Shown one piece after another: positions 1 to 64,000 of a DNA stretch of 64,000 nucleotides. Both the position numbers and the translations under genes were made by a program. How positions within the stretch are numbered: the first letter of the stretch is position 1; each line of letters opens with the position of its first letter. This DNA is from Amphiura filiformis (lineage: Eukaryota; Echinodermata; Ophiuroidea; Amphilepidida; Amphiuridae). The stretch spans positions 68,670,058 through 68,734,057 of the forward strand of contig NC_092635.1 in assembly GCF_039555335.1 (NCBI RefSeq). The letters are read 5' to 3'. The notes under the pieces were generated by a model. That model made no database searches, was not told the DNA's origin, and was given only the letters and a program-made list of their open reading frames with translations.

Positions 1-496
1 CCTATAACTTGCTTTTCTGGCCAAAAATATTTTTTGAAAATTAAAAAAAAAAAAAGAATTTTTTTGGATGTCGACATGTGTTGATAACGGCACTAGTATA
101 CAGTGGCAGTGTGCAATGTTAAGGTTTATTGGTTTTGAACAAAAACTAAGCAACTAAAACCAATTTTGGCATTTGTGGTGTCATCTATTATGACAATCTA
201 CATTATGTGGTTGGATTAAAATACCATCCTAGCTAATGGTTGGTTAGTCACTAGTTTGCAACATACATGTCAACATACAACTATGTCTATCAAACAAAGG
301 ATTGGTATCCCAGCCATAATAATGTCCCTTCCACAATTTGTAATTAGAAAAAAAAGGCTTTTAAATCTGGTTTGGAATTGAACGATTTCCAACTTTAGGC
401 ATATTTCACATTTTTTCAATCAAATTACAATATTTGTAGATCAAAATATAACATTCCTCCTTGAAAGCTAATGTTCAGTCTTGTTATACTGCAACA
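1..496. other. AT-rich sequence, nothing recognised
   Basis: AT-rich DNA with no conserved reading frame, RNA gene or terminal repeat that I can recognise. If the PIP4K2 gene is intact, this lies within its intron 2 or further downstream. Confidence 0.4.
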
Positions 497-498
497 TA

Positions 499-796
499 CC
501 GTACTGACGCGAGTATAGTCCCACCTTCGAGTAAAGTCCCACCCCCAAATTTTCGAAAAATTTCAGAAATTAAAAAAAAAAAAATGCTAGGATCATTCAT
601 GGTTGACTTAAAAAAAAAAAAAAAAAAAATTTCAAGATATTTTGTATTTTTAATATGAAAATTGATACTTGGTATTCATGTCATAATCTATTAATGATTT
701 CAAAATGCATTCAAATTCAATGCATTTTGAAATCATTAATAGACTATGACATGAATACAAATTATCAATTTTCATATTGAAAATACAAAATATCTT

Positions 797-838
<42 letters not shown>

Positions 839-982
839 TTTATTTGAAATTTCTTTCTTTTTAGGGATTTTTACAAAACCGAAAAAATAAAAAACTTATT
901 GAAATTCGAGTATAGTCCCACCCCCCAATTTTGAAAAATGTTCACCCAAAAACGGGGTGGGACTATACTCGCGTCAGTACGG
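499..982. mobile_element. TA-flanked palindromic MITE (family TACCGTACTGACG)
   Basis: The left end CCGTACTGACGCGAGTATAG is repeated inverted at the right end, and both ends are flanked by TA (497-498 and 983-984). This is the pattern of Tc1/mariner-type non-autonomous elements. The core (about 655-790) is a near-perfect hairpin around position 717, bordered by A and T runs. A second, right-truncated copy lies at 15,776-15,995. There is no coding capacity; the short ORF over the left end is incidental. Confidence 0.8.
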
Positions 983-1552
983 TACTGTTAATTTCAATGC
1001 ATAATGAAAAGCAAATGTTGAATTTTGCATATATATTCTTCCCTCCATAAACTTTTTTGTGATGTGATGCTTGGAGCAATGACTGTTTTCTATTTAAAAT
1101 TATATTAAAATATTATTAATTTTGTCATTCAGTATGTCACACATTTATTTATTTCAATATATTATTTTATTTCATAATTTATTTACTTCTTTATTTCATT
1201 ATTTATTTATTTCAACGTTTGTACTTTCAACCTTTTTGAAGAGTCTTGGTCATTTCATTTCATAATCATCATAATTGTGCAGTTTTTGATTTAAAAAAAA
1301 TACCCCAAAAGGAACTAAATTGTGTGACAAGTTCCTTTCAGCATGTGACATATTTTCTTTGCCAAATGTAGCATAATAAGGCAAATAAAAACAAAGATAA
1401 TCATGAAGGTGATGACAGTCCATATTGCATCATTAAGTAGGATGCAACGAGGTCGGCACTTATTCCTAACGCATATCCCCCAGGATACGCAACTATGCAA
1501 TAAAAAGTCAAACCAGTAAACAATCGAGATGTTGCATATGAGCGCTGTGATT

Positions 1553-1832
1553 GGGCAATTCCATTTGAAATCCATACACCCCCTGTGGAAGATTTTGGAA
1601 ATATGTTCCACAGAGGGAGTATGAATTTTAAATGGATTAGCACATTAGACAGCTTCATTTGAAACTCACGCTCCCTCTGTGGACGATTCAGGTTGAATCT
1701 TGCTCAGAGGGTGTATGAAATTTAAATGGAGCTACCTAATGTGCTAATTCCATTCAAAATTCATACTTCCTCTGTAGAACATATTTCCAAAATCTTCCAC
1801 AGGGGGTGTGTGGATTTCAAATGGAATCGCCC
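1553..1832. mobile_element. Palindromic MITE, family 'TTGAAATCCATACACCCCC'
   Basis: The ends GGGCAATTCCATTTGAAATCC-like and its inverse at 1,812-1,832 form a long dyad. Inner blocks such as CTTCCACAGGGGGTGTGTGG are also mirrored. It is a longer, diverged member of the most abundant repeat family in the window. Other members are at 39,129, 44,041, 48,085, 49,841, 52,231, 52,708 and 58,003. It is non-coding and should fold into a cruciform or RNA hairpin. Confidence 0.75.
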
Positions 1833-2261
1833 ATTTCAAGGGCTTGCTAGCTATGCTATGTAGGTACATGTAGCTAGCTTAGCCTAGGGCTGTTGACTAT
1901 CAACTGGTATGTTATTATCTGTACATATATTGTTGATAGGCCTGGCAATCATGACAACCACACCAAGGGGAAATAGTAAGCATTTTGATTGGTGATCAAA
2001 GATGTTCTTTCAAATACACTTCTATAACACACACAATGCATCACGCGCAAGCAGTATGGATCCTCGCATGAAGTACCTAGCGTAGAGTGTGTGTTTATTT
2101 TTAGTCTGTACTCAATATAAATGTTCATTATGATGTGTTGATTTGTAAATAGTAATGCAAATTTTATACCTATGCAAATTTTATACCTAATAAGCAAATT
2201 AGTTGCTGAGTTATCTCAATTTTAACGGGAAGGGGGATTGGGGATGAAAAGGGGGAGGGAC

Positions 2262-2345
2262 CCTGTAGTTTATTTGTTTAAATGGTTGCTCTCTGTGGAG
2301 ACACACTTGGGTCCTGATGGAACCAGGTTATAACAGAGATGTAAG
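2262..2345. repeat. Dispersed repeat abutting the DIRS left end
   Basis: The block with GTTTAAATGGTTGCTC and TTGGGTCCTGATGGAACCAG resembles 61,463-61,545 (GTTTAAACGGTCGCTCC, TTGGGTCCTGATGGGACCAG). It may be part of an older repeat into which the DIRS element inserted. The matching right flank was not recognised after 9,406. Confidence 0.45.
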
Positions 2346-2545
2346 TAGTCCCAAACAAAAATGTTTGGTAGACTCATAACCGGGTGCGATCTTACCTTTC
2401 CGATGTTGATTAAGATACTTCTTGCATCGATCCCGAGATGCGGAAAAACCAATAGTCATTTTGTCCCACATAAATGAATAAATAACAAAAACCCCCGAGC
2501 CCCCGGTGGACTCACCCAAAAGGTGACGCCACACCATATGATCGC
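2346..2545. repeat. DIRS inverted terminal repeat (3' end of element)
   Basis: 2,391-2,545 matches the reverse complement of 9,234-9,402 almost throughout. Shared landmarks are GATGTTGATTAAGATA, GATCCCGAGATGCGGAAAAA, TTTTGTCCCACATAAATGAA and GGACTCACCCAAAAGGTGAC. The outer 2,346-2,400 differs from the right end, as expected in DIRS elements where the two outer tips are distinct. Confidence 0.88.
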
Positions 2546-2602
2546 CCTTATCCGACTTGGGATCCCCTACCGGACCAAACTTGTAGGGGTGGCGGGGTCG
2601 GG

Positions 2603-2728
2603 ATAATCAACATCGGAAAGGTAAGATCGCGACCGTTATGAGTCTACCAAACATTTTTGTTTGGGACTAGACTCAGTACACCGGTCGATCTTACCGCTTC
2701 GATGTTGATTAAGATACTTCTTGCATCA
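2603..2728. repeat. DIRS internal complementary region (circle junction template)
   Basis: 2,603-2,669 is the reverse complement of the left outer end (2,346-2,412: CCAAACAAAAATGTTTGGTA). 2,664-2,728 is the complement of the right outer end (9,360-9,406: CCGGTGTACTGAGTC read inverted). The two halves meet at GGGACTAGACTCAG. In DIRS-1 models this region templates joining of the two ends into a circle. Confidence 0.85.
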
Positions 2729-3065
2729 ACATCTGAAAGATCGATCTAGCAAGTAACCGACGGATGGAGGTACAAGATTGGTCAGCATCAGATCAGGGAT
2801 CGGGAGCGGGTAACGATGGTTTTCGCGAGGTCAGAAAATATTTTCCCCAACGGACGAGAAACAAAAAGACCACGCGATCACAGACATAAACCTCCTTACT
2901 TAATAAGTTTGGTGGTTAAGAATAGCGACACTGGTTCTTACCATGCTGAGTATTCTGTATAGTCTGAAAACCTGGTACCCGTACACCACCGTATTATGAT
3001 CGCCCGAACAATGTCCCGGTAAACCTCCCGCCCCGTCTCTGATTACTAACGTAAACGGAAGTATC

Positions 3066-3961
3066 GTAGAGAAGGGCGAAGGTGGCTTCCGGGACACCGC
3101 CTGCTAGATCTCCTCGAGGGACAACCGAACGGTATACCCAAGATGATGAGATAGCTCGTGTCGAGTGGGTCGTGGGACGCTTGAAACCTTCGCGATCCCC
3201 GGACCCCACCAACACCTGGACCAGCCATTGCGACAGCGGCTGGACCGAAAGGCTCTGTAAGGGTGATGAATGCGGTCGTGAGTCCTCGCAAGGCTTGTGT
3301 TGGAAGAAATAGTGCTGCAGCGCCTTATCGGACACCCCAGCCTATCTTTGGCTTCAGCCGAACCTTGCCCAACCCTGGGGATTGGAGAGGGACGAATGTC
3401 GGTATGCACCGCGCCCGCTCAGTAGTCACGAGAACAGAGCGCCCGAAACAGTGTCGCTCCAGTGTTTGTGAACACGGAAGCTAACCTCGAGACCGTGTGC
3501 AACTCAGCACCGCCGTCCCGAAGCCAACGCCAAACCTGAAAGCCATCTTGAGAGTTACGTATTTAAGCGTCGCTTTTGACGGAAGGTCAAAAGGGTGACC
3601 CTTAAAGTAATCTAAGACTGTGTTGGGATCCCTTAGGAGGATCACTTTCCTTTTGGTAGACACTCGCTGAACATACCGTCGAGGCGTAGACTAATAAGGT
3701 AACCATCGGCTATGATAGTCGGTGAATGGAGAGGACAGCTGACTTATAGCTGGCCCCAGTGGCCCGCTGAAGTCTTGCTTGGAACTTTTCTGTCAGAAAC
3801 TCCGGAACTAGCAGCACAGAGGCTCTAGCGGGAGAGCTATTTGTCTCATTGCACCAAGCGTAGTATGGAGCCAGACTCTGGCTATACGCACGGAGGGTAG
3901 ACTTCCGTCTAGCCCCGGCGATGAGAAAAACAGCTTCTGATGAAAAGTATCCCTCCGCTGC
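3066..3961 (-). pseudogene. DIRS tyrosine recombinase (frameshifted)
   Basis: Three reading-frame pieces together resemble the integrase of YR retrotransposons. The N-terminal core-binding part starts near 3,961 (ARRKSTLRAYSQSLAPYYAWC-like helix, then PEFLTEKFQ and YKSAVLSIHR). A middle part near 3,481-3,663 contains VLDYFKGHPFDLPSKATLK. The C-terminal catalytic part contains HSTRAISSSW (the H-x2-R box, near 3,165) and TFALLYDTSVY, whose tyrosine at 3,066-3,068 is the expected nucleophile. The enzyme would join the circular cDNA to the genome. Frame changes between the pieces make it a pseudogene. The first catalytic arginine was not located with confidence. Confidence 0.8.
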
Positions 3962-3989
3962 GCGTTCCCTGGTAAGGGCCATGCAGCTA

Positions 3990-5507
3990 ACTACAGGTGC
4001 TCTAGTGATAGACTGGTACCTCCGCTCCGGGCATCCGGAGTAGATCTGGTACTGGGAGTGCCAGCGTGCCTTGCCGCTAGCAGAATGACAATGCAGTCTT
4101 CCCACCCGATCTTGGCCACTACCCTCATGAGTAGTGAGATCGGAGGGACTGCATAAGCTGTCACCCCTCCCCAGTCTATGGACAGAGCGTCCACGGTGAA
4201 TGCTTGGGGGTCCGTGACCCTTGAGCAGTACACCGGCAGTAGATGATTGCGATGAGATGCGACTAGATCTTTCGAGGGTGGTACATCCCTTGAAGATCGT
4301 CTGAGCGACTTCTGCGGAGCAAGGGACCATTCTGCTGGTCCCGACACCCTTCCTCGTGACAGATTGTGCGCGAGGATGCTGGTGACGCCAGCGATGTGTA
4401 TCGCTCATCGTAATCTGCCTGAACTTGCACCACCCTATCAGGTGTCGTGCATGCAGGCTCAATCGTGGTGGCCCGGAGTCCCCTTGTCTGTTGGGGTAGG
4501 CTACCACGGTTGTGTTATCCGTCAGGACAACGGTATGTGATTCCACGATCACCTCCTCGTAAGCGAGGGAGGTTGATGTGAAACTCTGTCTCTATGGCCC
4601 CATAGGCCCGAGACGGAGTCTCCGTGGATGTGGACCCCCAGCCCGCTTTTGGCGCTATGGTCGTCACTACGTGACATACCGGGGTGCAGGAAACCTGACA
4701 CCCTGGGTCAAATTGGGCTGATGGGTCCACCACCAGAGTTTCTCTCGCGATCTCCGACAACGGAACCGCGAGGGATATTGGTGACGACTGGGCCTGCAAG
4801 CAGGCTAGAAGGTGTAGTTGGGTAAGCCTAACGTAGAAACGGCAGTACAGTACGAGGTCTACCATACTGGCCATTAGGCCTACCACCTTCATCCATGCCA
4901 CAGCGGGTTTTGCCCGAGACTCGGCCAAGAGACAGGCACACCGCACCATGTTCGTCACCCGCTCGGGTGAGAGCACCGCGAACCCCTCCGTGAGGGTGAT
5001 CTGGGCCCCTACAAATAGTGGTGATCTGCGTCGGGACCACGCTGGACTTTTTGAGCTGATCAAAAATCCAGGGTCCGCACCCCACGGACTATCAACCCCA
5101 TGAGACCCGTAGTCTTCAGTGGAGTGCGTCCGTATATGAGCCAAACGTCCAGGTAGCAACTGATGTTGACACCCCTGTGCTTCAGGTACGCTGCCACCGC
5201 TCTGACCAAGAGTGTTAAACACCCTGGGAGAGATGGACAGGCCGGATGGCCGGTATCAAAACTGGTAATTTTGATCCTGTACCTAGAAGCGCAGATGCCT
5301 CCGATCTTGAGAGGCGATTGGCATATGCAGATAGGCGTCCGAGGGATCTAGCGATGCTGTTCCCATGCCCCTGATGGAGCAGGCTAGCACCGAGGCGAGA
5401 GTCCCCATTCTGAACCTCTTGGGCCTGAAGAACGTGTTCAACAGTCTGCGGTTCCGGATGGGGCTACCGTCGCCGGTCTTCCTTGGAGCCAATGGCTCCA
5501 AGATCAC
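3990..5507 (-). pseudogene. DIRS reverse transcriptase / RNase H (frameshifted)
   Basis: RT palm motifs are visible on the minus strand: RFRMGTLASVL followed by SLDPSDAYLHMPI (first catalytic Asp near 5,346-5,348). The active-site box near 5,136-5,157 reads CYLDVWLI, so the second Asp of the usual YLDDW box is Val. Then come FLISSKS and GAQITLTEGF, and RNase H features LTDNTTVVAY and, in another frame, HNLSRGRVSG with AEWSL. A conserved post-RNase H stretch (DALSIDWGG, YAVPP) follows near 4,100-4,200. At least two frame changes, near 4,400 and 4,010, break the ORF. The order RT-RH before YR is typical of DIRS elements. The enzyme would have copied the element RNA, but this copy should be inactive. 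Confidence 0.82.
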
Positions 5508-8500
5508 CAGTAGAACGGGGGTAGAGGTGAGCAGGACAATCGCCCGCGCTTCGCGTGAGAAGCTGTGTGATCCCTGTCAGTAGTGCCCGACGCTGGGGGC
5601 CGTCTGACGGCACTACTGTGGACCTCTGAAATGTGCAGATGAATGTGGGGAGACTGGGTTGCCAGTCTGTAACCCCACTCACCACTGACCATACCCAGGC
5701 GCTCAAAGAGATGGTTTCCCACCTCTGGGTGAAAGCCATAGCGGTCGCCCACTGGGAGATCCCCTGTGGAAAAACCGCTGAGCCCCCCAGGAATGCTCTG
5801 CCTAGCTTCCCTTGGAAGAGCGCTTGCTCTTCTTCGGGCTTGCCAGCTGTTCCTGTGCTACCCTTGCGCCTCCCAGAAATGGGTGCTGCAGAGGTAGTGG
5901 GCTCGGGTACTGTTGGTGGTGCACGGCCTGCTGAAGTCGGAGCTCCTACCCATGGTAAGGGTAGTTTCCGACCTCTTCAGAGTGCTCCCGTTGGTAGCTT
6001 CTTTGCACGGTCCTCCACCGTAGCGCAGAAGCATCCAAAGAGAAAAAGGACCCTGCCTTTCCATCGCGTTGAGCGATTGGAGTGGCAGGCCCCTCCCCGG
6101 CGCTGAGTGGACACCCTATGGGCTAGGCCCATGGAGCTCTCGTTGAGGCTAGCTGTTAGCACCGCTAATAGGCTCACCTCGCGGAAGAGCTCAGATGTTG
6201 TCTGAGCGTGATACGCTTGCGACATCTGGGTCCCTCTCGGATCCCCTCAGGTAGGTCCGTGGTCCTCCCGCGTTACACGCAGAGGAAGCGTGCAAGCACG
6301 CGGCGTCATAGCTCTACTGAGCTCGACAGCCCCACGATATCTACCCGTGAGGTTTGCCGGGAATGAGAGTGTAGGCGTCGCCTGTGAGGAAGCAGCAGCT
6401 GAGCATCCTACTGAAAGGATCCCCTGGTCCTCCTCCATGGACTCCCCCTTAGGGGGTGTCCGGAGGAAGATCAGTGCTGTTGCTCCCCTCGCGGGCCAGC
6501 GGGGGAAGGAGATTGTAGTGATGTCACTACCGGACTCAGCTTCCGACTCCTTTCCTCGCCCACAGTATCCGTGATCATGCTCCGATGATGACGGTAACTG
6601 AGGACGGGCATCTGAAAGCGGGTAAGAAGGCATAACCACTGTGTGGCTCGCCGACTACCTGCCAGCAGAAGAGGGAGGACTCCCGCAAGACCCTGAGGTA
6701 TCCGCCATGGCACCACTGGGTCCGCCTGCTCTCGCAGCCGTCGTCCTAGCGCTTAGCAGCACGGGCCTACCCTGATCAAGATCTGGGTTAGCCCCATGCC
6801 GGCTGGCCTGGTCAACAGCTGATGTTGGTACTGCGTGGCCATCGCTAGGCGACACTTGCCACGGAGCTAGGCCGTGGAAGAAACACCCTGCGGCGGGTAC
6901 CACGGGCATACCCGCCGCAGCTGACCCTGAAAGGATCCGCCACCAGGGTAACCCCATGGTACTGCAGTACCAGCACCGCCTCCCCTTGTTGCCACAGAGA
7001 CTGTGGCGACTAAAGCGGTGCTGCGGATACCGAGCGGTATCAGCGTGGGTACCCGTGAGGGTTCCCAACTGTGGACCGCTGTACCCTCGCCACACTGCGT
7101 TCCCTGTTTTGGGGGATCACGCTGTGTGCTGGCGTGGTACCGGCGCGGCACTAGCGTAGGTGCCCGTGAGGGCTCCCGGCTGTGTACCACTGTACCCATG
7201 CCTCACTGCGTTCCCCGCAAAGGGATCAAGCCGTGTGTATGGGTACCCCGCTATACCGGCTGTCCCTTGGCTAGAGGGAGCTTGCCTAGTACCACGGGTA
7301 GCTGAGCGTGTATACCCCCGATCAATCACCTCGCCACCTGAATAGGCAGCGTCAATCAATGGAGCTATGCCCTGTTGATTTGACAGTGATCGATCAAGAG
7401 AGGGTAATTGACCCATTGACGGTAATGGATCACCCACGCTCCGCTGGCTCTCGAGGACATAAGTGGGTTGTTGATCAGCTAGGCTGTTCAAGCTACTTAC
7501 TGTACCCTCTAGAGCTTCGCCCAAGGTCGCTGTGTGTGGCGGACCACTCACGGCAGCTATGGGCGGGTGCATAGCGGCTACCACTGAAGTCAAGCCGTAG
7601 CTCGTCTTTGTAGCTGCCACCGAATGCACCGGGGTCGCTGTCCCGTGAGAGACTGCGAGCCCAACCCCTGAATAATCGCCAGCCAGTCCCTGTGGACAGC
7701 CAGCAGCTATTCTAGGGCCCAGGGTATCACTCGGCGGTCCCGCCATGGAACGCTGCCGTGTGACAACCCCAGTTGGTTCTGCTAAGACTACACCCACAGC
7801 GTTAGCCGCGGTATCGTCTCTGCTGAACCCATGCATGCTAGGGTTCAACCCAGGCAAGCCCGGGTACCCTTGCATGCTGCCCGTCGCTGGCTACTACTGT
7901 GGCTGTTTGAGCCTGTAGATATGCCTGCAACAGGCGGGTGTCCTCCTGCTAAAAACCCGTGAGGATTTTCGCTAGAGGACTGGTATCCTCCTGCTACAAA
8001 CCCGCTAGGGTTTTCGCTGGTGGTTACCGCTCTGCTGCCTGCTACTTTGCTCCGACGTATAGTCAGTGCTTTCGCTGGCTGCTGAGCCTTTGGACGCGCT
8101 TAGCAGTCCCCGAAGGAACCGCCTGCTTGTCCGGGGACCGGAGCCCCTTAAGCAGACCTGCCATGACCCATAGGGGCTGTCACAGCAGAATCTACCGTGA
8201 TCGACTGGTATCCTCCTGCTGCAAAACCCGCTAGGGTTTTCGCTGGGGGTTACCGCTCTGCTGCCTGCTACTTTGCTCCGACGTATAGTCAGTGCTTTCG
8301 CTGGCTGCTGAGCCTTTGGACGCGCTTAGCAGTCCCGAAGGAACCGCCTGCTTGTCCGGGGACCGGAGCCCCTTAAGCAGACCTGCCATGACCCATAGGG
8401 GCTGTCACAGCAGAATCCACCGTGTCGACCTTACCAGTGCCCTTGGTAGATTTCTTCTTCGTCTTATGGCGATGACGGAGCCTATCCAAATCGTCAAGCT

Positions 8501-8790
8501 GGAACTCGGAGAGTCCTAAGCAAAAGAAAGACATCTAGAAGATCGTGAGCACTCCCTGTGGGTGAAACAGAGCGGGTGTGGGTCCCGCTCCGTCACCAGG
8601 GAAGGGCAAGCCCGACAGGGCCGAGGCGAAGCGAGGAGAAAGGGAGGGGGCACTACCCCCCAACACGCCGACTCAAGCCCAGTAAGCAAACCTGAGCACG
8701 GAGGCTGGTCGCTAACGTTAGTGGTAAAGTAAGGACTGGCTAACTTTATTACTAAAATGTCAGACGGGTCCCTACCAATCCCCACCGTAT
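5508..8790 (-). other. DIRS gag-like region, unrecognised and broken
   Basis: GC-rich region upstream of RT in the element's orientation. Minus-strand frames are open in pieces (for example 7,875-7,117, rich in Gly, Pro, Thr and Ala, with the repeated motif GYSGTQPGALTGT). A lysine-rich stretch (KTKKKSTKGTGK) lies near 8,440-8,460. This position normally encodes a Gag-like nucleocapsid protein, but there is no recognisable domain. Around 7,000-7,220 there are diverged repeats of about 120 bp (GTACCCGTGAGGGTTCCC and similar). Confidence 0.5.
7978..8427. repeat. Tandem duplication of about 225 bp within the DIRS gag region
   Basis: GACTGGTATCCTCCTGCT starts at 7,978 and again at 8,203. The two units stay nearly identical through CACAGCAGAATC. 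A partial third unit (TCCTCCTGCTAAAAACCCG) lies at about 7,940-7,972. The few differences suggest a recent duplication in this copy or in its parent. Confidence 0.85.
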
Positions 8791-9233
8791 GAATATCTGA
8801 TTAACTCGTCTTTATTGGACGGTAATGAAGACATAACGATAGAGTAATCACCCTAACATAGCAACAATAACCTACCGTACATGAAATACAATGTGTATGT
8901 ACAAACATCTATTGTAACTTACAGGCTGCAATGGTTGTTTTACGTGGGAAACAAAATGAATGGCGCCAACGAAGCGGCCATTTTGAATTGCTCGTGTGTC
9001 CCGTGATACAAAGCGGAGGCACGATATGTAGCTAAGTTTTGGATCGTTTTTGTCACTTTTTCGTCAGAAAATGCCGTCAAAACTATCCTCAACCCGAACA
9101 ATACCGGTTTGGTTTTACCTAAGGTGTGAAACTACAATCAGTATATCTCGCCTTTGGTCGAGAAATTGATACACAGTGCTATGAACAATCGATAGGCACG
9201 TCTGTGTCAGTCGGAGACCAAGGAGGATAAAGC
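8791..9233. other. DIRS 5' leader, no coding recognised
   Basis: Lower-GC stretch between the right terminal repeat and the gag-like region. It probably contains the element's promoter and leader. I see no specific motif. Confidence 0.35.
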
Positions 9234-9406
9234 GATCATATGGTGTGACGTCACCTTTTGGGTGAGTCCACCGGGGATCGGGGTTTTTGTTATTTATTCA
9301 TTTATGTGGGACAAAATGACTATTGGTTTTTCCGCATCTCGGGATCGATGCAAGAATTATCTTAATCAACATCGGAAACGGTAAGATCGACCGGTGTACT
9401 GAGTCT
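9234..9406. repeat. DIRS inverted terminal repeat (5' end of element)
   Basis: Inverted copy of 2,391-2,545. It ends at GTACTGAGTCT (9,406), which is exactly where the internal complementary region stops matching. This fixes the element's right boundary. Confidence 0.88.
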
Positions 9407-9794
9407 GAGGAAACAATCCACTCCCTGAAAAACATGCGAGCCTAAGGTGAGCACCTCGCCAAATTTCTGGAATTCCAGGGGTGCAAGGGGGCTTGTCCAG
9501 GGAATAGGCTGCAGGGTATCACCCCCCTCAAAAAAAGTTGTTGTTTTTTGCTCTTTTTGTGACAAATTATCATCATCCAATTCGGGAATGTAAAAAAAAA
9601 TAAAAATTACATTTCCGAATAAGCAAGGTAAATAAAGAAGGCCACACTCCCAACAAATCCTGTGAACAATTTTTTAGTGTCATTCTTTGGGAAATTTTTA
9701 ACTAAATTTAACTTGCAACCAAATTGGGGTGGGATAAGACAGCTGCATAAAATTAAAATGTTTACATTTTAAAATGATTGTTGACTTTGTTAAT

Positions 9795-10290
9795 TAAATA
9801 TCAAATTTGAATAATTTGCCATAAAATTTGTATTATACCGTATTTCATCAAATAAACGTCCCGGGCGTTACATTTTCCCAAGGGGGGTATTCAAGGTCAA
9901 TTTTAGAACGATAATTCCCATTAAAATCATTAGGTAAACTTAAAACTCACGCTCAAATGACGAACTATGAACTAGAAACACTGACTTCTGATTCACTTCC
10001 GGGTTTCCAATCCAGATTTTCGCCAATTATTGACGCTATTATCGACCATGTGAGCAACTTGGTAAGCTTACGACACAGGATAGCAGGGACATATCGGGAT
10101 TTTTGAAACATCTTGGTTGAAAAAAAAAGTGGTGGGGGCGTTTATTTGAGGGGGGCGACTATTTGACGAAATACGGTATTGCGAATTTCAAAAAATCAAA
10201 ATTATTTGATATCAGAAAGCCATTCCTTGTATTCAGAATGTAATTCGATGTCTGATGTACTCTCAGCACCACAAAACATTGTGTGCAAAT
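9795..10290. mobile_element. Fragment of the TTAA palindromic MITE, interrupted
   Basis: 9,795-9,837 (AATTTGCCATAAAATTTGTA) and 10,177-10,290 (AAAATTATTTGATATCAGAA) match the right half of the elements at 27,846-28,489 and 59,067-59,729. They become contiguous when the insert 9,838-10,176 is removed. The rest of the element is missing. Confidence 0.7.
9838..10176. mobile_element. TA-flanked MITE (CCGTATTTCATCAAATAAACG)
   Basis: The terminal inverted repeats CCGTATTTCATCAAATA and TATTTGACGAAATACGG are flanked by TA (9,836-9,837 and 10,177-10,178). It is inserted into the older MITE fragment around it. The termini resemble those of 13,766-14,164, with the shared internal motif AAACGCCCCGGG, so the two are sub-families. 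Confidence 0.82.
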
Positions 10291-11637
10291 GTTAATATCC
10301 GAATCCTTAAACAACTTTCACATATTACGGTAATGCCAACGTCAATCAGAAACCTTTATCGTGGGGCGAATATTCAACTGGAGCGAATTGATTTTTTATC
10401 GCATAGATTGTAAAAATTCTGCCTCAAGGTTCATCGCGGTGAAATATTTGTGTGCGCGAGGTGGAGTATGAACCAGGCATTATTCATCTTGCATGCATTG
10501 CCTGTGCACACATAACCTTAGTGAAAATGCAACAGCACATTGACAAAAGCAGTAAACAACTTACTGGTGATCAAATCATACAGTACTCCACAACACCTGG
10601 TTTTGCAATCATGTCTTCAAAAATAGACACAATAATATTACTCTCTAGAACGACCTTTTCACCTCCGACCCTGACTTTGATGATGTACTGGTTCTTCTCT
10701 ACTATTTAAATCACATTAATCATGAAAGAAGATCTTTTTAGAGAGAATATGAGAAAGACTCTGGTTGGTTACATGGTTATGTACATGGGGGGGTTGAAGG
10801 TGTACTGGGGATGTGCCATGGTTTTGGGGTACATTTTCAGCGATTTTGGTACAGATGGGTCATGGGTGGGTAAATAGGGGTAGGTTTTTTAGTAGAGACC
10901 AATGTACCGGTTTGTACCCACTTGGGCACATTTTTAAAAGCACCCAATTTGGGTGCTTTTTGTGAAAAATTGGTACACTAATAGGTTGCAAAAACAGCAA
11001 AAAGTAGGTATAGAAAATCATCATCTGAAATCTGTGTGGTACATCCCCGTACAAATTTGTTCAATGACCCCCCCCCCCCCTGGCATGTAGGCATAGATGG
11101 GGGATTTTAGATAAATCTCAATACAACGAGGGGGATTGGTCAATGCAATCATCTGCCCAATGTTACGCAAAACATGTGTTTTTTTGGGCAAATAACCCAT
11201 CATATTTGACCATTGTTACTCAAGTATAGAAGTGCTACCTACATGTATCCTTGTTTTTTAAACCGTCATGGCGAAAGCGGAAGGTATCAAATTTGCTACC
11301 CGAAATGATGTTAACTAACTATCAACAACTATCATACTATGAAATAATTTTTTTTGGTTCTCATCCCCTCAATTTTGGCATTAGTCAGATTTTTTTTCTT
11401 CTTTTATTTTTCACAAAATTTAAGACTTCGGAGTTCGGAATAATAAGAAACTATGTCGAGAACCGAAACAATAATTTTATGTGGCCTAACAATATTTAGG
11501 CACTTTGTTCATTGCTTCTGTCTGCAATTACATGTAGTATAATGAGACTAATCAGACCATCATATTATACCATGTAGAAACACAATCAAGCATTACAATT
11601 AGTCATTTGTTCAAGGATCTTTATGAGCTTTATGATC
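10291..11637. other. Non-coding, no feature recognised
   Basis: AT-rich sequence with a G-rich/T-rich patch (10,780-10,990) and a C run near 11,065. I found no conserved exon, RNA gene or element ends. Confidence 0.35.
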
Positions 11638-11685
11638 AATTCATCTGGGGATGGATAAATGGCGAGTTAAGTGATGGTAAGTTAT

Positions 11686-11893
11686 GGGCGAGTTACTGTT
11701 AGACCATTGGGCGAGTTACTGTTAGACCAATGGGCGAGTTACTGTTAGACCAATGGGCGAGTTACTGTTAGACCAATGGGTGAGTTACTGTTAGACAAAT
11801 GGGCGAGTTACTGTTAGACCAATGGGCGAGTTACTGTTAGACCATTGGGCGAGTTACTGTTAGGCCAATTGGCGAGTTATGGTGAGACCATTG
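11686..11893. repeat. 23-bp tandem array, left arm
   Basis: About nine units of GGGCGAGTTACTGTTAGACC plus AAT or ATT, with a few substitutions and increasing divergence at the inner edge. Confidence 0.92.
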
Positions 11894-13117
11894 GGTGGAA
11901 ATATGCTAAGATGGTGTGGTGGTGTAGTGCAGGAACAGGGTGGAAAGCAGTTATATTGTAGCTTGGGTGGGTTAAGGTGTGGTGGGTAGGGTAGAGCGTG
12001 GGAGGTGGGTTAAGGTAATTTTTGGGTCATTCAAGGTCATCCGTGGTCAAATCACTATAGATTGTCGCAGGTTTATGAAATCTGGTGGGAGACAAGAAAT
12101 GGCAAGGTCATTTTGGGCTCATTCCTATCAAAAAAAAATTCAAAGTGGTTTTTGTGTGGGGGTGTGTGTGTGGTGGGGGAGGGGGGCAAGATTCACTAAA
12201 CCCGAATAGTTTTTTGTGTTTTCATTGGACAGATCATGGGAATCAATAACATCAGATCTTTGGAATATTCATTTAAGACTGTATATTGGTTTTCTTTGTA
12301 TCTAGTTCTAAGGAAAAGGAAGTAAAAGATGATATTTACTCACATTTTACTGCCATTTCACTACCATACTGGTAGCTTCTTCAGACTGGCAACCCATCCC
12401 TGCTTTTTGCTTGCTTTTATTATTGAAGAACAAAATTTAAAAAAAGACTAGTCAACCAATCACGTTGCGCCTTTGCCCTGACGTCAGACGCAAACTAGTC
12501 TTTTTAATTAGGTCTTCAATTATATCAGCAGTCGCCATAGAAGGCATGATGAGTTTGTCAAAGTTGTTGTTAAGTTTGTAAGTGTGGAAAAAAGTAAAGG
12601 TTGAAAATTTGGATCTTGGCCAGTCCCTTTAAAGCCATAATGTGTGATTTGCATAAAGAATAGATTCCTATTTTTAAATGTTAGTTTTCACTGATCACAT
12701 TGTCCTTTTTTAAATTCGAGCAAAACAAATGAGGTAAAACAAAGAAAATTGCTATTTCATTCCAGCGCCTACAATGTGTGTGTTAGCTCGCCGATCGTCT
12801 TATTATCATGAATATTGGCATAGCTTCGCACAGCTAGAACGAACAAACAAGACGTAAGACTAATAGCAATATGTACACAGTTTATACATCACTGATTCAA
12901 TGATTCATTAATGCACGCAATGTGTTTAGCCACCACTCAATCAGTGAACACTGAAGAAAACCGGAGAGCTCCGATTTTTTATTACAAAAACTTAAATTTT
13001 ACTGTAATTAAAGCTCATTCAGGTTAGTATAAAGTTCACATGCCATACACCCTTGGGTATTACAATCATGCAAAAAGAAGAAATTCAACAAAAATTTAAA
13101 TTACAAATTAAATTCGC

Positions 13118-13434
13118 CAAATGGTCTAACCATAACTCGCCAAATGGTCTAAGCGTAACTCGCCAATTGGTCTAACAGTAACTCGCCCAATGGTCTAACA
13201 GTAACTCGCCCATTGGTCTAACAGTGACTCGCTCAATGGTCTAACAGTAACTCGCCCATTGGTCTAACAGTAACTCGCCCATTGGTCTAACAGTACATTA
13301 ACTCGCCCAATGGTCTAACAGTAACTCGCCCATTGGTCTAATAGTACAGTAACTCGCCCAATGGCCTAACAGTAACTCGCCCAATGGTCTAACAGTAACT
13401 CGCCCAATGGTCTAACAGTAACTCGCCCTTAACT
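13118..13434. repeat. 23-bp tandem array, right arm (inverted)
   Basis: About thirteen units of the same repeat in the opposite orientation (GGTCTAACAGTAACTCGCCC). Two units carry a 5-bp insertion (GTACATTAACT and GTACAGTAACT). The copy number differs from the left arm, so the arms change in size independently. Confidence 0.92.
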
Positions 13435-13765
13435 TACCGCCACATAACTCGCCAACTAACCATTCCCAATTCATCTAATAGCCTTTACTCAAAACATGCT
13501 AAAAATTATGCTGAACATTCCATAAAACTTGGACTTCCAATTTCTAAAATTATTATTATTAAATTTTATTATTAACACATTTCTTTAGTGCTCTACAAAT
13601 AACACAGCCCTTAAATTGAATTGTTGACTTGATGCAATTGCTAGACTTAGAGAAAAAAACACAATTATTTGATGAAAAAGTATGAGATTTATGCACCAAA
13701 ATTCAGGATATTTACCGTTTTTTGCACAAACTCAGGCTGGAAAATCAGGTCAAACTTAAGATTTA

Positions 13766-14164
13766 CCGTATTGTTTGTAATAAACGCCCCGGGGGCGTTG
13801 CATTTTTCCAAATGGGGGGCGTTTATTGGAAGTGAATTGTCAGTGAAAAAAGGAGGGATTTACGACCATACAAGATGGCGGCGCCCACTGAAAATTACAA
13901 TTTTGTGGGAAATACAGCAAAATTACACCTGTAAGTGCATGGGATTAGTGAAATTTTACCATAATTAGGCAATGAATGGATGGGAGTTGAGTCAAAATAG
14001 GTTTTTTCCATGCAATTTAGCGATCGTGACTGCCATTGCTGATGCAAGTTTTAAGCTTACCTACACGATATGGCATGGAAATGTTTGCATTTTTGTCAAT
14101 TTTTCACACAAAAATTGGAGGGGGGCGTTTATTAGAGGGGGCGCGTTTATTACAAACAATACGG
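13766..14164. mobile_element. TA-flanked MITE (CCGTATTGTTTGTAATAAACG)
   Basis: Terminal inverted repeats of about 25 bp: CCGTATTGTTTGTAATAAAC and GTTTATTACAAACAATACGG. They are flanked by TA (13,764-13,765 and 14,165-14,166). The two overlapping plus-strand ORFs here are incidental. Confidence 0.85.
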
Positions 14165-14166
14165 TA

Positions 14167-15775
14167 GTTGTAATGGTTGTCAAATTCTACATGCCTCTGG
14201 CACAAAAACAGTTTATCATGGTAAAAATGAAACTTTTAAAAGCGAGAAAAGCACTAAATTGCTGTCAAGGTGGAAATTGTTATGCAATTATTTTTCACGC
14301 ACATTGCCAATTTTTATTTGTTTCAGTTGTTTTCATGATTCTATATAAGTAGGGATGACCAATGAACCATCAACTTGATTAGAACACTCCCATAGACATG
14401 CAGGGAGCTCAACTGTGCACTGCTTGCACATACATTTCTAAATTGATCTCATTCTTTTATTTTTCAATATTTTTCTGTAAAATTTGGGAAGTTACTGCCA
14501 ATTATATTTTGTAACTATCTTGCAAATTACAGCAACATAACTTATTTTGTTTTTCTGTAAGTGCGAGTCAAAATTGGTCCATCGCCATACAGTGCGCTTA
14601 ATTGCCAGTGGCTGAGTTTAGCACTGCTCAAGAATGGCACAAAATATTCAAATCAGTAAGATCAGGTGAAAACGTGGCCTACTGAGCTGTAATTTGGCAG
14701 AGTTGCCAGTAATACCTCTATCATACCCTCTGTAAAAAGGTTAAAAAATTGAACAAGTAGATCTCGAGTTACAAATTAAATCACCAGCTTCCCTTTGGAA
14801 TTTTTATATTCCTTTCAAATCATGTTAAGAAGACACCTTTCTGAACATAAATGTGAAGTTTCGTGCTCATTCGATGTATTGTTCACCTGATCTTAAGCCT
14901 AAACGTTTTCTTATATTTAGGCCTAAACATCTACAACTTGCTGCTGGCTATACCTTGTTTAGGACTTTCAAAAGAAGTACCTGAATGTGCAACCATAACT
15001 GTTTCAAAATAGCCCGCGATAGTCATGCCGGTAACTCCGAGGTCAAGCATTGAATTGGTTTGAACAAAGATACTCATAATGTATTGAGTGCTACTTTGGT
15101 TTGAATGAGGAATACTACAGGAATACACATGAGCATGATGAGGATAATCTCTATTGTTGTGAATGAGTCAATGACCTTCAAAACTTAAGATTTTGTTTAC
15201 ATACACCTACTAATTGGTCATATTAAACCCAATAACATTGAAATTCTTGGTTGTGAAAAAAAGTTCACCTACTTAGTGCAATTCTGATTTTGTGCCATAT
15301 CGGCTATCTTGGATGATTTTTGGCAAATGTCCTCTAAATGCATGATTTCAATGCCTTGGTTTGAAAAAATAAGTTATGCCAGTGACTAGTTAAGTGCCAT
15401 TTCATAAGAAACCCCTTTGATGCTTTCACAATATGCTTGTTTCATGTTTGCAAATATGTTAAAATAAAGAAATATATAAAGGTAAATATATGCTTATGCC
15501 AATTTTGCTCCCAACTGCTATTTTTGGACCTTGTCATTTTATTTCGTTCCAATGACCGGTCAGAATGGGAAACTTTGATAATTCATAATTGAAAAGTTTT
15601 TGACCGATTTTGACCATTTAACCACCAAAATACTTCTGTTGATTAGTTCTACTCAGAAAACAATCTTTTGTAGCAATAGGGTCAACATGAAATTTTTATG
15701 GTTATCCCTAATATAAGCTTCTTCACACTGACCAAGTGACCATGATAGCTTCTTCACTAATAGTACCGTACTGAC
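14167..15775. other. Non-coding, nothing recognised
   Basis: AT-rich DNA of about 1.6 kb, presumed intronic, with no repeat boundary or conserved exon seen. Confidence 0.35.
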
Positions 15776-15995
15776 GCGAGTATAGTCCCACCTTCGAGTA
15801 AAGTCCCACCCCCAAAAATTGAATTTGAATGCATTTTGAAATCATTAATAGAGTATGACATGAATACAAATTATCAATTTTCATATTAAAAATACAAAAC
15901 ATCTTGAATTTTTTTTTTTTTTTTTGAAATTGAGTATAGTCCCACCCCCAATTTTGAAAAATGTTCACCCAAAAGCGGGGTGGGACTATACTCAG
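15776..15995. mobile_element. Truncated copy of the CCGTACTGACG MITE
   Basis: The left end CCGTACTGACGCGAGTATAG is intact. The right end stops at GACTATACTCAG, before the terminal GCGTCAGTACGG. The left hairpin half is also missing relative to 499-982. Confidence 0.75.
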
Positions 15996-16668
15996 CGATC
16001 ATCATCTGATAATACATTGATGTATACAGAATTTAGGAATTTTTTGTGCATTGTAATTTTCATGGTAACTGCTTGATAAAGCACAAAAATTACTGTAGTG
16101 TGAAAAATTGAACTTCTTACACTACAGTATTAAATTATGGATTCTATGGTATCGGAGCAAACAATATTTGACATCCTTGAATTGCACATAAATGCATGTA
16201 TAAACAAAATATACTGGTCAGCAATGTCTAATTTTAGATCAAATTTGACCGGCAAAAACAGGAAAGAAAAACATTTGCGAGCGTAATTGATACAAATTGA
16301 AAGGCAATCAAAACAAATTTTCAAAAGTTAATTAATAGCAACAATCAAATTAGTACTGGCGGAGTAAAAAAGTGATATTGTTAATTATTTGTGTGTGTAG
16401 TAAGGAAATGGGTCCAATCATATATGACCAGTCCAGTAATGTAAGTCCAATTAATGCCTCTCGTCCCTGCCCTACTCTTTGTGAGAGATGCTTGGCTGTT
16501 TTTTATAACCAGTTCTAATGATTTTTAGTGAGCACTAAGCTGTTGTCCTTTTTTCTGTTACACTTTTGTTACCTCATTCAGTTCAATACAATTGCCAAAA
16601 AATTGGGTCCCACAATTGGATAGGTTGTTACACCAGGATGCTCTGAATGGTCTTCAATGCTCTCTGCA
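15996..16668. other. Non-coding, short hairpin only
   Basis: AT-rich. A small inverted pair TACTGTAGTGTGA... / ...TTACACTACAGTA occurs at about 16,091-16,130. Nothing else is recognised. Confidence 0.3.
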
Positions 16669-16970
16669 AGCCTTGAAATAAGCAGACTGGAACCAGGAGC
16701 AATTTGTTTCGAACATTGCTCCTGGTTCACTGGGATTTTACAAGAACCAGGAGCAATTTCTGAAGAAACAGGAGCAATTTTCAAATATTAAATTCTTTTC
16801 TGCATATACAATACAGCATACCAGCATGACTGCATCAAGTGCAAAACTGTAACCAGGAGCAATTTATTTTAGAAAATTGCTCCTGGTTCATGTGAATTTT
16901 ACAAGGACCTGGAGCAATTGGTGGCTTTACGAGAGCAAATTTGCTCCCCGCGCCTGCTTATTTCAAGGCT
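16669..16970. mobile_element. MITE with AGCCTTGAAATAAGCAG termini
   Basis: The termini AGCCTTGAAATAAGCAG and CTGCTTATTTCAAGGCT are perfect inverted repeats. Inside, AACCAGGAGCAATTT and its complement recur six or more times and form nested hairpins. Non-coding. Confidence 0.8.
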
Positions 16971-18305
16971 GGGCTCTCTGAAGGCAGCCCCTAACAAACA
17001 CTGAACCAGACAGTTCAGTCAGTGTCCATTGGACACCTCATTAGGTTGAGTTAGCACTTGTTCAGTGCCTGTATGGGACCATGACAACCCCTCTCTGACA
17101 TTACAAAATCCACCAGTCCTACCTCGCGCGTTCGGTCTAGCGCTTTGCGCTAGCTATAGGGTGTCGCGATCAGAGGGAACTGAGCCAGTTCTAGGTTGAG
17201 TGAGAAGATGACCTCCCTATGTTGAGTGAGAAGAAGCCGATTTGCTGGCCACTGCCCAGAAGTGAAGAGTTGGTATCCAAGCTACTTCACTGGACTCCCA
17301 ACACATGGAAAAGGAAACCTGGAAAAGGAAACCTACACTGACCTACAAATGGATGTTCATGTTCCCAAGCTTCCTGAAAGCTACAGACCTTACTCCCAAT
17401 TCCAGAAAAACTCACTAATATTTTGGAATTTAAATATCGTTTTGTTTTTCAAAATGAAACATAGCAAAATCCTAATCCTTTTAGTTAGTTCAAATTGGCA
17501 TTAAAAGTCAAATTTTAATATTTTTGCAATTTTAGGGGAAATGGGTCACTCATTAAACATGCAAAAGTCAGTAGTCACATAATTCAAAGACTTGGCACAA
17601 GTCTAAGCATTCAAAATATCCAGTATAGGCTTAGAGTTATTTCATAATTTTAATATTTTATGTTATTTTTAATAATTATTGGTAATGACAAAGATTAGAA
17701 AATGTGTTTTCTAATGTATATATCTTGAAAAATGTCTTTATAGTAAGTCTTTGGGCTTGATTGTCACAATATATGAAAAATGTCCTAAAAATGCTTGTTT
17801 GTGACCCTTATTAATCAAATATTATAATTTGACTTTCAGGATAATAGGATAATATATTTTAATCCAAAAAATCGGAATTGAGAATAGAACAGCAAGCAAC
17901 ACATAGGGCACCTGACCTCCGACCTCAGGGCATTAAGGTTACCAGCAGAAATCTATAATATGTAACGCTGACGGGTTGGCGTGTATTATTATGATTATTA
18001 TTATTATTTCAAAGAACTTGAAGCGCATTTCCCATGGACCAATGCGCTGTACAAAGAAAATAAAAATACATCAAAAATACACAGCATGGCATTACGTACA
18101 AATGTACAACAATATATCACAATGCGGTAAAATATACTCCTAATTACTTCAAAAAATTTGATTAAAACAGTTATGCGCAACAATCTGAAGCACAATTAGA
18201 ATAATTAAAAATACACAGTGTAAATAGCTATTCACCTCACGCTTGAAGCTCTTCAAATCCTGGTTTGAAGCTACATGTGCACATGTATACATTGTAGAGC
18301 AAAAT
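16971..18305. other. Non-coding, presumed intron
   Basis: No conserved coding sequence. A small direct duplication (GGAAAAGGAAACCT) lies near 17,307-17,334. The ORF at 17,226-17,504 has no recognisable homology. Confidence 0.35.
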
Positions 18306-18476
18306 TGATCCAAATGCCTACAGAGTATGGGAGAAATGATCTTCTGTGGGGGACCATGTGCACATAGGTTGAGAATCTGTTCATAACCTTAGTGAAAATG
18401 CACACATAGCATTCCAAATGCCTGCAGATTATGGGAGAAATGATCTTCTGTGGGGGACCATGTGCACATTGGGTAG
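18306..18476. repeat. Two outlying units of the 64-bp repeat
   Basis: Units start near 18,306 (variant, ends at CACATAGGTT) and 18,412 (standard). They are separated by unrelated sequence and cut off from the main array by an inserted block. Confidence 0.85.
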
Positions 18477-18951
18477 GGGTGTGATTTTCGGGTAATTTTG
18501 TGCCCGGTACCAGCGCATTTTTGAGCGGGTAAACGGGTACCGAAATTGCAACAAAATTTTTTATTTTTATTTTTAAAAATTTTTTCAAAGTTTTTTTCGG
18601 TTTTGTAGTGTCTCTGGACCTAGACCTAAATGCTAGGATCATGGTTTACCTAAAAAAAAAATTCAATGCATTTTGATATCATTATTATAGAGTATGACAT
18701 GAAAACTATGTATCAATTTTCATATTAAAAACACAAAACAATGTGCAAAATTCATTTTTTTTAGGTCAACCATGAATGATCCTAGCATTTAGGTCTAGGT
18801 CAGAGACACTACTAAACTCAAAAAAATTCGGTACTGGGAATTTCCTGCCGGGTAATAGGATTATCGGGCGGGACTCAAATTCCCGGGACTATCGTCTCAT
18901 ATAACACGGGCGGCATCATTATTTTAAGTAAAACAACAAGGCGGATATTGG
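18477..18951. mobile_element. Hairpin-bearing insertion splitting the 64-bp array
   Basis: Non-repeat block between array units. It contains a strong dyad: AGTGTCTCTGGACCTAGACC near 18,608 is mirrored by GGTCTAGGTCAGAGACACT near 18,792, with GCTAGGATCAT / ATGATCCTAGC inside. The core (TATGACATGA, TATCAATTTTCATATTAAAA) resembles the core of the MITE at 499-982. Exact termini are unclear. Confidence 0.55.
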
Positions 18952-19965
18952 GCATTCCAAATGCCTACAGATTATGGGAGAAATGATCTTCTGTGGGGGA
19001 CCATGTGCACATTGGGCATTCCAAATGCCTGCAGATTATGGAAGAAATGATCTTCTGTGGGGGGACCATGTGCACATTGGGCATTCCAAATGCCTGCAGA
19101 TTATGGAAGAAATGATCTTCTGTGGGGGACCATGTGCACATTGGGTATTCCAAATGCCTGCAGATTATGGGAGAAATGATCTTCTGTGGGGGACCATGTG
19201 CACATTGGGTATTCCAAATGCCTGCAGAGTATGGGAGAAATGATCTTCTGTGGGGGACCATGTGCACATTCCAGGGCATTCCAAATGCCTGCAGAGTATG
19301 GGAGAAATGATCTTCTGTGGGGGACCATGTGCACATTGGGCATTCCAAATGCCTGCAGATTATGGGAGAAATGATCTTCTGTGGGGGACCATGTGCACAT
19401 TGGGCATTCCAAATGCCTGCAGATTATGGGAGAAATGATCTTCTGTGGGGGACCATGTGCACATTGGGCATTCCAAATGCCTGCAGATTATGGGAGAAAT
19501 GATCTTCTGTGGGGGACCATGTGCACATTGGGCATTCCAAATGCCTGCAGATTATGGGAGAAATGATCTTCTGTGGAGGACCATGTGCACATTGGGCATT
19601 CCAAATGCCTGCAGATTATGGGAGAAATGATCTTCTGTGGGGGACCATGTGCACATTGGGCATTCCAAATGCCTGCAGATTATGGGAGAAATGATGTTCT
19701 GGGGGGACCATGTGCACATTGGGCATTCCAAATGCCTGCAGATTATGGAAGAAAGGATCTTCTGTGGGGGACCATGTGCACATTGGGCATTCCAAATGCC
19801 TGCAGATTATGGAAGAAATGATCTTCTGTGGGGGACCATGTGCACATTGGGCATTCCAAATGCCTGCAGATTATGGGAGAAATGATCTTCTGTGGGGGAC
19901 CATATGCACATTGGGTATTCCAAATGCCTGCAGAGTATGGAAGAAAGGATCTTATGTGAGAGAGA
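18952..19965. repeat. 64-bp tandem satellite-like array (about 16 units)
   Basis: Units begin GCATTCCAAATGCCTGCAG and contain GATCTTCTGTGGGGGACCAT. Starts are at roughly 18,953, 19,017, 19,081, 19,145 and so on, with a spacing of 64. Most units are identical or differ by 1-3 bases. The unit is not a multiple of 3 and ORFs run on both strands in all frames, so it is not coding. The array ends about 40 bp before the splice donor of PIP4K2 exon 2 (minus strand), so it begins the following intron. Confidence 0.95.
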
Positions 19966-20005
19966 TCAAGTTGGACCTTGGCATAAAAAAGAATAGGGTA
20001 CTTAC

Positions 20006-20103
20006 TTGTTAAAGAGATGGTTATCGATTTTAATTTTGCTGAATCCCTTGAATGCATCAGGCATAAGCATCACTGGAATGTTGATGTGAGCTAACTCGGT
20101 AAT
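20006..20103 (-). CDS. PIP4K2: PIP4K2 exon 2
   Basis: 98 nt, acceptor TTGTTTCAG at 20,104-20,112, donor GTAAGT at 20,005-20,000. Reads [20 protein letters not shown] and then [12 protein letters not shown] plus two bases of Lys. This corresponds to [20 protein letters not shown] in mammals, from family knowledge. Confidence 0.95.
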
Positions 20104-22456
20104 CTGAAACAAAACAAAGATGTCAGGAAATTTAGATTATAAATCAAATGATCTTCAATAGTCAATACATTGCATTGAATATATCACAGAATATTGTTGT
20201 TAAGGCGGGTCGAGAGGGGAGCCAAGGATTCTCAACTATCGAGTAATAATATACTAATTACTATAGGGTAAGCTACATGTTTGCGCAAATGAAGTCAGTC
20301 ACGCGCAATCATGCGTGTGGTTGTATGTCTTGTGTAAGAGATTAACTTGTGGAAAATGCAATGCCTATTTTGGTCGTTCTGTAAAAAAATCTAAATGACG
20401 AAAAATTACAAACATTTGGCTGTTTCTTTCCATTACTATCATATTTTGAAAAACGCTAGGAAAATACTATAACCGATGACCCCATGTTGACACAGGATTA
20501 ATAAGCCATATTTTTGCTGAAAAGGGTCCGAATTAAATAGCACTTGATATCCGCCATCTTGGATAAATTTGGTGTTTACCCTACAGGCTACAAAGTACAA
20601 TAACCATAAACCAATCGGACATATCAACATGTCAAAACCCCATCACTGATGAATCTGCAATATTGCACCAAAGTACTCTGCTATTAAACTGACTTTTTTT
20701 ATACAAAAAATGGTTTCTTGTATAATAATAATATTCAAAGTAATTGCTACATTATGGTCGAGACATGCTCCGAGTAAAAAAAAAGGAAGGTTTTATTTCA
20801 AACTCTAATGGTGACCCGCAGATCAAAGTATCGGTTGACATTGGACGAAAAAAAGTACCGGTTGACATTGGACGAAAATGCAGCTGGGCCGCTTTTCCCA
20901 ATGTTTGGCTCCTGGTTCAGACTGACTTATTTCCAGGCCTGGCGGGGACCCAATGAGCTGTTACTTCCCAGGCTAATTTTACTGGATGGCCAGGGGGTGG
21001 AAGGAGGGCGAGGTACAGGTACCATACTTCAATTAATAGTGCATTAACCTAGGGTTTTGGTAGTGGCACTGATGTTGTACTGTGACTGATTTACATGCCT
21101 CACTTGACATGCTCAGGCATTTACTTGTTAAGAAAATTACTAATTTCTTGTTCATCATGGGACTCACGGTATGCTAGCAAATTTGCAGGTAGCAACACGA
21201 CTACACGAGGTTGTACAGCGCAGCAGCAACATTACAGAACTGACCAATCATGTTTGTGCAATAACACACGTTCGCAGCTTCCTACGCTATATACGCCACA
21301 TGTACCGGTTAACCGGTACTGTACGTGGTGGGAAAGTTCTATGATGAACATGAATTAATTATTTTCCTATAATGGTATAGAGTAGAACAACAGTAATCAA
21401 ACAGAAGCTTACGTCATAGTTTGGAATTATTTTAGAATACCCTACCAAATACAGGTTTTAAATGTAAAAATTTGAGGTCTTTAATTAACTTAGCAATGGT
21501 GCATGGCATGGGTGGTGCATACACATTTACACAAGTTTGTAAATTGTTACATGGATCGAATCCATGGGTTCCTACAGTCACCCATGGAAAACAGGGTACT
21601 GAAAAGCACTACACAATGTCCACATCAGCCATGGGTGGGTTTGTTTACATTGAGGGCCGATGACACACATTCGATGGGTGTAGTAAATTGTAATTTTGTA
21701 TGGCTCTGCTAAGGGCAGCAACTAGCATATATTCTACAGTAGAAAATTTCAATTGAATGAACATAATCCTGATTCCTGACATTGTGTAACGATGTACACT
21801 GTGAGCCTGTGTGATTGTGCGTGCGTAACACGGAAGTGAATCCAACTATGCCAACTCACTCATGATTGGTAAGTATTTTAATTATTGTATCTAATTCCAT
21901 GGTCGCGCATTTGCATTGTAGTTTGAAATATGGGATACACAATTCCATGGTCGCGCATTTGCGTTGTAGTTTGAAATATGGGATACACAATCCCAGTTGG
22001 ACTTGGATTGCGTACTGCTATTGTTGAAACTAAGCCAGGCTAGCGCCTCTAGACCTAGTAGCGGTGTTCATTCAATTGAAATTTCCAAGTATAAAACTAT
22101 TAAAAGATTCAGTTACACCATTACACCATTACATCAAACTCTCCCTCAAATACTCGAGCTGTGCAAAACATATTGCATACTGTGCAATGCAAACCATTGC
22201 CATGTAAACAGCAATGACATGTCATTGACATTGCCAATCATACAAATTGCCATAGCATTCAGGCAAACATGGGTCATGGCAAATGGCAGAGCCCGAGCAT
22301 CGATTCTTTCACATGTTCACACTTGTTTGTTGGTAAACATACCGAGTGATTAATTCCCCACATAAGCACACTTAGAAGAGGTTCACTAGCTCGAAAAAGT
22401 TTCACTTTTTGTGTCACTGCTTTCATGTGCTTTTTCTTCGCTGTCGCACCAGACAT
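20006..22456 (-). CDS. PIP4K2: PIP4K2, phosphatidylinositol 5-phosphate 4-kinase (5' part, exons 1-2)
   Basis: The protein start is a lysine-rich N-terminus followed by [19 protein letters not shown] and NHS (exon 1), then [19 protein letters not shown] and NHLFNK (exon 2). This matches the beginning of animal type II PIP kinases (PIP4K2A/B/C), which convert PI5P to PI(4,5)P2 and act in the cytosol, endomembranes and nucleus. The phase-0 join between exons 1 and 2 reproduces the family sequence without gap. Exon 2 ends in phase 2 inside the conserved FNK codon. The kinase domain proper is missing. I could not find the next expected exon (ENMPSHFK...KEYCP) in 1-20,005, so intron 2 is at least 20 kb or the gene is broken. 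Which vertebrate paralogue it matches cannot be told from this part. It is transcribed away from the C2H2/PHD gene. Confidence 0.92.
20104..22342 (-). other. PIP4K2 intron 1
   Basis: Bounded by GTATGT and TTTCAG on the minus strand. It contains a 48-bp tandem duplication (21,893-21,989) and a 26-bp local duplication (GGTTGACATTGGACGAAAA twice, 20,833-20,880). No other exon was recognised. Confidence 0.8.
21893..21989. repeat. 48-bp tandem duplication
   Basis: AATTCCATGGTCGCGCATTT starts at 21,893 and 21,941. The two copies differ by one base (GCATTGTAG versus GCGTTGTAG). It lies in PIP4K2 intron 1. Confidence 0.9.
22343..22456 (-). CDS. PIP4K2: PIP4K2 exon 1 (coding part)
   Basis: 38 codons from ATG (22,456-22,454) to TCG, followed by the donor GTATGT (22,342). 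The start is chosen because the next residues, SGATAKKKH, fit the short basic N-terminus of the family. Confidence 0.93.
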
Positions 22457-24152
22457 TTTGATACCTCAGTTCAGGCAGGTCCTCCGACCTCACCCACTCG
22501 CCAGCAGAAAATCGTGTTTTGATTAGAATAGATGTTCACAGTGATTGCTCGTCTTCTTTTGGTGTTGATCCCGAAAACGATTTGCAAAATTCAAGGCTGA
22601 ACCATTGTTTGAAAAGGTCTTCTACCGCCCTAGAAATAGGTAACAGGAAATGGCTAAATTATCTGCAGCAAACATATGGAATTACAAGGATTCTACTACC
22701 GTAAATAGCTCAGTAAATGTAATCGAAGGATGAGAAAAGTGATTGCTCGTCCAGTGTCAATAGTGAGAAAATAGACCGCATAATTGATGTATCCCAAAGA
22801 TTAAGCAATTTGCCAATTAAAGACTACAAAGTTATTAGATTTCTAAAAATAGGCAAAAATAAACTTAAGATAATTGATATTTAGATAATATAAGTGTAAC
22901 CTATCATATAAAACATCGCAAAAATGTAATTTTAAACATTTTTGAAGCCTTTGTATATAATGATTTCTACACTACTCGTCTGATGAAATAAATTTATTCC
23001 AGGGGATGGACTTCCTGATTTTTTTCTAAGGTTTCTAGGTGAAGTGAATTTATAAAATTTGTATAATAACAAATATATGTAAAAGGTTTTTTCAGAGTAT
23101 TAAATGTTTTTAGGAGCTTTCAATAACTGTTTAACTTTAGCAGCTTTCATTACAAATAAAAATAGTATTTATTCGATCTTAATTAGGAAGTTTTATGTTC
23201 TTTTTAGAAACACATAATTGATTGGCAGTTGGCGGCGCTTTCTCTTGCAGCGACGATCCAAAACGAGCGAGTAAGTTGTGAATGTTGGCATTGGTTTTTG
23301 ACCTGAAAATCCTTCAAAATTGTAAAATATCACCTGGGTGGCTTGGAAAGTGGTCTTTAATATTTACAGTATATTTGTAATTGTATTTCAGTGGCATATT
23401 TGTGATCATTTGGCCGAAAAATGAGCGGGTTACGGGCTGTCTGTAATGCTTAAAAACATCATTTTTGTCCGAATGCGTGCATGTTGAAATTGCTATGCAA
23501 TCACGAGTCGTCCAAAATGCATTATTTTAGCAAAATTACTGATCAATCTGAGAATTTTACCATACGCCAAACCTTAATGAATGGTAAAGAAATGAAATAT
23601 GGTTATTATTTTTTATTATTTTACTCATATGGAACCAAAACATGATCACCATGTTGCACTCGCTTGACCCTAATCAGATGACCCTAATCAGATGCTCAAT
23701 ATTATCATACATGTAAACTCATACTCCTCCGTTGCATATGCATTATTGCTCCTCACCTGAACTTTCCCTTGCCTGGAGGTGTGCAGTGAGCCTAACAATT
23801 GAATGTTTAATGGTGGTGGTGAAACCAGTGACAATTGTTAATTGTTGTTCTACATGTAACTTTTTACGCTATATCAGCGGTGCGCCTGAACAAAAGGCGG
23901 GATCTCCCATACAGGATACAGGATACAGGATCACAAAAAACAGACATTGACTTTCTCAGTTTCTGCTGTTTGTCATCACTAAGTTTGTTTTGCAACACTT
24001 TAATAAAATAATTTGGATGATAGTTATTTTGATGAGTCAAATGTATCTTTTAGAGCAAACAAAGCCAAGGTTGCCTAATTTAAACATTCTAAAATAAGTT
24101 GAAGTGTATAAAAAGTTAAAACAACATTATTTATGCAATCGCTAGTACGAGG

Positions 24153-24192
24153 AACCCATACCGTACTTAGCTCTGCTAGTACGGTATGGGTT
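24153..24192. repeat. Short perfect inverted repeat
   Basis: AACCCATACCGTACT and AGTACGGTATGGGTT separated by 10 nt. It shares the TACCGTAC core seen in MITE termini and may be a minimal MITE remnant. Confidence 0.75.
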
Positions 24193-24984
24193 GATCTGTA
24201 TGCAGAAAGCGAGTGCAACGTAATTTCAATTAGAGCAAAAAATAAACAGTACAAGGCTCCAGAAGCTTAAATATCTGCATGTTTGTCATAATATTAATTA
24301 CACAGGTTGTTGTACTTCTTACCTAAGCGTGCATGGCTGAAATTGTAATTAATACTCCATTATGAATCCAGAAAAAATAAGTTTTCCTGAGCACACAATT
24401 TCAATGCAACTTCAACTTTTAGTGCCGTAAATATGAAATATCACATGATCAGGTGTCACGTGGTACATGTCAGCGCTACGTCATTGGCTCTGTGGAAAAG
24501 CGATGACGTCACTTTGTTTATAGGCTGTTTTGTGACTTTGATTTTAGTCCCGTAAGCTTGCACGTACCAAATTTTTTAGATGCGTTTTCATCTTTTTTGG
24601 TGATTGTACATACAATGCAGCATATGGTTCTTTTCATAAGGAACGCAGGATTAGTTTGATGAACAATTTAGAGTGAGTATATATGTGCAATTTACTGACA
24701 ATCGATGCACTAAAAATGAGATGCCTCTTCTGTGCAAACTTAAAATAGGGCAGCGTCAATAACGAAAATGTCATACCGATAAATGACATGTCTGTTTTGC
24801 CCGGTTTTTTTAAGTTTGCCTTGCGAACTATGCAATCGCCTGTCATGATCGGCTGTATTTATTGCCGAACTTCCATTGCTTTACACCGTGTCATGTCATG
24901 CTTCATCAATTTCTACTAGATTTCATTAGCAATTTGCCGTTTAAGTGATGATGTAACAGGATTAAACACGGTACCATAGAAATA

Positions 24985-25031
24985 GGTTGAGAACCAGAAA
25001 GCCTAGTGAGTTAGATTTCTGGTTCTCAACC
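24985..25031. repeat. Short perfect inverted repeat
   Basis: GGTTGAGAACCAGAAA and its complement TTTCTGGTTCTCAACC surround a 15-nt loop. Confidence 0.8.
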
Positions 25032-25251
25032 CTCGATGTATTAAATTAATGTGTGATTCATTGCTGCATAGTTGTGTCTATTGGTCGAATAATAAATAAA
25101 TAAACCTTTTCAGTGTGTTTCAAACAGGGTTGCTGATTTTTTTTTAGATAAAAAAATCAGATTTTTAAAATATTTAAATCAAATTTGTTAAATTTTTTTT
25201 TATTCCAAGAACTGCACTGCTACACCCTATGATAAAGACAAAAAGACTATT

Positions 25252-27022
25252 ATGTGCTAGGGCTCAACTGATAACGGTATCTGATGTCGTATCGGCCCGG
25301 TATTCGCGGTATCGGATTAGACTCGCTGAGGCTCATGGACGCCGTTCCTATGTCCATTAGAGCCTCGTATTTCCCATTTTGGGTGTAAATTTGATTTACA
25401 CGCTATCTCTATGGAGAAATACGCTTTTAGACTTTTGCCGCTATTCCATTTAAAAAATTTCTTTGAAATTTGGACTATGCATATACAACTGTACTCATAC
25501 TGAGATCTAACCTATTGGAGGTATTCTTACCTACTTCTTGAAACGCATAATATCATTTCGAATTTCGCGAATAAAGATGATTTACTGACGCCGCTCTCTC
25601 TCACCATGCCCCACAAAAATGATCACGAACTGAAATCAGTGAAATGTAACAAATGCTATTGCGCATGCGCAGCGCATGCGCAAACATAACATTTAGCCTG
25701 CATTTACCAGTCGCACTAATTGGTAAGCACTGAGGTCAGCGCCCAAAATGGTGAGATAAACTAGCAACACTTCATAATTCAGTGGGTGACATACGTGATG
25801 CGGGAAGATCACACGTACAGTGCGTTAACGGCATAGGGAGTGAGGCGACAACAAGGAATATCCAGGGTTGCCAATGCAACAATAAATAAGCCCAAAATGC
25901 CAGCAATAAATACGGATTTGAACGACTGGTAATTAGATTAACAACAAGGTCACGCGTGAAAATATAAACGCTAAAATTGATGGCCACCTAATTTTCACAT
26001 ATCGAAAACACACCAATATCATTATTAATCAGCGTACCACCAAAAATATCAATAATATTATTATAATTAAATAAAATCTTTTAGCATTACTATTTCTATA
26101 TCTTCTAGATTGCAAGTCACTTGGCTAATTCATGTCATTGTTGACATACTTGTGTCACGAAAATAGCATAATGGATAGCATATGCCAGCATCAACGATAT
26201 CGTAACCATAGGGGAAAAATACAAAACAGATATACACATTTCAGAGATATAAAGTGTTTTCAGATTCCTTCAAGAATAATTTATACAGTTCTCTATTTCT
26301 TTATACATATGCACATAGCACATTAAAAAATAAGCCATGTTTGCGAAACACAACAATATAAATCTTTCTCCCCTACGCATAATAGAACATTCCCATCATT
26401 AAGTACACCGTAAGCTCCTCCCATCTTACCGACGACTAAACAAATGCGACCGAGAACGGCACGTTGGATTTTGCCCTGAAAATTGTTTCATCGTGACGAT
26501 CAGAAACGCCAAAAATTGATTTTTTACTACGCTGCATATTCTACTGGAATCAAAGTACATGTAGGGATCACATTTGAAGGTAAATAGGCCAAATATTGCA
26601 AGAAAATCTACTCACTAGGACTTTAGGGAGTCCGCTCGGAGTACACGGCTATAGGGAAAACCGATAACAGTGACTATATCGGATCAGATATAGGTTAAAA
26701 AAAATATTTTTTTACAAATTTTTTCAAAGTTTTCAGCAACTTGGAGAACCACTGGACCTATTCTGAAGAGCTAGGATCATTCACAGTTAATTTGAAGAAA
26801 AAAAAAATGATTACAAAAAAATTACAGTTTGTTATCCAATAATATGCAAACCATTAACTTGTGCTTACCTCATCATCTATCACATAATAAATGCATGGAA
26901 AACCAATGCATCTATAGTATAAGATTTTGTTATTTTTTTACTGATATCGGATCGGATATCGGCCGATATTATAAAATTGATATCGGATCGGTAGGCAAAT
27001 GCCATATATCGGTAGAGCCCTA
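25252..27022. mobile_element. Possible element with TAGGGCTC termini
   Basis: TAGGGCTCAACTGATA near 25,258 faces TATCGGTAGAGCCCTA near 27,006 in inverted orientation. Both ends carry runs of GATATCGG-like motifs (25,268-25,315 and 26,941-27,010). The interior is AT-rich and non-coding. The ends are short and the distance is large, so this could be two separate remnants. Confidence 0.4.
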
Positions 27023-27841
27023 TTATGCGCAATCCTATCAGGTATTTACTAAAAATTGAAACACCTTTTTACATTGTGAATATTTCTAAGAAAAAATTTG
27101 GTCAAATCATGGGGAAAAACCTGTTGAATTCTGCACCTTGAAGGTGAAATTTTAGCAATGACATCGTAGAGGTATTTTATTTGTATCCAAAAGTTGTAGA
27201 AACATTAGAAATAAGTAAAACAGTCAATTAAGAAAGTTTTGGTTAAGGTTGTTTTGTTCTCATACGTCAGAGTGGCACCGCTCCGAGTTGACTTGAATTC
27301 AACTCCCAGCGGTGATACCGCCGCGGCAAAGCGGTGGAGTGATCGATATATCGGCTTGCCGCTGGTCACCGCAAGCGTTTCTAGTGTGACTGCGCAGTGA
27401 AGCAAATTTATCTTCAGAGCGGCAAGCGGCAGGAAAGTATAAAACCAGCATTAGAGACTAGAACAGGTAAGGTGGAGGGACACCGAAACTCATTGTGTTG
27501 TCATCCTCGAAGCAGATATTTGCAGGACAGGAATGTCCAACATTACGGACTATGTTTAGGGTCCCAATTTGGGACAAAGTTTTTTTCTTTGCAATTTCAC
27601 CCCCAAATTTCAAACACAGACTCAACAAATTTGTATCCAAGATGATGGTGTGAGAAGGGCCCCCCTTAACTTACTGACTTACTAAAAGGTTTCAAGGAAG
27701 GTCTGTGATTAGGGTTGGTATATTTTGCAAGGGTCATTCAGCACCTTGAACCTACCCTCAAGCATTCACCCTTTTTCACTTTCATGGTTTTGTATACAAG
27801 TTTATGCATCACCTTGCTTTCACTGTTTGCTTATAGATTTA
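27023..27841. other. Non-coding with a small GC-rich hairpin region
   Basis: 27,270-27,430 holds GCAAAGCGGTGG and GGCTTGCCGCTGGTCACCGC, alternating inverted motifs of a probable MITE remnant. No coding was recognised. Confidence 0.3.
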
Positions 27842-27845
27842 TTAA

Positions 27846-28489
27846 GGGGTGGGGTATGAACGTTTGGACAGTATTTATTGTAGGACATATCAAATTGCAT
27901 TCTGAATACGAAGAATGTCCTTCTGATATCAAATAATTTTGATTTTTTGAAATTCGCAATGTAATACACATTTTATGGCAAAAAAATATCATTAAAAATT
28001 GATATTTTTGATATTTAACAGTACTTGAAGTAAACTTTATAAATCTGATGATTTATACTTAAAGTGTATGTAGGTGTAATGAAAAGCCGACGATCAATTG
28101 AAAATTTTGACCTTTCGTTTTGAAGATATGGATTTTTTTCCCAAAACACCAAAAAAATTAGGTCTTTTGGGAAAAAAATCCATATCTTCAATATGAAAGG
28201 TCAAAATTTTCAATTGACCGTAAACTTTTCCTTCCTGCTACATACACTTTAAGAATATATCATTAGATTTATATAATTTACTTGAGGACTGTTATATCAA
28301 AATTTGAAAAATATCAAATTTTTATAATTTGTCATAAAATTTGTATTATATTGTGATTTTCAAAAATGAAAATTATTTGATAGCAGAAAGACATGCTTCG
28401 TATTCAGAATGCAATTCGATAGGTCTGAGGTGCTCTCATGTCCCATAAAAAATACTGTTGAAACGCAATAAACGCTCATTTTAGATCCC
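27846..28489. mobile_element. TTAA-flanked long-palindrome MITE, copy 1
   Basis: Flanked by TTAA at 27,842-27,845 and 28,490-28,493. The ends begin GGGG and end CCC. The two halves mirror each other across about 300 bp (AAAATTTTGACCTTTCGTTTT against ATGAAAGGTCAAAATTTTCA, centre near 28,150). A second copy in reverse orientation lies at 59,067-59,729. TTAA targets are characteristic of piggyBac-type transposition. Confidence 0.82.
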
Positions 28490-28683
28490 TTAAGGTCAGA
28501 CTTCACTGCACTGTTGGGCCAAGCTTCACCATGCATCAAAAAGTTTTCCATTGTCTCACCATTCATATCTTCAGATGGTTCAGTTATTCACCATCAGTTC
28601 ACCATAAAACAAAAGCTTAGGTCAGGTTTTACCTTGACCAATCTTTTATTAGTTCAAGCTTCATCCAGTAAATCATTTGTTAA

Positions 28684-28742
28684 AGGTGAACCTCATTGAA
28701 AATAAAGTTATATATCAATGGAAAGCTTATGATGTCAGGATA
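28684..28742. repeat. Long-range inverted repeat, left copy
   Basis: GTGAACCTCATTGAAAATAA and the following 40 bp (including ATCAATGGAAAGCTTATGAT) are the reverse complement of 31,499-31,557, 2.8 kb away. Confidence 0.8.
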
Positions 28743-29241
28743 TTAAAAATTATTTTTTCCGATTTTTTTTGATGGCCAATAAAGCTGAAAAATTAAAAAA
28801 TGATTGAATTTTTGGTCTTTTTTAAGGCGCCCAAAAAGCACCCAAATCAATTGTCTATGACCTTGGGAATGCTCGTGACGTAAGCTCAGGGTTCTTGAGT
28901 CACGTGATCTTATTTCGGAAGCGATGTAAACAAGACTTGCTTCCTGTACTTTGCAAGCTGCCCGGCAAGTCTGATTTTCACAATAAAGCTTGAAATTAGA
29001 GGAATCTTCAAGTTGCTGGTTCCTTCTATATATATTAGAAATAATAGAATTATTGTCAACACATAAATTTTCCGTAAATTTTTGACAAAATTAGTCATAA
29101 CTGGCTGGGTATAACTGTGTAATTGAGTTTGAATTTCGCGCTGGGATCAATCCCATGCGCAAATGCTTGCTGCTACCGATGTCATGGACTGAATGAACAT
29201 GATCGAATAACAAATTAAATACTTGTTTGTGACATTCCCTA

Positions 29242-30229
29242 TATGACAGCATTCAAGCTTTGACTTATGTTTGGCGGACAGAATGGTGGAAACTTAAAGT
29301 GAAAGATATCCTACTTAAAGGAACATTTTTTAGGGTGAAATTTTGTGTAGAAACTGAATCTGACATAAAAAATGCATAATTATCAACTTGAAAATTTTCC
29401 CCATAGCACTGTACAGGCATATTTCTGCCCAAAATCCTCAAATTTGAGGGAAAATTTTCTGTTAAAAAAATAAGTCCTTCAAAATGGAGATACTTAGGGC
29501 TAAACAAAAAACATGTTGCTCTAGAGAAAGGTATTGGTAAGAGCAACATGTTCTTTGTTTAGCTCTAAGTATCTCCATTTTGAAGGACTTATTTTTAACA
29601 AAATCCATTACTTTTTCACGCCCTCAAAATTCTTAGGGGTAGGGGTAGCATATTGCAAGTTATTTTCTTTTCTGTAAATCTAGCTTACTTATTTGTTATA
29701 TCAACATTTAGCTATTGAAATACTGAGCAAAATGACACTTAAAACATCCCTATAGCTCATAGCATTGCGGAGATATGGCCTTTTCAAATCGAAAATGAGG
29801 CGAATATTATACTTTATTCCAAACCAATTGTCACCCGAACCTTTGAGTTTCTACCCTGCTACTGAAAATAAAGAAATATATGGATCCCATTCAATGCTTT
29901 TAATATCACAATTGTACCCTTGTTACACACTTAGCATAGAAAATTAGGCACTATTTGATAGTTTTCATGTTCATACACTCACAGGAAATTAGCAAGTCAA
30001 AATTTTTGTCACCCCAAAACGGCCATTTTCAGCCAAAATTGGACCAAAAAATGAATTTTTCTCAAAATCAGTGAAAAATAAGGGGTCTAAGTGCCAAAAT
30101 CTGAAAATATGTGACATTTTACCCCTAGAAACATTTAAGTAATCAAGAATTTTGACTGTTTTCACCCCTTAATACTTTTTTTTCACAGTTTGTCCGCCAA
30201 ACGTAAGTCAAAGCTTGAACGCTGTCATA
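29242..30229. mobile_element. TA-flanked element with TATGACAGC termini (988 bp)
   Basis: The left end TATGACAGCATTCAAGCTTT and the following GACTTATGTTTGGCGGACA are mirrored at 30,190-30,229 (TGTCCGCCAAACGTAAGTC, AAAGCTTGAACGCTGTCATA) with two mismatches. TA lies outside both ends (29,240-29,241 and 30,230-30,231). The interior is non-coding and contains a second hairpin element at 29,461-29,599. Confidence 0.83.
29461..29599. mobile_element. Nested hairpin element
   Basis: GTTAAAAAAATAAGTCCTTC, CAAAATGGAGATACTTAG and AACATGTTGCTCT are all mirrored on the right side (AGAGCAACATGTT, CTAAGTATCTCCATTTTG, GAAGGACTTATTTTTAAC). It sits inside 29,242-30,229. Confidence 0.78.
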
Positions 30230-30231
30230 TA

Positions 30232-32548
30232 TTCTTGATTCATTGTAAAATGTCTGATTAAAAAAATATCGTCTTGCAGTAATCCAAAAATTAATAAAAA
30301 ACCGCCGATTTCATCAAATCCAGCCCATATAAAGGTTTTCATATTTAGCGATTGCGGTAATACATTCTTTCCACACAATCGCGATTGAAAGAAACAGATA
30401 CTCGGGCAGATACTTTATTATAAAATAAATACAATTTAGGCTTAGTAGACCGTTATTTGATGGAATTCTGAAATCTGAATAAAATTAAAATATTGTCACT
30501 TGTGTCATGATTCTTTAATGATAGTACAATCAGTGTACGGTACTGAAAAAGTGAAACATTAATGTTTTATGCATTACCGAACACGATGCGTAAATTGCTG
30601 CTGAAGTGCAGGGACGGATATGCACAAACACAGCGACTCGCTTCGGGGCTTCGTCCTCTGTGTTTCATGGGGTGTTTCAGCAAATTTGATCAATCGTTCC
30701 CTTATATTTGGAACATTTACAGGAATAAATTTTGCTGATGAAGTAGCAATAAGTTGGAAATATCAGAATGTGAATATCAAATTGGTCATTTTGTCTGCAA
30801 ATACAGTACAGTCGCGGATACTGAACACTCGGCGTAGTGAGACTCAGTCAGTCACTGAGCTCATCCCGTATGTATCTCTATACGAGTTCGCCTATCATAT
30901 ATGACCGGTTGTAAAGCTAAGAAATAATTAAAAAATCCTGTGCATGTACCTTATTCTATTCCTTCATTTTCTCATTGTGATAAGTTCATCTCAACTTGGT
31001 GTGACGATCTGAACTGGTAGTACTAGCAGTTATTTTTTGTAATCTGTTTTCATTCGGTTCTTCGCGAATCTTCGCTCTTCGTGCTTTACTGTAATATTCC
31101 CTATGCATATCGTGGATGGCTTGGCCTATCCCAAATCACCCCGCCAGCACTTTTCCCATTTTTAAATCCACACACTTTATTCAGGAACTTCATTCTTAAT
31201 TTGATCATGATATTTCCTTCATATTATTCTTATTTTATTGAAGATATTTTTCATGTAAAGTAAGTTGACAATGACTGAATTCGTGCATGGCCCGATGCAT
31301 GCCACAGTAATACACGGACATTGTGTTTACAATCAAACCCGGTAGTAACTGTGTGTCCCTGGGCTGACGTCATCAACGAAAGCGCCCAATTTGAACGATT
31401 TCGTTTTGTAATTTGGGGGGGTGCCAAAATCCAATCTTTGCATGGAGATTATGTCTAGCCTGGTACGCTATGCAAATAAAAAATATTCTTTTCTGCTTCC
31501 TGACATCATAAGCTTTCCATTGATATATAACTTTATTTTCAATGAGGTTCACCTTTAAGTCCAAGCTTTACCATCAGTAAGATGGTGAAGCGTGCCGTGG
31601 CTTGAGGACGGTGGGTCCAAGATTCACAGTGATGCCTGCATTAGGTTGCACATGCGAGGGCCTGCTCGAGGATGACAACATATGATCTTGTGTCATATAC
31701 TGGGGTACCCAAAAAGGTGGCTTTGTTACATTTTGATGTGCAGCTTGGATTTCAAAACACTGTCTCTTGAGTATTCCTTGACTTAGAAGATTCAATTAGG
31801 TCTTAAATTGAGGCTAATTTATTCTAGATTACTCATGTTTTTATCCTGTTTTAAAATATATTTTATTTATTTTCTTATGACGTTTGGCATGAAATGTGCC
31901 AAGGGTGGCTGAGGATTAGGGGAGGAGGATTAGGGGAGGGATTCATATCGTAAATTTGATTTAAAACCACCATTAAAAATTTGAATCTAGTAAAAAAATG
32001 TCTAAATGGACTCCCAAACATCTGAACCAAGTAAATAAATACAAAAGTTCATTTAAAAGACCAATACTTGCTCAGAATGATTGTAAATGTCGAAAAAAGA
32101 GGTGGGGTTACATCCTCCCTACTTTGTGATTGTTTTTGCCGGCACTCGCTCATTTTTTAACCGATTTTCATAAGAAAGGTGTCAAAATGCTCAGGAGGAT
32201 AAACCACTTCAAATGAGATGTGTAGGTAAAATATTTGATTCATTTAATTTTTTTACTATGTAACACAAAGGTACCCCAGGTTGTGACACAAGACCATATA
32301 TGCTAATGCCATGGACACACTAGCCTGCCATGTAGTAAGCAATGTGTGTTGATTTTGGATTGGGTACGAATGGGTGTGCTAAAACTCAAACATCCAAAAG
32401 CTTCCTGCATCAAAAATTTGTCTTAAATTTTGGAACAAAAAATGTGGGTTAGGATGTGCTAGTTTCAGAGTATATGTTTTTATTTCTCATGAAATTGATT
32501 AATTCATTTATTTCTTCTTTTTTTTTTTTATTTTCTTTTAAATTTTAG
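30232..32548. other. Non-coding region upstream of the C2H2/PHD coding exon
   Basis: Apart from the inverted repeat at 31,499 there is no recognised element or exon. A long T-rich tract (32,510-32,548) ends in the splice acceptor TTTTAG at 32,543-32,548. Confidence 0.4.
31499..31557. repeat. Long-range inverted repeat, right copy
   Basis: Complement of 28,684-28,742. The flanks also share TTCACCAT / ATGGTGAA-like stretches near 28,527 and 31,580. Together these could be the ends of a 3-kb element. Confidence 0.75.
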
Positions 32549-33930
32549 GAATCTCTGGAAGCAAAAAAGTTTTGACTCTTTATCCGAATAAGCTGCCATT
32601 GATAAACCATGCCTCCAAAAAGGTCAGCTCGGTTGAGTAACAAGATGAACAGGTCAGCTGATACTGTGGGAGAGGAGCAATCTGAAGTTGAAGAATCTCC
32701 AAAGAAAGTAGCCAAGACTAACAAATCTCAACCAGTAGACAAGCCTAAAAAATCTCAACCGGCAGACAAGCTTAAAAAACCTCAACCAGAGTCTCAAGTA
32801 CCTCAACCAACAGAAGAGTCTCAAGCACCTCAAGCAGCTGAAGAGTCATCAGAACCACCTAAAACACAAGCAGTGCAGGTTCAAGAGGTGCAGGTACAAG
32901 AAGCATCATCGGAACCACCTAAAGTGCAAGAACCACAAGTACAGGAAGCACCATCAGAACCACCTGAAGCGCAGGTACAGGAGGCACCGTCAGAAGCGCA
33001 GGTACAGGAAGCACCTTCAGAAGCTCAGGTACAGGAGGCACCGTCAGAAGTTCAGGTACAGGAGGCTCCATCAGAAGCTCAGGTACAGGAGGCACCATCA
33101 GAAGCACAGGTACAGGAGGCACAATTAGAACCACCTGTAGTACAGGTACATGAGGCACCGTTGGAACCACTTGAAGTGCAGGTTCAGGCAGCATTGTCGG
33201 AACCCCCTGTCCAAGTACAGGTTCAGGAAGTACCGTCAGAACCCCCTGCTCAAGCAGCACCAGCACAAGAAGCACCATTGGAACCACCTCAAGTGCAAGA
33301 TGTACAGATACAGATAGTACAAGAGGCACCACCAGGTCAGCATCAAGTACCCATTCAACAAGAGACACATAATGTACAAGAAGTAACAACAGAAGAAGGT
33401 ACTGAACAAATTATTGTGCTTTCTATGGAAGTTGAGGAGCCAGCGACCAGTCAAGCAGCTTCCTCGTTGGAAGCTCAGCAAGCTGCAGCTATTCTTGTTG
33501 AAACAGCACAGAAAGAAATGACTTCAGCGCTACAAATAATTGAACACAATGCGCAATCACAAGAGCAGCCCATGGAAGTAGATCCATCTGCGCAGCCAAT
33601 CCCTGTTTCTGTTAGCGAAGTAGCCGCTGTGACCTCTGCTCCTACATCTGCCACATCGCCCATTCCAAATCAAGGCCCCTCCCCTCCTATGTTATCCAGC
33701 ACACCACTGCCTCCGGGTACCTCGCCAGAAACTCCTACATCGGCCCAGACTAGCATCTTGATCCAGGCATTTGATTCTGCAGTCACACCTGTGTCATTGA
33801 TACAATCAAGTCCACAACAAGGGGAAGGTCAGCAAATTCAATATGTGTCCTTTGATCAAGAATCATTGATGTCGTCAACAATAGGTAGTCCTGGCGTGCG
33901 CAAATGTGGTATATGTGGCAAAGTGTACAG
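32549..33930 (+). CDS. C2H2/PHD gene, first coding exon (5' UTR 32,549-32,608)
   Basis: The acceptor TTTTAG ends at 32,548 after a strong pyrimidine tract, so a 5' UTR exon must lie upstream. ATG at 32,609 has a good context (AAACCATGC). It encodes residues 1-440 plus two bases, ending KCGICGKVY, the first half of finger 1, at the donor GTGAGT (33,931). Confidence 0.9.
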
Positions 33931-36900
33931 GTGAGTTGCTTCAACATATCTGGGGTCCATTTCACTCAACTTTACGAAGCTTCGTAAGTCTCGAAATCGT
34001 TTGTAACTTACGATAATTAACTTACGACGAGTTGTAAGTTCCATTTCACTAAACTTACTTATGAACGGTACCCTTCGTAAGTAATAGGGATTTACTACAG
34101 GGACCCTTCGTAAACTTATGTCTAGTATTGGGTATTCGTAACTTTACGAATGGTTACTTGAGTAATGAGTTACGAAGGGTTCAAAGTTTAGTGAAATGGA
34201 CCCATTGTCACTCTTTTCTAAACAGAAATGAGCCAAAACCACCAATTGCGCACTAATTAATAATAACCTCTCCTGGCCAGATTCACAGCTGGGTATAATC
34301 CCTGGCACATGCCTGTGTAAATCAAGTGTCACTTACCCCTTATACATGTTCTGGATATCTGAATATTTGTATACAACATAACTGGTCAGTGATCACTAGT
34401 CTTGTACGCCAAGGGAGATGTTAATTGATCAGTGCCTCAAAAGGGGATTTGTAGTAAGACCATATCACAGCAGTAGTCTCACCTCTATAATTAGGTAGAG
34501 TTTTTTAGGTATGGCTTCAACGGCTAATATCAAAGGGTCAGTGCATGAAGGCCCTATATGCAGGGACATGCGATTTGCGCGGACCTTTTTTTCCGCGCAA
34601 TTGGCTATTTTTTTTCCTATGGGCAGGGATACATGATTTGCACTGAAAAAAGAGTTCCACGCAATTCCGCACAATTTGCTATTATTTTCCGCGCAAATCG
34701 CCTGTCCCTGCCTATATGTAATAGCTGCTCTGTAAACATTGGGGTCATCCAGGGTCAAATTGCCATAGATTGTTGCAGGTTCATAAAATTTTGTGGGAAC
34801 GACCACCGAAACAAGATAAAAATGACAAGGTCATTCAGGGTCATTCGGGGTCAAATCGTCATAGACTGTTGCAGGGTTATTAGTGATGCATATGACATGA
34901 AGGTCATTTTGGGCTTAAGTGAAATCACACTGGTTAAAATGATGCGCTACAAGGTGGAGGCATTGCAGCCAATGCTTGGTGTCGAGAACCGCTAAATTCT
35001 TGTTTTTAAAATTAAGTCAAAGTGGAGGCATTGAGGTTGATACATTTTGTTGAGAACTGTGTAAGCAGAGAACCAAGAAATTCTAGTTGTCTACGAAAAT
35101 AGTGCATTCAGACCATGGTCTCCAGTTCATCATTTTGCATCATTTTGTTTTTCTTAACATTTGTAATGTATACTGCATCAGTCTTTAACACTTTAAAAAA
35201 TTTTACTTTGCAGAAATCGCAATGGTCTTTACAAGCATCGGCTTGCCAAGCATCCACAGCTTGTCAATGCCAACAAACCAATTCACTGTCAAAACCCAGG
35301 CTGTGGATTTGACTGTCATCGTCTTGAAGTCCTCAGAGAACATATCACAGAAGCACACAAGATACCTATGACAATGATGACGGCCACATTTTCTAACATG
35401 GCTGGTGAGTAATTCAATTTTTTTTAGTAATTGATATTTTAAATCAGACAGAGGTATACCAGGCAACATTTCTTAGCCGAAAAATGTCCAAAGTTATCTT
35501 GAAAACCTGTCCCAAAATTGATTTTACCTTAGACAAAGGCAAACATACATAATTGCAATTGTGACAATTATTTGCCCATACCAAGTGCAAATGTGTGCAT
35601 TACAGATTGATTATTAATTGATGAATTGTTGACCATAAATGAGATTAAAATTGAAGAAGATGTATACCACAATTTTAATCAATTTGAGCATGATATTTCA
35701 AGTCAGTTCCCGTCCACTTGGTACCGTGGACTGCTATCAGTACTAAAATGCAGACTGCTCGAACTTTTCTAGATGTCAATCAAAATGTTAGTACTATTTA
35801 TGATAGGAGTCCTGAAATTGAAGTTGAGCCTCATTATTATTCACCATGGCTTTGAATCCTCCGAGATCTGAAAAAGGGGCCATAAAAATCCGAAATTCAT
35901 TCAATATAGAGGTATATATTTCTGAAGACTAAATTTTAGATGCAGCACATATTTAAGCACTGAAAGCTAACCTAACCTTCAAGTTACTTGACCGCTTATC
36001 TTTCAGAATTCATATTATGGAAGGAAAAGATCGAGAAAGAGAACTGTGCTAACTTTGTGAAGACCAGAGGTGCTAGCGTCAACACGCAGGGCCCTAACAA
36101 CAAGCATCGCTATTATTGTAGTCGGAGTGGGTTCCACAACTCAAAGAGCACGGGAAAGAGACGCAAAGTGACGACAAAGATGGGGGCGTATTGCACAGCT
36201 GGTATCAATGTCCTCGAGCACAAGAAAACAGGGTAAGTACTGAAGTTGTGCGATGAGAATCACAAAGAGGGCTTTATATTAATGTGTGATACCAACATGC
36301 TTGGAAAAAAATATGGAATTCAGGAAAATCCTTCCCTGGAAATTTTGACATCTTGAGAGAAATTTTGTTTTGTCAAAATAAAGAAATACATAAGTCATTG
36401 TGGGATATTTGGCTTTCCTTCCCAGGAAATGAACATTTTCTATGCAAAACAGTATTGTAATACACAATAATAGAAATTTAAGAATTGTTAAGAAATATCA
36501 GCTATCAAAACTTGATGTCCAGATCTGCTTTTCTAATTATTTAAAATATATTTTGTATACAACTCCATACTTAAAGGTAAAGGGGACAATCTATGCTCAC
36601 AGGCCAGAGTGCCCATCTCTATTTTGAAACAATTGGGCCAGACTCCTCCATATAATAATGCTGCGGGGAGATCGCTACACCTATAGACGAATCTGATGAG
36701 CCAAGCGATGGTCAGGATTAAGTCGGTCATAGTTGGGGCCATCCGCGCCAAACTAGCTTAGTTCGTTTGGATTGCGATCCATGATGCCCACTATCGCGAG
36801 CGCATCGGAGCGCGTAGCACTTGCGCCGCGTCACAGGAGCGGTAAACGCTGCACGCCTATGATACTGTGGCATCGCGTAAAATGGATGGATGGCCCCAAC

Positions 36901-39900
36901 TATGGCCGCCATTGAGGTGTAGGAATGTGGCTTGTCGGATTCGTCTATACCTCCTCCACAGCGAGTCTGTTATAAAGATGTTACCCATTTATACACCTGG
37001 GTGAGGAGAGGGAATAGGGTTGAAGAGCCTTGCCAAGTGTACAACACGTTGATACGGCATGGACTCGAACCTTGAAGCTACCTTACGATTATGAGTCAAA
37101 GTCCTAGAATGCTGCGCCACCGTGCCTGCCAAGGGTGCATAAACAGGTGTAAGGTAGGAAAAACAGTAGGGATGCAATTAGGTTGCAAATGTTAAACACA
37201 AGTAACAAAGGAAATCAAACTCTTTGTTTGACTCTGGCAGAGAGATCCAAGCTGAGGCATGCATCACTCATCATGGTCATCCTATTCAGTTGGAATACCT
37301 CAAGATCCCAGCCAAAGACAAGAGAGAGATTGCTAGCAAGATAGTCAAGGGCAAGAAGTGGGACCATATCTTGCAAGAATACCATGAAAGTGGTCTGAAA
37401 CAAGGTAAGTAGGGAATCAATCCTGCTCCTCCTCCTCCGTGTTCCTTCTCCACCTCATCTTCTCCTGATCCTACTCTTTCCTTCCTGTTCCTGCTCTCCC
37501 CCTCCTGTTCCTGCTCTTCCTCTCCTGCTCTTCTCCTGCGCCTGGTCTTCACATCCTGCTCCTGCTCTTCCCCTCATGCTCATGCTCTTCCCCTCCTGCT
37601 CTTCTCATCCTACTCCTACTCTTCCCCTCCAGCTCTTCTCCAGCTCCTGCTCTTCCCCTCCCGCTCTTCTCACCCTGCTCCTGCTCTTCCCCTCCTGCTC
37701 CTCACCTCCTGCTCTTCTCGTCCTGCTCTTCCCCTCCTGCTCTTCTCCTCCAGCTCCTTCTCTTCTCCTCCAGCTCCTGCTCTTCCATTCTAGATTTCCT
37801 GCTCCTGTTCTTCTCCTCTTCAGCTCCTCCCTTTCTCCTCCAGTTAGTAGAATTTTAATGTTATATATATATATCAATCTACTCCAGGCCTTAAAATGAT
37901 ATTTTTTAGTAACATTTTTGGGTTGGCATGTTATGGCATGTATGACTCACTGTACAGTATAGAGCACATTATTCAAAGCTATTTTCATGTGTATCTTGAT
38001 TGATATTTTGTTTTTGATTTCACTTGTGCAATTAAAAGAGACATGATAAAACATCTTTTTTGCAGCTGTTTAATTTAAACTCATTAAAACTCATTAGTCT
38101 CATTAGTCAATGTACATTGACTCCATAAACATTCAAGTAATTAATATTGGATGCAAAAAAACATGTTGGTAATGTGGTACCTTGTAACTCCAGTAGCTGC
38201 TAGGTATTAAATATGTACAATATGATATATCATATTGTACATATTTAACACCTAGCAGCTATTGGGGTTACGAGGTTTTGACAGAACAACAACGATTTAA
38301 TAGATGGCCCTGCTTGCTGAACCTATGAATGTGTCTATTTGTTGCTGGTTCGTTATGAATCAAAACCTGAATTGTGTTCTGTGAAATATCACTAAATTAG
38401 CCAACAAATTTGCTCTTTCATGTACCAGGTATTATAGATAGACAATCTATTTCATCAGGATTGTTCATAATTCACAATTTGCAAATGTTTCTTCTGTACA
38501 TGTCCGGAAATGCTTCGGTATGGAGGTCTTAGGCATGCCTCGGTGGCGTTTCGTGCTGCACTGTGGTACTTTCTCAAATTGACGCCACCAACGTCAAGTT
38601 CCAGCAGGAATCAGATGAGGAGTGTGAGAGTTGATCAGTCAATTTGATATGGTGCTACGGTGTGGTGTGGTGCGGAGCGTCATTGGGGTGTGCAGGGGAT
38701 CTTTGTGCCGAGGTGTTTTTGGATTTGTGCGGGGGAACATTTGCAAATTGTGAACTTATCAGTTTACCTACCTTGTGCAATTTCACTAATGTTTATTGAA
38801 TTATGCGATGCCTTTACCCTATATTTGGCAACTCAATTTTAGTATTATATTGTATTTTTAATGTATTTTATAGTGTTTTTTAAATATGCTTATAATTATG
38901 TACTGTGTATTTTTAGTTCTTTTATTTTGGTGTGTGTATAAGGGCCCCCATCCAGTGGGCCTGCGTGCCTGTTCGGGGTTGCCCTTTTGCACCACACACC
39001 GCATTTTGATATTTTGTGCAATAAAGATATTAAACTAAACTATTTCTAGAAGTCTAATTTGTCTCAAATGCAAATCACAAATAAGTAAGCACTCTTAAAT
39101 GAAAGTTTGCCCGATAAAATATTGAGCTATTCCAGTTGAAATCCATACACCCCCTATGGAATACATGACCGTAATCTCTCACACAGAGGGGTGGAGATAT
39201 CAAATGGAGCCACCCATTTAGGTAACACCATATAAAACGCACACTCCCTGTGTGCAAGATTAAGGTCATGTCTTCCATAGGGGGTGTAATGGATTTCAAG
39301 TGGAATACCCCATTTGGTTCATTCTTATGTTCTCATGTTCTTTGCTGGTGTTGACAGAAAATTTGCTGAATCTTACTCTACGTTGCAGGTACAAGGAGTA
39401 GTATATTAACAAAAAAAGACCTCATGAACATACAGCGAATTGTCAAGAAGCACTTGCCTCCGTCGGAACAAGGTGATGGGGTGAGCATCGATGATCAGCA
39501 GATTGAAATTGACAGCGCTGAATTTGATTGGATCCCTCCTCCAAGTGCCACAGAATCCGAAACTGAAATAGCGGTGGAATCGCTGCAACGTCTGGGAGAA
39601 GTCGTCACAACCAACGTGGCGACGCTGCGGGATACCCTTCTAGGGGACCTGGACCAAGTCGCGAGAAGTTGCAAAGATTGCCAAGATCGCGACAGTCTAC
39701 TGACGGCAGGGAGCCACGTCAAAGCGGCATTGAATGTCTTCAAAGAGATGCCAAATGTTGCCGGGGTGAACGGGGAAGGGTCGTCGCGTACTCGTCCGGT
39801 CAGAGAACAGGTGCTGAAAATAGCGGATGGTGCAGGTGGGGGAGATGGTAAAGTGGTGACGATGCAGACAGGTGCACAAGGGGAACAGGTGGCGACGATA

Positions 39901-42900
39901 GAGATTGCGGCAGAGAGCGCTATGAATATATTAGAGTCGATGGAGAACAACACAAACTCTGATGTACGTGTACCTGCACCGGCAGAGGCAGCGGAAGGGG
40001 TGAGTAAGAGACGCAATTAGGCCTAATGAAAAATGTTTTATTGGGGTAACAAGCTGAACAAAAGTAGGGTATATAATGTATACTATATACGGTTATACAC
40101 AGCTTTCAAAAACTGTATAATGAATTCTTGAGTGCAAAATATTCCAGTTTAATAGGTGCCCACATACTTTTGTTGTTACAGTACATCCTTTTGGTGAGTT
40201 AACAAATTTGGTCCTGGTTTCTGTTGTTCAGAACAAAAGAGAAGTGTTATTCTGCCATGTAGGGCTGCACGACATAGGCTTTTTTAGTAGTCGACTAATC
40301 GCCACCCAAATCGCGACTATGACTATTGTTGGCGACTATCAAAGGTCAAAATTTGCATGAAGTTCAAGTTGATTTTTTTGTTCAGAATACACTTAAAACA
40401 TACACTTTTTGTGCAGTAAACAGTCGGCCGATTACAGGACATTGCCGGGGACATTATTATTGTACACACAACTGACAAGTTACGACCATGACGACTCAAA
40501 AAATTATAATCAATAAGGTTAAGATAAACATGTAACTAACTTTCACGATGATTTTCAAGGCGGTAGCACAAGTTCTTAGACAATTTTTAGCAGTTTTAGA
40601 ACCCATCTTTACTTCAATTTTGTTGCTTGTTGAACTTTCTGGAATAGTCGCCAATTGGCAATCATTAGTCGTAGTCGCGACTGTCGCCAAATAGTTGCGA
40701 CTTCTACTGTTGGCGACTCAGTCGTGCAGGCCTACTGCCATGATGCCGATGGTTGACCTGCGGTTGGGTTTTGATGTCATCCTTAATGTAAAATCTGTAA
40801 TAACATTTGTGCAAATGCCATCGCCCAAACAACCACCTGAGTGACCTTGATTTCTCTTTTTATTTTACCTTCTGGATATTTCAATGCAAAATCGGCTTTG
40901 AAAATTGATGAGTACTTCCAAGTATTTCTTGCAAGTTTTATCAACATCTTAGGAGTAAAGTAAATTATTTCAGAAATATCTAATCATAGTTTACTTGATT
41001 GGTTCTTTATAGGAGGATGACATGCCAGTAATTACATATCGCCTTGTGCCTGCTGCGGCAGAGAACGCCACCTGCCCGTTAGATTCCTTGGCAACGACAT
41101 CACAGTATCGTACACTGGGTATCAGACTTACAAAAGAGATGTTATGTAAGTATGGGATGCCTAACCCTATCCCTAACCATAATTCCATGGCTCGCATCTT
41201 GACACTATCTGCCCATTAGATTCCTTGGCAACGACATCACAGTATGGTACACTGGGTATCAGACTTACAAAAGAGATGTTATGTAAGTATGGGATGTCCT
41301 AACCCTATCCCTAACCATAATTCCATGGCTCGCATCTTGACACCACCTGCCCATTAGATTCCTTGGCAATGGCATCACAGTATCGTACACTGGGTATCAG
41401 ACTTACAAAAGAGATGTTATGTAAGTATGGGATGCCCTAACCCTATCCCTAACCATAATTCCATGGCTCGCATCTTAACACTATCTGCCCATTAGATTCC
41501 TTGGCAATGGCATCACAGTATCGTACACTGGGTATCAGACTTACAAAAGAGATGTTATGTAAGTATGGGATGCCCTAACCCTATCCCTAACCATAATTCC
41601 ATGGCTCGCATCTTGACACCACCTGCCCATTAGATTCCTTGGCAATGGCATCACAGTATCGTACACTGGGTATCAGACTTACAAAAGAGATGTTATGTAA
41701 GTATGGGATGCCCTAACCCTATCCCTAACCATAATTCCATGGCTCGCATCTTGACACTATCTGCCCATTAGATTCCTTGGCAATGGCATCACAGTATTGT
41801 ACACTGGGTATCAGACTTACAAAAGAGATGCTATGTAAGTATGGGATGTCTAACCATAATTCCATGGCTCGCATCTTGACACTATCTGCCCATTAGATTC
41901 CTTGGCTCACAGTATCGTACACTGGGTATCAGACTTACAAAAGAGATGTTATGTAAGTATGGGATGCCCTAACCCTATCCCTAACCATAATTCCATGGCT
42001 CGCATCTTGACACCACCTGCCCATTAAATTCCTTGGCAATGGCATCACAGTATGGTACACTGGGTATCAGACTTACAAAAGAGATGTTATGTAAATATGG
42101 GATGCCCTAACCCTATTGGTGCCAATTTAGGTTTTAAATATTTGCCCATGAGCAGGGGCGTAGCAAGCGGGTGGACAAAGTCCAGGGTTAGGGATAGGGC
42201 TGATAAAGGAGATGTTAAAAGGGCCCGCAATGCTCCTTGTCCATGGGATCCCGAGGCTCTAGCTAAGCCCCTGTCCATGAGGCACTACCTTTAGCGAACT
42301 AAATTTAGCTTTGTTCATATCGACGATAATACGACACATACGACAGTCGATAACAGGCCTAGTAAGGTCATCTTGATTTAATAGTTTGTGTCAAAGCCCC
42401 TGCCCACATTATTAAAATTGACTGCTTTTTGCATGTTATTCCAGCTGGATTGAGTAAATTTCAGTTTTTTTCCGCTGTTCTATTTTTTTCCAAATCCACC
42501 ACACAAAATCTCACATCTGAGATTGTCATTCGTCAAAATAGCCTAAACTGTAAATCTTAATAAAATCCCATCTTGACCAAAGTGAAACCTCCTTGAGAGA
42601 TGAATAGGTGGTCTATTCTTGTCAGAAAGCTTGTCCCACAGATAAAATTTTTTTTTTTTAAACCTTAAAAAAACCCGCATTCCACATGAGGTTTTTAACT
42701 TGGGAATGGCTTTGAGACGAACTATTAAATTAAGATGGCCTAATATCATTAAGACCCCTAACTACTTTACTTTGTTCTTCATCCAACAGACACACTGTCC
42801 TTGATATGTGAGAAGCATCAGATGGATCGCTTATTATCCGGTGGTAATCTCATCAACAGAGAGGAGGTAGAGATCATCTGCTCTAAGCTTCCAGATGAGG

Positions 42901-45545
42901 TCATAGATGCTGATATGACGTCTATCAGAGTGTTGCTGGAGAGAGATGCCTGGTATCTGCTAGAGAGTGCTGGTAAGAAAGTTTGGAATTATCAGGATAA
43001 TGATACTCCAAAAGCTTTCATCAGTATTACCTTCTTGTAAGCTTACTCAGAGTATCAACACAGTGATCATACAGCTTACGGAATAAAGCTGTCTAATCCC
43101 TCAATGAAGTCTTGATAAAAGGCAAATTTTGATTATGCTTACATGATTTCAGATGCAGATATACATCGATCAGCTTAATTAAAAGTTGTTTTTTTTGTGT
43201 CTTCTCAAATATCCAAGGGCCACTGAAGTATAAAATTCTATGAGCCTTTATCCGTCATCAATTTCAGATACAGTTAGATATCTCTAAACCTTATTTCCAT
43301 CTTGTAATAATGTGTACATCCATATCGGAAGGGTGGGCTTGTCGGCTGCTGCATGTGTCTCTTTTCATTTGTTGGCTTTGGGTGGGTGCCGGACTCGACC
43401 CGGGTCGCGGTCGCTTGGGGTCGTCCCCGGGTTGCCTGGTTTGGGAATGTTTTCTGTATTCCTTCATGTAGGCAATGTGGCTTGGGGATGATTTGGAGTG
43501 GCCTCCACGTGGCATGGGTCTGGTTTTTGTTCCTGGCTAGTAGGTGGGGGGAGGCACATGTGGTGGCTGGCGGGTGCATCCTTGTGATGTACACACAATG
43601 TGTTTAAATAGTGCAATAGTATATCTTTTTTATGTAATTGCCCCAATGGGTTGGAGGAGTCACACCTTTTGGTGACAGTGACTTGATGCTTCTGACTCTT
43701 CCTGGCTAGCCCATTGGGTCTATTTCACTTTTGTTTCCTTTTGTATGTATTGCGTAATTCTACTTTGCTTTTTGATGTATTTTAGCCGAATTTGTAAAAT
43801 AAAATAAAATAAATAAAAATTCAAGTCTTTAACCAATGTCTAAGGCACATCATGGTATGGAATTCCGAAGGGTCTTGCAAAATTCAAGGTTGGGATAAAA
43901 TGCTTCAGATCAATTAGCAGAATAATGGCAGAAGATTCATATTTGGTACAAATGGAATGATGGAATAAAAGTGGACATTTCTATTTTCAGGTTTTTCAGT
44001 CCAATCAGCTGCTAACACCACCACATGAATATATCAGGGTATTCCAGTTGAAACCTATACACCCCCTATGGAAGACATGACCTTTTATCTTTCATATAGA
44101 GAGTGTGATTGTAAAATGGGGTTACCTGAATGGATAACTCCATTTGAAATCTACACCCCCTTTGTGAGGGATTAAAGTCCTGTTTTCCACAGGGGGTGTA
44201 TGGATTTCAGTTGGAATAGCTTGTTCTCTTCATGAATCTGTAATGATGCCCAGAATGACAAATTTAAAACAATCCGCAATTGACAAAAATTTATTGTGAG
44301 TAAAAGGTGTCACAAATGGATTTTATAACTATGGAATTATTCTACGTGGAAAAACAACTTTCTTTTAAATATTTGAAATCAATATTTGACCCTAGTATTT
44401 GATTTTGTTTTTTGAATAGTTGAGTTGAAACGTAATGACTGGAAGTGTGGCCTATGCGACAAGGTGACGGGCAAACTGCATATGATACGCTGCTGCTCAT
44501 GTAATAACTGGTTCCACTGGTGAGTATATAACTTTTATGCCATTTTCTTAAATGTTTGTGATATTTTTGCCAGGATTATAAGAATTTAAACTTTAACTAG
44601 TATTGGATATACAGCAAGTATTACGGAGAGAGAAAGATGTACAATCATTATTTGGTTCAGTGACGTGACGTGACAAAAGTGCCCACAATTGCGATTGGGT
44701 TTTTGAGTGAGTGGATGAGTGAAAGATCTTAATCAGAGCTTTGATATGACAAAAGTTCAGTCTTATGACTTTAGCACAAACCACTTTCAAACCTACTGAT
44801 CACTGAAGTCCTGAAACTGCCCCTTCCCTGTGATAGCGAAATATTTAGTGACCACTGGTAGATCTAGTACACCACAGAGAGGGTAGGTCATAGTTTTAAC
44901 CTTTGGTTTTTAAGGTAACAGCTTTATTGAGAACTCATCAGGGCTCAGATGCAGCGTTAGATGAGTGAATGAGGTGTGGGGGTGTGTGTGTGTGGTGTTT
45001 ATATGTGATTGGATGGGTGGGTGAATGGAGTTTTCAGCCACCTGTCCCCCCGTCATTTTGGATGGGCAGGTTGCTCCTGGGACTAATTAATGCCTTTGAC
45101 AGATGCTAAATTCTAAAAATAATGCTCAAATAAGTTCTGTGAACTCAAAACAAGACAATAGTAATAAATCAAGGCTATAGCAATAGCCATTTGGACGGAC
45201 TGAACCCCCAGAAGGTTCAGAGGTTTGATTTATGTTTTCAGGGTCAACTTTCGGACAGGGAGTTTTGGTGAAAATGGCAGGTACTTGTCAAATCTTAGCC
45301 AAGACCCTGATGGATGGGTGAGTGGATTGGTTGGTGTAGGAGAAACAAGTAGCTGTGCTCTGGATAAGAGAGCAAAAACATCAAAGGGGTCAAGAGACTG
45401 ATTTTAAAACTTGCTCCATTAACTTCTAATGTTTCTTTTACACAGGGTGTGTGTAGAGATAGAGGAACAGCCAACTGAGGAGTGGTTCTGCCCAGGATGC
45501 ATTCTAAGGAAGAGGTTGGTATTTAATGAAACGCAGTCAAGTTAA
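32609..45545 (+). CDS. C2H2 + PHD zinc-finger protein, nine coding exons
   Basis: Coding exons: 32,609-33,930; 35,214-35,404; 36,007-36,232; 37,241-37,404; 39,389-39,999; 41,013-41,145; 42,790-42,972; 44,420-44,519; 45,446-45,545. All junctions are GT-AG and phase-consistent, giving 1,009 residues. Residues 1-430 are low-complexity (P, Q, E and V rich). Two C2H2 fingers follow (C433/C436/H449/H454 and C466/C471/H484/H489). Next is a basic conserved-looking block (about 505-660: RYYCSRSG, CITHHGHPI, IPAKDKREIASKI, DHILQEY) of the kind seen near DNA-binding domains of MULE/FAR1-like or ALS2CR8-like proteins (inference). An acidic linker and a C-terminal C4HC3 PHD finger (C953, C956, C968, C971, H976, C979, C992, C995) complete it. 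It is probably a nuclear DNA- or chromatin-binding protein. I do not recognise an orthologue, so no symbol is given. Confidence 0.88.
32874..33300 (+). repeat. Coding 27-bp minisatellite (VQEAPSEAQ repeats)
   Basis: About fourteen imperfect units encode variants of QVQEAPSEA (27 nt), with longer P-rich variants at the edges. The unit length keeps frame, so copy number can vary without breaking the protein. The region is probably disordered. Confidence 0.9.
33953..34203. mobile_element. MITE with GGGTCCATTTCACT termini
   Basis: GGGTCCATTTCACT at the left and AGTGAAATGGACCC at the right are perfect inverted ends. Inside, repeats of TTACGAA/TTCGTAA form further hairpins. It lies 22 bp after the first coding exon's donor. 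The target duplication is not clear. Confidence 0.8.
34553..34716. mobile_element. MITE with CAGGGACATGCGATTTGCGC termini
   Basis: CAGGGACATGCGATTTGCGC near 34,561 is mirrored by GCGCAAATCGCCTGTCCCTG near 34,692 (one mismatch). TTTCCGCGCAA motifs recur inside. It lies in the intron between coding exons 1 and 2. Confidence 0.72.
35214..35404 (+). CDS. C2H2/PHD gene exon 2 (zinc fingers)
   Basis: Acceptor TTTGCAG, donor GTGAGT. Completes finger 1 (NGLYKHRLAKH) and encodes finger 2 (CQNPGCGFDC...REHITEAH). Both have the spacing C-x2/4-C-x12-H-x4-H. Phase in 2, out 1. Confidence 0.9.
36007..36232 (+). CDS. C2H2/PHD gene exon 3
   Basis: Acceptor TCTTTCAG, donor GTAAGT. Encodes FILWKEKIEKENCANFVKTR, then NKHRYYCSRSG and SKSTGKRRKVTTK, which is cysteine-containing and strongly basic. 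Could be a FAR1/FLYWCH-like zinc-binding module, which is not proven. Confidence 0.88.
36684..36957. mobile_element. TA-flanked MITE (TAGACGAATC termini)
   Basis: TAGACGAATCTGATGAGCCA faces TGGCTTGTCGGATTCGTCTA. TA duplicates lie at 36,682-36,683 and 36,958-36,959. An inner pair, CATAGTTGGGGCCATCC / GGATGGCCCCAACTATG, strengthens the hairpin. It lies in the intron between exons 3 and 4. Confidence 0.82.
37051..37126 (-). tRNA. tRNA-Met(CAT)-like sequence, probable SINE head or pseudogene
   Basis: The minus strand reads GGCACGG (acceptor), TGGCGCAGC (A-box-like), the anticodon loop CTCATAA with CAT, GGTTCGAGTCC (perfect B box) and CCGTATC. The acceptor stem pairs at six of seven positions, the T stem at four of five, and the anticodon stem at four of five counting a G-U. 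Internal mismatches and its position in an intron favour a tRNA-derived SINE or pseudogene over a functional gene. Confidence 0.55.
37241..37404 (+). CDS. C2H2/PHD gene exon 4
   Basis: Acceptor TCTGGCAG, donor GTAAGT. Encodes EIQAEACITHHGHPIQLEYL then KIPAKDKREIASKIVKGKKW. The C-x3-HHGH pattern plus the helical block recalls domains associated with Mutator-like transposases in animals. This is inference from memory of the pattern. Confidence 0.88.
37424..37845. repeat. Pyrimidine-rich minisatellite (CTCCTGCTCTTCCC)n
   Basis: About 420 bp of imperfect CTCCTGCTCTTCCC units on the plus strand, starting 20 bp after the exon 4 donor. The long ORFs on both strands (S/P/L-rich and E/R/G-rich) are artefacts of the repeat. 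Confidence 0.9.
38183..38275. repeat. 92-bp near-perfect palindrome
   Basis: CAGTAGCTGCTAGGTATTAA and AATATGTACAATATGATA are mirrored around position 38,230 (TATCATATTGTACATATT, TAACACCTAGCAGCTATTG). There is almost no loop, so it can form a cruciform. Confidence 0.85.
38640..39045 (+). mobile_element. Possible 3' tail of a non-LTR retrotransposon
   Basis: GC-richer stretch (GGGCCCCCATCCAGTGGGCC, GTTCGGGGTTGCCC) followed by GTGCAATAAAGATATTAAAC, resembling a LINE 3' end with its AATAAA signal. There is no ORF. Identification is tentative. Confidence 0.4.
39129..39306. mobile_element. Palindromic MITE, 'CCATACACCCCC' family
   Basis: ATTCCAGTTGAAATCCATAC and its mirror near 39,288-39,306. The inner CTCACACAGAGGGG and CACTCCCTGTGTGC blocks are also mirrored. 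It ends 82 bp before the exon 5 acceptor. Confidence 0.82.
39389..39999 (+). CDS. C2H2/PHD gene exon 5
   Basis: Acceptor CGTTGCAG, donor GTGAGT at 40,000. Begins SSILTKKDLMNIQRIVKKHL and becomes acidic and low-complexity. Without splicing the frame ends at TAG 40,018-40,020. A transcript that retained this intron would lack the PHD finger. Confidence 0.85.
41013..41145 (+). CDS. C2H2/PHD gene exon 6
   Basis: Acceptor TTCTTTATAG, donor GTAAGT at 41,146. Encodes MPVITYRLVPAAAENATCPL, then SLATTSQYRTLGIRLTKEML. Its last 63 nt plus donor are the first unit of the 138-bp array that follows. Confidence 0.88.
41080..42110 (+). repeat. 138-bp tandem array duplicating the end of exon 6 with its splice donor
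   Basis: Eight units. The first contains the real exon 6 end. In each, ATTCCTTGGC...GAGATGTTAT is followed by GTAAGTATGGGATG at 41,146, 41,283, 41,421, 41,559, 41,697, 41,835, 41,953 and 42,091 (the last reads GTAAAT). Between donors lie CCCTAACC motifs that suit a branch point, and GCCCATTAG just before ATTCC. Units 2-6 therefore define potential 63-nt exons at 41,220-41,282, 41,358-41,420, 41,496-41,558, 41,634-41,696 and 41,772-41,834, all open in the host frame. Unit 7 has a 7-nt deletion and unit 8 lacks the AG. Confidence 0.92.
42153..42273. mobile_element. hAT-type MITE, 121 bp
   Basis: The termini CAGGGGCGTAGCAAGC and GCTCTAGCTAAGCCCCTG are flanked by 8-bp repeats CCCATGAG (42,145-42,152) and TCCATGAG (42,274-42,281), one mismatch. 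CAGGGG ends with an 8-bp duplication are typical of hAT elements. Confidence 0.78.
42790..42972 (+). CDS. C2H2/PHD gene exon 7
   Basis: Acceptor ATCCAACAG, donor GTAAGA. Encodes TLSLICEKHQMDRLLSGGNL through LLERDAWYLLESA, a predicted helical region without a recognised domain. Confidence 0.87.
43300..43830 (+). mobile_element. Possible non-LTR retroelement 3' end with AAATAAA-rich tail
   Basis: A GC-richer body (GGACTCGACCCGGGTCGC) followed by AT-rich DNA ending in AAAATAAAATAAAATAAATA near 43,797-43,820. The tail suggests retroposition, but no reverse transcriptase is seen. The small ORFs over it have no recognised homology. Confidence 0.35.
44041..44217. mobile_element. Palindromic MITE, 'CCATACACCCCC' family
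   Basis: ATTCCAGTTGAAACCTATAC and its mirror ATGGATTTCAGTTGGAAT. It lies in the intron before the PHD exon 8. Confidence 0.82.
44420..44519 (+). CDS. C2H2/PHD gene exon 8 (PHD first half)
   Basis: Acceptor TTGAATAG, donor GTGAGT. Encodes WKCGLCDKVTGKLHMIRCCS then CNNWFH: five of the eight PHD zinc ligands. Confidence 0.9.
45446..45545 (+). CDS. C2H2/PHD gene exon 9 (PHD second half, probable stop)
   Basis: Acceptor TTTTACACAG. Encodes VCVEIEEQPTEEWFCPGCIL, then RKRLVFNETQSS and TAA (45,543-45,545). The zinc ligands finish at CPGC. AGAG|GTTGGT at 45,515 could be a weak donor leading to a different C-terminus. No polyadenylation signal could be assigned with confidence. Confidence 0.8.
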
Positions 45546-46609
45546 AGGTAAAAGTCATGTGGGAGCTATGCTCACAGGCTGGGGTGCCCATCTATATTTG
45601 TCGTTTGGGTATAAACCATGTACAATGCTTAACCAATTGTACCAATCAATGATGTTGACCACATCAGGAGAGTGTAACCAGCAGCGGTGGTCAATGATGT
45701 TGACCACCGCTCACATCAGGAGAGTGTAACACCTAAGGCTAAGCAAGTTTACACGATCTCTTGCTACAATTTATAGCTTTTATAATTGCACCAATTGTCA
45801 TTATATTTTCTTAAAAATTTAGAGGGTTTTGAAGTGGGGTATCAAGCTGCAGCTAACCAAATTCTCTCTACATTCATAGCAATATTAGTGTTTTCATAGG
45901 TGTAGATCATGGGGGCATAAATCCTCCCAATATTTTCATTGGTAAGGGGGGATTGCCCATGCAATCATTCCGCTCCTCTAATGTTGACACATGTATGTGG
46001 GTTTCTGATCAAATTAACCTCATATTTGGCCTAAAAAGTACCAATTTTTGCGCTCTTTGTGCAAACTTGTTCAACTTTCACCATTTTAGCTTCAATATGC
46101 CAAAAATTTTTGGGCAAACCCAAAGGTGCTGGATTCACTATATAATACTTCAAGAATTTTTTTTTTCCAACCCCATCCCCCTAACTGGAAAAGCCAAATA
46201 CTATACCCATTATAGTGTGTCTCGTCTTCAGGTGAGAGTAACACCATGTTGGATTTCGTATTGCCAGATTCGAATCAGTGCGTTTATGCAGTTTCATTGC
46301 CAGCGTATGGACAAATTGCCCTTCTATGTGTGTGTATACGGTCCACGCCCCGCAAGATTAAATTAGCATGTGCGATTCAAATCTGTCACTGCAAAATCAA
46401 ACATGGAGTTACTCTCAACTTGAGACAAGACGTACTATAGCGGAAATAGCCTGCTCTAAACCTGTGATAATGACTTCACATTTTCCAGCTTCTCATCATA
46501 TCCATTACATTTTTTTCAGAATGCAAGCTATTCAGACCAGACAATCAACTAAGCAAATAGCTGCACATCAACAGGTTGGCAATGAATGAAATCTAAACCA
46601 GCAGAAATC
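45546..46609. other. Downstream of the C2H2/PHD gene, presumed 3' UTR/intergenic
   Basis: Contains a local duplication with a small dyad (AATGATGTTGACCAC twice, CATCAGGAGAGTGTAAC twice; 45,645-45,730). The ORF at 45,953-46,366 shows no family resemblance. Confidence 0.35.
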
Positions 46610-46865
46610 AAGGGGTTAGCGCAAGAAGGGCTATCTCTAATAGCTGCCATATAAACATTTTGCAATATCTTTATTCTATATTGTACACATCGTCGTTGGG
46701 CAGGAAAACCTTCTATGTGTCATTGGCCCCTGAACATGTTTAGAGCAAAACCTACATAACCTGTTGGCAGTTTTGTTTTGAACATGTTCAGGGGCCACAA
46801 GCACGACAGAAAAATATGGCATCTGGCAGCTATTGCAGATAGGGCTTCCTGCACTAACCCCTCTG
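46610..46865. mobile_element. MITE with GGGGTTAGCGCAAGAAGGGC termini
   Basis: AGGGGTTAGCGCAAGAAGGG and GCTATCTCTAATAGCTGCCA at the left are mirrored by GGCAGCTATTGCAGATAGGG and CTTCCTGCACTAACCCCT at the right. Related ends occur at 52,541, and in fragments near 34,532 and 61,289. Confidence 0.7.
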
Positions 46866-48084
46866 ATATTATGTGGACTTGAAATATATCTGGACACTGT
46901 GTTATGCTGGAACCTTTGAGGTACAATGAAAAAGGTTGTGAATGTCATTCCAAATGAAATTTGTTATTGTATACGACTTATTCAGTGATCAATCGATACA
47001 TGTATGCCTAGATACATGCTCAGTCATCTTGGGAATGTGTGTTTGTATAGAAATACCAACATTTTTAACATGCATCAAAAAATCCCACACACCTGTTCAT
47101 CAACCGAGTGGATGATGTCAGACCTTTGGTAATAATCCACCTGCCAGAAGTCATCATCCATGGAGTTGAACGCTGACCGACTGAAGTTGGAATTGAGGTG
47201 TCCTCACTTTGTCTACCAGGACCATTTGCACCACAGAGTTCTTGAAGAAATCTTGGTTGCACTAATGGAAGTGTCATCAATTAAAACACAAGTTTCTGTT
47301 CCATTTAATTTAACTGTTGTTGTCTACTTTACCCTTGTATTCTGGTGGAGCATAAAGGCTATAGTCCAACATATTTGCGAGCGATTTTTTTGCAGCAAAC
47401 AATAGCCACTGTGATAGATGCACCGACAAATTTCCTGCTGACATCTGTCGCAGTACTATTGTTTTCTGCAGAAAATCACTCGCAAATGTGATGGATTAGA
47501 GCTCTGCCTTAACGATTATACAAAAATCACCGCAAGACGTCAGACTAAAGACTGGTCTTATCACACTGGGCAATGCTATAATTTAAGCATACAACAGTGG
47601 GTGTATGGATATCAATTGGAATAGTCTCGGTTACCTGTACAAGAACTTAGGGGACTGATCCTGGCTGTGATGGTTCATTGTGGCATGTATAGGGTGTTCA
47701 CTTCCCTGAATGTTGCTAAATGGTTAATATGGTGTGTGTTGGGCCACAGTGATCAGCACAACTATTTTAAGTGGGATGAGACTTGTGGGTTTATCCCTAT
47801 GCGTAGAGCACTACAAATCACTTTGCCTTTTCTTTTTAATGTGTCCAAATTCAGTGACAGGGTTATTCATGTGATATTCATTGTAAATAAATGTTTGGTT
47901 GTGATGAGATTACAGAGATTAGCAAGTGTTCAGACTCTAAATAGCCAAGTACTTCACACTATGATAAAGCTACCATATTGGATTGTCAGTGTGGATACCA
48001 AAATAGAGTAGTTGCATTTATTGGCGCAAGTCTGTATATGAACAAGAAGTTTTGAGTATTACAAAGGTTTGGCATGCATTTAGG
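46866..48084. other. Non-coding, nothing firm
   Basis: Two ORFs (47,160-47,405 and 47,667-48,011) have no recognisable domain. GCGAGCGATTTTTTTGCAG / CTGCAGAAAATCACTCGC at 47,379-47,486 form an inverted pair that suggests another small MITE. Confidence 0.3.
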
Positions 48085-48254
48085 CTATCCCAGTTGAAAT
48101 CCATACACTCCTTATGGAAGACATGACCTTAATCTCCCAAACAGGAAGTCGGAATTTCAAATGGGATTACCGGAATGGGAGACTCCATTTGAAATCTATA
48201 CCCACTGTGTTGGATATTTAAGGTTATGTCTTCCATATTTCCACTGAAATAGCC
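48085..48254. mobile_element. Palindromic MITE, 'CCATACACCCCC' family, right arm degraded
   Basis: Left arm CAGTTGAAATCCATACACTC. The right arm lacks the GGGGGTGTATGGATTTC part and continues as CCACTGAAATAGCCC. Confidence 0.72.
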
Positions 48255-48729
48255 CATTGATCAGCACATGCATTACATTCATGGCGAAATAATCCAGAGT
48301 ACACTATTTTGGCCTCCAAGAGCATGATGCAAAAATGATGGAGTCTAGATTCGATAAAAATCTCTTTAGGACCTATTATTGATGCAAGAAGAGACATACG
48401 GGATCTTGACATGAATTGTAACTGTAAATATCAACACAGATTAGCCATTTGTTTTTGTACATGTAATAAATTGTAAATAATGTTCAATAATTTTCTTTTT
48501 TCTTCAAGGGAGGGAGATACCGATACTGCAAAAGTCATCAATTCATGTGTTTTTATTAGTATGATGATGATGTAAATTTATTTTGAATTCATAATATTTT
48601 CATATTTCCCAATTAAAAAAAAAATGTACATTTTCCCAACCATTATATGTACATGTAGAATATTAGATATAATGGAATATTCAGCTGTTTGAGTAGGTAT
48701 TTATTTCAGAAATATACTTGCCTTCTAAG

Positions 48730-48969
48730 CAGGGGTAGCGCTAGAACTAAACACTCCAGGGACCCCCGAACTTGCAGAAAATTAAAAAGTAGAGTTTGGC
48801 GAGTCTGAGTTGCACAAATGCAGCATAAATAGTATGTCTGCAATAGCGCTAGATTGAAAAACTGGGGGTCTGCAGGGAACCCTGAAGTTGCAGAAAATTT
48901 AAAAACAGGGGTTCCGAACTCAATTTTGGTGGGTCCGGGACCCCAAAAAGCAACCTAGCGCTACCCCTG
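48730..48969. mobile_element. hAT-type MITE, 240 bp
   Basis: The termini CAGGGGTAGCGCTAG and CTAGCGCTACCCCTG are perfect. They are flanked by the perfect 8-bp duplication CTTCTAAG (48,722-48,729 and 48,970-48,977). Confidence 0.93.
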
Positions 48970-49039
48970 CTTCTAAGGATGGTGTTAGGGCGATGGATCA
49001 AAAATCTTGATGGAGGCAAAGTGGAGATGGGATTGTTAA

Positions 49040-49412
49040 GGGTATACAATGTACTGTTGGTCAAAGCAGCAAAAAAAAGTAGTTCACAGCATCTTGCGAA
49101 TGGTAGTGAGCTTTAGCAAAAATTGCATTGCTCAATTCATAGCGAGCATGTAGAAGAATTCAAATATCACTGATATACTTTTGTAGGTCCTGTGGTTCTT
49201 GAGTTATGTTGTAAAAGAGGGCTGAAACAACAACACTTTTGTAAAACGTACATAACTCATTAACAACAATAAATTAAGCAAGTTTTCAAAGTATATGATT
49301 TGTAGAATGAACTTTTGCAAAACACCAAAGTGTTATTTTTCAATAATATATTGATTCAGATAATGAACATTTATTTTTTTGGCTGCTTTGACCAACAATA
49401 CCTCGTATACCC
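49040..49412. mobile_element. TTAA-flanked MITE (GGGTATAC termini)
   Basis: GGGTATACAATGTACTGTTG with GTCAAAGCAGC at the left faces GCTGCTTTGAC and CAACAATACCTCGTATACCC at the right. TTAA lies at 49,036-49,039 and 49,413-49,416, a piggyBac-like target. Confidence 0.85.
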
Positions 49413-49840
49413 TTAATCAGACCATCTTGATTTAAATACTTAATAACCCATATATTTGGTCAATGTAGGCGGGGAAAGTCCCACTTCTGTTTCTGTAGTG
49501 TGATACAGTACAGCAGATGTATTGTTTTAAAGGAAGATCTTTTATTTATTATTTAGCAAAAGTATTTAATAAAGATGCTTCAACATGGTATGTTGGGACT
49601 TCAAAGTACATCAGAATAACATTAAACGGGTCAAACGTTTAAAGATAAAAATTTGCTATTCCATTTTGTAGCAATTTAGGATTAGAAGTAAGAGCAATTT
49701 TTTGTTCTATACGAAAATGTTTACTCTGCAATTATTCAATGATTTGCATTTGTTTAAATAAATTGACATGAATTCAACAAAAGTATGGTGTGTTAATTGT
49801 TGGTTTGTAGTAATATTATAAGAGCATGGCCTAGTGTGCC

Positions 49841-50017
49841 ATTCCAATTAAAATCCATACACCCACTAAGATAGACATGACCTTAATCTTCCACACAGGG
49901 AGTGTGAATTTCAAATGGGGTTGCCTGAATGGGCGATTCCATTTGAAATCTACACCCACTGTATGGGAGATTTAGGTCATGTCTTCTATAGGGGGTGTAT
50001 GGATTTCAACTGGAATA
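49841..50017. mobile_element. Palindromic MITE, 'CCATACACCCCC' family
   Basis: ATTCCAATTAAAATCCATAC against GTATGGATTTCAACTGGAAT. The middle CACACAGGGAGTGTGAATTT is mirrored in part. This is one of the best preserved copies. Confidence 0.83.
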
Positions 50018-50508
50018 GCCCATGGATAGGGTCTTTGGTTTTGGTGTGTTTGTGGTCTAGGGTTCAATTCCCGACAGTGGCAATTACAGGGTGTCCCAGA
50101 ATGATTTATACCATGTTTGAACAAAATATCAAAAATATAGTCAACAGTGTATCTAATTTTAATAAGTGCAATACAATGCCACACATGTCTCCTACTTATT
50201 CTGTGATTTTCATGGAAATAGCTTGATTCGTTTTGGCGTGACATTGCTATTACTGAAAATGGACGAAAACTACATGTTCGTAGTTTACAGTGCAAAGGTA
50301 TCATAACACATGAATCCTTTATCACCATCATTCAGCCACACTGTGCAATATATTGGAGAAATCCTACATTCTTTGATAGGAAATACACCAAATTTGGCAC
50401 AGATGTAGGTAGAGCTTACAATGCTAAATAATTCTTGATAATGGGATTAAGTGAAACATTTCAATATGACATCAGATATAATACTTTTACGATAAGGATA
50501 ATGAACTG
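50018..50508. other. Non-coding, nothing recognised
   Basis: AT-rich. The antisense ORF over 49,972-50,331 overlaps the MITE and is incidental. Confidence 0.3.
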
Positions 50509-50512
50509 AGTG

Positions 50513-50640
50513 CAATGCATTCGGCAAGATAATCGCACGCGCCGTGGAGTTATTGCATTTACCTCGAGAGCCGATAGGCTCAAGAGCTAAATGCAATAAC
50601 TCCATGGCAAGTGCAATTATCTTGACGAATGCATTTGCAC
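50513..50640. repeat. Hairpin element
   Basis: TGCAATGCATTCGGCAAGAT, GGAGTTATTGCATTTA and the complements TAAATGCAATAACTCC and ATCTTGACGAATGCATTTGC surround a short GAGAGCCGATAGGCTC core. Confidence 0.78.
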
Positions 50641-51076
50641 GAGTACATTATCCGTCATACACTTTGAGTGTAGGCCTATTAAAACAATAGGCAATATTAA
50701 TTGCTGCATTCATTATATTAGTTTTAATATTAGGAAAATATCTTACATTTTAAAAACACCGTCAGGACATTGACCAGCTACGTAGCATTTAACTGGTAAA
50801 GAAAATCAATCCCTGTATAAGTTAGCTATCAATGGTATCGATTGTGCCATACGTCATACTTTAGTAACTTATTCACGCATGGTTTGTAACCAATTGACTT
50901 TATGTTGTGATCATTTCGAGCAATGAACCCGTTCACCTGGAAACGATCGATTTAGATGTCCGACTAGTACTACGGTGAATATCAACTGGACTTTATAGCT
51001 CTATAATTTGAACTTTAAAATCTACTTATATTAAAACACACGACATTGGGATTTAACAATTTGTTCAGTATTATCA

Positions 51077-51112
51077 TAGGCCTTCAAACACATGTGTTTG
51101 GAGGCCTATGGT
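51077..51112. repeat. Perfect 36-bp palindrome (one mismatch)
   Basis: CATAGGCCTTCAAACACA directly followed by TGTGTTTGGAGGCCTATG. Confidence 0.85.
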
Positions 51113-51365
51113 ATTATAAAGCATGATCATGATATTATGCGCTAGTGTGTGTTTCGGGCCCGGCTATGTTATTTTAGATATAGGCCTACATGTATTTCAT
51201 TTGTAAAATGCTGAATATTTTGCAATGGTGTCATCTTGTATAATTATGATCCACCTGTTTTTGGCCCTTTTTAATTAATAGAAGCTCGATTATTCTCATT
51301 TGATGTTTGATTTATTTTACATTAATCATAATTTATGACAATGATGTACCTGCACGAGCGATTGC

Positions 51366-51480
51366 CGAATAGGGTGCAACTCTACTAGTCTTATTACAAG
51401 ACTGCCCTACCCCAAACCCTAACCCTAAACTCCGTAAACGAGGACTGGACTCAAGTCTAGCGAGTTGCACCCTATTCGTA
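51366..51480. repeat. Inverted repeat with CGAATAGGGTGCAACTC ends
   Basis: CGAATAGGGTGCAACTC and GAGTTGCACCCTATTCG flank a core with a second pair around ACTAGTC / GACTGGACTC. Probably a MITE of about 115 bp. A further partial end, AATTGTACCCTATTC, follows. Confidence 0.7.
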
Positions 51481-52230
51481 ATTGTACCCTATTCTAGAAC
51501 ACCGTTTGTAACTATACCATTTTAACACCACAGAATGTATATTCGTACTTTTTTTATGGTATATATATCGAACAGACAATTATATAGTTATGTGACCTTT
51601 GTCTCGAAAGCGTCACCTAACTCTACTATATATGGTTATGTGAAAGTAGTATTTCTAGTATTTGGCGTGCACGTATTATCTAGAATCTATTGTTTAGCGT
51701 GCAGGTTTTAGATAATGCATTGTTTAGCGTGCAGGTTTATATAATTTGGGCTGTGAAGGGTAGTTCGCGAAAATAATGCACGGGAGAAGAATACATAACG
51801 ATGAATAGAAACGGGCACTAGAAGTGTATATTTACATAAGAAACAGGGACCATAAAGCAATTTCTCTGCTTGTGCTGCATTCGTATACATAACATACTGT
51901 CAGAAAAATACCTTAATGATACTTCTGTATTGGATTCATCAGAATACAAAGACAGTGCAGTCAATGCTATCTCTGCCCTTCAAAATAATGACAAATATAG
52001 TAAGAATATTATGCATGATTTCACTGTTTTTCTTTATTACAAACACATGTATGAACAGTAATCCAAAAAACACAAGTTCCAAGGATCTACAGTGTCTATT
52101 AGAAAAAACCACTGGCACTTTTCCAACATGTGCACCTGTTAATTGCAGAAAAAGAGCTGGGAATGAGGTGCCAATGTTTCATAACATGACTCAATCAGAA
52201 GAATCCGCCTCTGCTTTTAAACAGTACATG
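51481..52230. other. Non-coding, small duplications only
   Basis: TGTTTAGCGTGCAGGTTT occurs twice (51,691 and 51,721). Two overlapping ORFs in 51,870-52,242 lack recognisable features. Confidence 0.3.
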
Positions 52231-52407
52231 TGTTCCAGTTAAAATTCACACAACCGTATGGAAGACATGACTTGAATCTGCCACACATGGGGTGTGGATT
52301 TCAAATGAAGTTACCCATTCAGGTAACCATATTTGAAATTTGCACTCCCTGTGTGGAAGATTAAGGTCATGTCTTCCATTGGAGGAGTGTTGATTTCTAA
52401 TATAATA
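52231..52407. mobile_element. Palindromic MITE, 'CCATACACCCCC' family, degraded
   Basis: CGTATGGAAGACATGACTTG and AGGTCATGTCTTCCATTGG are the best preserved mirrored blocks. The outer ends have diverged. Confidence 0.72.
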
Positions 52408-52540
52408 GCTTATTCCATGCATTCCCAAAGTGCTAAGCTTTTCTGACAAACTGGAGCAAAAAGGGAAATGTTCCAAACACCAAAGACTGTGGGAAATTAG
52501 TCAAGCTGTTTTTAAAGTTTGACTCGACTACTCAGTGCTA

Positions 52541-52673
52541 GAAGTGGGTAAGTGCAATAGCTGCCCTGTGAACATTTGGCAAAGTCACAGTATATTTGTA
52601 CTCATCTATACATGGCAGCTACACATGGCAGCTAATGCACTTACCCATTTCTGGCAGACATGAAGTTCAACCT
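52541..52673. mobile_element. Short MITE (GAAGTGGGTAAGTGCAATAGC)
   Basis: AGAAGTGGGTAAGTGCAATA with GCTGCC faces GGCAGC and TAATGCACTTACCCATTTCT. The GCAATAGCTGCC motif is shared with the 46,610 element. Confidence 0.75.
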
Positions 52674-52707
52674 GAGAATGAATAATCTTGTCAATTGACA
52701 TTCAGCT

Positions 52708-53395
52708 ATTCCAATTGTAATCCACCATAGACCGTGAAGAGATGGACGGTCGTCTGGATCGTAAGTCTATAGAAATTTCACATTATGCTGAGACCATGAT
52801 CGTCTCGCTCGCACCTAGCGTGTTTGAAAGAAGCGGCATTCAATCGAAGTACACACGTTGTCTCTGACACAGATTACGACTGCAATGTAAACTCTGTTGT
52901 CGCAAAACAATTATAGTTACAAGAAATGAAACGGTAAAACCCTTATTTGCTGCAGTTTCAAGTTAATTAAATAAATACATATATTCACCGTTTGATTTAT
53001 CTAACACTACCTGTTACTCTGGCATTGAATGAGTTTCAATTTATGTTATATAAGCCTTGGTCTCAACGTCACACTTACACGGATGCTCCGAGCACAAAAT
53101 TCCATTGGTTTGCGACTGATAATGCAATTGAGTGGACGAGAATTGTGTTATTGACCTTTTGTACGGTAAATCGATTCGATGGCAGGTTTAAAGACTATCT
53201 TGCCTTTGTGTTTGTGCGAGACGATCATAGCTTCAAAGGATATGCCGCAGATGACCGTCCATGTCTTCACGGTCTATGAATCCACACACAAATCTTCCAC
53301 ACAGGGAGTTACCTGAATAGATGACTCCATTTGAAATCTACACCCCCTGTGTGAGAGATTAAATAGGGGGTGTATCCGTGTATGGATTTCAATTG
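52708..53395. mobile_element. Palindromic MITE split by a nested insertion
   Basis: The left tip (ATTCCAATTGTAATCCAC, 52,708-52,725) and the main body (53,279-53,395, ending GTATGGATTTCAATTG) belong to the 'CCATACACCCCC' family. The 553-bp element 52,726-53,278 separates them. Confidence 0.8.
52726..53278. mobile_element. Nested TIR element with 7-bp target duplication
   Basis: The ends CATAGACCGTGAAGAGATGG and CCATGTCTTCACGGTCTATG are inverted with one mismatch, and the match continues inwards to GACGGTC / GACCGTC. AATCCAC flanks both sides (52,719-52,725 and 53,279-53,285). The plus-strand ORF inside (52,992-53,279) is not recognisable. A 7-bp duplication does not point firmly to one superfamily. 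Confidence 0.88.
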
Positions 53396-53631
53396 CCCAT
53401 TACAATCACTCAACATAAAAAAAATAAATTGACATCCAATTTGGCATTTCAGCTATTTGTTGAATGACTTGAATACTTTCATACCAGCTGCAAAAGAAAT
53501 CTTTAAAATATGATTTATTTTTTTAAATGACAATTGTTACAACTTAGGCACTATATTATTTGAGCACATACTTCTTCATTGTTAATGAGAGTTCTTTGAA
53601 ACTTTTTCAGAAAAAAGTTTGAAGTGAACTA

Positions 53632-53905
53632 CAATCCCCGAAATATGTCTTGAAACATTAAAGCGTCTTTAGGGGAAAATAAGTCCCCCCACTCCCCCGT
53701 GCAATGTTGAAACGTGCAAATGTGTTCAGCGTGTCTCCAAAGTGTCGCAACATTGAATGATGGGGGGTGGGGAAGTGAAAAGTGTTAATTGATGGCCCAG
53801 CTTTCTTCTAATTCCAAATATTGAACAATTTTATCCACATTAAAAATACACTTTTGATTTCATTCAAGATGCCTAAAGCGTTTCAAGGACATTTTTCGGG
53901 GATTG
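53632..53905. mobile_element. MITE copy A1 (CAATCCCCGAAA termini)
   Basis: CAATCCCCGAAATATGTCTT and its mirror (AAGGACATTTTTCGGGGATTG). TA precedes it (53,630-53,631). The right side is TC rather than TA because the palindromic arm begins there. Nearly identical to 56,124-56,395 and in the same orientation. Confidence 0.85.
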
Positions 53906-54752
53906 TCTGAGGCAATCGCTAAAATTAACATCTGATTTTAATCTTTTGGCTATAACTTTAAAACTACTTGATAGAATCACTCCAAATTTTCAATGAATAT
54001 TAGTTAGTGCATAAGCTATGATGTGGATATAAAATAAAACAACTATTCGTATCAATTTTGACTATATCGCCGTGCACTACAAGCAGGTTGCACCCATCAC
54101 CTGTGTATGTCTACAATCATAGATTGAATACAATAGTGCTCTTTTCATACATACTAATCTTACAGATGTGAGTGATCAGCATGATATAGTTCAATGCATA
54201 GGTACCGCGTGAAAAAATTTCCATGACTATTTATTAATAGATAGGCTATGATGTGGGCACAAAATAAAACAACTAATCTTTTATTTAGATAGTGGTCAAA
54301 TAATTCTTTTGTACTGCATCCATTTGCATATCTTCTGGAGCGTGCCTATAGAGGAGATGATTTGAACTAATGACCTTATGTGCAAGCACTCTATAAGTAA
54401 ATACTTATGAAAGCGTATGAAACTTGAACGGGGGGGGGTGTGGGGGGAGGGGGGGTTACACGATAATCGATTATCGATTTTCCTCCACCACCCTCCACCA
54501 CACAAATATAGCCCCCCCCCCCCCTAATCATCCTTAGCGACTGCGATTGAACATGACAGTCTGTGATCATCATTTCCGTGTTAGGTTTTAGAATTTAATT
54601 GAATATTGACAATTAATTGATCATTGATTGTCGGTTATTGACTGTCTATTGCCCCCCCCCCCCTCCCACCACCACCAACAACTCAAACACTGCTTAACAA
54701 CGACATCTACCGGCGTGGCGTGTTAAATAAAGACTGTGATCACAAACTCCTA

Positions 54753-55011
54753 CACTAGTGGAAGTTTTGGATGAGAAAACGGACATTTTGATGAGAATCG
54801 GCCAAAATGGTGAGAATTTAATTTTCTCATTCTCATGGATGAGAAACTCCCTGGTGTGTGTGTCAATCATTATTGTCTTATTAAAACTGGTGACAATTGC
54901 TAATCCCCGATTATTATTTTCTCATCCAAAAGAATGAGAAAATTAAATTCTCACCATTTTGGCCGTTTCTCATCAAAATGTCCGTTTTCTCATCCAAAAC
55001 TTCCACTAGTG
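54753..55011. mobile_element. Hairpin MITE (CACTAGTGGAAGTTTTGGAT)
   Basis: CACTAGTGGAAGTTTTGGAT, GAGAAAACGGACATTTTGAT and GGCCAAAATGGTGAGAATTT are mirrored on the right to CCACTAGTG. The arms are about 95 bp and nearly perfect. It is nested in the larger palindrome. Confidence 0.87.
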
Positions 55012-55815
55012 TTATCTGACAATTGCATTTAAAGATGTCCGGATCTATGTGTGTCTTTATTACAATTAAAAAAACAATCAATTATCATGCCATAGATAAA
55101 TTAGGGTTTTAAAACTTATTTTCGTGTTTCACAATGTCAATTGTAATGAATATAGTAGAAAAGTTTACTGGTTTGAATAAGTCACACACACACAAAAAAG
55201 AAAACAAAAAGTGAAACTGTTGGGGCTCGAACCACTAGCATTTCGTTTCACCGTCTGAAGTACTGTCCATTACACCACGCTGTCATGTTGAAATAATTAC
55301 GGGATTCCGTGATATATGGGTGCGCATTGTATTCTCGTGATTATGAAAATGGTAAATCTCGACAGACGATTTACATTTGCTAAAATCAGTAAAATGTAAA
55401 TAATGTTAGAGCTAACAAAACGTAAAATAGTAAAATTAGATGTAGTTTTTAACAAGCTTTCAAACAAAACACTTTACAAATAAAAGTTGACACCAAATCG
55501 GCCTAAATTATGAATTTTGTCAACGGTTTACCATTTCTAAATTAAAGAAACTCCTTGTATTAATATTCAGTATTAGACTATGGTAAACCGTCAAATCACT
55601 ATGTGATTCAATGGGACGATTTACAATCGCACTTTACCATTTCACGCAAATAAAATGATCAATTTTAAAGATATTTCTGCATGAGTAGGCCTACTTCATG
55701 AGCGTACTAATGCGATTTTTTTATTGGTTCGGTTTTTTTTTGCTTTGGGGGAGGGCGTTGATCTGAAAAATGTGCAAAAGGTCGTGTTTTGACTATATTG
55801 CCCTGCACTGCAGCG
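55012..55815. other. Non-coding centre of the palindromic element
   Basis: AT-rich. CGACAGACGATTTAC... and TACCATTTC repeats (55,353-55,650) resemble short internal duplications. No gene. Confidence 0.3.
55217..55288 (-). tRNA. Degenerate tRNA-like sequence (probable SINE remnant)
   Basis: The minus strand contains GTGGTGTAATGGACAGTAC (A-box region, close to tRNA-Gln/Glu) and GTGGTTCGAGCCCC (B box) 45 nt apart. The T stem and acceptor stem pair poorly, so a functional tRNA is unlikely. Confidence 0.4.
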
Positions 55816-56123
55816 TTCACGCGATACATATCCACTGAACTATATCATGCTGATCACTCACATCTGTAAGATTAGTATGTTTGAAAAGAGCGCTATTGTA
55901 TTCAATCTATGATTGTAGACATACACAGGTGATGGGTGCAACCTGCTTGTAGTGCAGGGCGATATAGTCAAAATTGATACAATAAGTTGTTTTATTTTAT
56001 ATCCACATCATAGCTTATGCATTAACTAATATTCATTGAAAATTTGGAGTAATTCTATCAAGTAGTTTTAAAGTTACAGCCAAAAGTTTAAAATCAGATG
56101 TTAATTTTAGCGATTGCCTCATA

Positions 56124-56395
56124 CAATCCCGAAATATGTCTTGAAACATTAAAAGCGTCTTTAGGGGAAAATAAGTCCCCCCACTCCCCCGTGCAATGTT
56201 GAACGTGCAAATGTGTTCAGCGTGTCTCCAAAGTGTCGCAACATTGAATGATGGGGGTGGGGAAGGAAAAAGTGTTAATTGATGGCCCAGCTTTCTTCTA
56301 ATTCCAAATATTGAACAATTTTATCCACATTAAAAATACACTTTTGATTTCATTCAAGATGCCTAAAGCGTTTCAAGGACATTTTTCGGGGATTG
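56124..56395. mobile_element. MITE copy A2 (CAATCCCGAAA termini)
   Basis: Flanked by TA on both sides (56,122-56,123 and 56,396-56,397). A direct repeat of A1 with a few small indels. The TA targets suggest a Tc1/mariner-type MITE. Confidence 0.88.
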
Positions 56396-56643
56396 TAGGC
56401 TCTGGGAATGGAGGCTCAGTTCTCCCCTGCCCCCCTAATAATTTTGGTGCAGGGGCTTGAATACCCCCCACCCCAATAATTCTAGGTAAAGTAAAAAACT
56501 GACCTGATACCAGAAAATGGCCATTTTAAAGTAGCCAAATAATCTGACAGTGAGGGGGAATCCCCCCAAAACAGGTCATCAACAAAATTTGGTTTGGTCA
56601 TCCCTCCCCCTCCTCCCCGTTGAAAATCTTCCAGATCCACTAA

Positions 56644-56919
56644 CTACCAAAATCCTGGTAAAAGAAGTGCAGTGTTTTTCACATAATCTAAATAGGCTGG
56701 GTCTTTTCCATATCGCTTCATCCCTTGTCTCTCCAAGATTGGTACCCCACTGATTCTCGTTAGGAGGAGGTAGACAAATATTGGTGAAATGACGCTGAGA
56801 TGCTGGTATCCTGACATGACGGAGGAGGATGACAGGTAGAGACCGGCCCACAGGAGGATCTCACCAAGGTAGTTAGGATGTCTGCTGATACTCCATAGAC
56901 CTGTGCTGATGAATTTACC
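56644..56919 (-). CDS. DUF1295 gene terminal exon
   Basis: Acceptor TCCCCAG. Encodes GKFISTGLWSISRHPNYLGE, a hydrophobic region and the C-terminus LLLPGFW, then TAG. The ending fits the family's usual C-terminus. No retention signal is evident. Confidence 0.94.
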   Translation of the reverse strand, partial: GKFISTGLWSISRHPNYLGEILLWAGLYLSSSSVMSGYQHLSVISPIFVYLLLTRISGVPILERQGMKRYGKDPAYLDYVKNTALLLPGFW

Positions 56920-59900
56920 CTGGGGATAGATTAATGTAAAAATACCATGGTAAGGTAAGATATTTTGACAGAGTCCTTTTGGTTTGCACACACTGTGTAT
57001 ATTGTGTGAAAAATACTAGATCATTTGTGGATGTAGCCTATGGTTCAATGTGCCTGTATGGTTCTAGTCTCTCTCACTCTCTTCTTTAGACCACATGTTT
57101 TCACATGTGAGATATAGTAGAACTACCTGTCTTGTACCGTAGGCCTACAATTAGCTCTATGGCCTTGTTTTGCAAATCTGGTCTACTAAAAAGGTCAATA
57201 GCCTTTCTCAACATCTACAATATTATAATGTGGTATCTGTTAAAGGCATTAATTTTGCCCTCAAGGAAGAGGCAGTTCCTTTAGAATGATAAGGTCATTT
57301 TAGTGTTGTTTAGAACAATTAAATACAAAAGGACGTTGAACCCTATCATTGGCTATATCTCAAAATCCATATTAACGACAATCGACTCATTTAGCTTGAT
57401 CACATCACATATACATACCGCATTATCAGGATCAGCCTTGAATACAGTTTTCTGATAATCAGCAACAGCTTCTAGAAGGAACCCTGCTGTCCACAGCCCC
57501 CAGCCTGCATAATCTCTAAGACCCAATGGCTTGTCCCTCTTCTCAGAATTTAAGATCATGGTTGGTAACAGAGTAAGCCATACCCATAGAGCTGAAAATG
57601 TAAACAGAAGCAAATGACAGAATGATTAAATCTCAGCAGCACACCCCTACCCAAACCAAACTTGAGTACTCCCACCTACAAGAGATGGGTAATGGGTACA
57701 TGTCACTCTTAAACACAATAAATGCTTTTTGTGTTTAATAATAATAAAGAATAAATTAGCTGTCCATTGATATGCAATACAATAAGAACATGTCACAAAT
57801 AATCTGAAATATAGATGCTTGAAAAAACTTTTCAAACTTTTTTGAGGAGTTTATATATTTGATCGATATGTTGTTTCTAAAAAGCTATCCCCGAAAGCTA
57901 TATGCATATATTTGAATATTTTTAATTGTAAAAAAATACTGATTGCAAATTTTGTGTTGCTTTTAATAAACAAAATCACTGAATGAAGTATTGAGCTATC
58001 ATAGATCCAGTTGAAATCCATACACCCCCTATGGAATATGTGTCCTTAATCTTCCACACAGGAAGCATGAATTTGAAATGGGGTTACCTGAATGAGTGAC
58101 TCTTTTGAAATCTACACTCCTGTGAGAGAGATTAAGGCTGTGTCTTCCATAGGGATATTCCAAAAATGCCTTGGCTCATCCAATTAGATAATAGTTAAAG
58201 GGGCATTTCGTGATCCACAGCCTCATCCCCCACTTTTCTCAAAAAAGTTGAGATTTTTATATCACTGGAAACCTCTGGCTACATAATGTTTATGTACAAA
58301 ATATTTCTTGCAGATTAATTCGTTTTGCAAAGATATCGTGAAATTTGAATTTCGTTCTGGTGCACCAGAACGAAATTACAACGCATTGTCTATGGAGCAG
58401 TGTAATACACATAATCATGCATAACTCGTAAACATAAAATCGGAATCAACTGATATTTTGGGAATATGCTTTTTTCGTGGATATGTACTGATAAATGTCA
58501 TAAAAAGAGGATGCTAGGATCACGAAATACTCCTTTAAATTTTAATAACACTATCTATAAACAACAGAATTATATTTTTGAAAGATATAGCCAGAGCCTT
58601 AACCAGGGTGTGCAACACCCCCCCTCCCCCAATATGCAAAAGTATACAAAAAGTCCCATAATTTAAGCAGCTTTTTTGGTCAAAAAAAGTTCCAAATTTG
58701 AGGAAGAAAGTCCACTATTCACAAATCCCCCCCCACCCTCCTTAGAAAAAAGTCCACTTTTTCAAAATCAGCACCCCCCATACGGGCCTGCCTATAGCTT
58801 TAATATAAAGTCCATTACCTTGTATAGTCCAATACACAAAGAATGTTTTTGGGTTGTGTTTGACTTTGTCAAATCTACTATCCCCTCCAGCCTGTAGGAC
58901 ACGGGTGAACAGGAATAATCCAAGTCTGCATGGGGAGAAGAAAACAAATGGTCATAAACTTTTTTGAAAAAACAAAACAAACAATGAAATCAACACATTC
59001 AATATTTCTTTCAAAAGGTTTTACACAATAATCGAAATAACTTCATGATAAAATGTAGTTCATTAAGGGATCTAGAATGAGCGTTTATGGCGTTTCAACA
59101 GTATTTTTTGTGGGACATGAGAGCACCTCAGACGTATCGAATTGCATTCTGAATATGAAGAATGTCTTTCTGATTCAAATAATTTTCAGTTTATGAAAAT
59201 CACGATATAATACAAATTTTATGACAAATTAATAAAATTTGATATTTTTCACATTTTGAGATATAACAGTCCTCAAGTAAATTTTATAAATTTAATGATA
59301 TATTCTTAAAGTGTACGTAGCTGGGAGGAAAAGCCGACGATCAATTGAAAATTTTGACATTTCATATTGAAGATATGGATTTTTTTTTTTTTTCCCAAAC
59401 GGACCTAATTTTTTTGGTGTTTTGGGGAAAAAATCCATATCTTCAATACGAAAGGTCAAAATTTTCAATTGATCGTCGGCTTTTTATCCCACCTACATAC
59501 ACTTCAAATATAAATCATCAGATTTATGAAGTTTACTTGAGTACTGTTAAATATCAAAAATATCAATTTTAATGATTTGCCATAAAATGTGTATTACATT
59601 GCGAATTTCAAAAATCAAAATTATTTGATATCAGAAGGACATTCTTCAGTATTCAGAATGCAATTCGATAGGTCTGATGTGCTCTAATGTCCCACAATAA
59701 ATACTGTCCAAACGTTCATACCCCTTCCCTTAAAGCCATATTATAACATTTCTTTAAAAATAGATTAGTATTTATTTTCCATAAAATGTTAGCTTTTACT
59801 GTCAGATATATCCCATTTTAATTTTGAGCCGAACAAGTGAGGTAAAGCAAAGAAAATTGGAATTTACTACTAGCGCCAATGCATGTTACTCTGGCGGTTG

Positions 59901-60700
59901 TAATATAGTGCGATCCTCTGGCGTGTGTGTGTCCCGCACGCCGTGTACGTAGTACTGTGTTATGAACAACACATACACGTTCGACTAATATTTCTATCGT
60001 AATAATAAAACGACGGTTCTGGCGGTTTATTCAAAATCACGAATTTTGACAAAACTACAGCAAGTCTTGATTTTTACTGAGAATCTTTATTTACTAAAGT
60101 ACATTACAATCGTGTAAAAACCTGAATTTAAATTTTTTTTGAGGGCATTCTTCTCAGCAAATGTTATAATATGGCTTTAAAATGTTTAGTGGGCCTGGCC
60201 AATTAAACTCTGTTACACACAAGAAAACAAAATTAAAGTAAAGCAACATACTGGTACTTGTAAACTACACATTTTCACTAGATACATAATACAGAAATGG
60301 AAAAATATAACTCATTTTAATAAATTCATCATTGTCATGCGATCAAGCAAAATAGAAGCCAGGCATATTTAATTTTCAGTTTTCTACATGTACATGATTT
60401 TATAAAACATCAGAAACCCCATCAAAATTGAATATTAATTTGTAAAGATATGAACAGCTGAACAATAGGCAACAAAAGAAATTATTTCCTTTGTTGGTTG
60501 TATCTGAAAATCAATATTTCTGACTTCCGACTGATTTTGCTTGATCACATCACAATTGAGCCATTCCGTTGAATAGAAATCAGCCAGACTTTACCTTACA
60601 GCCCATGTAGCTACCATACCAGTTTGCACTTTTTGTCGAAAATAAAACGTATTGCCCCATCTTAGTGTTTGTATTGCAAGGAATAAGAAAGTACCAGAAC
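56644..60700 (-). CDS. DUF1295 / steroid 5-alpha-reductase-like membrane protein (C-terminal four exons)
   Basis: Exons on the minus strand: 60,700-60,595; 58,925-58,819; 57,591-57,419; 56,919-56,644 (stop TAG 56,646-56,644). Joins are GT-AG and phase-consistent and give 219 residues. Recognisable family landmarks are WAVRLGLFLFTR, GGDSRFDKV, WTIQALWVWL, GLWTAGFLLEAVADYQK, GLWSISRHPNYLGEI and RYGKDPAYLDYVKNT. This order is that of DUF1295 proteins, related to the steroid 5-alpha-reductase C-terminal domain. They are multi-pass membrane proteins predicted to be NAD(P)H-dependent reductases; substrate unknown. The R-H-P-N-Y-x-G-E box is the conserved cofactor-binding/catalytic signature. The first one or two exons (about 40-60 residues, expected to end in G of ...LTG|SGTF) were not found before 64,000. 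It is tail-to-tail with the C2H2/PHD gene. Confidence 0.92.
57419..57591 (-). CDS. DUF1295 gene exon
   Basis: Acceptor TTTTCAG, donor GTATGT. Encodes LWVWLTLLPTMILNSEKRDK through TVFKADPDNA, with a membrane segment around GWGLWTAGFLLEAVA. Phase out 0. Confidence 0.93.
58003..58160. mobile_element. Palindromic MITE, 'CCATACACCCCC' family, right-truncated
   Basis: CCAGTTGAAATCCATACACC at the left. The right arm ends at GTCTTCCATAGGGATATTCC. It lies in the DUF1295 gene intron between 57,591 and 58,819. Confidence 0.75.
58585..58795. mobile_element. Degraded copy of the CAGGCCCGTACG hAT MITE
   Basis: Shares CAAAAGTATACAAAAAGTCC, GAAAGTCCACTATTCACAAA and TTTTTCAAAATCAGCACCCC with 60,745-61,000. 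The left terminus has diverged (CAGAGCCTTAACCAGG); the right reads ACGGGCCTG. It lies next to the DUF1295 exon at 58,819. Confidence 0.8.
58819..58925 (-). CDS. DUF1295 gene exon
   Basis: Acceptor CCATGCAG, donor GTAATG. Encodes LGLFLFTRVLQAGGDSRFDK and VKHNPKTFFVYWTIQ. Phase in 2, out 1. Confidence 0.92.
59067..59729. mobile_element. TTAA-flanked long-palindrome MITE, copy 2
   Basis: TTAA at 59,063-59,066 and 59,730-59,733; ends GGGATCTAGAATGAGCG and TCATACCCCTTCCC. The internal dyad centres near 59,405 (AAGATATGGATT / AATCCATATCTT). Same family as 27,846-28,489 in reverse orientation. In a DUF1295 intron. Confidence 0.85.
59734..60176. mobile_element. TTAA-flanked MITE abutting the previous one (AGCCATATTATAACATTT)
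   Basis: AGCCATATTATAACATTT and AAATGTTATAATATGGCT are perfect inverted ends. TTAA lies at 59,730-59,733 and 60,177-60,180. The interior resembles 12,630-13,000 inside the foldback element. It shares its left TTAA with the preceding element. Confidence 0.85.
60595..60700 (-). CDS. DUF1295 gene exon (first recognised)
   Basis: Acceptor TTTTCAG (60,701-60,707), donor GTAAAG at 60,594. Encodes SGTFLFLAIQTLRWGNTFYF, then RQKVQTGMVATWAV and AG of Arg. The donor is chosen over an overlapping GTAAGG because only this join gives WAVRLGLF in frame. Confidence 0.9.
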
Positions 60701-60744
60701 CTGAAAAGAGAACATCAAACTTTATTGTCTGCATCACATACTGT

Positions 60745-61000
60745 CAGGCCCGTACGCAGGGGGGGTGCGGGGGGTGCGACCGCATCTCCCCAAATTTGCA
60801 AAAGTATATAAAAAGTCCCAAATTTTGAGAATTTTGCGGCATAGTGACAAAAAATCAGGTTTTTACACATTTTTGGTCAAAAAGGTCCAAATTTGGGGAA
60901 GAAAGTCCACTTTTCACAAAATCGCCCCCCCCCCTTGGGAAAAAAGTCCACTTTTTCAAAATCAGCACCCCCCCCAAAAAAAATCCTGCGTACGGGCCTG
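60745..61000. mobile_element. hAT-type MITE (CAGGCCCGTACGCAGG)
   Basis: The termini CAGGCCCGTACGCAGG and CCTGCGTACGGGCCTG are perfect. The 8-bp target duplication CATACTGT (60,737-60,744 and 61,001-61,008) is also perfect. It inserted only 45 bp upstream of the acceptor of the DUF1295 exon at 60,700. Confidence 0.94.
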
Positions 61001-61008
61001 CATACTGT

Positions 61009-62157
61009 TGTATCTCAAAAGGCAGCCTTATGTGATTTATTCATTATTGTCATCCAATTGTGATTTATGCACATTAAAATTTACTTTAAATATTAAAGGG
61101 ATTATCACAATATTAATATCTCATGTTCATTCATAAAAGAAAGAAGCATGCTGAAATTTAAAATAACAATATGAAATGCAACAATGAAAATGAAAATCAC
61201 AAAAGGCAGTCTTTTGAGATATGACATTACATGTATGCGATGCAGACAATGACAAACATGTAATGTCATTATTGCATGGCTACTTTGAGGGGTAATAGTG
61301 CAAGAAGACCATACCTACAATAGCTGCCATATAATATTATACACTCTGCCACCACCCCAAGAGATTTTGCCCAATATGATTTTGCACAATCTGTGTCCAA
61401 AGAATTTTGATCACAGTTTTCCATAAAAAACCATGTGCACCAGAACTGCATGTGCTTCAGATAGTTTGTTTGTTTGTTTGTTTAAACGGTCGCTCCATGC
61501 ACGCTTGGGTCCTGATGGGACCAGGCTCAAGCAAAATAAAATGTGGCTTGTAGACAAACACGTTTAACATCATTTCATGGTGTGCAACACCAATTGAGTT
61601 AAAATTAACAAACTCAACTGGTCCTGGTCTTGGAGGTGAATTCATATTCCCAGTGGGCACAGGTTAGGATTTCGACGTTGTATCAACGTTGATACAACGT
61701 CGAAATATAACCTAACCTGATTTCAACCCGATTTCAACCATGTTTCAACAAACTTTCAATGCAAAAATTAAGGAGGTTGAAATCAGGTTGAAACTTCAAC
61801 GTTGATACAACGTTGAAATTTCAACCTGATTTCAACCAATGTTTCAATGCACAACTTAATGACGTTACATAAAATATTATTAGGACAAATATGCATATGC
61901 CTAGTATAATACATGTTTAAAGGTCGTTAGCATTGAAATTTTAGCCAAGTTTTTCTATATATCAATCCGCATGATCTAACGATTTAAACCGAACTTCCGT
62001 TCCCTTCTTCAAGTGGGCAAGCGGCGCACTACCTCAAATACTTACGCGAAAACACCGGGTGGTACGGGGTATGCTATCTGACCCCGTCGCCGCTCAATTG
62101 GCGGGCTGATGTTGATATGGGAATTCCTACAACATGGTGAAGTTGGTGCAAGAGACG
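61009..62157. other. Non-coding with a clustered inverted-repeat block
   Basis: 61,463-61,545 repeats the DIRS left-flank sequence. 61,668-61,835 contains several dyads built from AACGTTGATACAACGTTGAA and TTTCAACCTGATTTCAACC motifs, a probable small palindromic element. No coding sequence. Confidence 0.45.
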
Positions 62158-62414
62158 TTCACAAACACTTGTTAGGGGGGCTGATGCAAAAGGGTGGGGA
62201 GGGCTTTAGTTTTGGCCCTCCTAGGGGTAGAGGAGGGGCCTTGAAAAAATGACCAAAAATGTTCCCAGGAAAATTGAGTTTATATGATTTTCTATGGGAT
62301 TGACCCATAATTTTCATGTCAAAGGGAGGCTGAATTTTTAGAGATCTGAAAGGGGCGGAAAACTTTCGCGATGATTTTTTTTTTGCATCAGCCCCCCTAA
62401 CAAGTGTTTGTGAG
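62158..62414. mobile_element. MITE with ACAAACACTTGTTAGGGGGG termini
   Basis: ACAAACACTTGTTAGGGGGG followed by CTGATGCAAAA faces TTTTGCATCAG and CCCCCCTAACAAGTGTTTGT. The outermost GTTCACAAAC / GTTTGTGAGC is imperfect. Non-coding. Confidence 0.82.
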
Positions 62415-62749
62415 CGGTCCCTAATATGCCTATTCGCATATCTTCAAACTATTTTACTAACCCGATCATATCGCCCCGGGGAATTGCCCGGTATCGCCAC
62501 TGGCGGCATAGCCGTGTAGTAGCTACAAGGTCGGCATATCGAGGTCGGCACCCATACGCGGGAGGCAACCGGGTGTGGGAGTGGGTGGGCCGGCCGCATC
62601 ATAGGCCTATGTTGTCGATCATAGTCGGAGAAAGCAGGAGAGTGTTATGGGGGGGGGACGCCCTCTCTAATTTTTTTTTTCATGGGGGACGGCAAGTGTT
62701 TATAGGTAGGCCTATACCGCACGTTTGCAAGATATTGTGGGTGGGTATG

Positions 62750-63500
62750 TACACGCGTGCACAATTGTGTTAACAAGCGTTCGCAAATGTTTGAAAGCAC
62801 GCACTCATGTTTACAAGTGTTCATGGGTACGCTTGCATTACATTGCCGCACGCACGCGACGTTAGAAGTGTTTGCGAATACGCATGCGCGCGTTCGCAAT
62901 TGTTTATGGGTACGCATGCACATGTTCAAGTCTTTATAGGTACGCACATGCGTTTGCAAGTTATTGCGGTACGCACGCGCGTTCGCAAGTGTTTGCAAGT
63001 ATACACATAATGCATACACAAGTGTTTGCAAGTACAAACGCACGTTCTCAAGTGTTTGGGAGTATACGCATGCACGTTCGCAAGTGTGTGCGTGAATACA
63101 CTCGTTCTCAAGTGTTTATGCGTACGCATGCACGTTCGCAAGTGTTTGCAAGTACGCAAGCGTATGCGCAAGTGTTTACGGGTACGCACACGCATGCGCA
63201 AGTGTTGATGGGTACGCACTTGTGTTCGAAAGTTATTGCGTACGCACGCTGCAGCGTGCGTTACGCAATCGAGTTTGCAAGTGTTTTCGAGTACGCATGC
63301 TCGTTCGCGAAGTGTTTATGGGTACGCGAAAGTTATTACGGTACGCATGCGAGTTCGCAAGTGTTTGCAAGTGCACACTCGCGTTCACAAGTGTTTATAG
63401 GTATGCACGCACATTTGCAAATTATTGAAGGTATACGTGACGCGTGCACAAGTGTTTGTGAGTACGCACACAAGTGTTTATGGGTAGGCCTACGCTTTGC
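62750..63500. repeat. Degenerate minisatellite of about 30 bp per unit (GTTCGCAAGTGTTTGCGAGT...)
   Basis: About 24 imperfect units containing TACGCATGCACGTTCGCAAG and TGTTTGCAAGTACGC, with insertions and substitutions. Alternating purine-pyrimidine steps (ACGCATGCACG) recur, a Z-DNA-prone composition. Open frames up to 231 codons arise because the unit is close to a multiple of 3. They encode repeated ARSQVFAS / KCLRVRT strings and are unlikely to be genes. Confidence 0.88.
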
Positions 63501-64000
63501 ACGCGAGTGCAAAACTGATGCCACTGCCACGAAGCGGACGGCATCAATCAATGACATAATGCCTTGAATGTGTCCGTTTGTTTGAACTTGATGTAGGATC
63601 TGGATTTGGATCTGGATAGGCAAGCAGTGAATTCTGCATCACGCTAGAGTTTTATATAGGCTAGTCGGCCTAGGCCTATGAAACATGTTGAAAAACAATT
63701 TCAATGTTTTGGATATTCGTTAGTTCTGGTCGCATGTTTACCTATAAACATCTTTCTAATCCTAGATCACCATGTTTGGACATTCAAAAGTTTAAAAATT
63801 TTTGGATTAAAATTGTAGTAGTATCGCGCCGCCCAACACTTTTCCAGAACGGATATTGCCCAATGTACATCAGTAAGCAAAAGGAGTTTATGCGTATTAT
63901 GCGTGTGACGAACATAAACTTGAGGCCTAAATTTGCAAATAAAACAGGTTAGTAAACATTTAAATTTTCTTTAAAGGTCTACTTGACTTTTGGACACATT
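63501..64000. other. Window end, nothing recognised
   Basis: AT-rich, no conserved exon. The missing first DUF1295 exon is not visible here on the minus strand. Confidence 0.35.

Follow-up and report, generated by a model that had tools for sequence, protein, structure and literature searches.

A stretch of 64,000 nucleotides from the ophiuroid Amphiura filiformis, here called the window, contains a predicted coding exon whose end, together with its splice donor, recurs head to tail in the following intron. Are these copies new exons in the making, as the earlier note on this DNA proposed, a series of misleading donors, or a repeat that resembles an exon array? Our analysis indicates that the array is probably a minisatellite, recent in origin and near-neutral; exon 6 would use its own donor for splicing, and copies 2–8 would be mostly unused.

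The host gene is a prediction. Its nine coding exons, assembled by frame and splice consensus, form one continuous open frame, in which exon 6 ends and exon 7 starts in phase 1, the phase given in the earlier note, and the predicted junction reads ...KEML-Y-TLSLICEK. The predicted product has a repetitive N terminus, C2H2-like and FAR1-like segments, and a C-terminal PHD finger. This PHD finger lies above the Pfam cut-off (28.7 bits versus 24, E 1.3e-6), with TFIID subunit 3 as the nearest solved PHD (E 5e-7); the FAR1 and C2H2 matches fall under the curated cut-off. Within the predicted model, joining exon 6 to exon 7 keeps the frame through to the PHD finger, which favors the near-neutral reading. 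Searches for relatives of the product of exons 6–9 (161 amino acids) in viral and prokaryote collections, which have no bearing on conservation among animals, gave 1 and 26 pattern matches, none of them confirmed, and a DNA pattern search of viral contigs gave no match. Exon 1 contains, at 32707–33248, a 27-bp coding minisatellite (with a 36-bp variant) that encodes APSEAQVQE-like repeats.

Tandem Repeats Finder places the array at 41068–42116, with a period of 138, 7.8 copies, 92% matches and a score of 1804, the second highest among its 39 rows in the window. When exon 6 is compared with the array, homology begins at 41065, and each unit corresponds to 81 nt of exon 6 (41065–41145) followed by the donor and the start of the intron. 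The earlier note was right about the 138-nt period and about the exon end and donor in the unit; the repeated coding part, which it gave as 63 nt, is longer. The eight copies, anchored on ATTCCTTGGC, are spaced by 137, 138, 138, 138, 138, 125 and 131 nt, with donor positions at 41146, 41283, 41421, 41559, 41697, 41835, 41953 and 42091. The last copy breaks off after CCCTAACCCTAT, so that the array ends inside this telomere-like stretch, and the 13-nt deletion of copy 6 falls in the same place. The positions of all features are collected in Table 1.

Table 1. Features of the array and of the predicted host gene (window coordinates).
Feature	Position	Strand	Basis or remark
Host gene, predicted; nine coding exons, one continuous frame	32609-45514	+	exon model, translation
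Predicted exons 1-5	32609-33930, 35214-35404, 36007-36232, 37241-37404, 39389-39999	+	
Predicted coding exon 6, 133 nt	41013-41145	+	exon model
Tandem array, 8 copies (exon 6 included)	41065-42116	+	unit = 81-nt exon tail + ~57-nt intron head
Copy 1, last 81 nt of exon 6	41065-41145	+	exon 6/array comparison
Exon 6 donor GTAAGT (copy 1)	41146-41151	+	TAT/GTAAGT, T at -1
In-frame TAG on reading exon 6 through its donor into copy 2	41217-41219	+	end of putative acceptor
Copy 2, candidate cassette, 63 nt (YSLATTSQYGTLGIRLTKEML)	41220-41282	+	
Copy 3, candidate cassette, 63 nt (YSLAMASQYRTLGIRLTKEML)	41358-41420	+	
Copy 4, candidate cassette, 63 nt	41496-41558	+	
Copy 5, candidate cassette, 63 nt	41634-41696	+	
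Copy 6, candidate cassette, 63 nt; 13 nt deleted from intronic part	41772-41834	+	
Copy 7, 56 nt; frameshift by 7-nt deletion	41897-41952	+	
Copy 8; AG to AA, donor to GTAAAT	42028-42090	+	
Predicted coding exon 7; in-frame junction with exon 6 (phase 1)	42790-42972	+	exon model
Predicted exons 8, 9	44420-44519, 45446-45514	+	exon 9 end and beyond uncertain

The array is real and not a product of chance. A 23-base piece of the intronic part of the unit matches seven times (at most three mismatches), all within the array, against 0.00 expected in shuffles, and a 19-base piece matches eight times in the window at the same tolerance (0.01 expected), six times in the array and twice at 51.4 kb. 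We found no convincing second place for the intronic part within the window that would mark the array as a dispersed element. The best BLAST match outside the array covers 26 nt at 81% identity (position 51403, E 0.06), and a 20-base pattern from the intronic part matches at 21893 and 21941 with three mismatches each (0.14 expected).

By the head-to-tail order and high mutual identity of its copies (Tandem Repeats Finder, eight-copy alignment), the array is a minisatellite, or intragenic tandem repeat. Minisatellites are common in the window, which we counted in favor of an ordinary repeat: others are a 64-bp unit repeated 15.8 times at 18947 and a 23-bp unit repeated 13.3 times at 13114, and the host gene itself has the exon 1 repeats of 27 bp and, in intron 4, a C/T repeat. 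As in other minisatellites and VNTRs over exons or introns, the unit measures tens to hundreds of bases and the near-identical copies carry indels. Unlike these, the array begins in a coding exon, whose donor recurs with each unit and is changed in the last one.

The earlier note regarded CCCATTAG as a separate acceptor preceding the repeated coding part. This did not hold: within the predicted model, the motif is coding sequence of exon 6 itself, where it reads CCCGTTAG and where TTAG belongs to the codons CCG TTA G (context ACC TGC CCG TTA GAT). The predicted exon 6 acceptor, a TTTATAG whose last base is 41012, lies outside the array. Because CCCATTAG sits inside copied coding sequence and the array starts only at 41065, the predicted 3' splice site of exon 6 was not duplicated, which again speaks for the near-neutral reading. 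A scheme in which the exon 6 acceptor was copied with each unit was rejected, since the array begins within exon 6.

According to the near-neutral reading, a segment across the boundary of exon 6 and intron 6, consisting of the 81-nt exon tail, the donor and ∼57 nt of intron, would have been duplicated in tandem. Copy 1 would still be exon 6, its donor (41146) joining exon 7 (42790), and copies 2–8 would lie within intron 6 as mostly unused duplicates. The in-frame, stop-free appearance of these copies would be inherited from the source coding sequence, and they would carry an acceptor-like TTAG because it is part of that copied sequence. Indeed, most of the cues cited for cassette exons follow from copying the end of a coding exon and its donor. 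We infer a recent, near-neutral array whose copies 2–8 the spliceosome largely ignores. Six identical weak donors and one altered donor downstream of exon 6 would nevertheless be hard to ignore fully, and “unused” is an assumption.

How much do frame and openness say about exon function? The five 63-nt intervals of the earlier note were confirmed in copies 2–6: each is a multiple of three without an in-frame stop, lies between TTAG and GTAAGT, and encodes 21 residues in frame (YSLA..TLGIRLTKEML). Phase and open frame are lost in copy 7 and the AG in copy 8, and the described decay of the outer copies, with a 7-nt deletion in one and loss of AG plus a GTAAAT donor in the other, is borne out. 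In a simulation, each of 8 exons received 2000 random duplications across its boundary. For the seven exons other than exon 6, 71% of the outcomes (0 to 99% by exon) contained at least one AG..GT cassette that was in frame and free of stops; therefore, frame and openness are nearly automatic. Just 8% contained one whose acceptor reached 5.07 bits or more, the grade found in the array (none in four exons; 3%, 11% and 43% in the other three), whereas duplications of exon 6 gave a cassette in 65% and one with an acceptor at least array-grade in 58%. Acceptor quality is a prior property of exon 6 that is uncommon among the exons of the gene, a mild point for cassettes and against the near-neutral reading.

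If the TTAG of each copy acted as an acceptor, nascent cassette exons would insert between zero and five extra 21-residue modules before exon 7, and copy 7 would shift the frame. We regard this as distinctly unlikely. The same degree of doubt attaches to the view that a minisatellite is turning into a cassette-exon array, in which the unit brings the parent donor, the TTAG of the parent coding sequence becomes the new acceptor, and the terminal copy has already been silenced at both sites. If it were true, a change in copy number would directly set the number of 21-residue modules in a chromatin-type PHD protein.

The arrangement of the putative splice signals is compatible with such cassettes. 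The GTAAGT of each copy and the TTAG of the next flank stretches of 62–75 nt, as potential splice sites only; the would-be introns measure 74, 75, 75, 75, 75 and 62 nt, so that the uniform 75 nt of the earlier note applies to four of six. CTAAC was found as claimed and lies ∼43 nt before TTAG; the deletion in copy 6 leaves one instead of two. TTAG is the first AG after this motif, and the 74–75-nt spacing, the upstream CTAAC and the lack of an intervening AG count for cassettes and, as far as the last two are concerned, against the near-neutral reading.

Splice sites were scored with vertebrate-like frequency tables (Shapiro-Senapathy-like), and the comparisons hold within the host gene only. 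The acceptors of the eight model introns score 3.1–10.4 bits; TTAG of copies 2–7 lies inside this range (5.07–5.08), which counts for cassettes and against the near-neutral reading, and the site of copy 8 lies far below it (−5.5). The internal TTAG of exon 6 already scores 5.36, so the copies gained nothing as acceptors, and a putative acceptor that is exonic and no better than in exon 6 weighs against cassettes. Of 455 intronic AGs outside the array (the first 30 nt per intron left out), 47 equal or exceed the copies in score, a point for the near-neutral reading; the same count for the eight model acceptors is 7, 10, 13, 14, 16, 25, 34 and 84. From these scores, the candidate TTAG acceptor appears plausible, on the weak side, and unimproved after duplication. 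Of the seven best intronic AGs outside the array (12.2–13.4 bits), five belong to a C/T-rich part of intron 4 and the others are at 36426 and 44193. None of the seven has an exon in the model, so score alone is a poor predictor of use, a further point against cassettes. The C/T-rich repeat and its continuation occupy 37463–37850, soon after the exon 4 donor, and carry these five AGs.

Divergence between the copies was compared for signs of selection. Pairwise differences between copies amount to 97/2219 in the exonic and 24/1283 in the intronic part, and variable substitution columns to 9/81 and 4/57, respectively (Fisher p 0.56). If only the 63-nt cassette is taken, 4 of 63 columns vary versus 4 of 57 intronic ones (p 1.0); three of the four cassette columns are replacements and one is synonymous, against a synonymous share of 24% among all possible single changes. 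In these small numbers, neither exonic versus intronic divergence nor replacement versus synonymous changes gave a sign of coding constraint on the cassettes, which argues against their use. Selection that keeps the cassettes coding is unsupported, as variation is no lower in the exonic than in the intronic parts. Selection that spares splice-critical columns is likewise unsupported: of ∼14 substitution events, counted by eye from the eight-copy alignment, 2, both in copy 8, fall in the eight AG/GTAAGT columns, with 0.8 expected. Coding potential and plausible splice signals thus remain of the nascent cassette array proposed in the earlier note, but no measure of selection favors its use.

Copy 8 (42026–42096) offers a point against the near-neutral reading. 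Its only two private substitutions fall exactly on the AG and the donor, with a chance of ∼0.006 (uncorrected and post hoc), and this paired loss might reflect selection against the splicing of copy 8. Other variants bear on the growth of the array. ACGACA is found in copies 1 and 2 and ATGGCA in copies 3–6 and 8 (the position is missing in copy 7), CTATC and CCACC variants alternate across copies 2–6, and the exonic parts are identical between copies 3 and 5 and, save for the deletion in copy 7, between copies 4 and 7. Such a pattern suggests that the array grew in part by two units at a time, and that copies exchanged sequence with one another.

The private indels and substitutions of the copies argue against a copied-out error of the assembly. 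An assembly artefact or a single-haplotype allele, in which the copy number would be wrong or peculiar to one individual, could draw on the likeness of the copies (∼93–100% at aligned sites). The usual assembly fault, however, is a collapsed repeat and not an expanded one, and we consider this explanation highly improbable.

The donors permit another reading, in which copies 2–7 act as decoys. Use of a downstream donor without removal of the intervening pieces would extend exon 6 into the TAG at 41217 and thereby truncate the protein; the outcome would be truncation or nonsense-mediated decay, with gene output falling in proportion to copy number. The gene would work if the copy 1 donor were used, or if the 74–75-nt pieces between copies were removed. 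Such decoys appear rather unlikely, although several properties of the donors are in their favor. Besides the TAG that is met on reading through the exon 6 donor, these include its score of 6.44, the lowest of the eight scored model donors (others 9.1–13.0), which copies 2–7 repeat and which is matched or exceeded by just 18 of the remaining 527 intronic GTs. On the other side, the copies have no predicted exon 6 acceptor upstream, and this acceptor should help the definition of exon 6. Moreover, a substantial loss of product would be counter-selected, yet the array has reached eight copies.

RNA structure does not separate the donors clearly. Strong structure of the unit was not found in the two stretches folded, both of which are less stable than most shuffles (41065–41365, z +1.54, 94 of 100 shuffles at least as stable; 41421–41558, z +0.87, 159 of 200). 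In copies 1–7, an exonic ACTTAC 20 nt upstream of the donor (41126–41151 in exon 6) is a perfect complement of GTAAGT, and the predicted hairpin of ∼−6 to −7 kcal/mol could hide the donor. As ACTTAC is present in exon 6 itself, the hairpin may affect the real donor too. The donor is predicted to be mostly paired in six of the eight copies (all but 6 and 8), with a mean unpaired probability of 0.14–0.23; at flank 40, the values are 0.14–0.15, below the 10% point of 300 random GU sites (0.20). Exon 6's own donor consequently has no clear advantage over its copies, which counts for decoys. The model donor at 37404 is predicted to be even more paired at flank 40 (0.04), however, so that pairing does not distinguish used from unused donors.

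An upstream complement accompanies 19 of 75 GTRAGT sites in the window, 14 of them in the array and 5 at 33940–34200; outside these two regions, which were excluded after the matches there had been seen, none of 54 sites has one. The region at 33940–34200 in intron 1 is a cluster of ACTTACG/CGTAAGT palindromes and possibly a small mobile element.

In tandem exon duplication, whole exons are copied with their own acceptor and donor, giving arrays of alternative exons. The array described here shares with it the repeated coding sequence, the splice signals and the possibility of alternative isoforms, but copies only the 3' part of the exon and the donor. Because the predicted acceptor (41012) was not copied, the array is not a tandem exon duplication.

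The array can also be compared with routes of intron gain. The tandem genomic duplication model is reportedly due to Rogers (1989) and Hellsten (2011). A review (PMC3443670) presents tandem genomic duplication as the one suggested mechanism of intron gain that had by then been demonstrated in vivo, and “imprecise” gain via latent sites adds nucleotides to the coding sequence. As in this model, duplicated exonic sequence may bring latent AG and GT into use; in contrast to its classic form, which copies an AGGT-containing exonic segment, the array's donor is an existing one (PMC3443670, PMC4974935).

An RdRp gene of potato gained an intron by tandem duplication across an intron–exon boundary, supported by 106 RNA-seq reads; there are two copies, with the acceptor inherited and the donor latent in the exon (PMC4974935). 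Both cases involve a boundary-crossing duplication, with one splice signal inherited and the other latent and exonic, and the potato gene is a precedent for the cassettes. Whereas the potato unit combines an intron end with an exon start, the array combines an exon end with an intron start, its donor being inherited and its putative acceptor latent, so that the array is the mirror image of the potato case. The array also has eight copies instead of two. Novel introns of Drosophila are described as having weaker splice sites and more stop codons (PMC2809761). No earlier description of a multi-copy array of exon end and donor was found among the matches listed in the open-access literature (titles and abstract starts).

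If the copies were spliced, they would form a clean natural series, with near-identical donors in a row, latent acceptors and one copy altered at both sites, for watching the birth of exons and introns and for measuring donor choice by a spliceosome that faces identical 5' splice sites. Should they be unspliced, the locus illustrates how readily an exon array can be mimicked by a repeat beginning within coding sequence, and how weak frame and stop-free length are as evidence for one.

Several other features were noted in the window. Downstream of the array in intron 6, a possible 140-bp element at 42143–42284 has weak inverted ends (CAGGGGCGTAGC.. / ..GCTAAGCCCCTG, 81% over 26 nt, E 1.6), and its interior contains a 14-nt perfect complement (42186–42199) to CCCTATCCCTAACC of six array copies. 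A MITE-like family, recognized by eye from a motif like CATACACCCCCTATGGAAGACATGACC and its inverse, occurs at 39120–39330, 44030–44230, 48080–48250, 49840–50020 and 52220–52410. The 64-bp minisatellite mentioned above extends over 18947–19958 with 96% matches. On the minus strand, 3710–5255 contains open frames, one of two with a sub-threshold Pfam match (Phage_int_SAM_1, E 0.022), which we take, as a guess, to belong to a tyrosine-recombinase (DIRS-like) retroelement. The minus strand also carries, at 56644–57625, two or more exons of a gene for a DUF1295 family protein (E 4e-27 and 7e-14).
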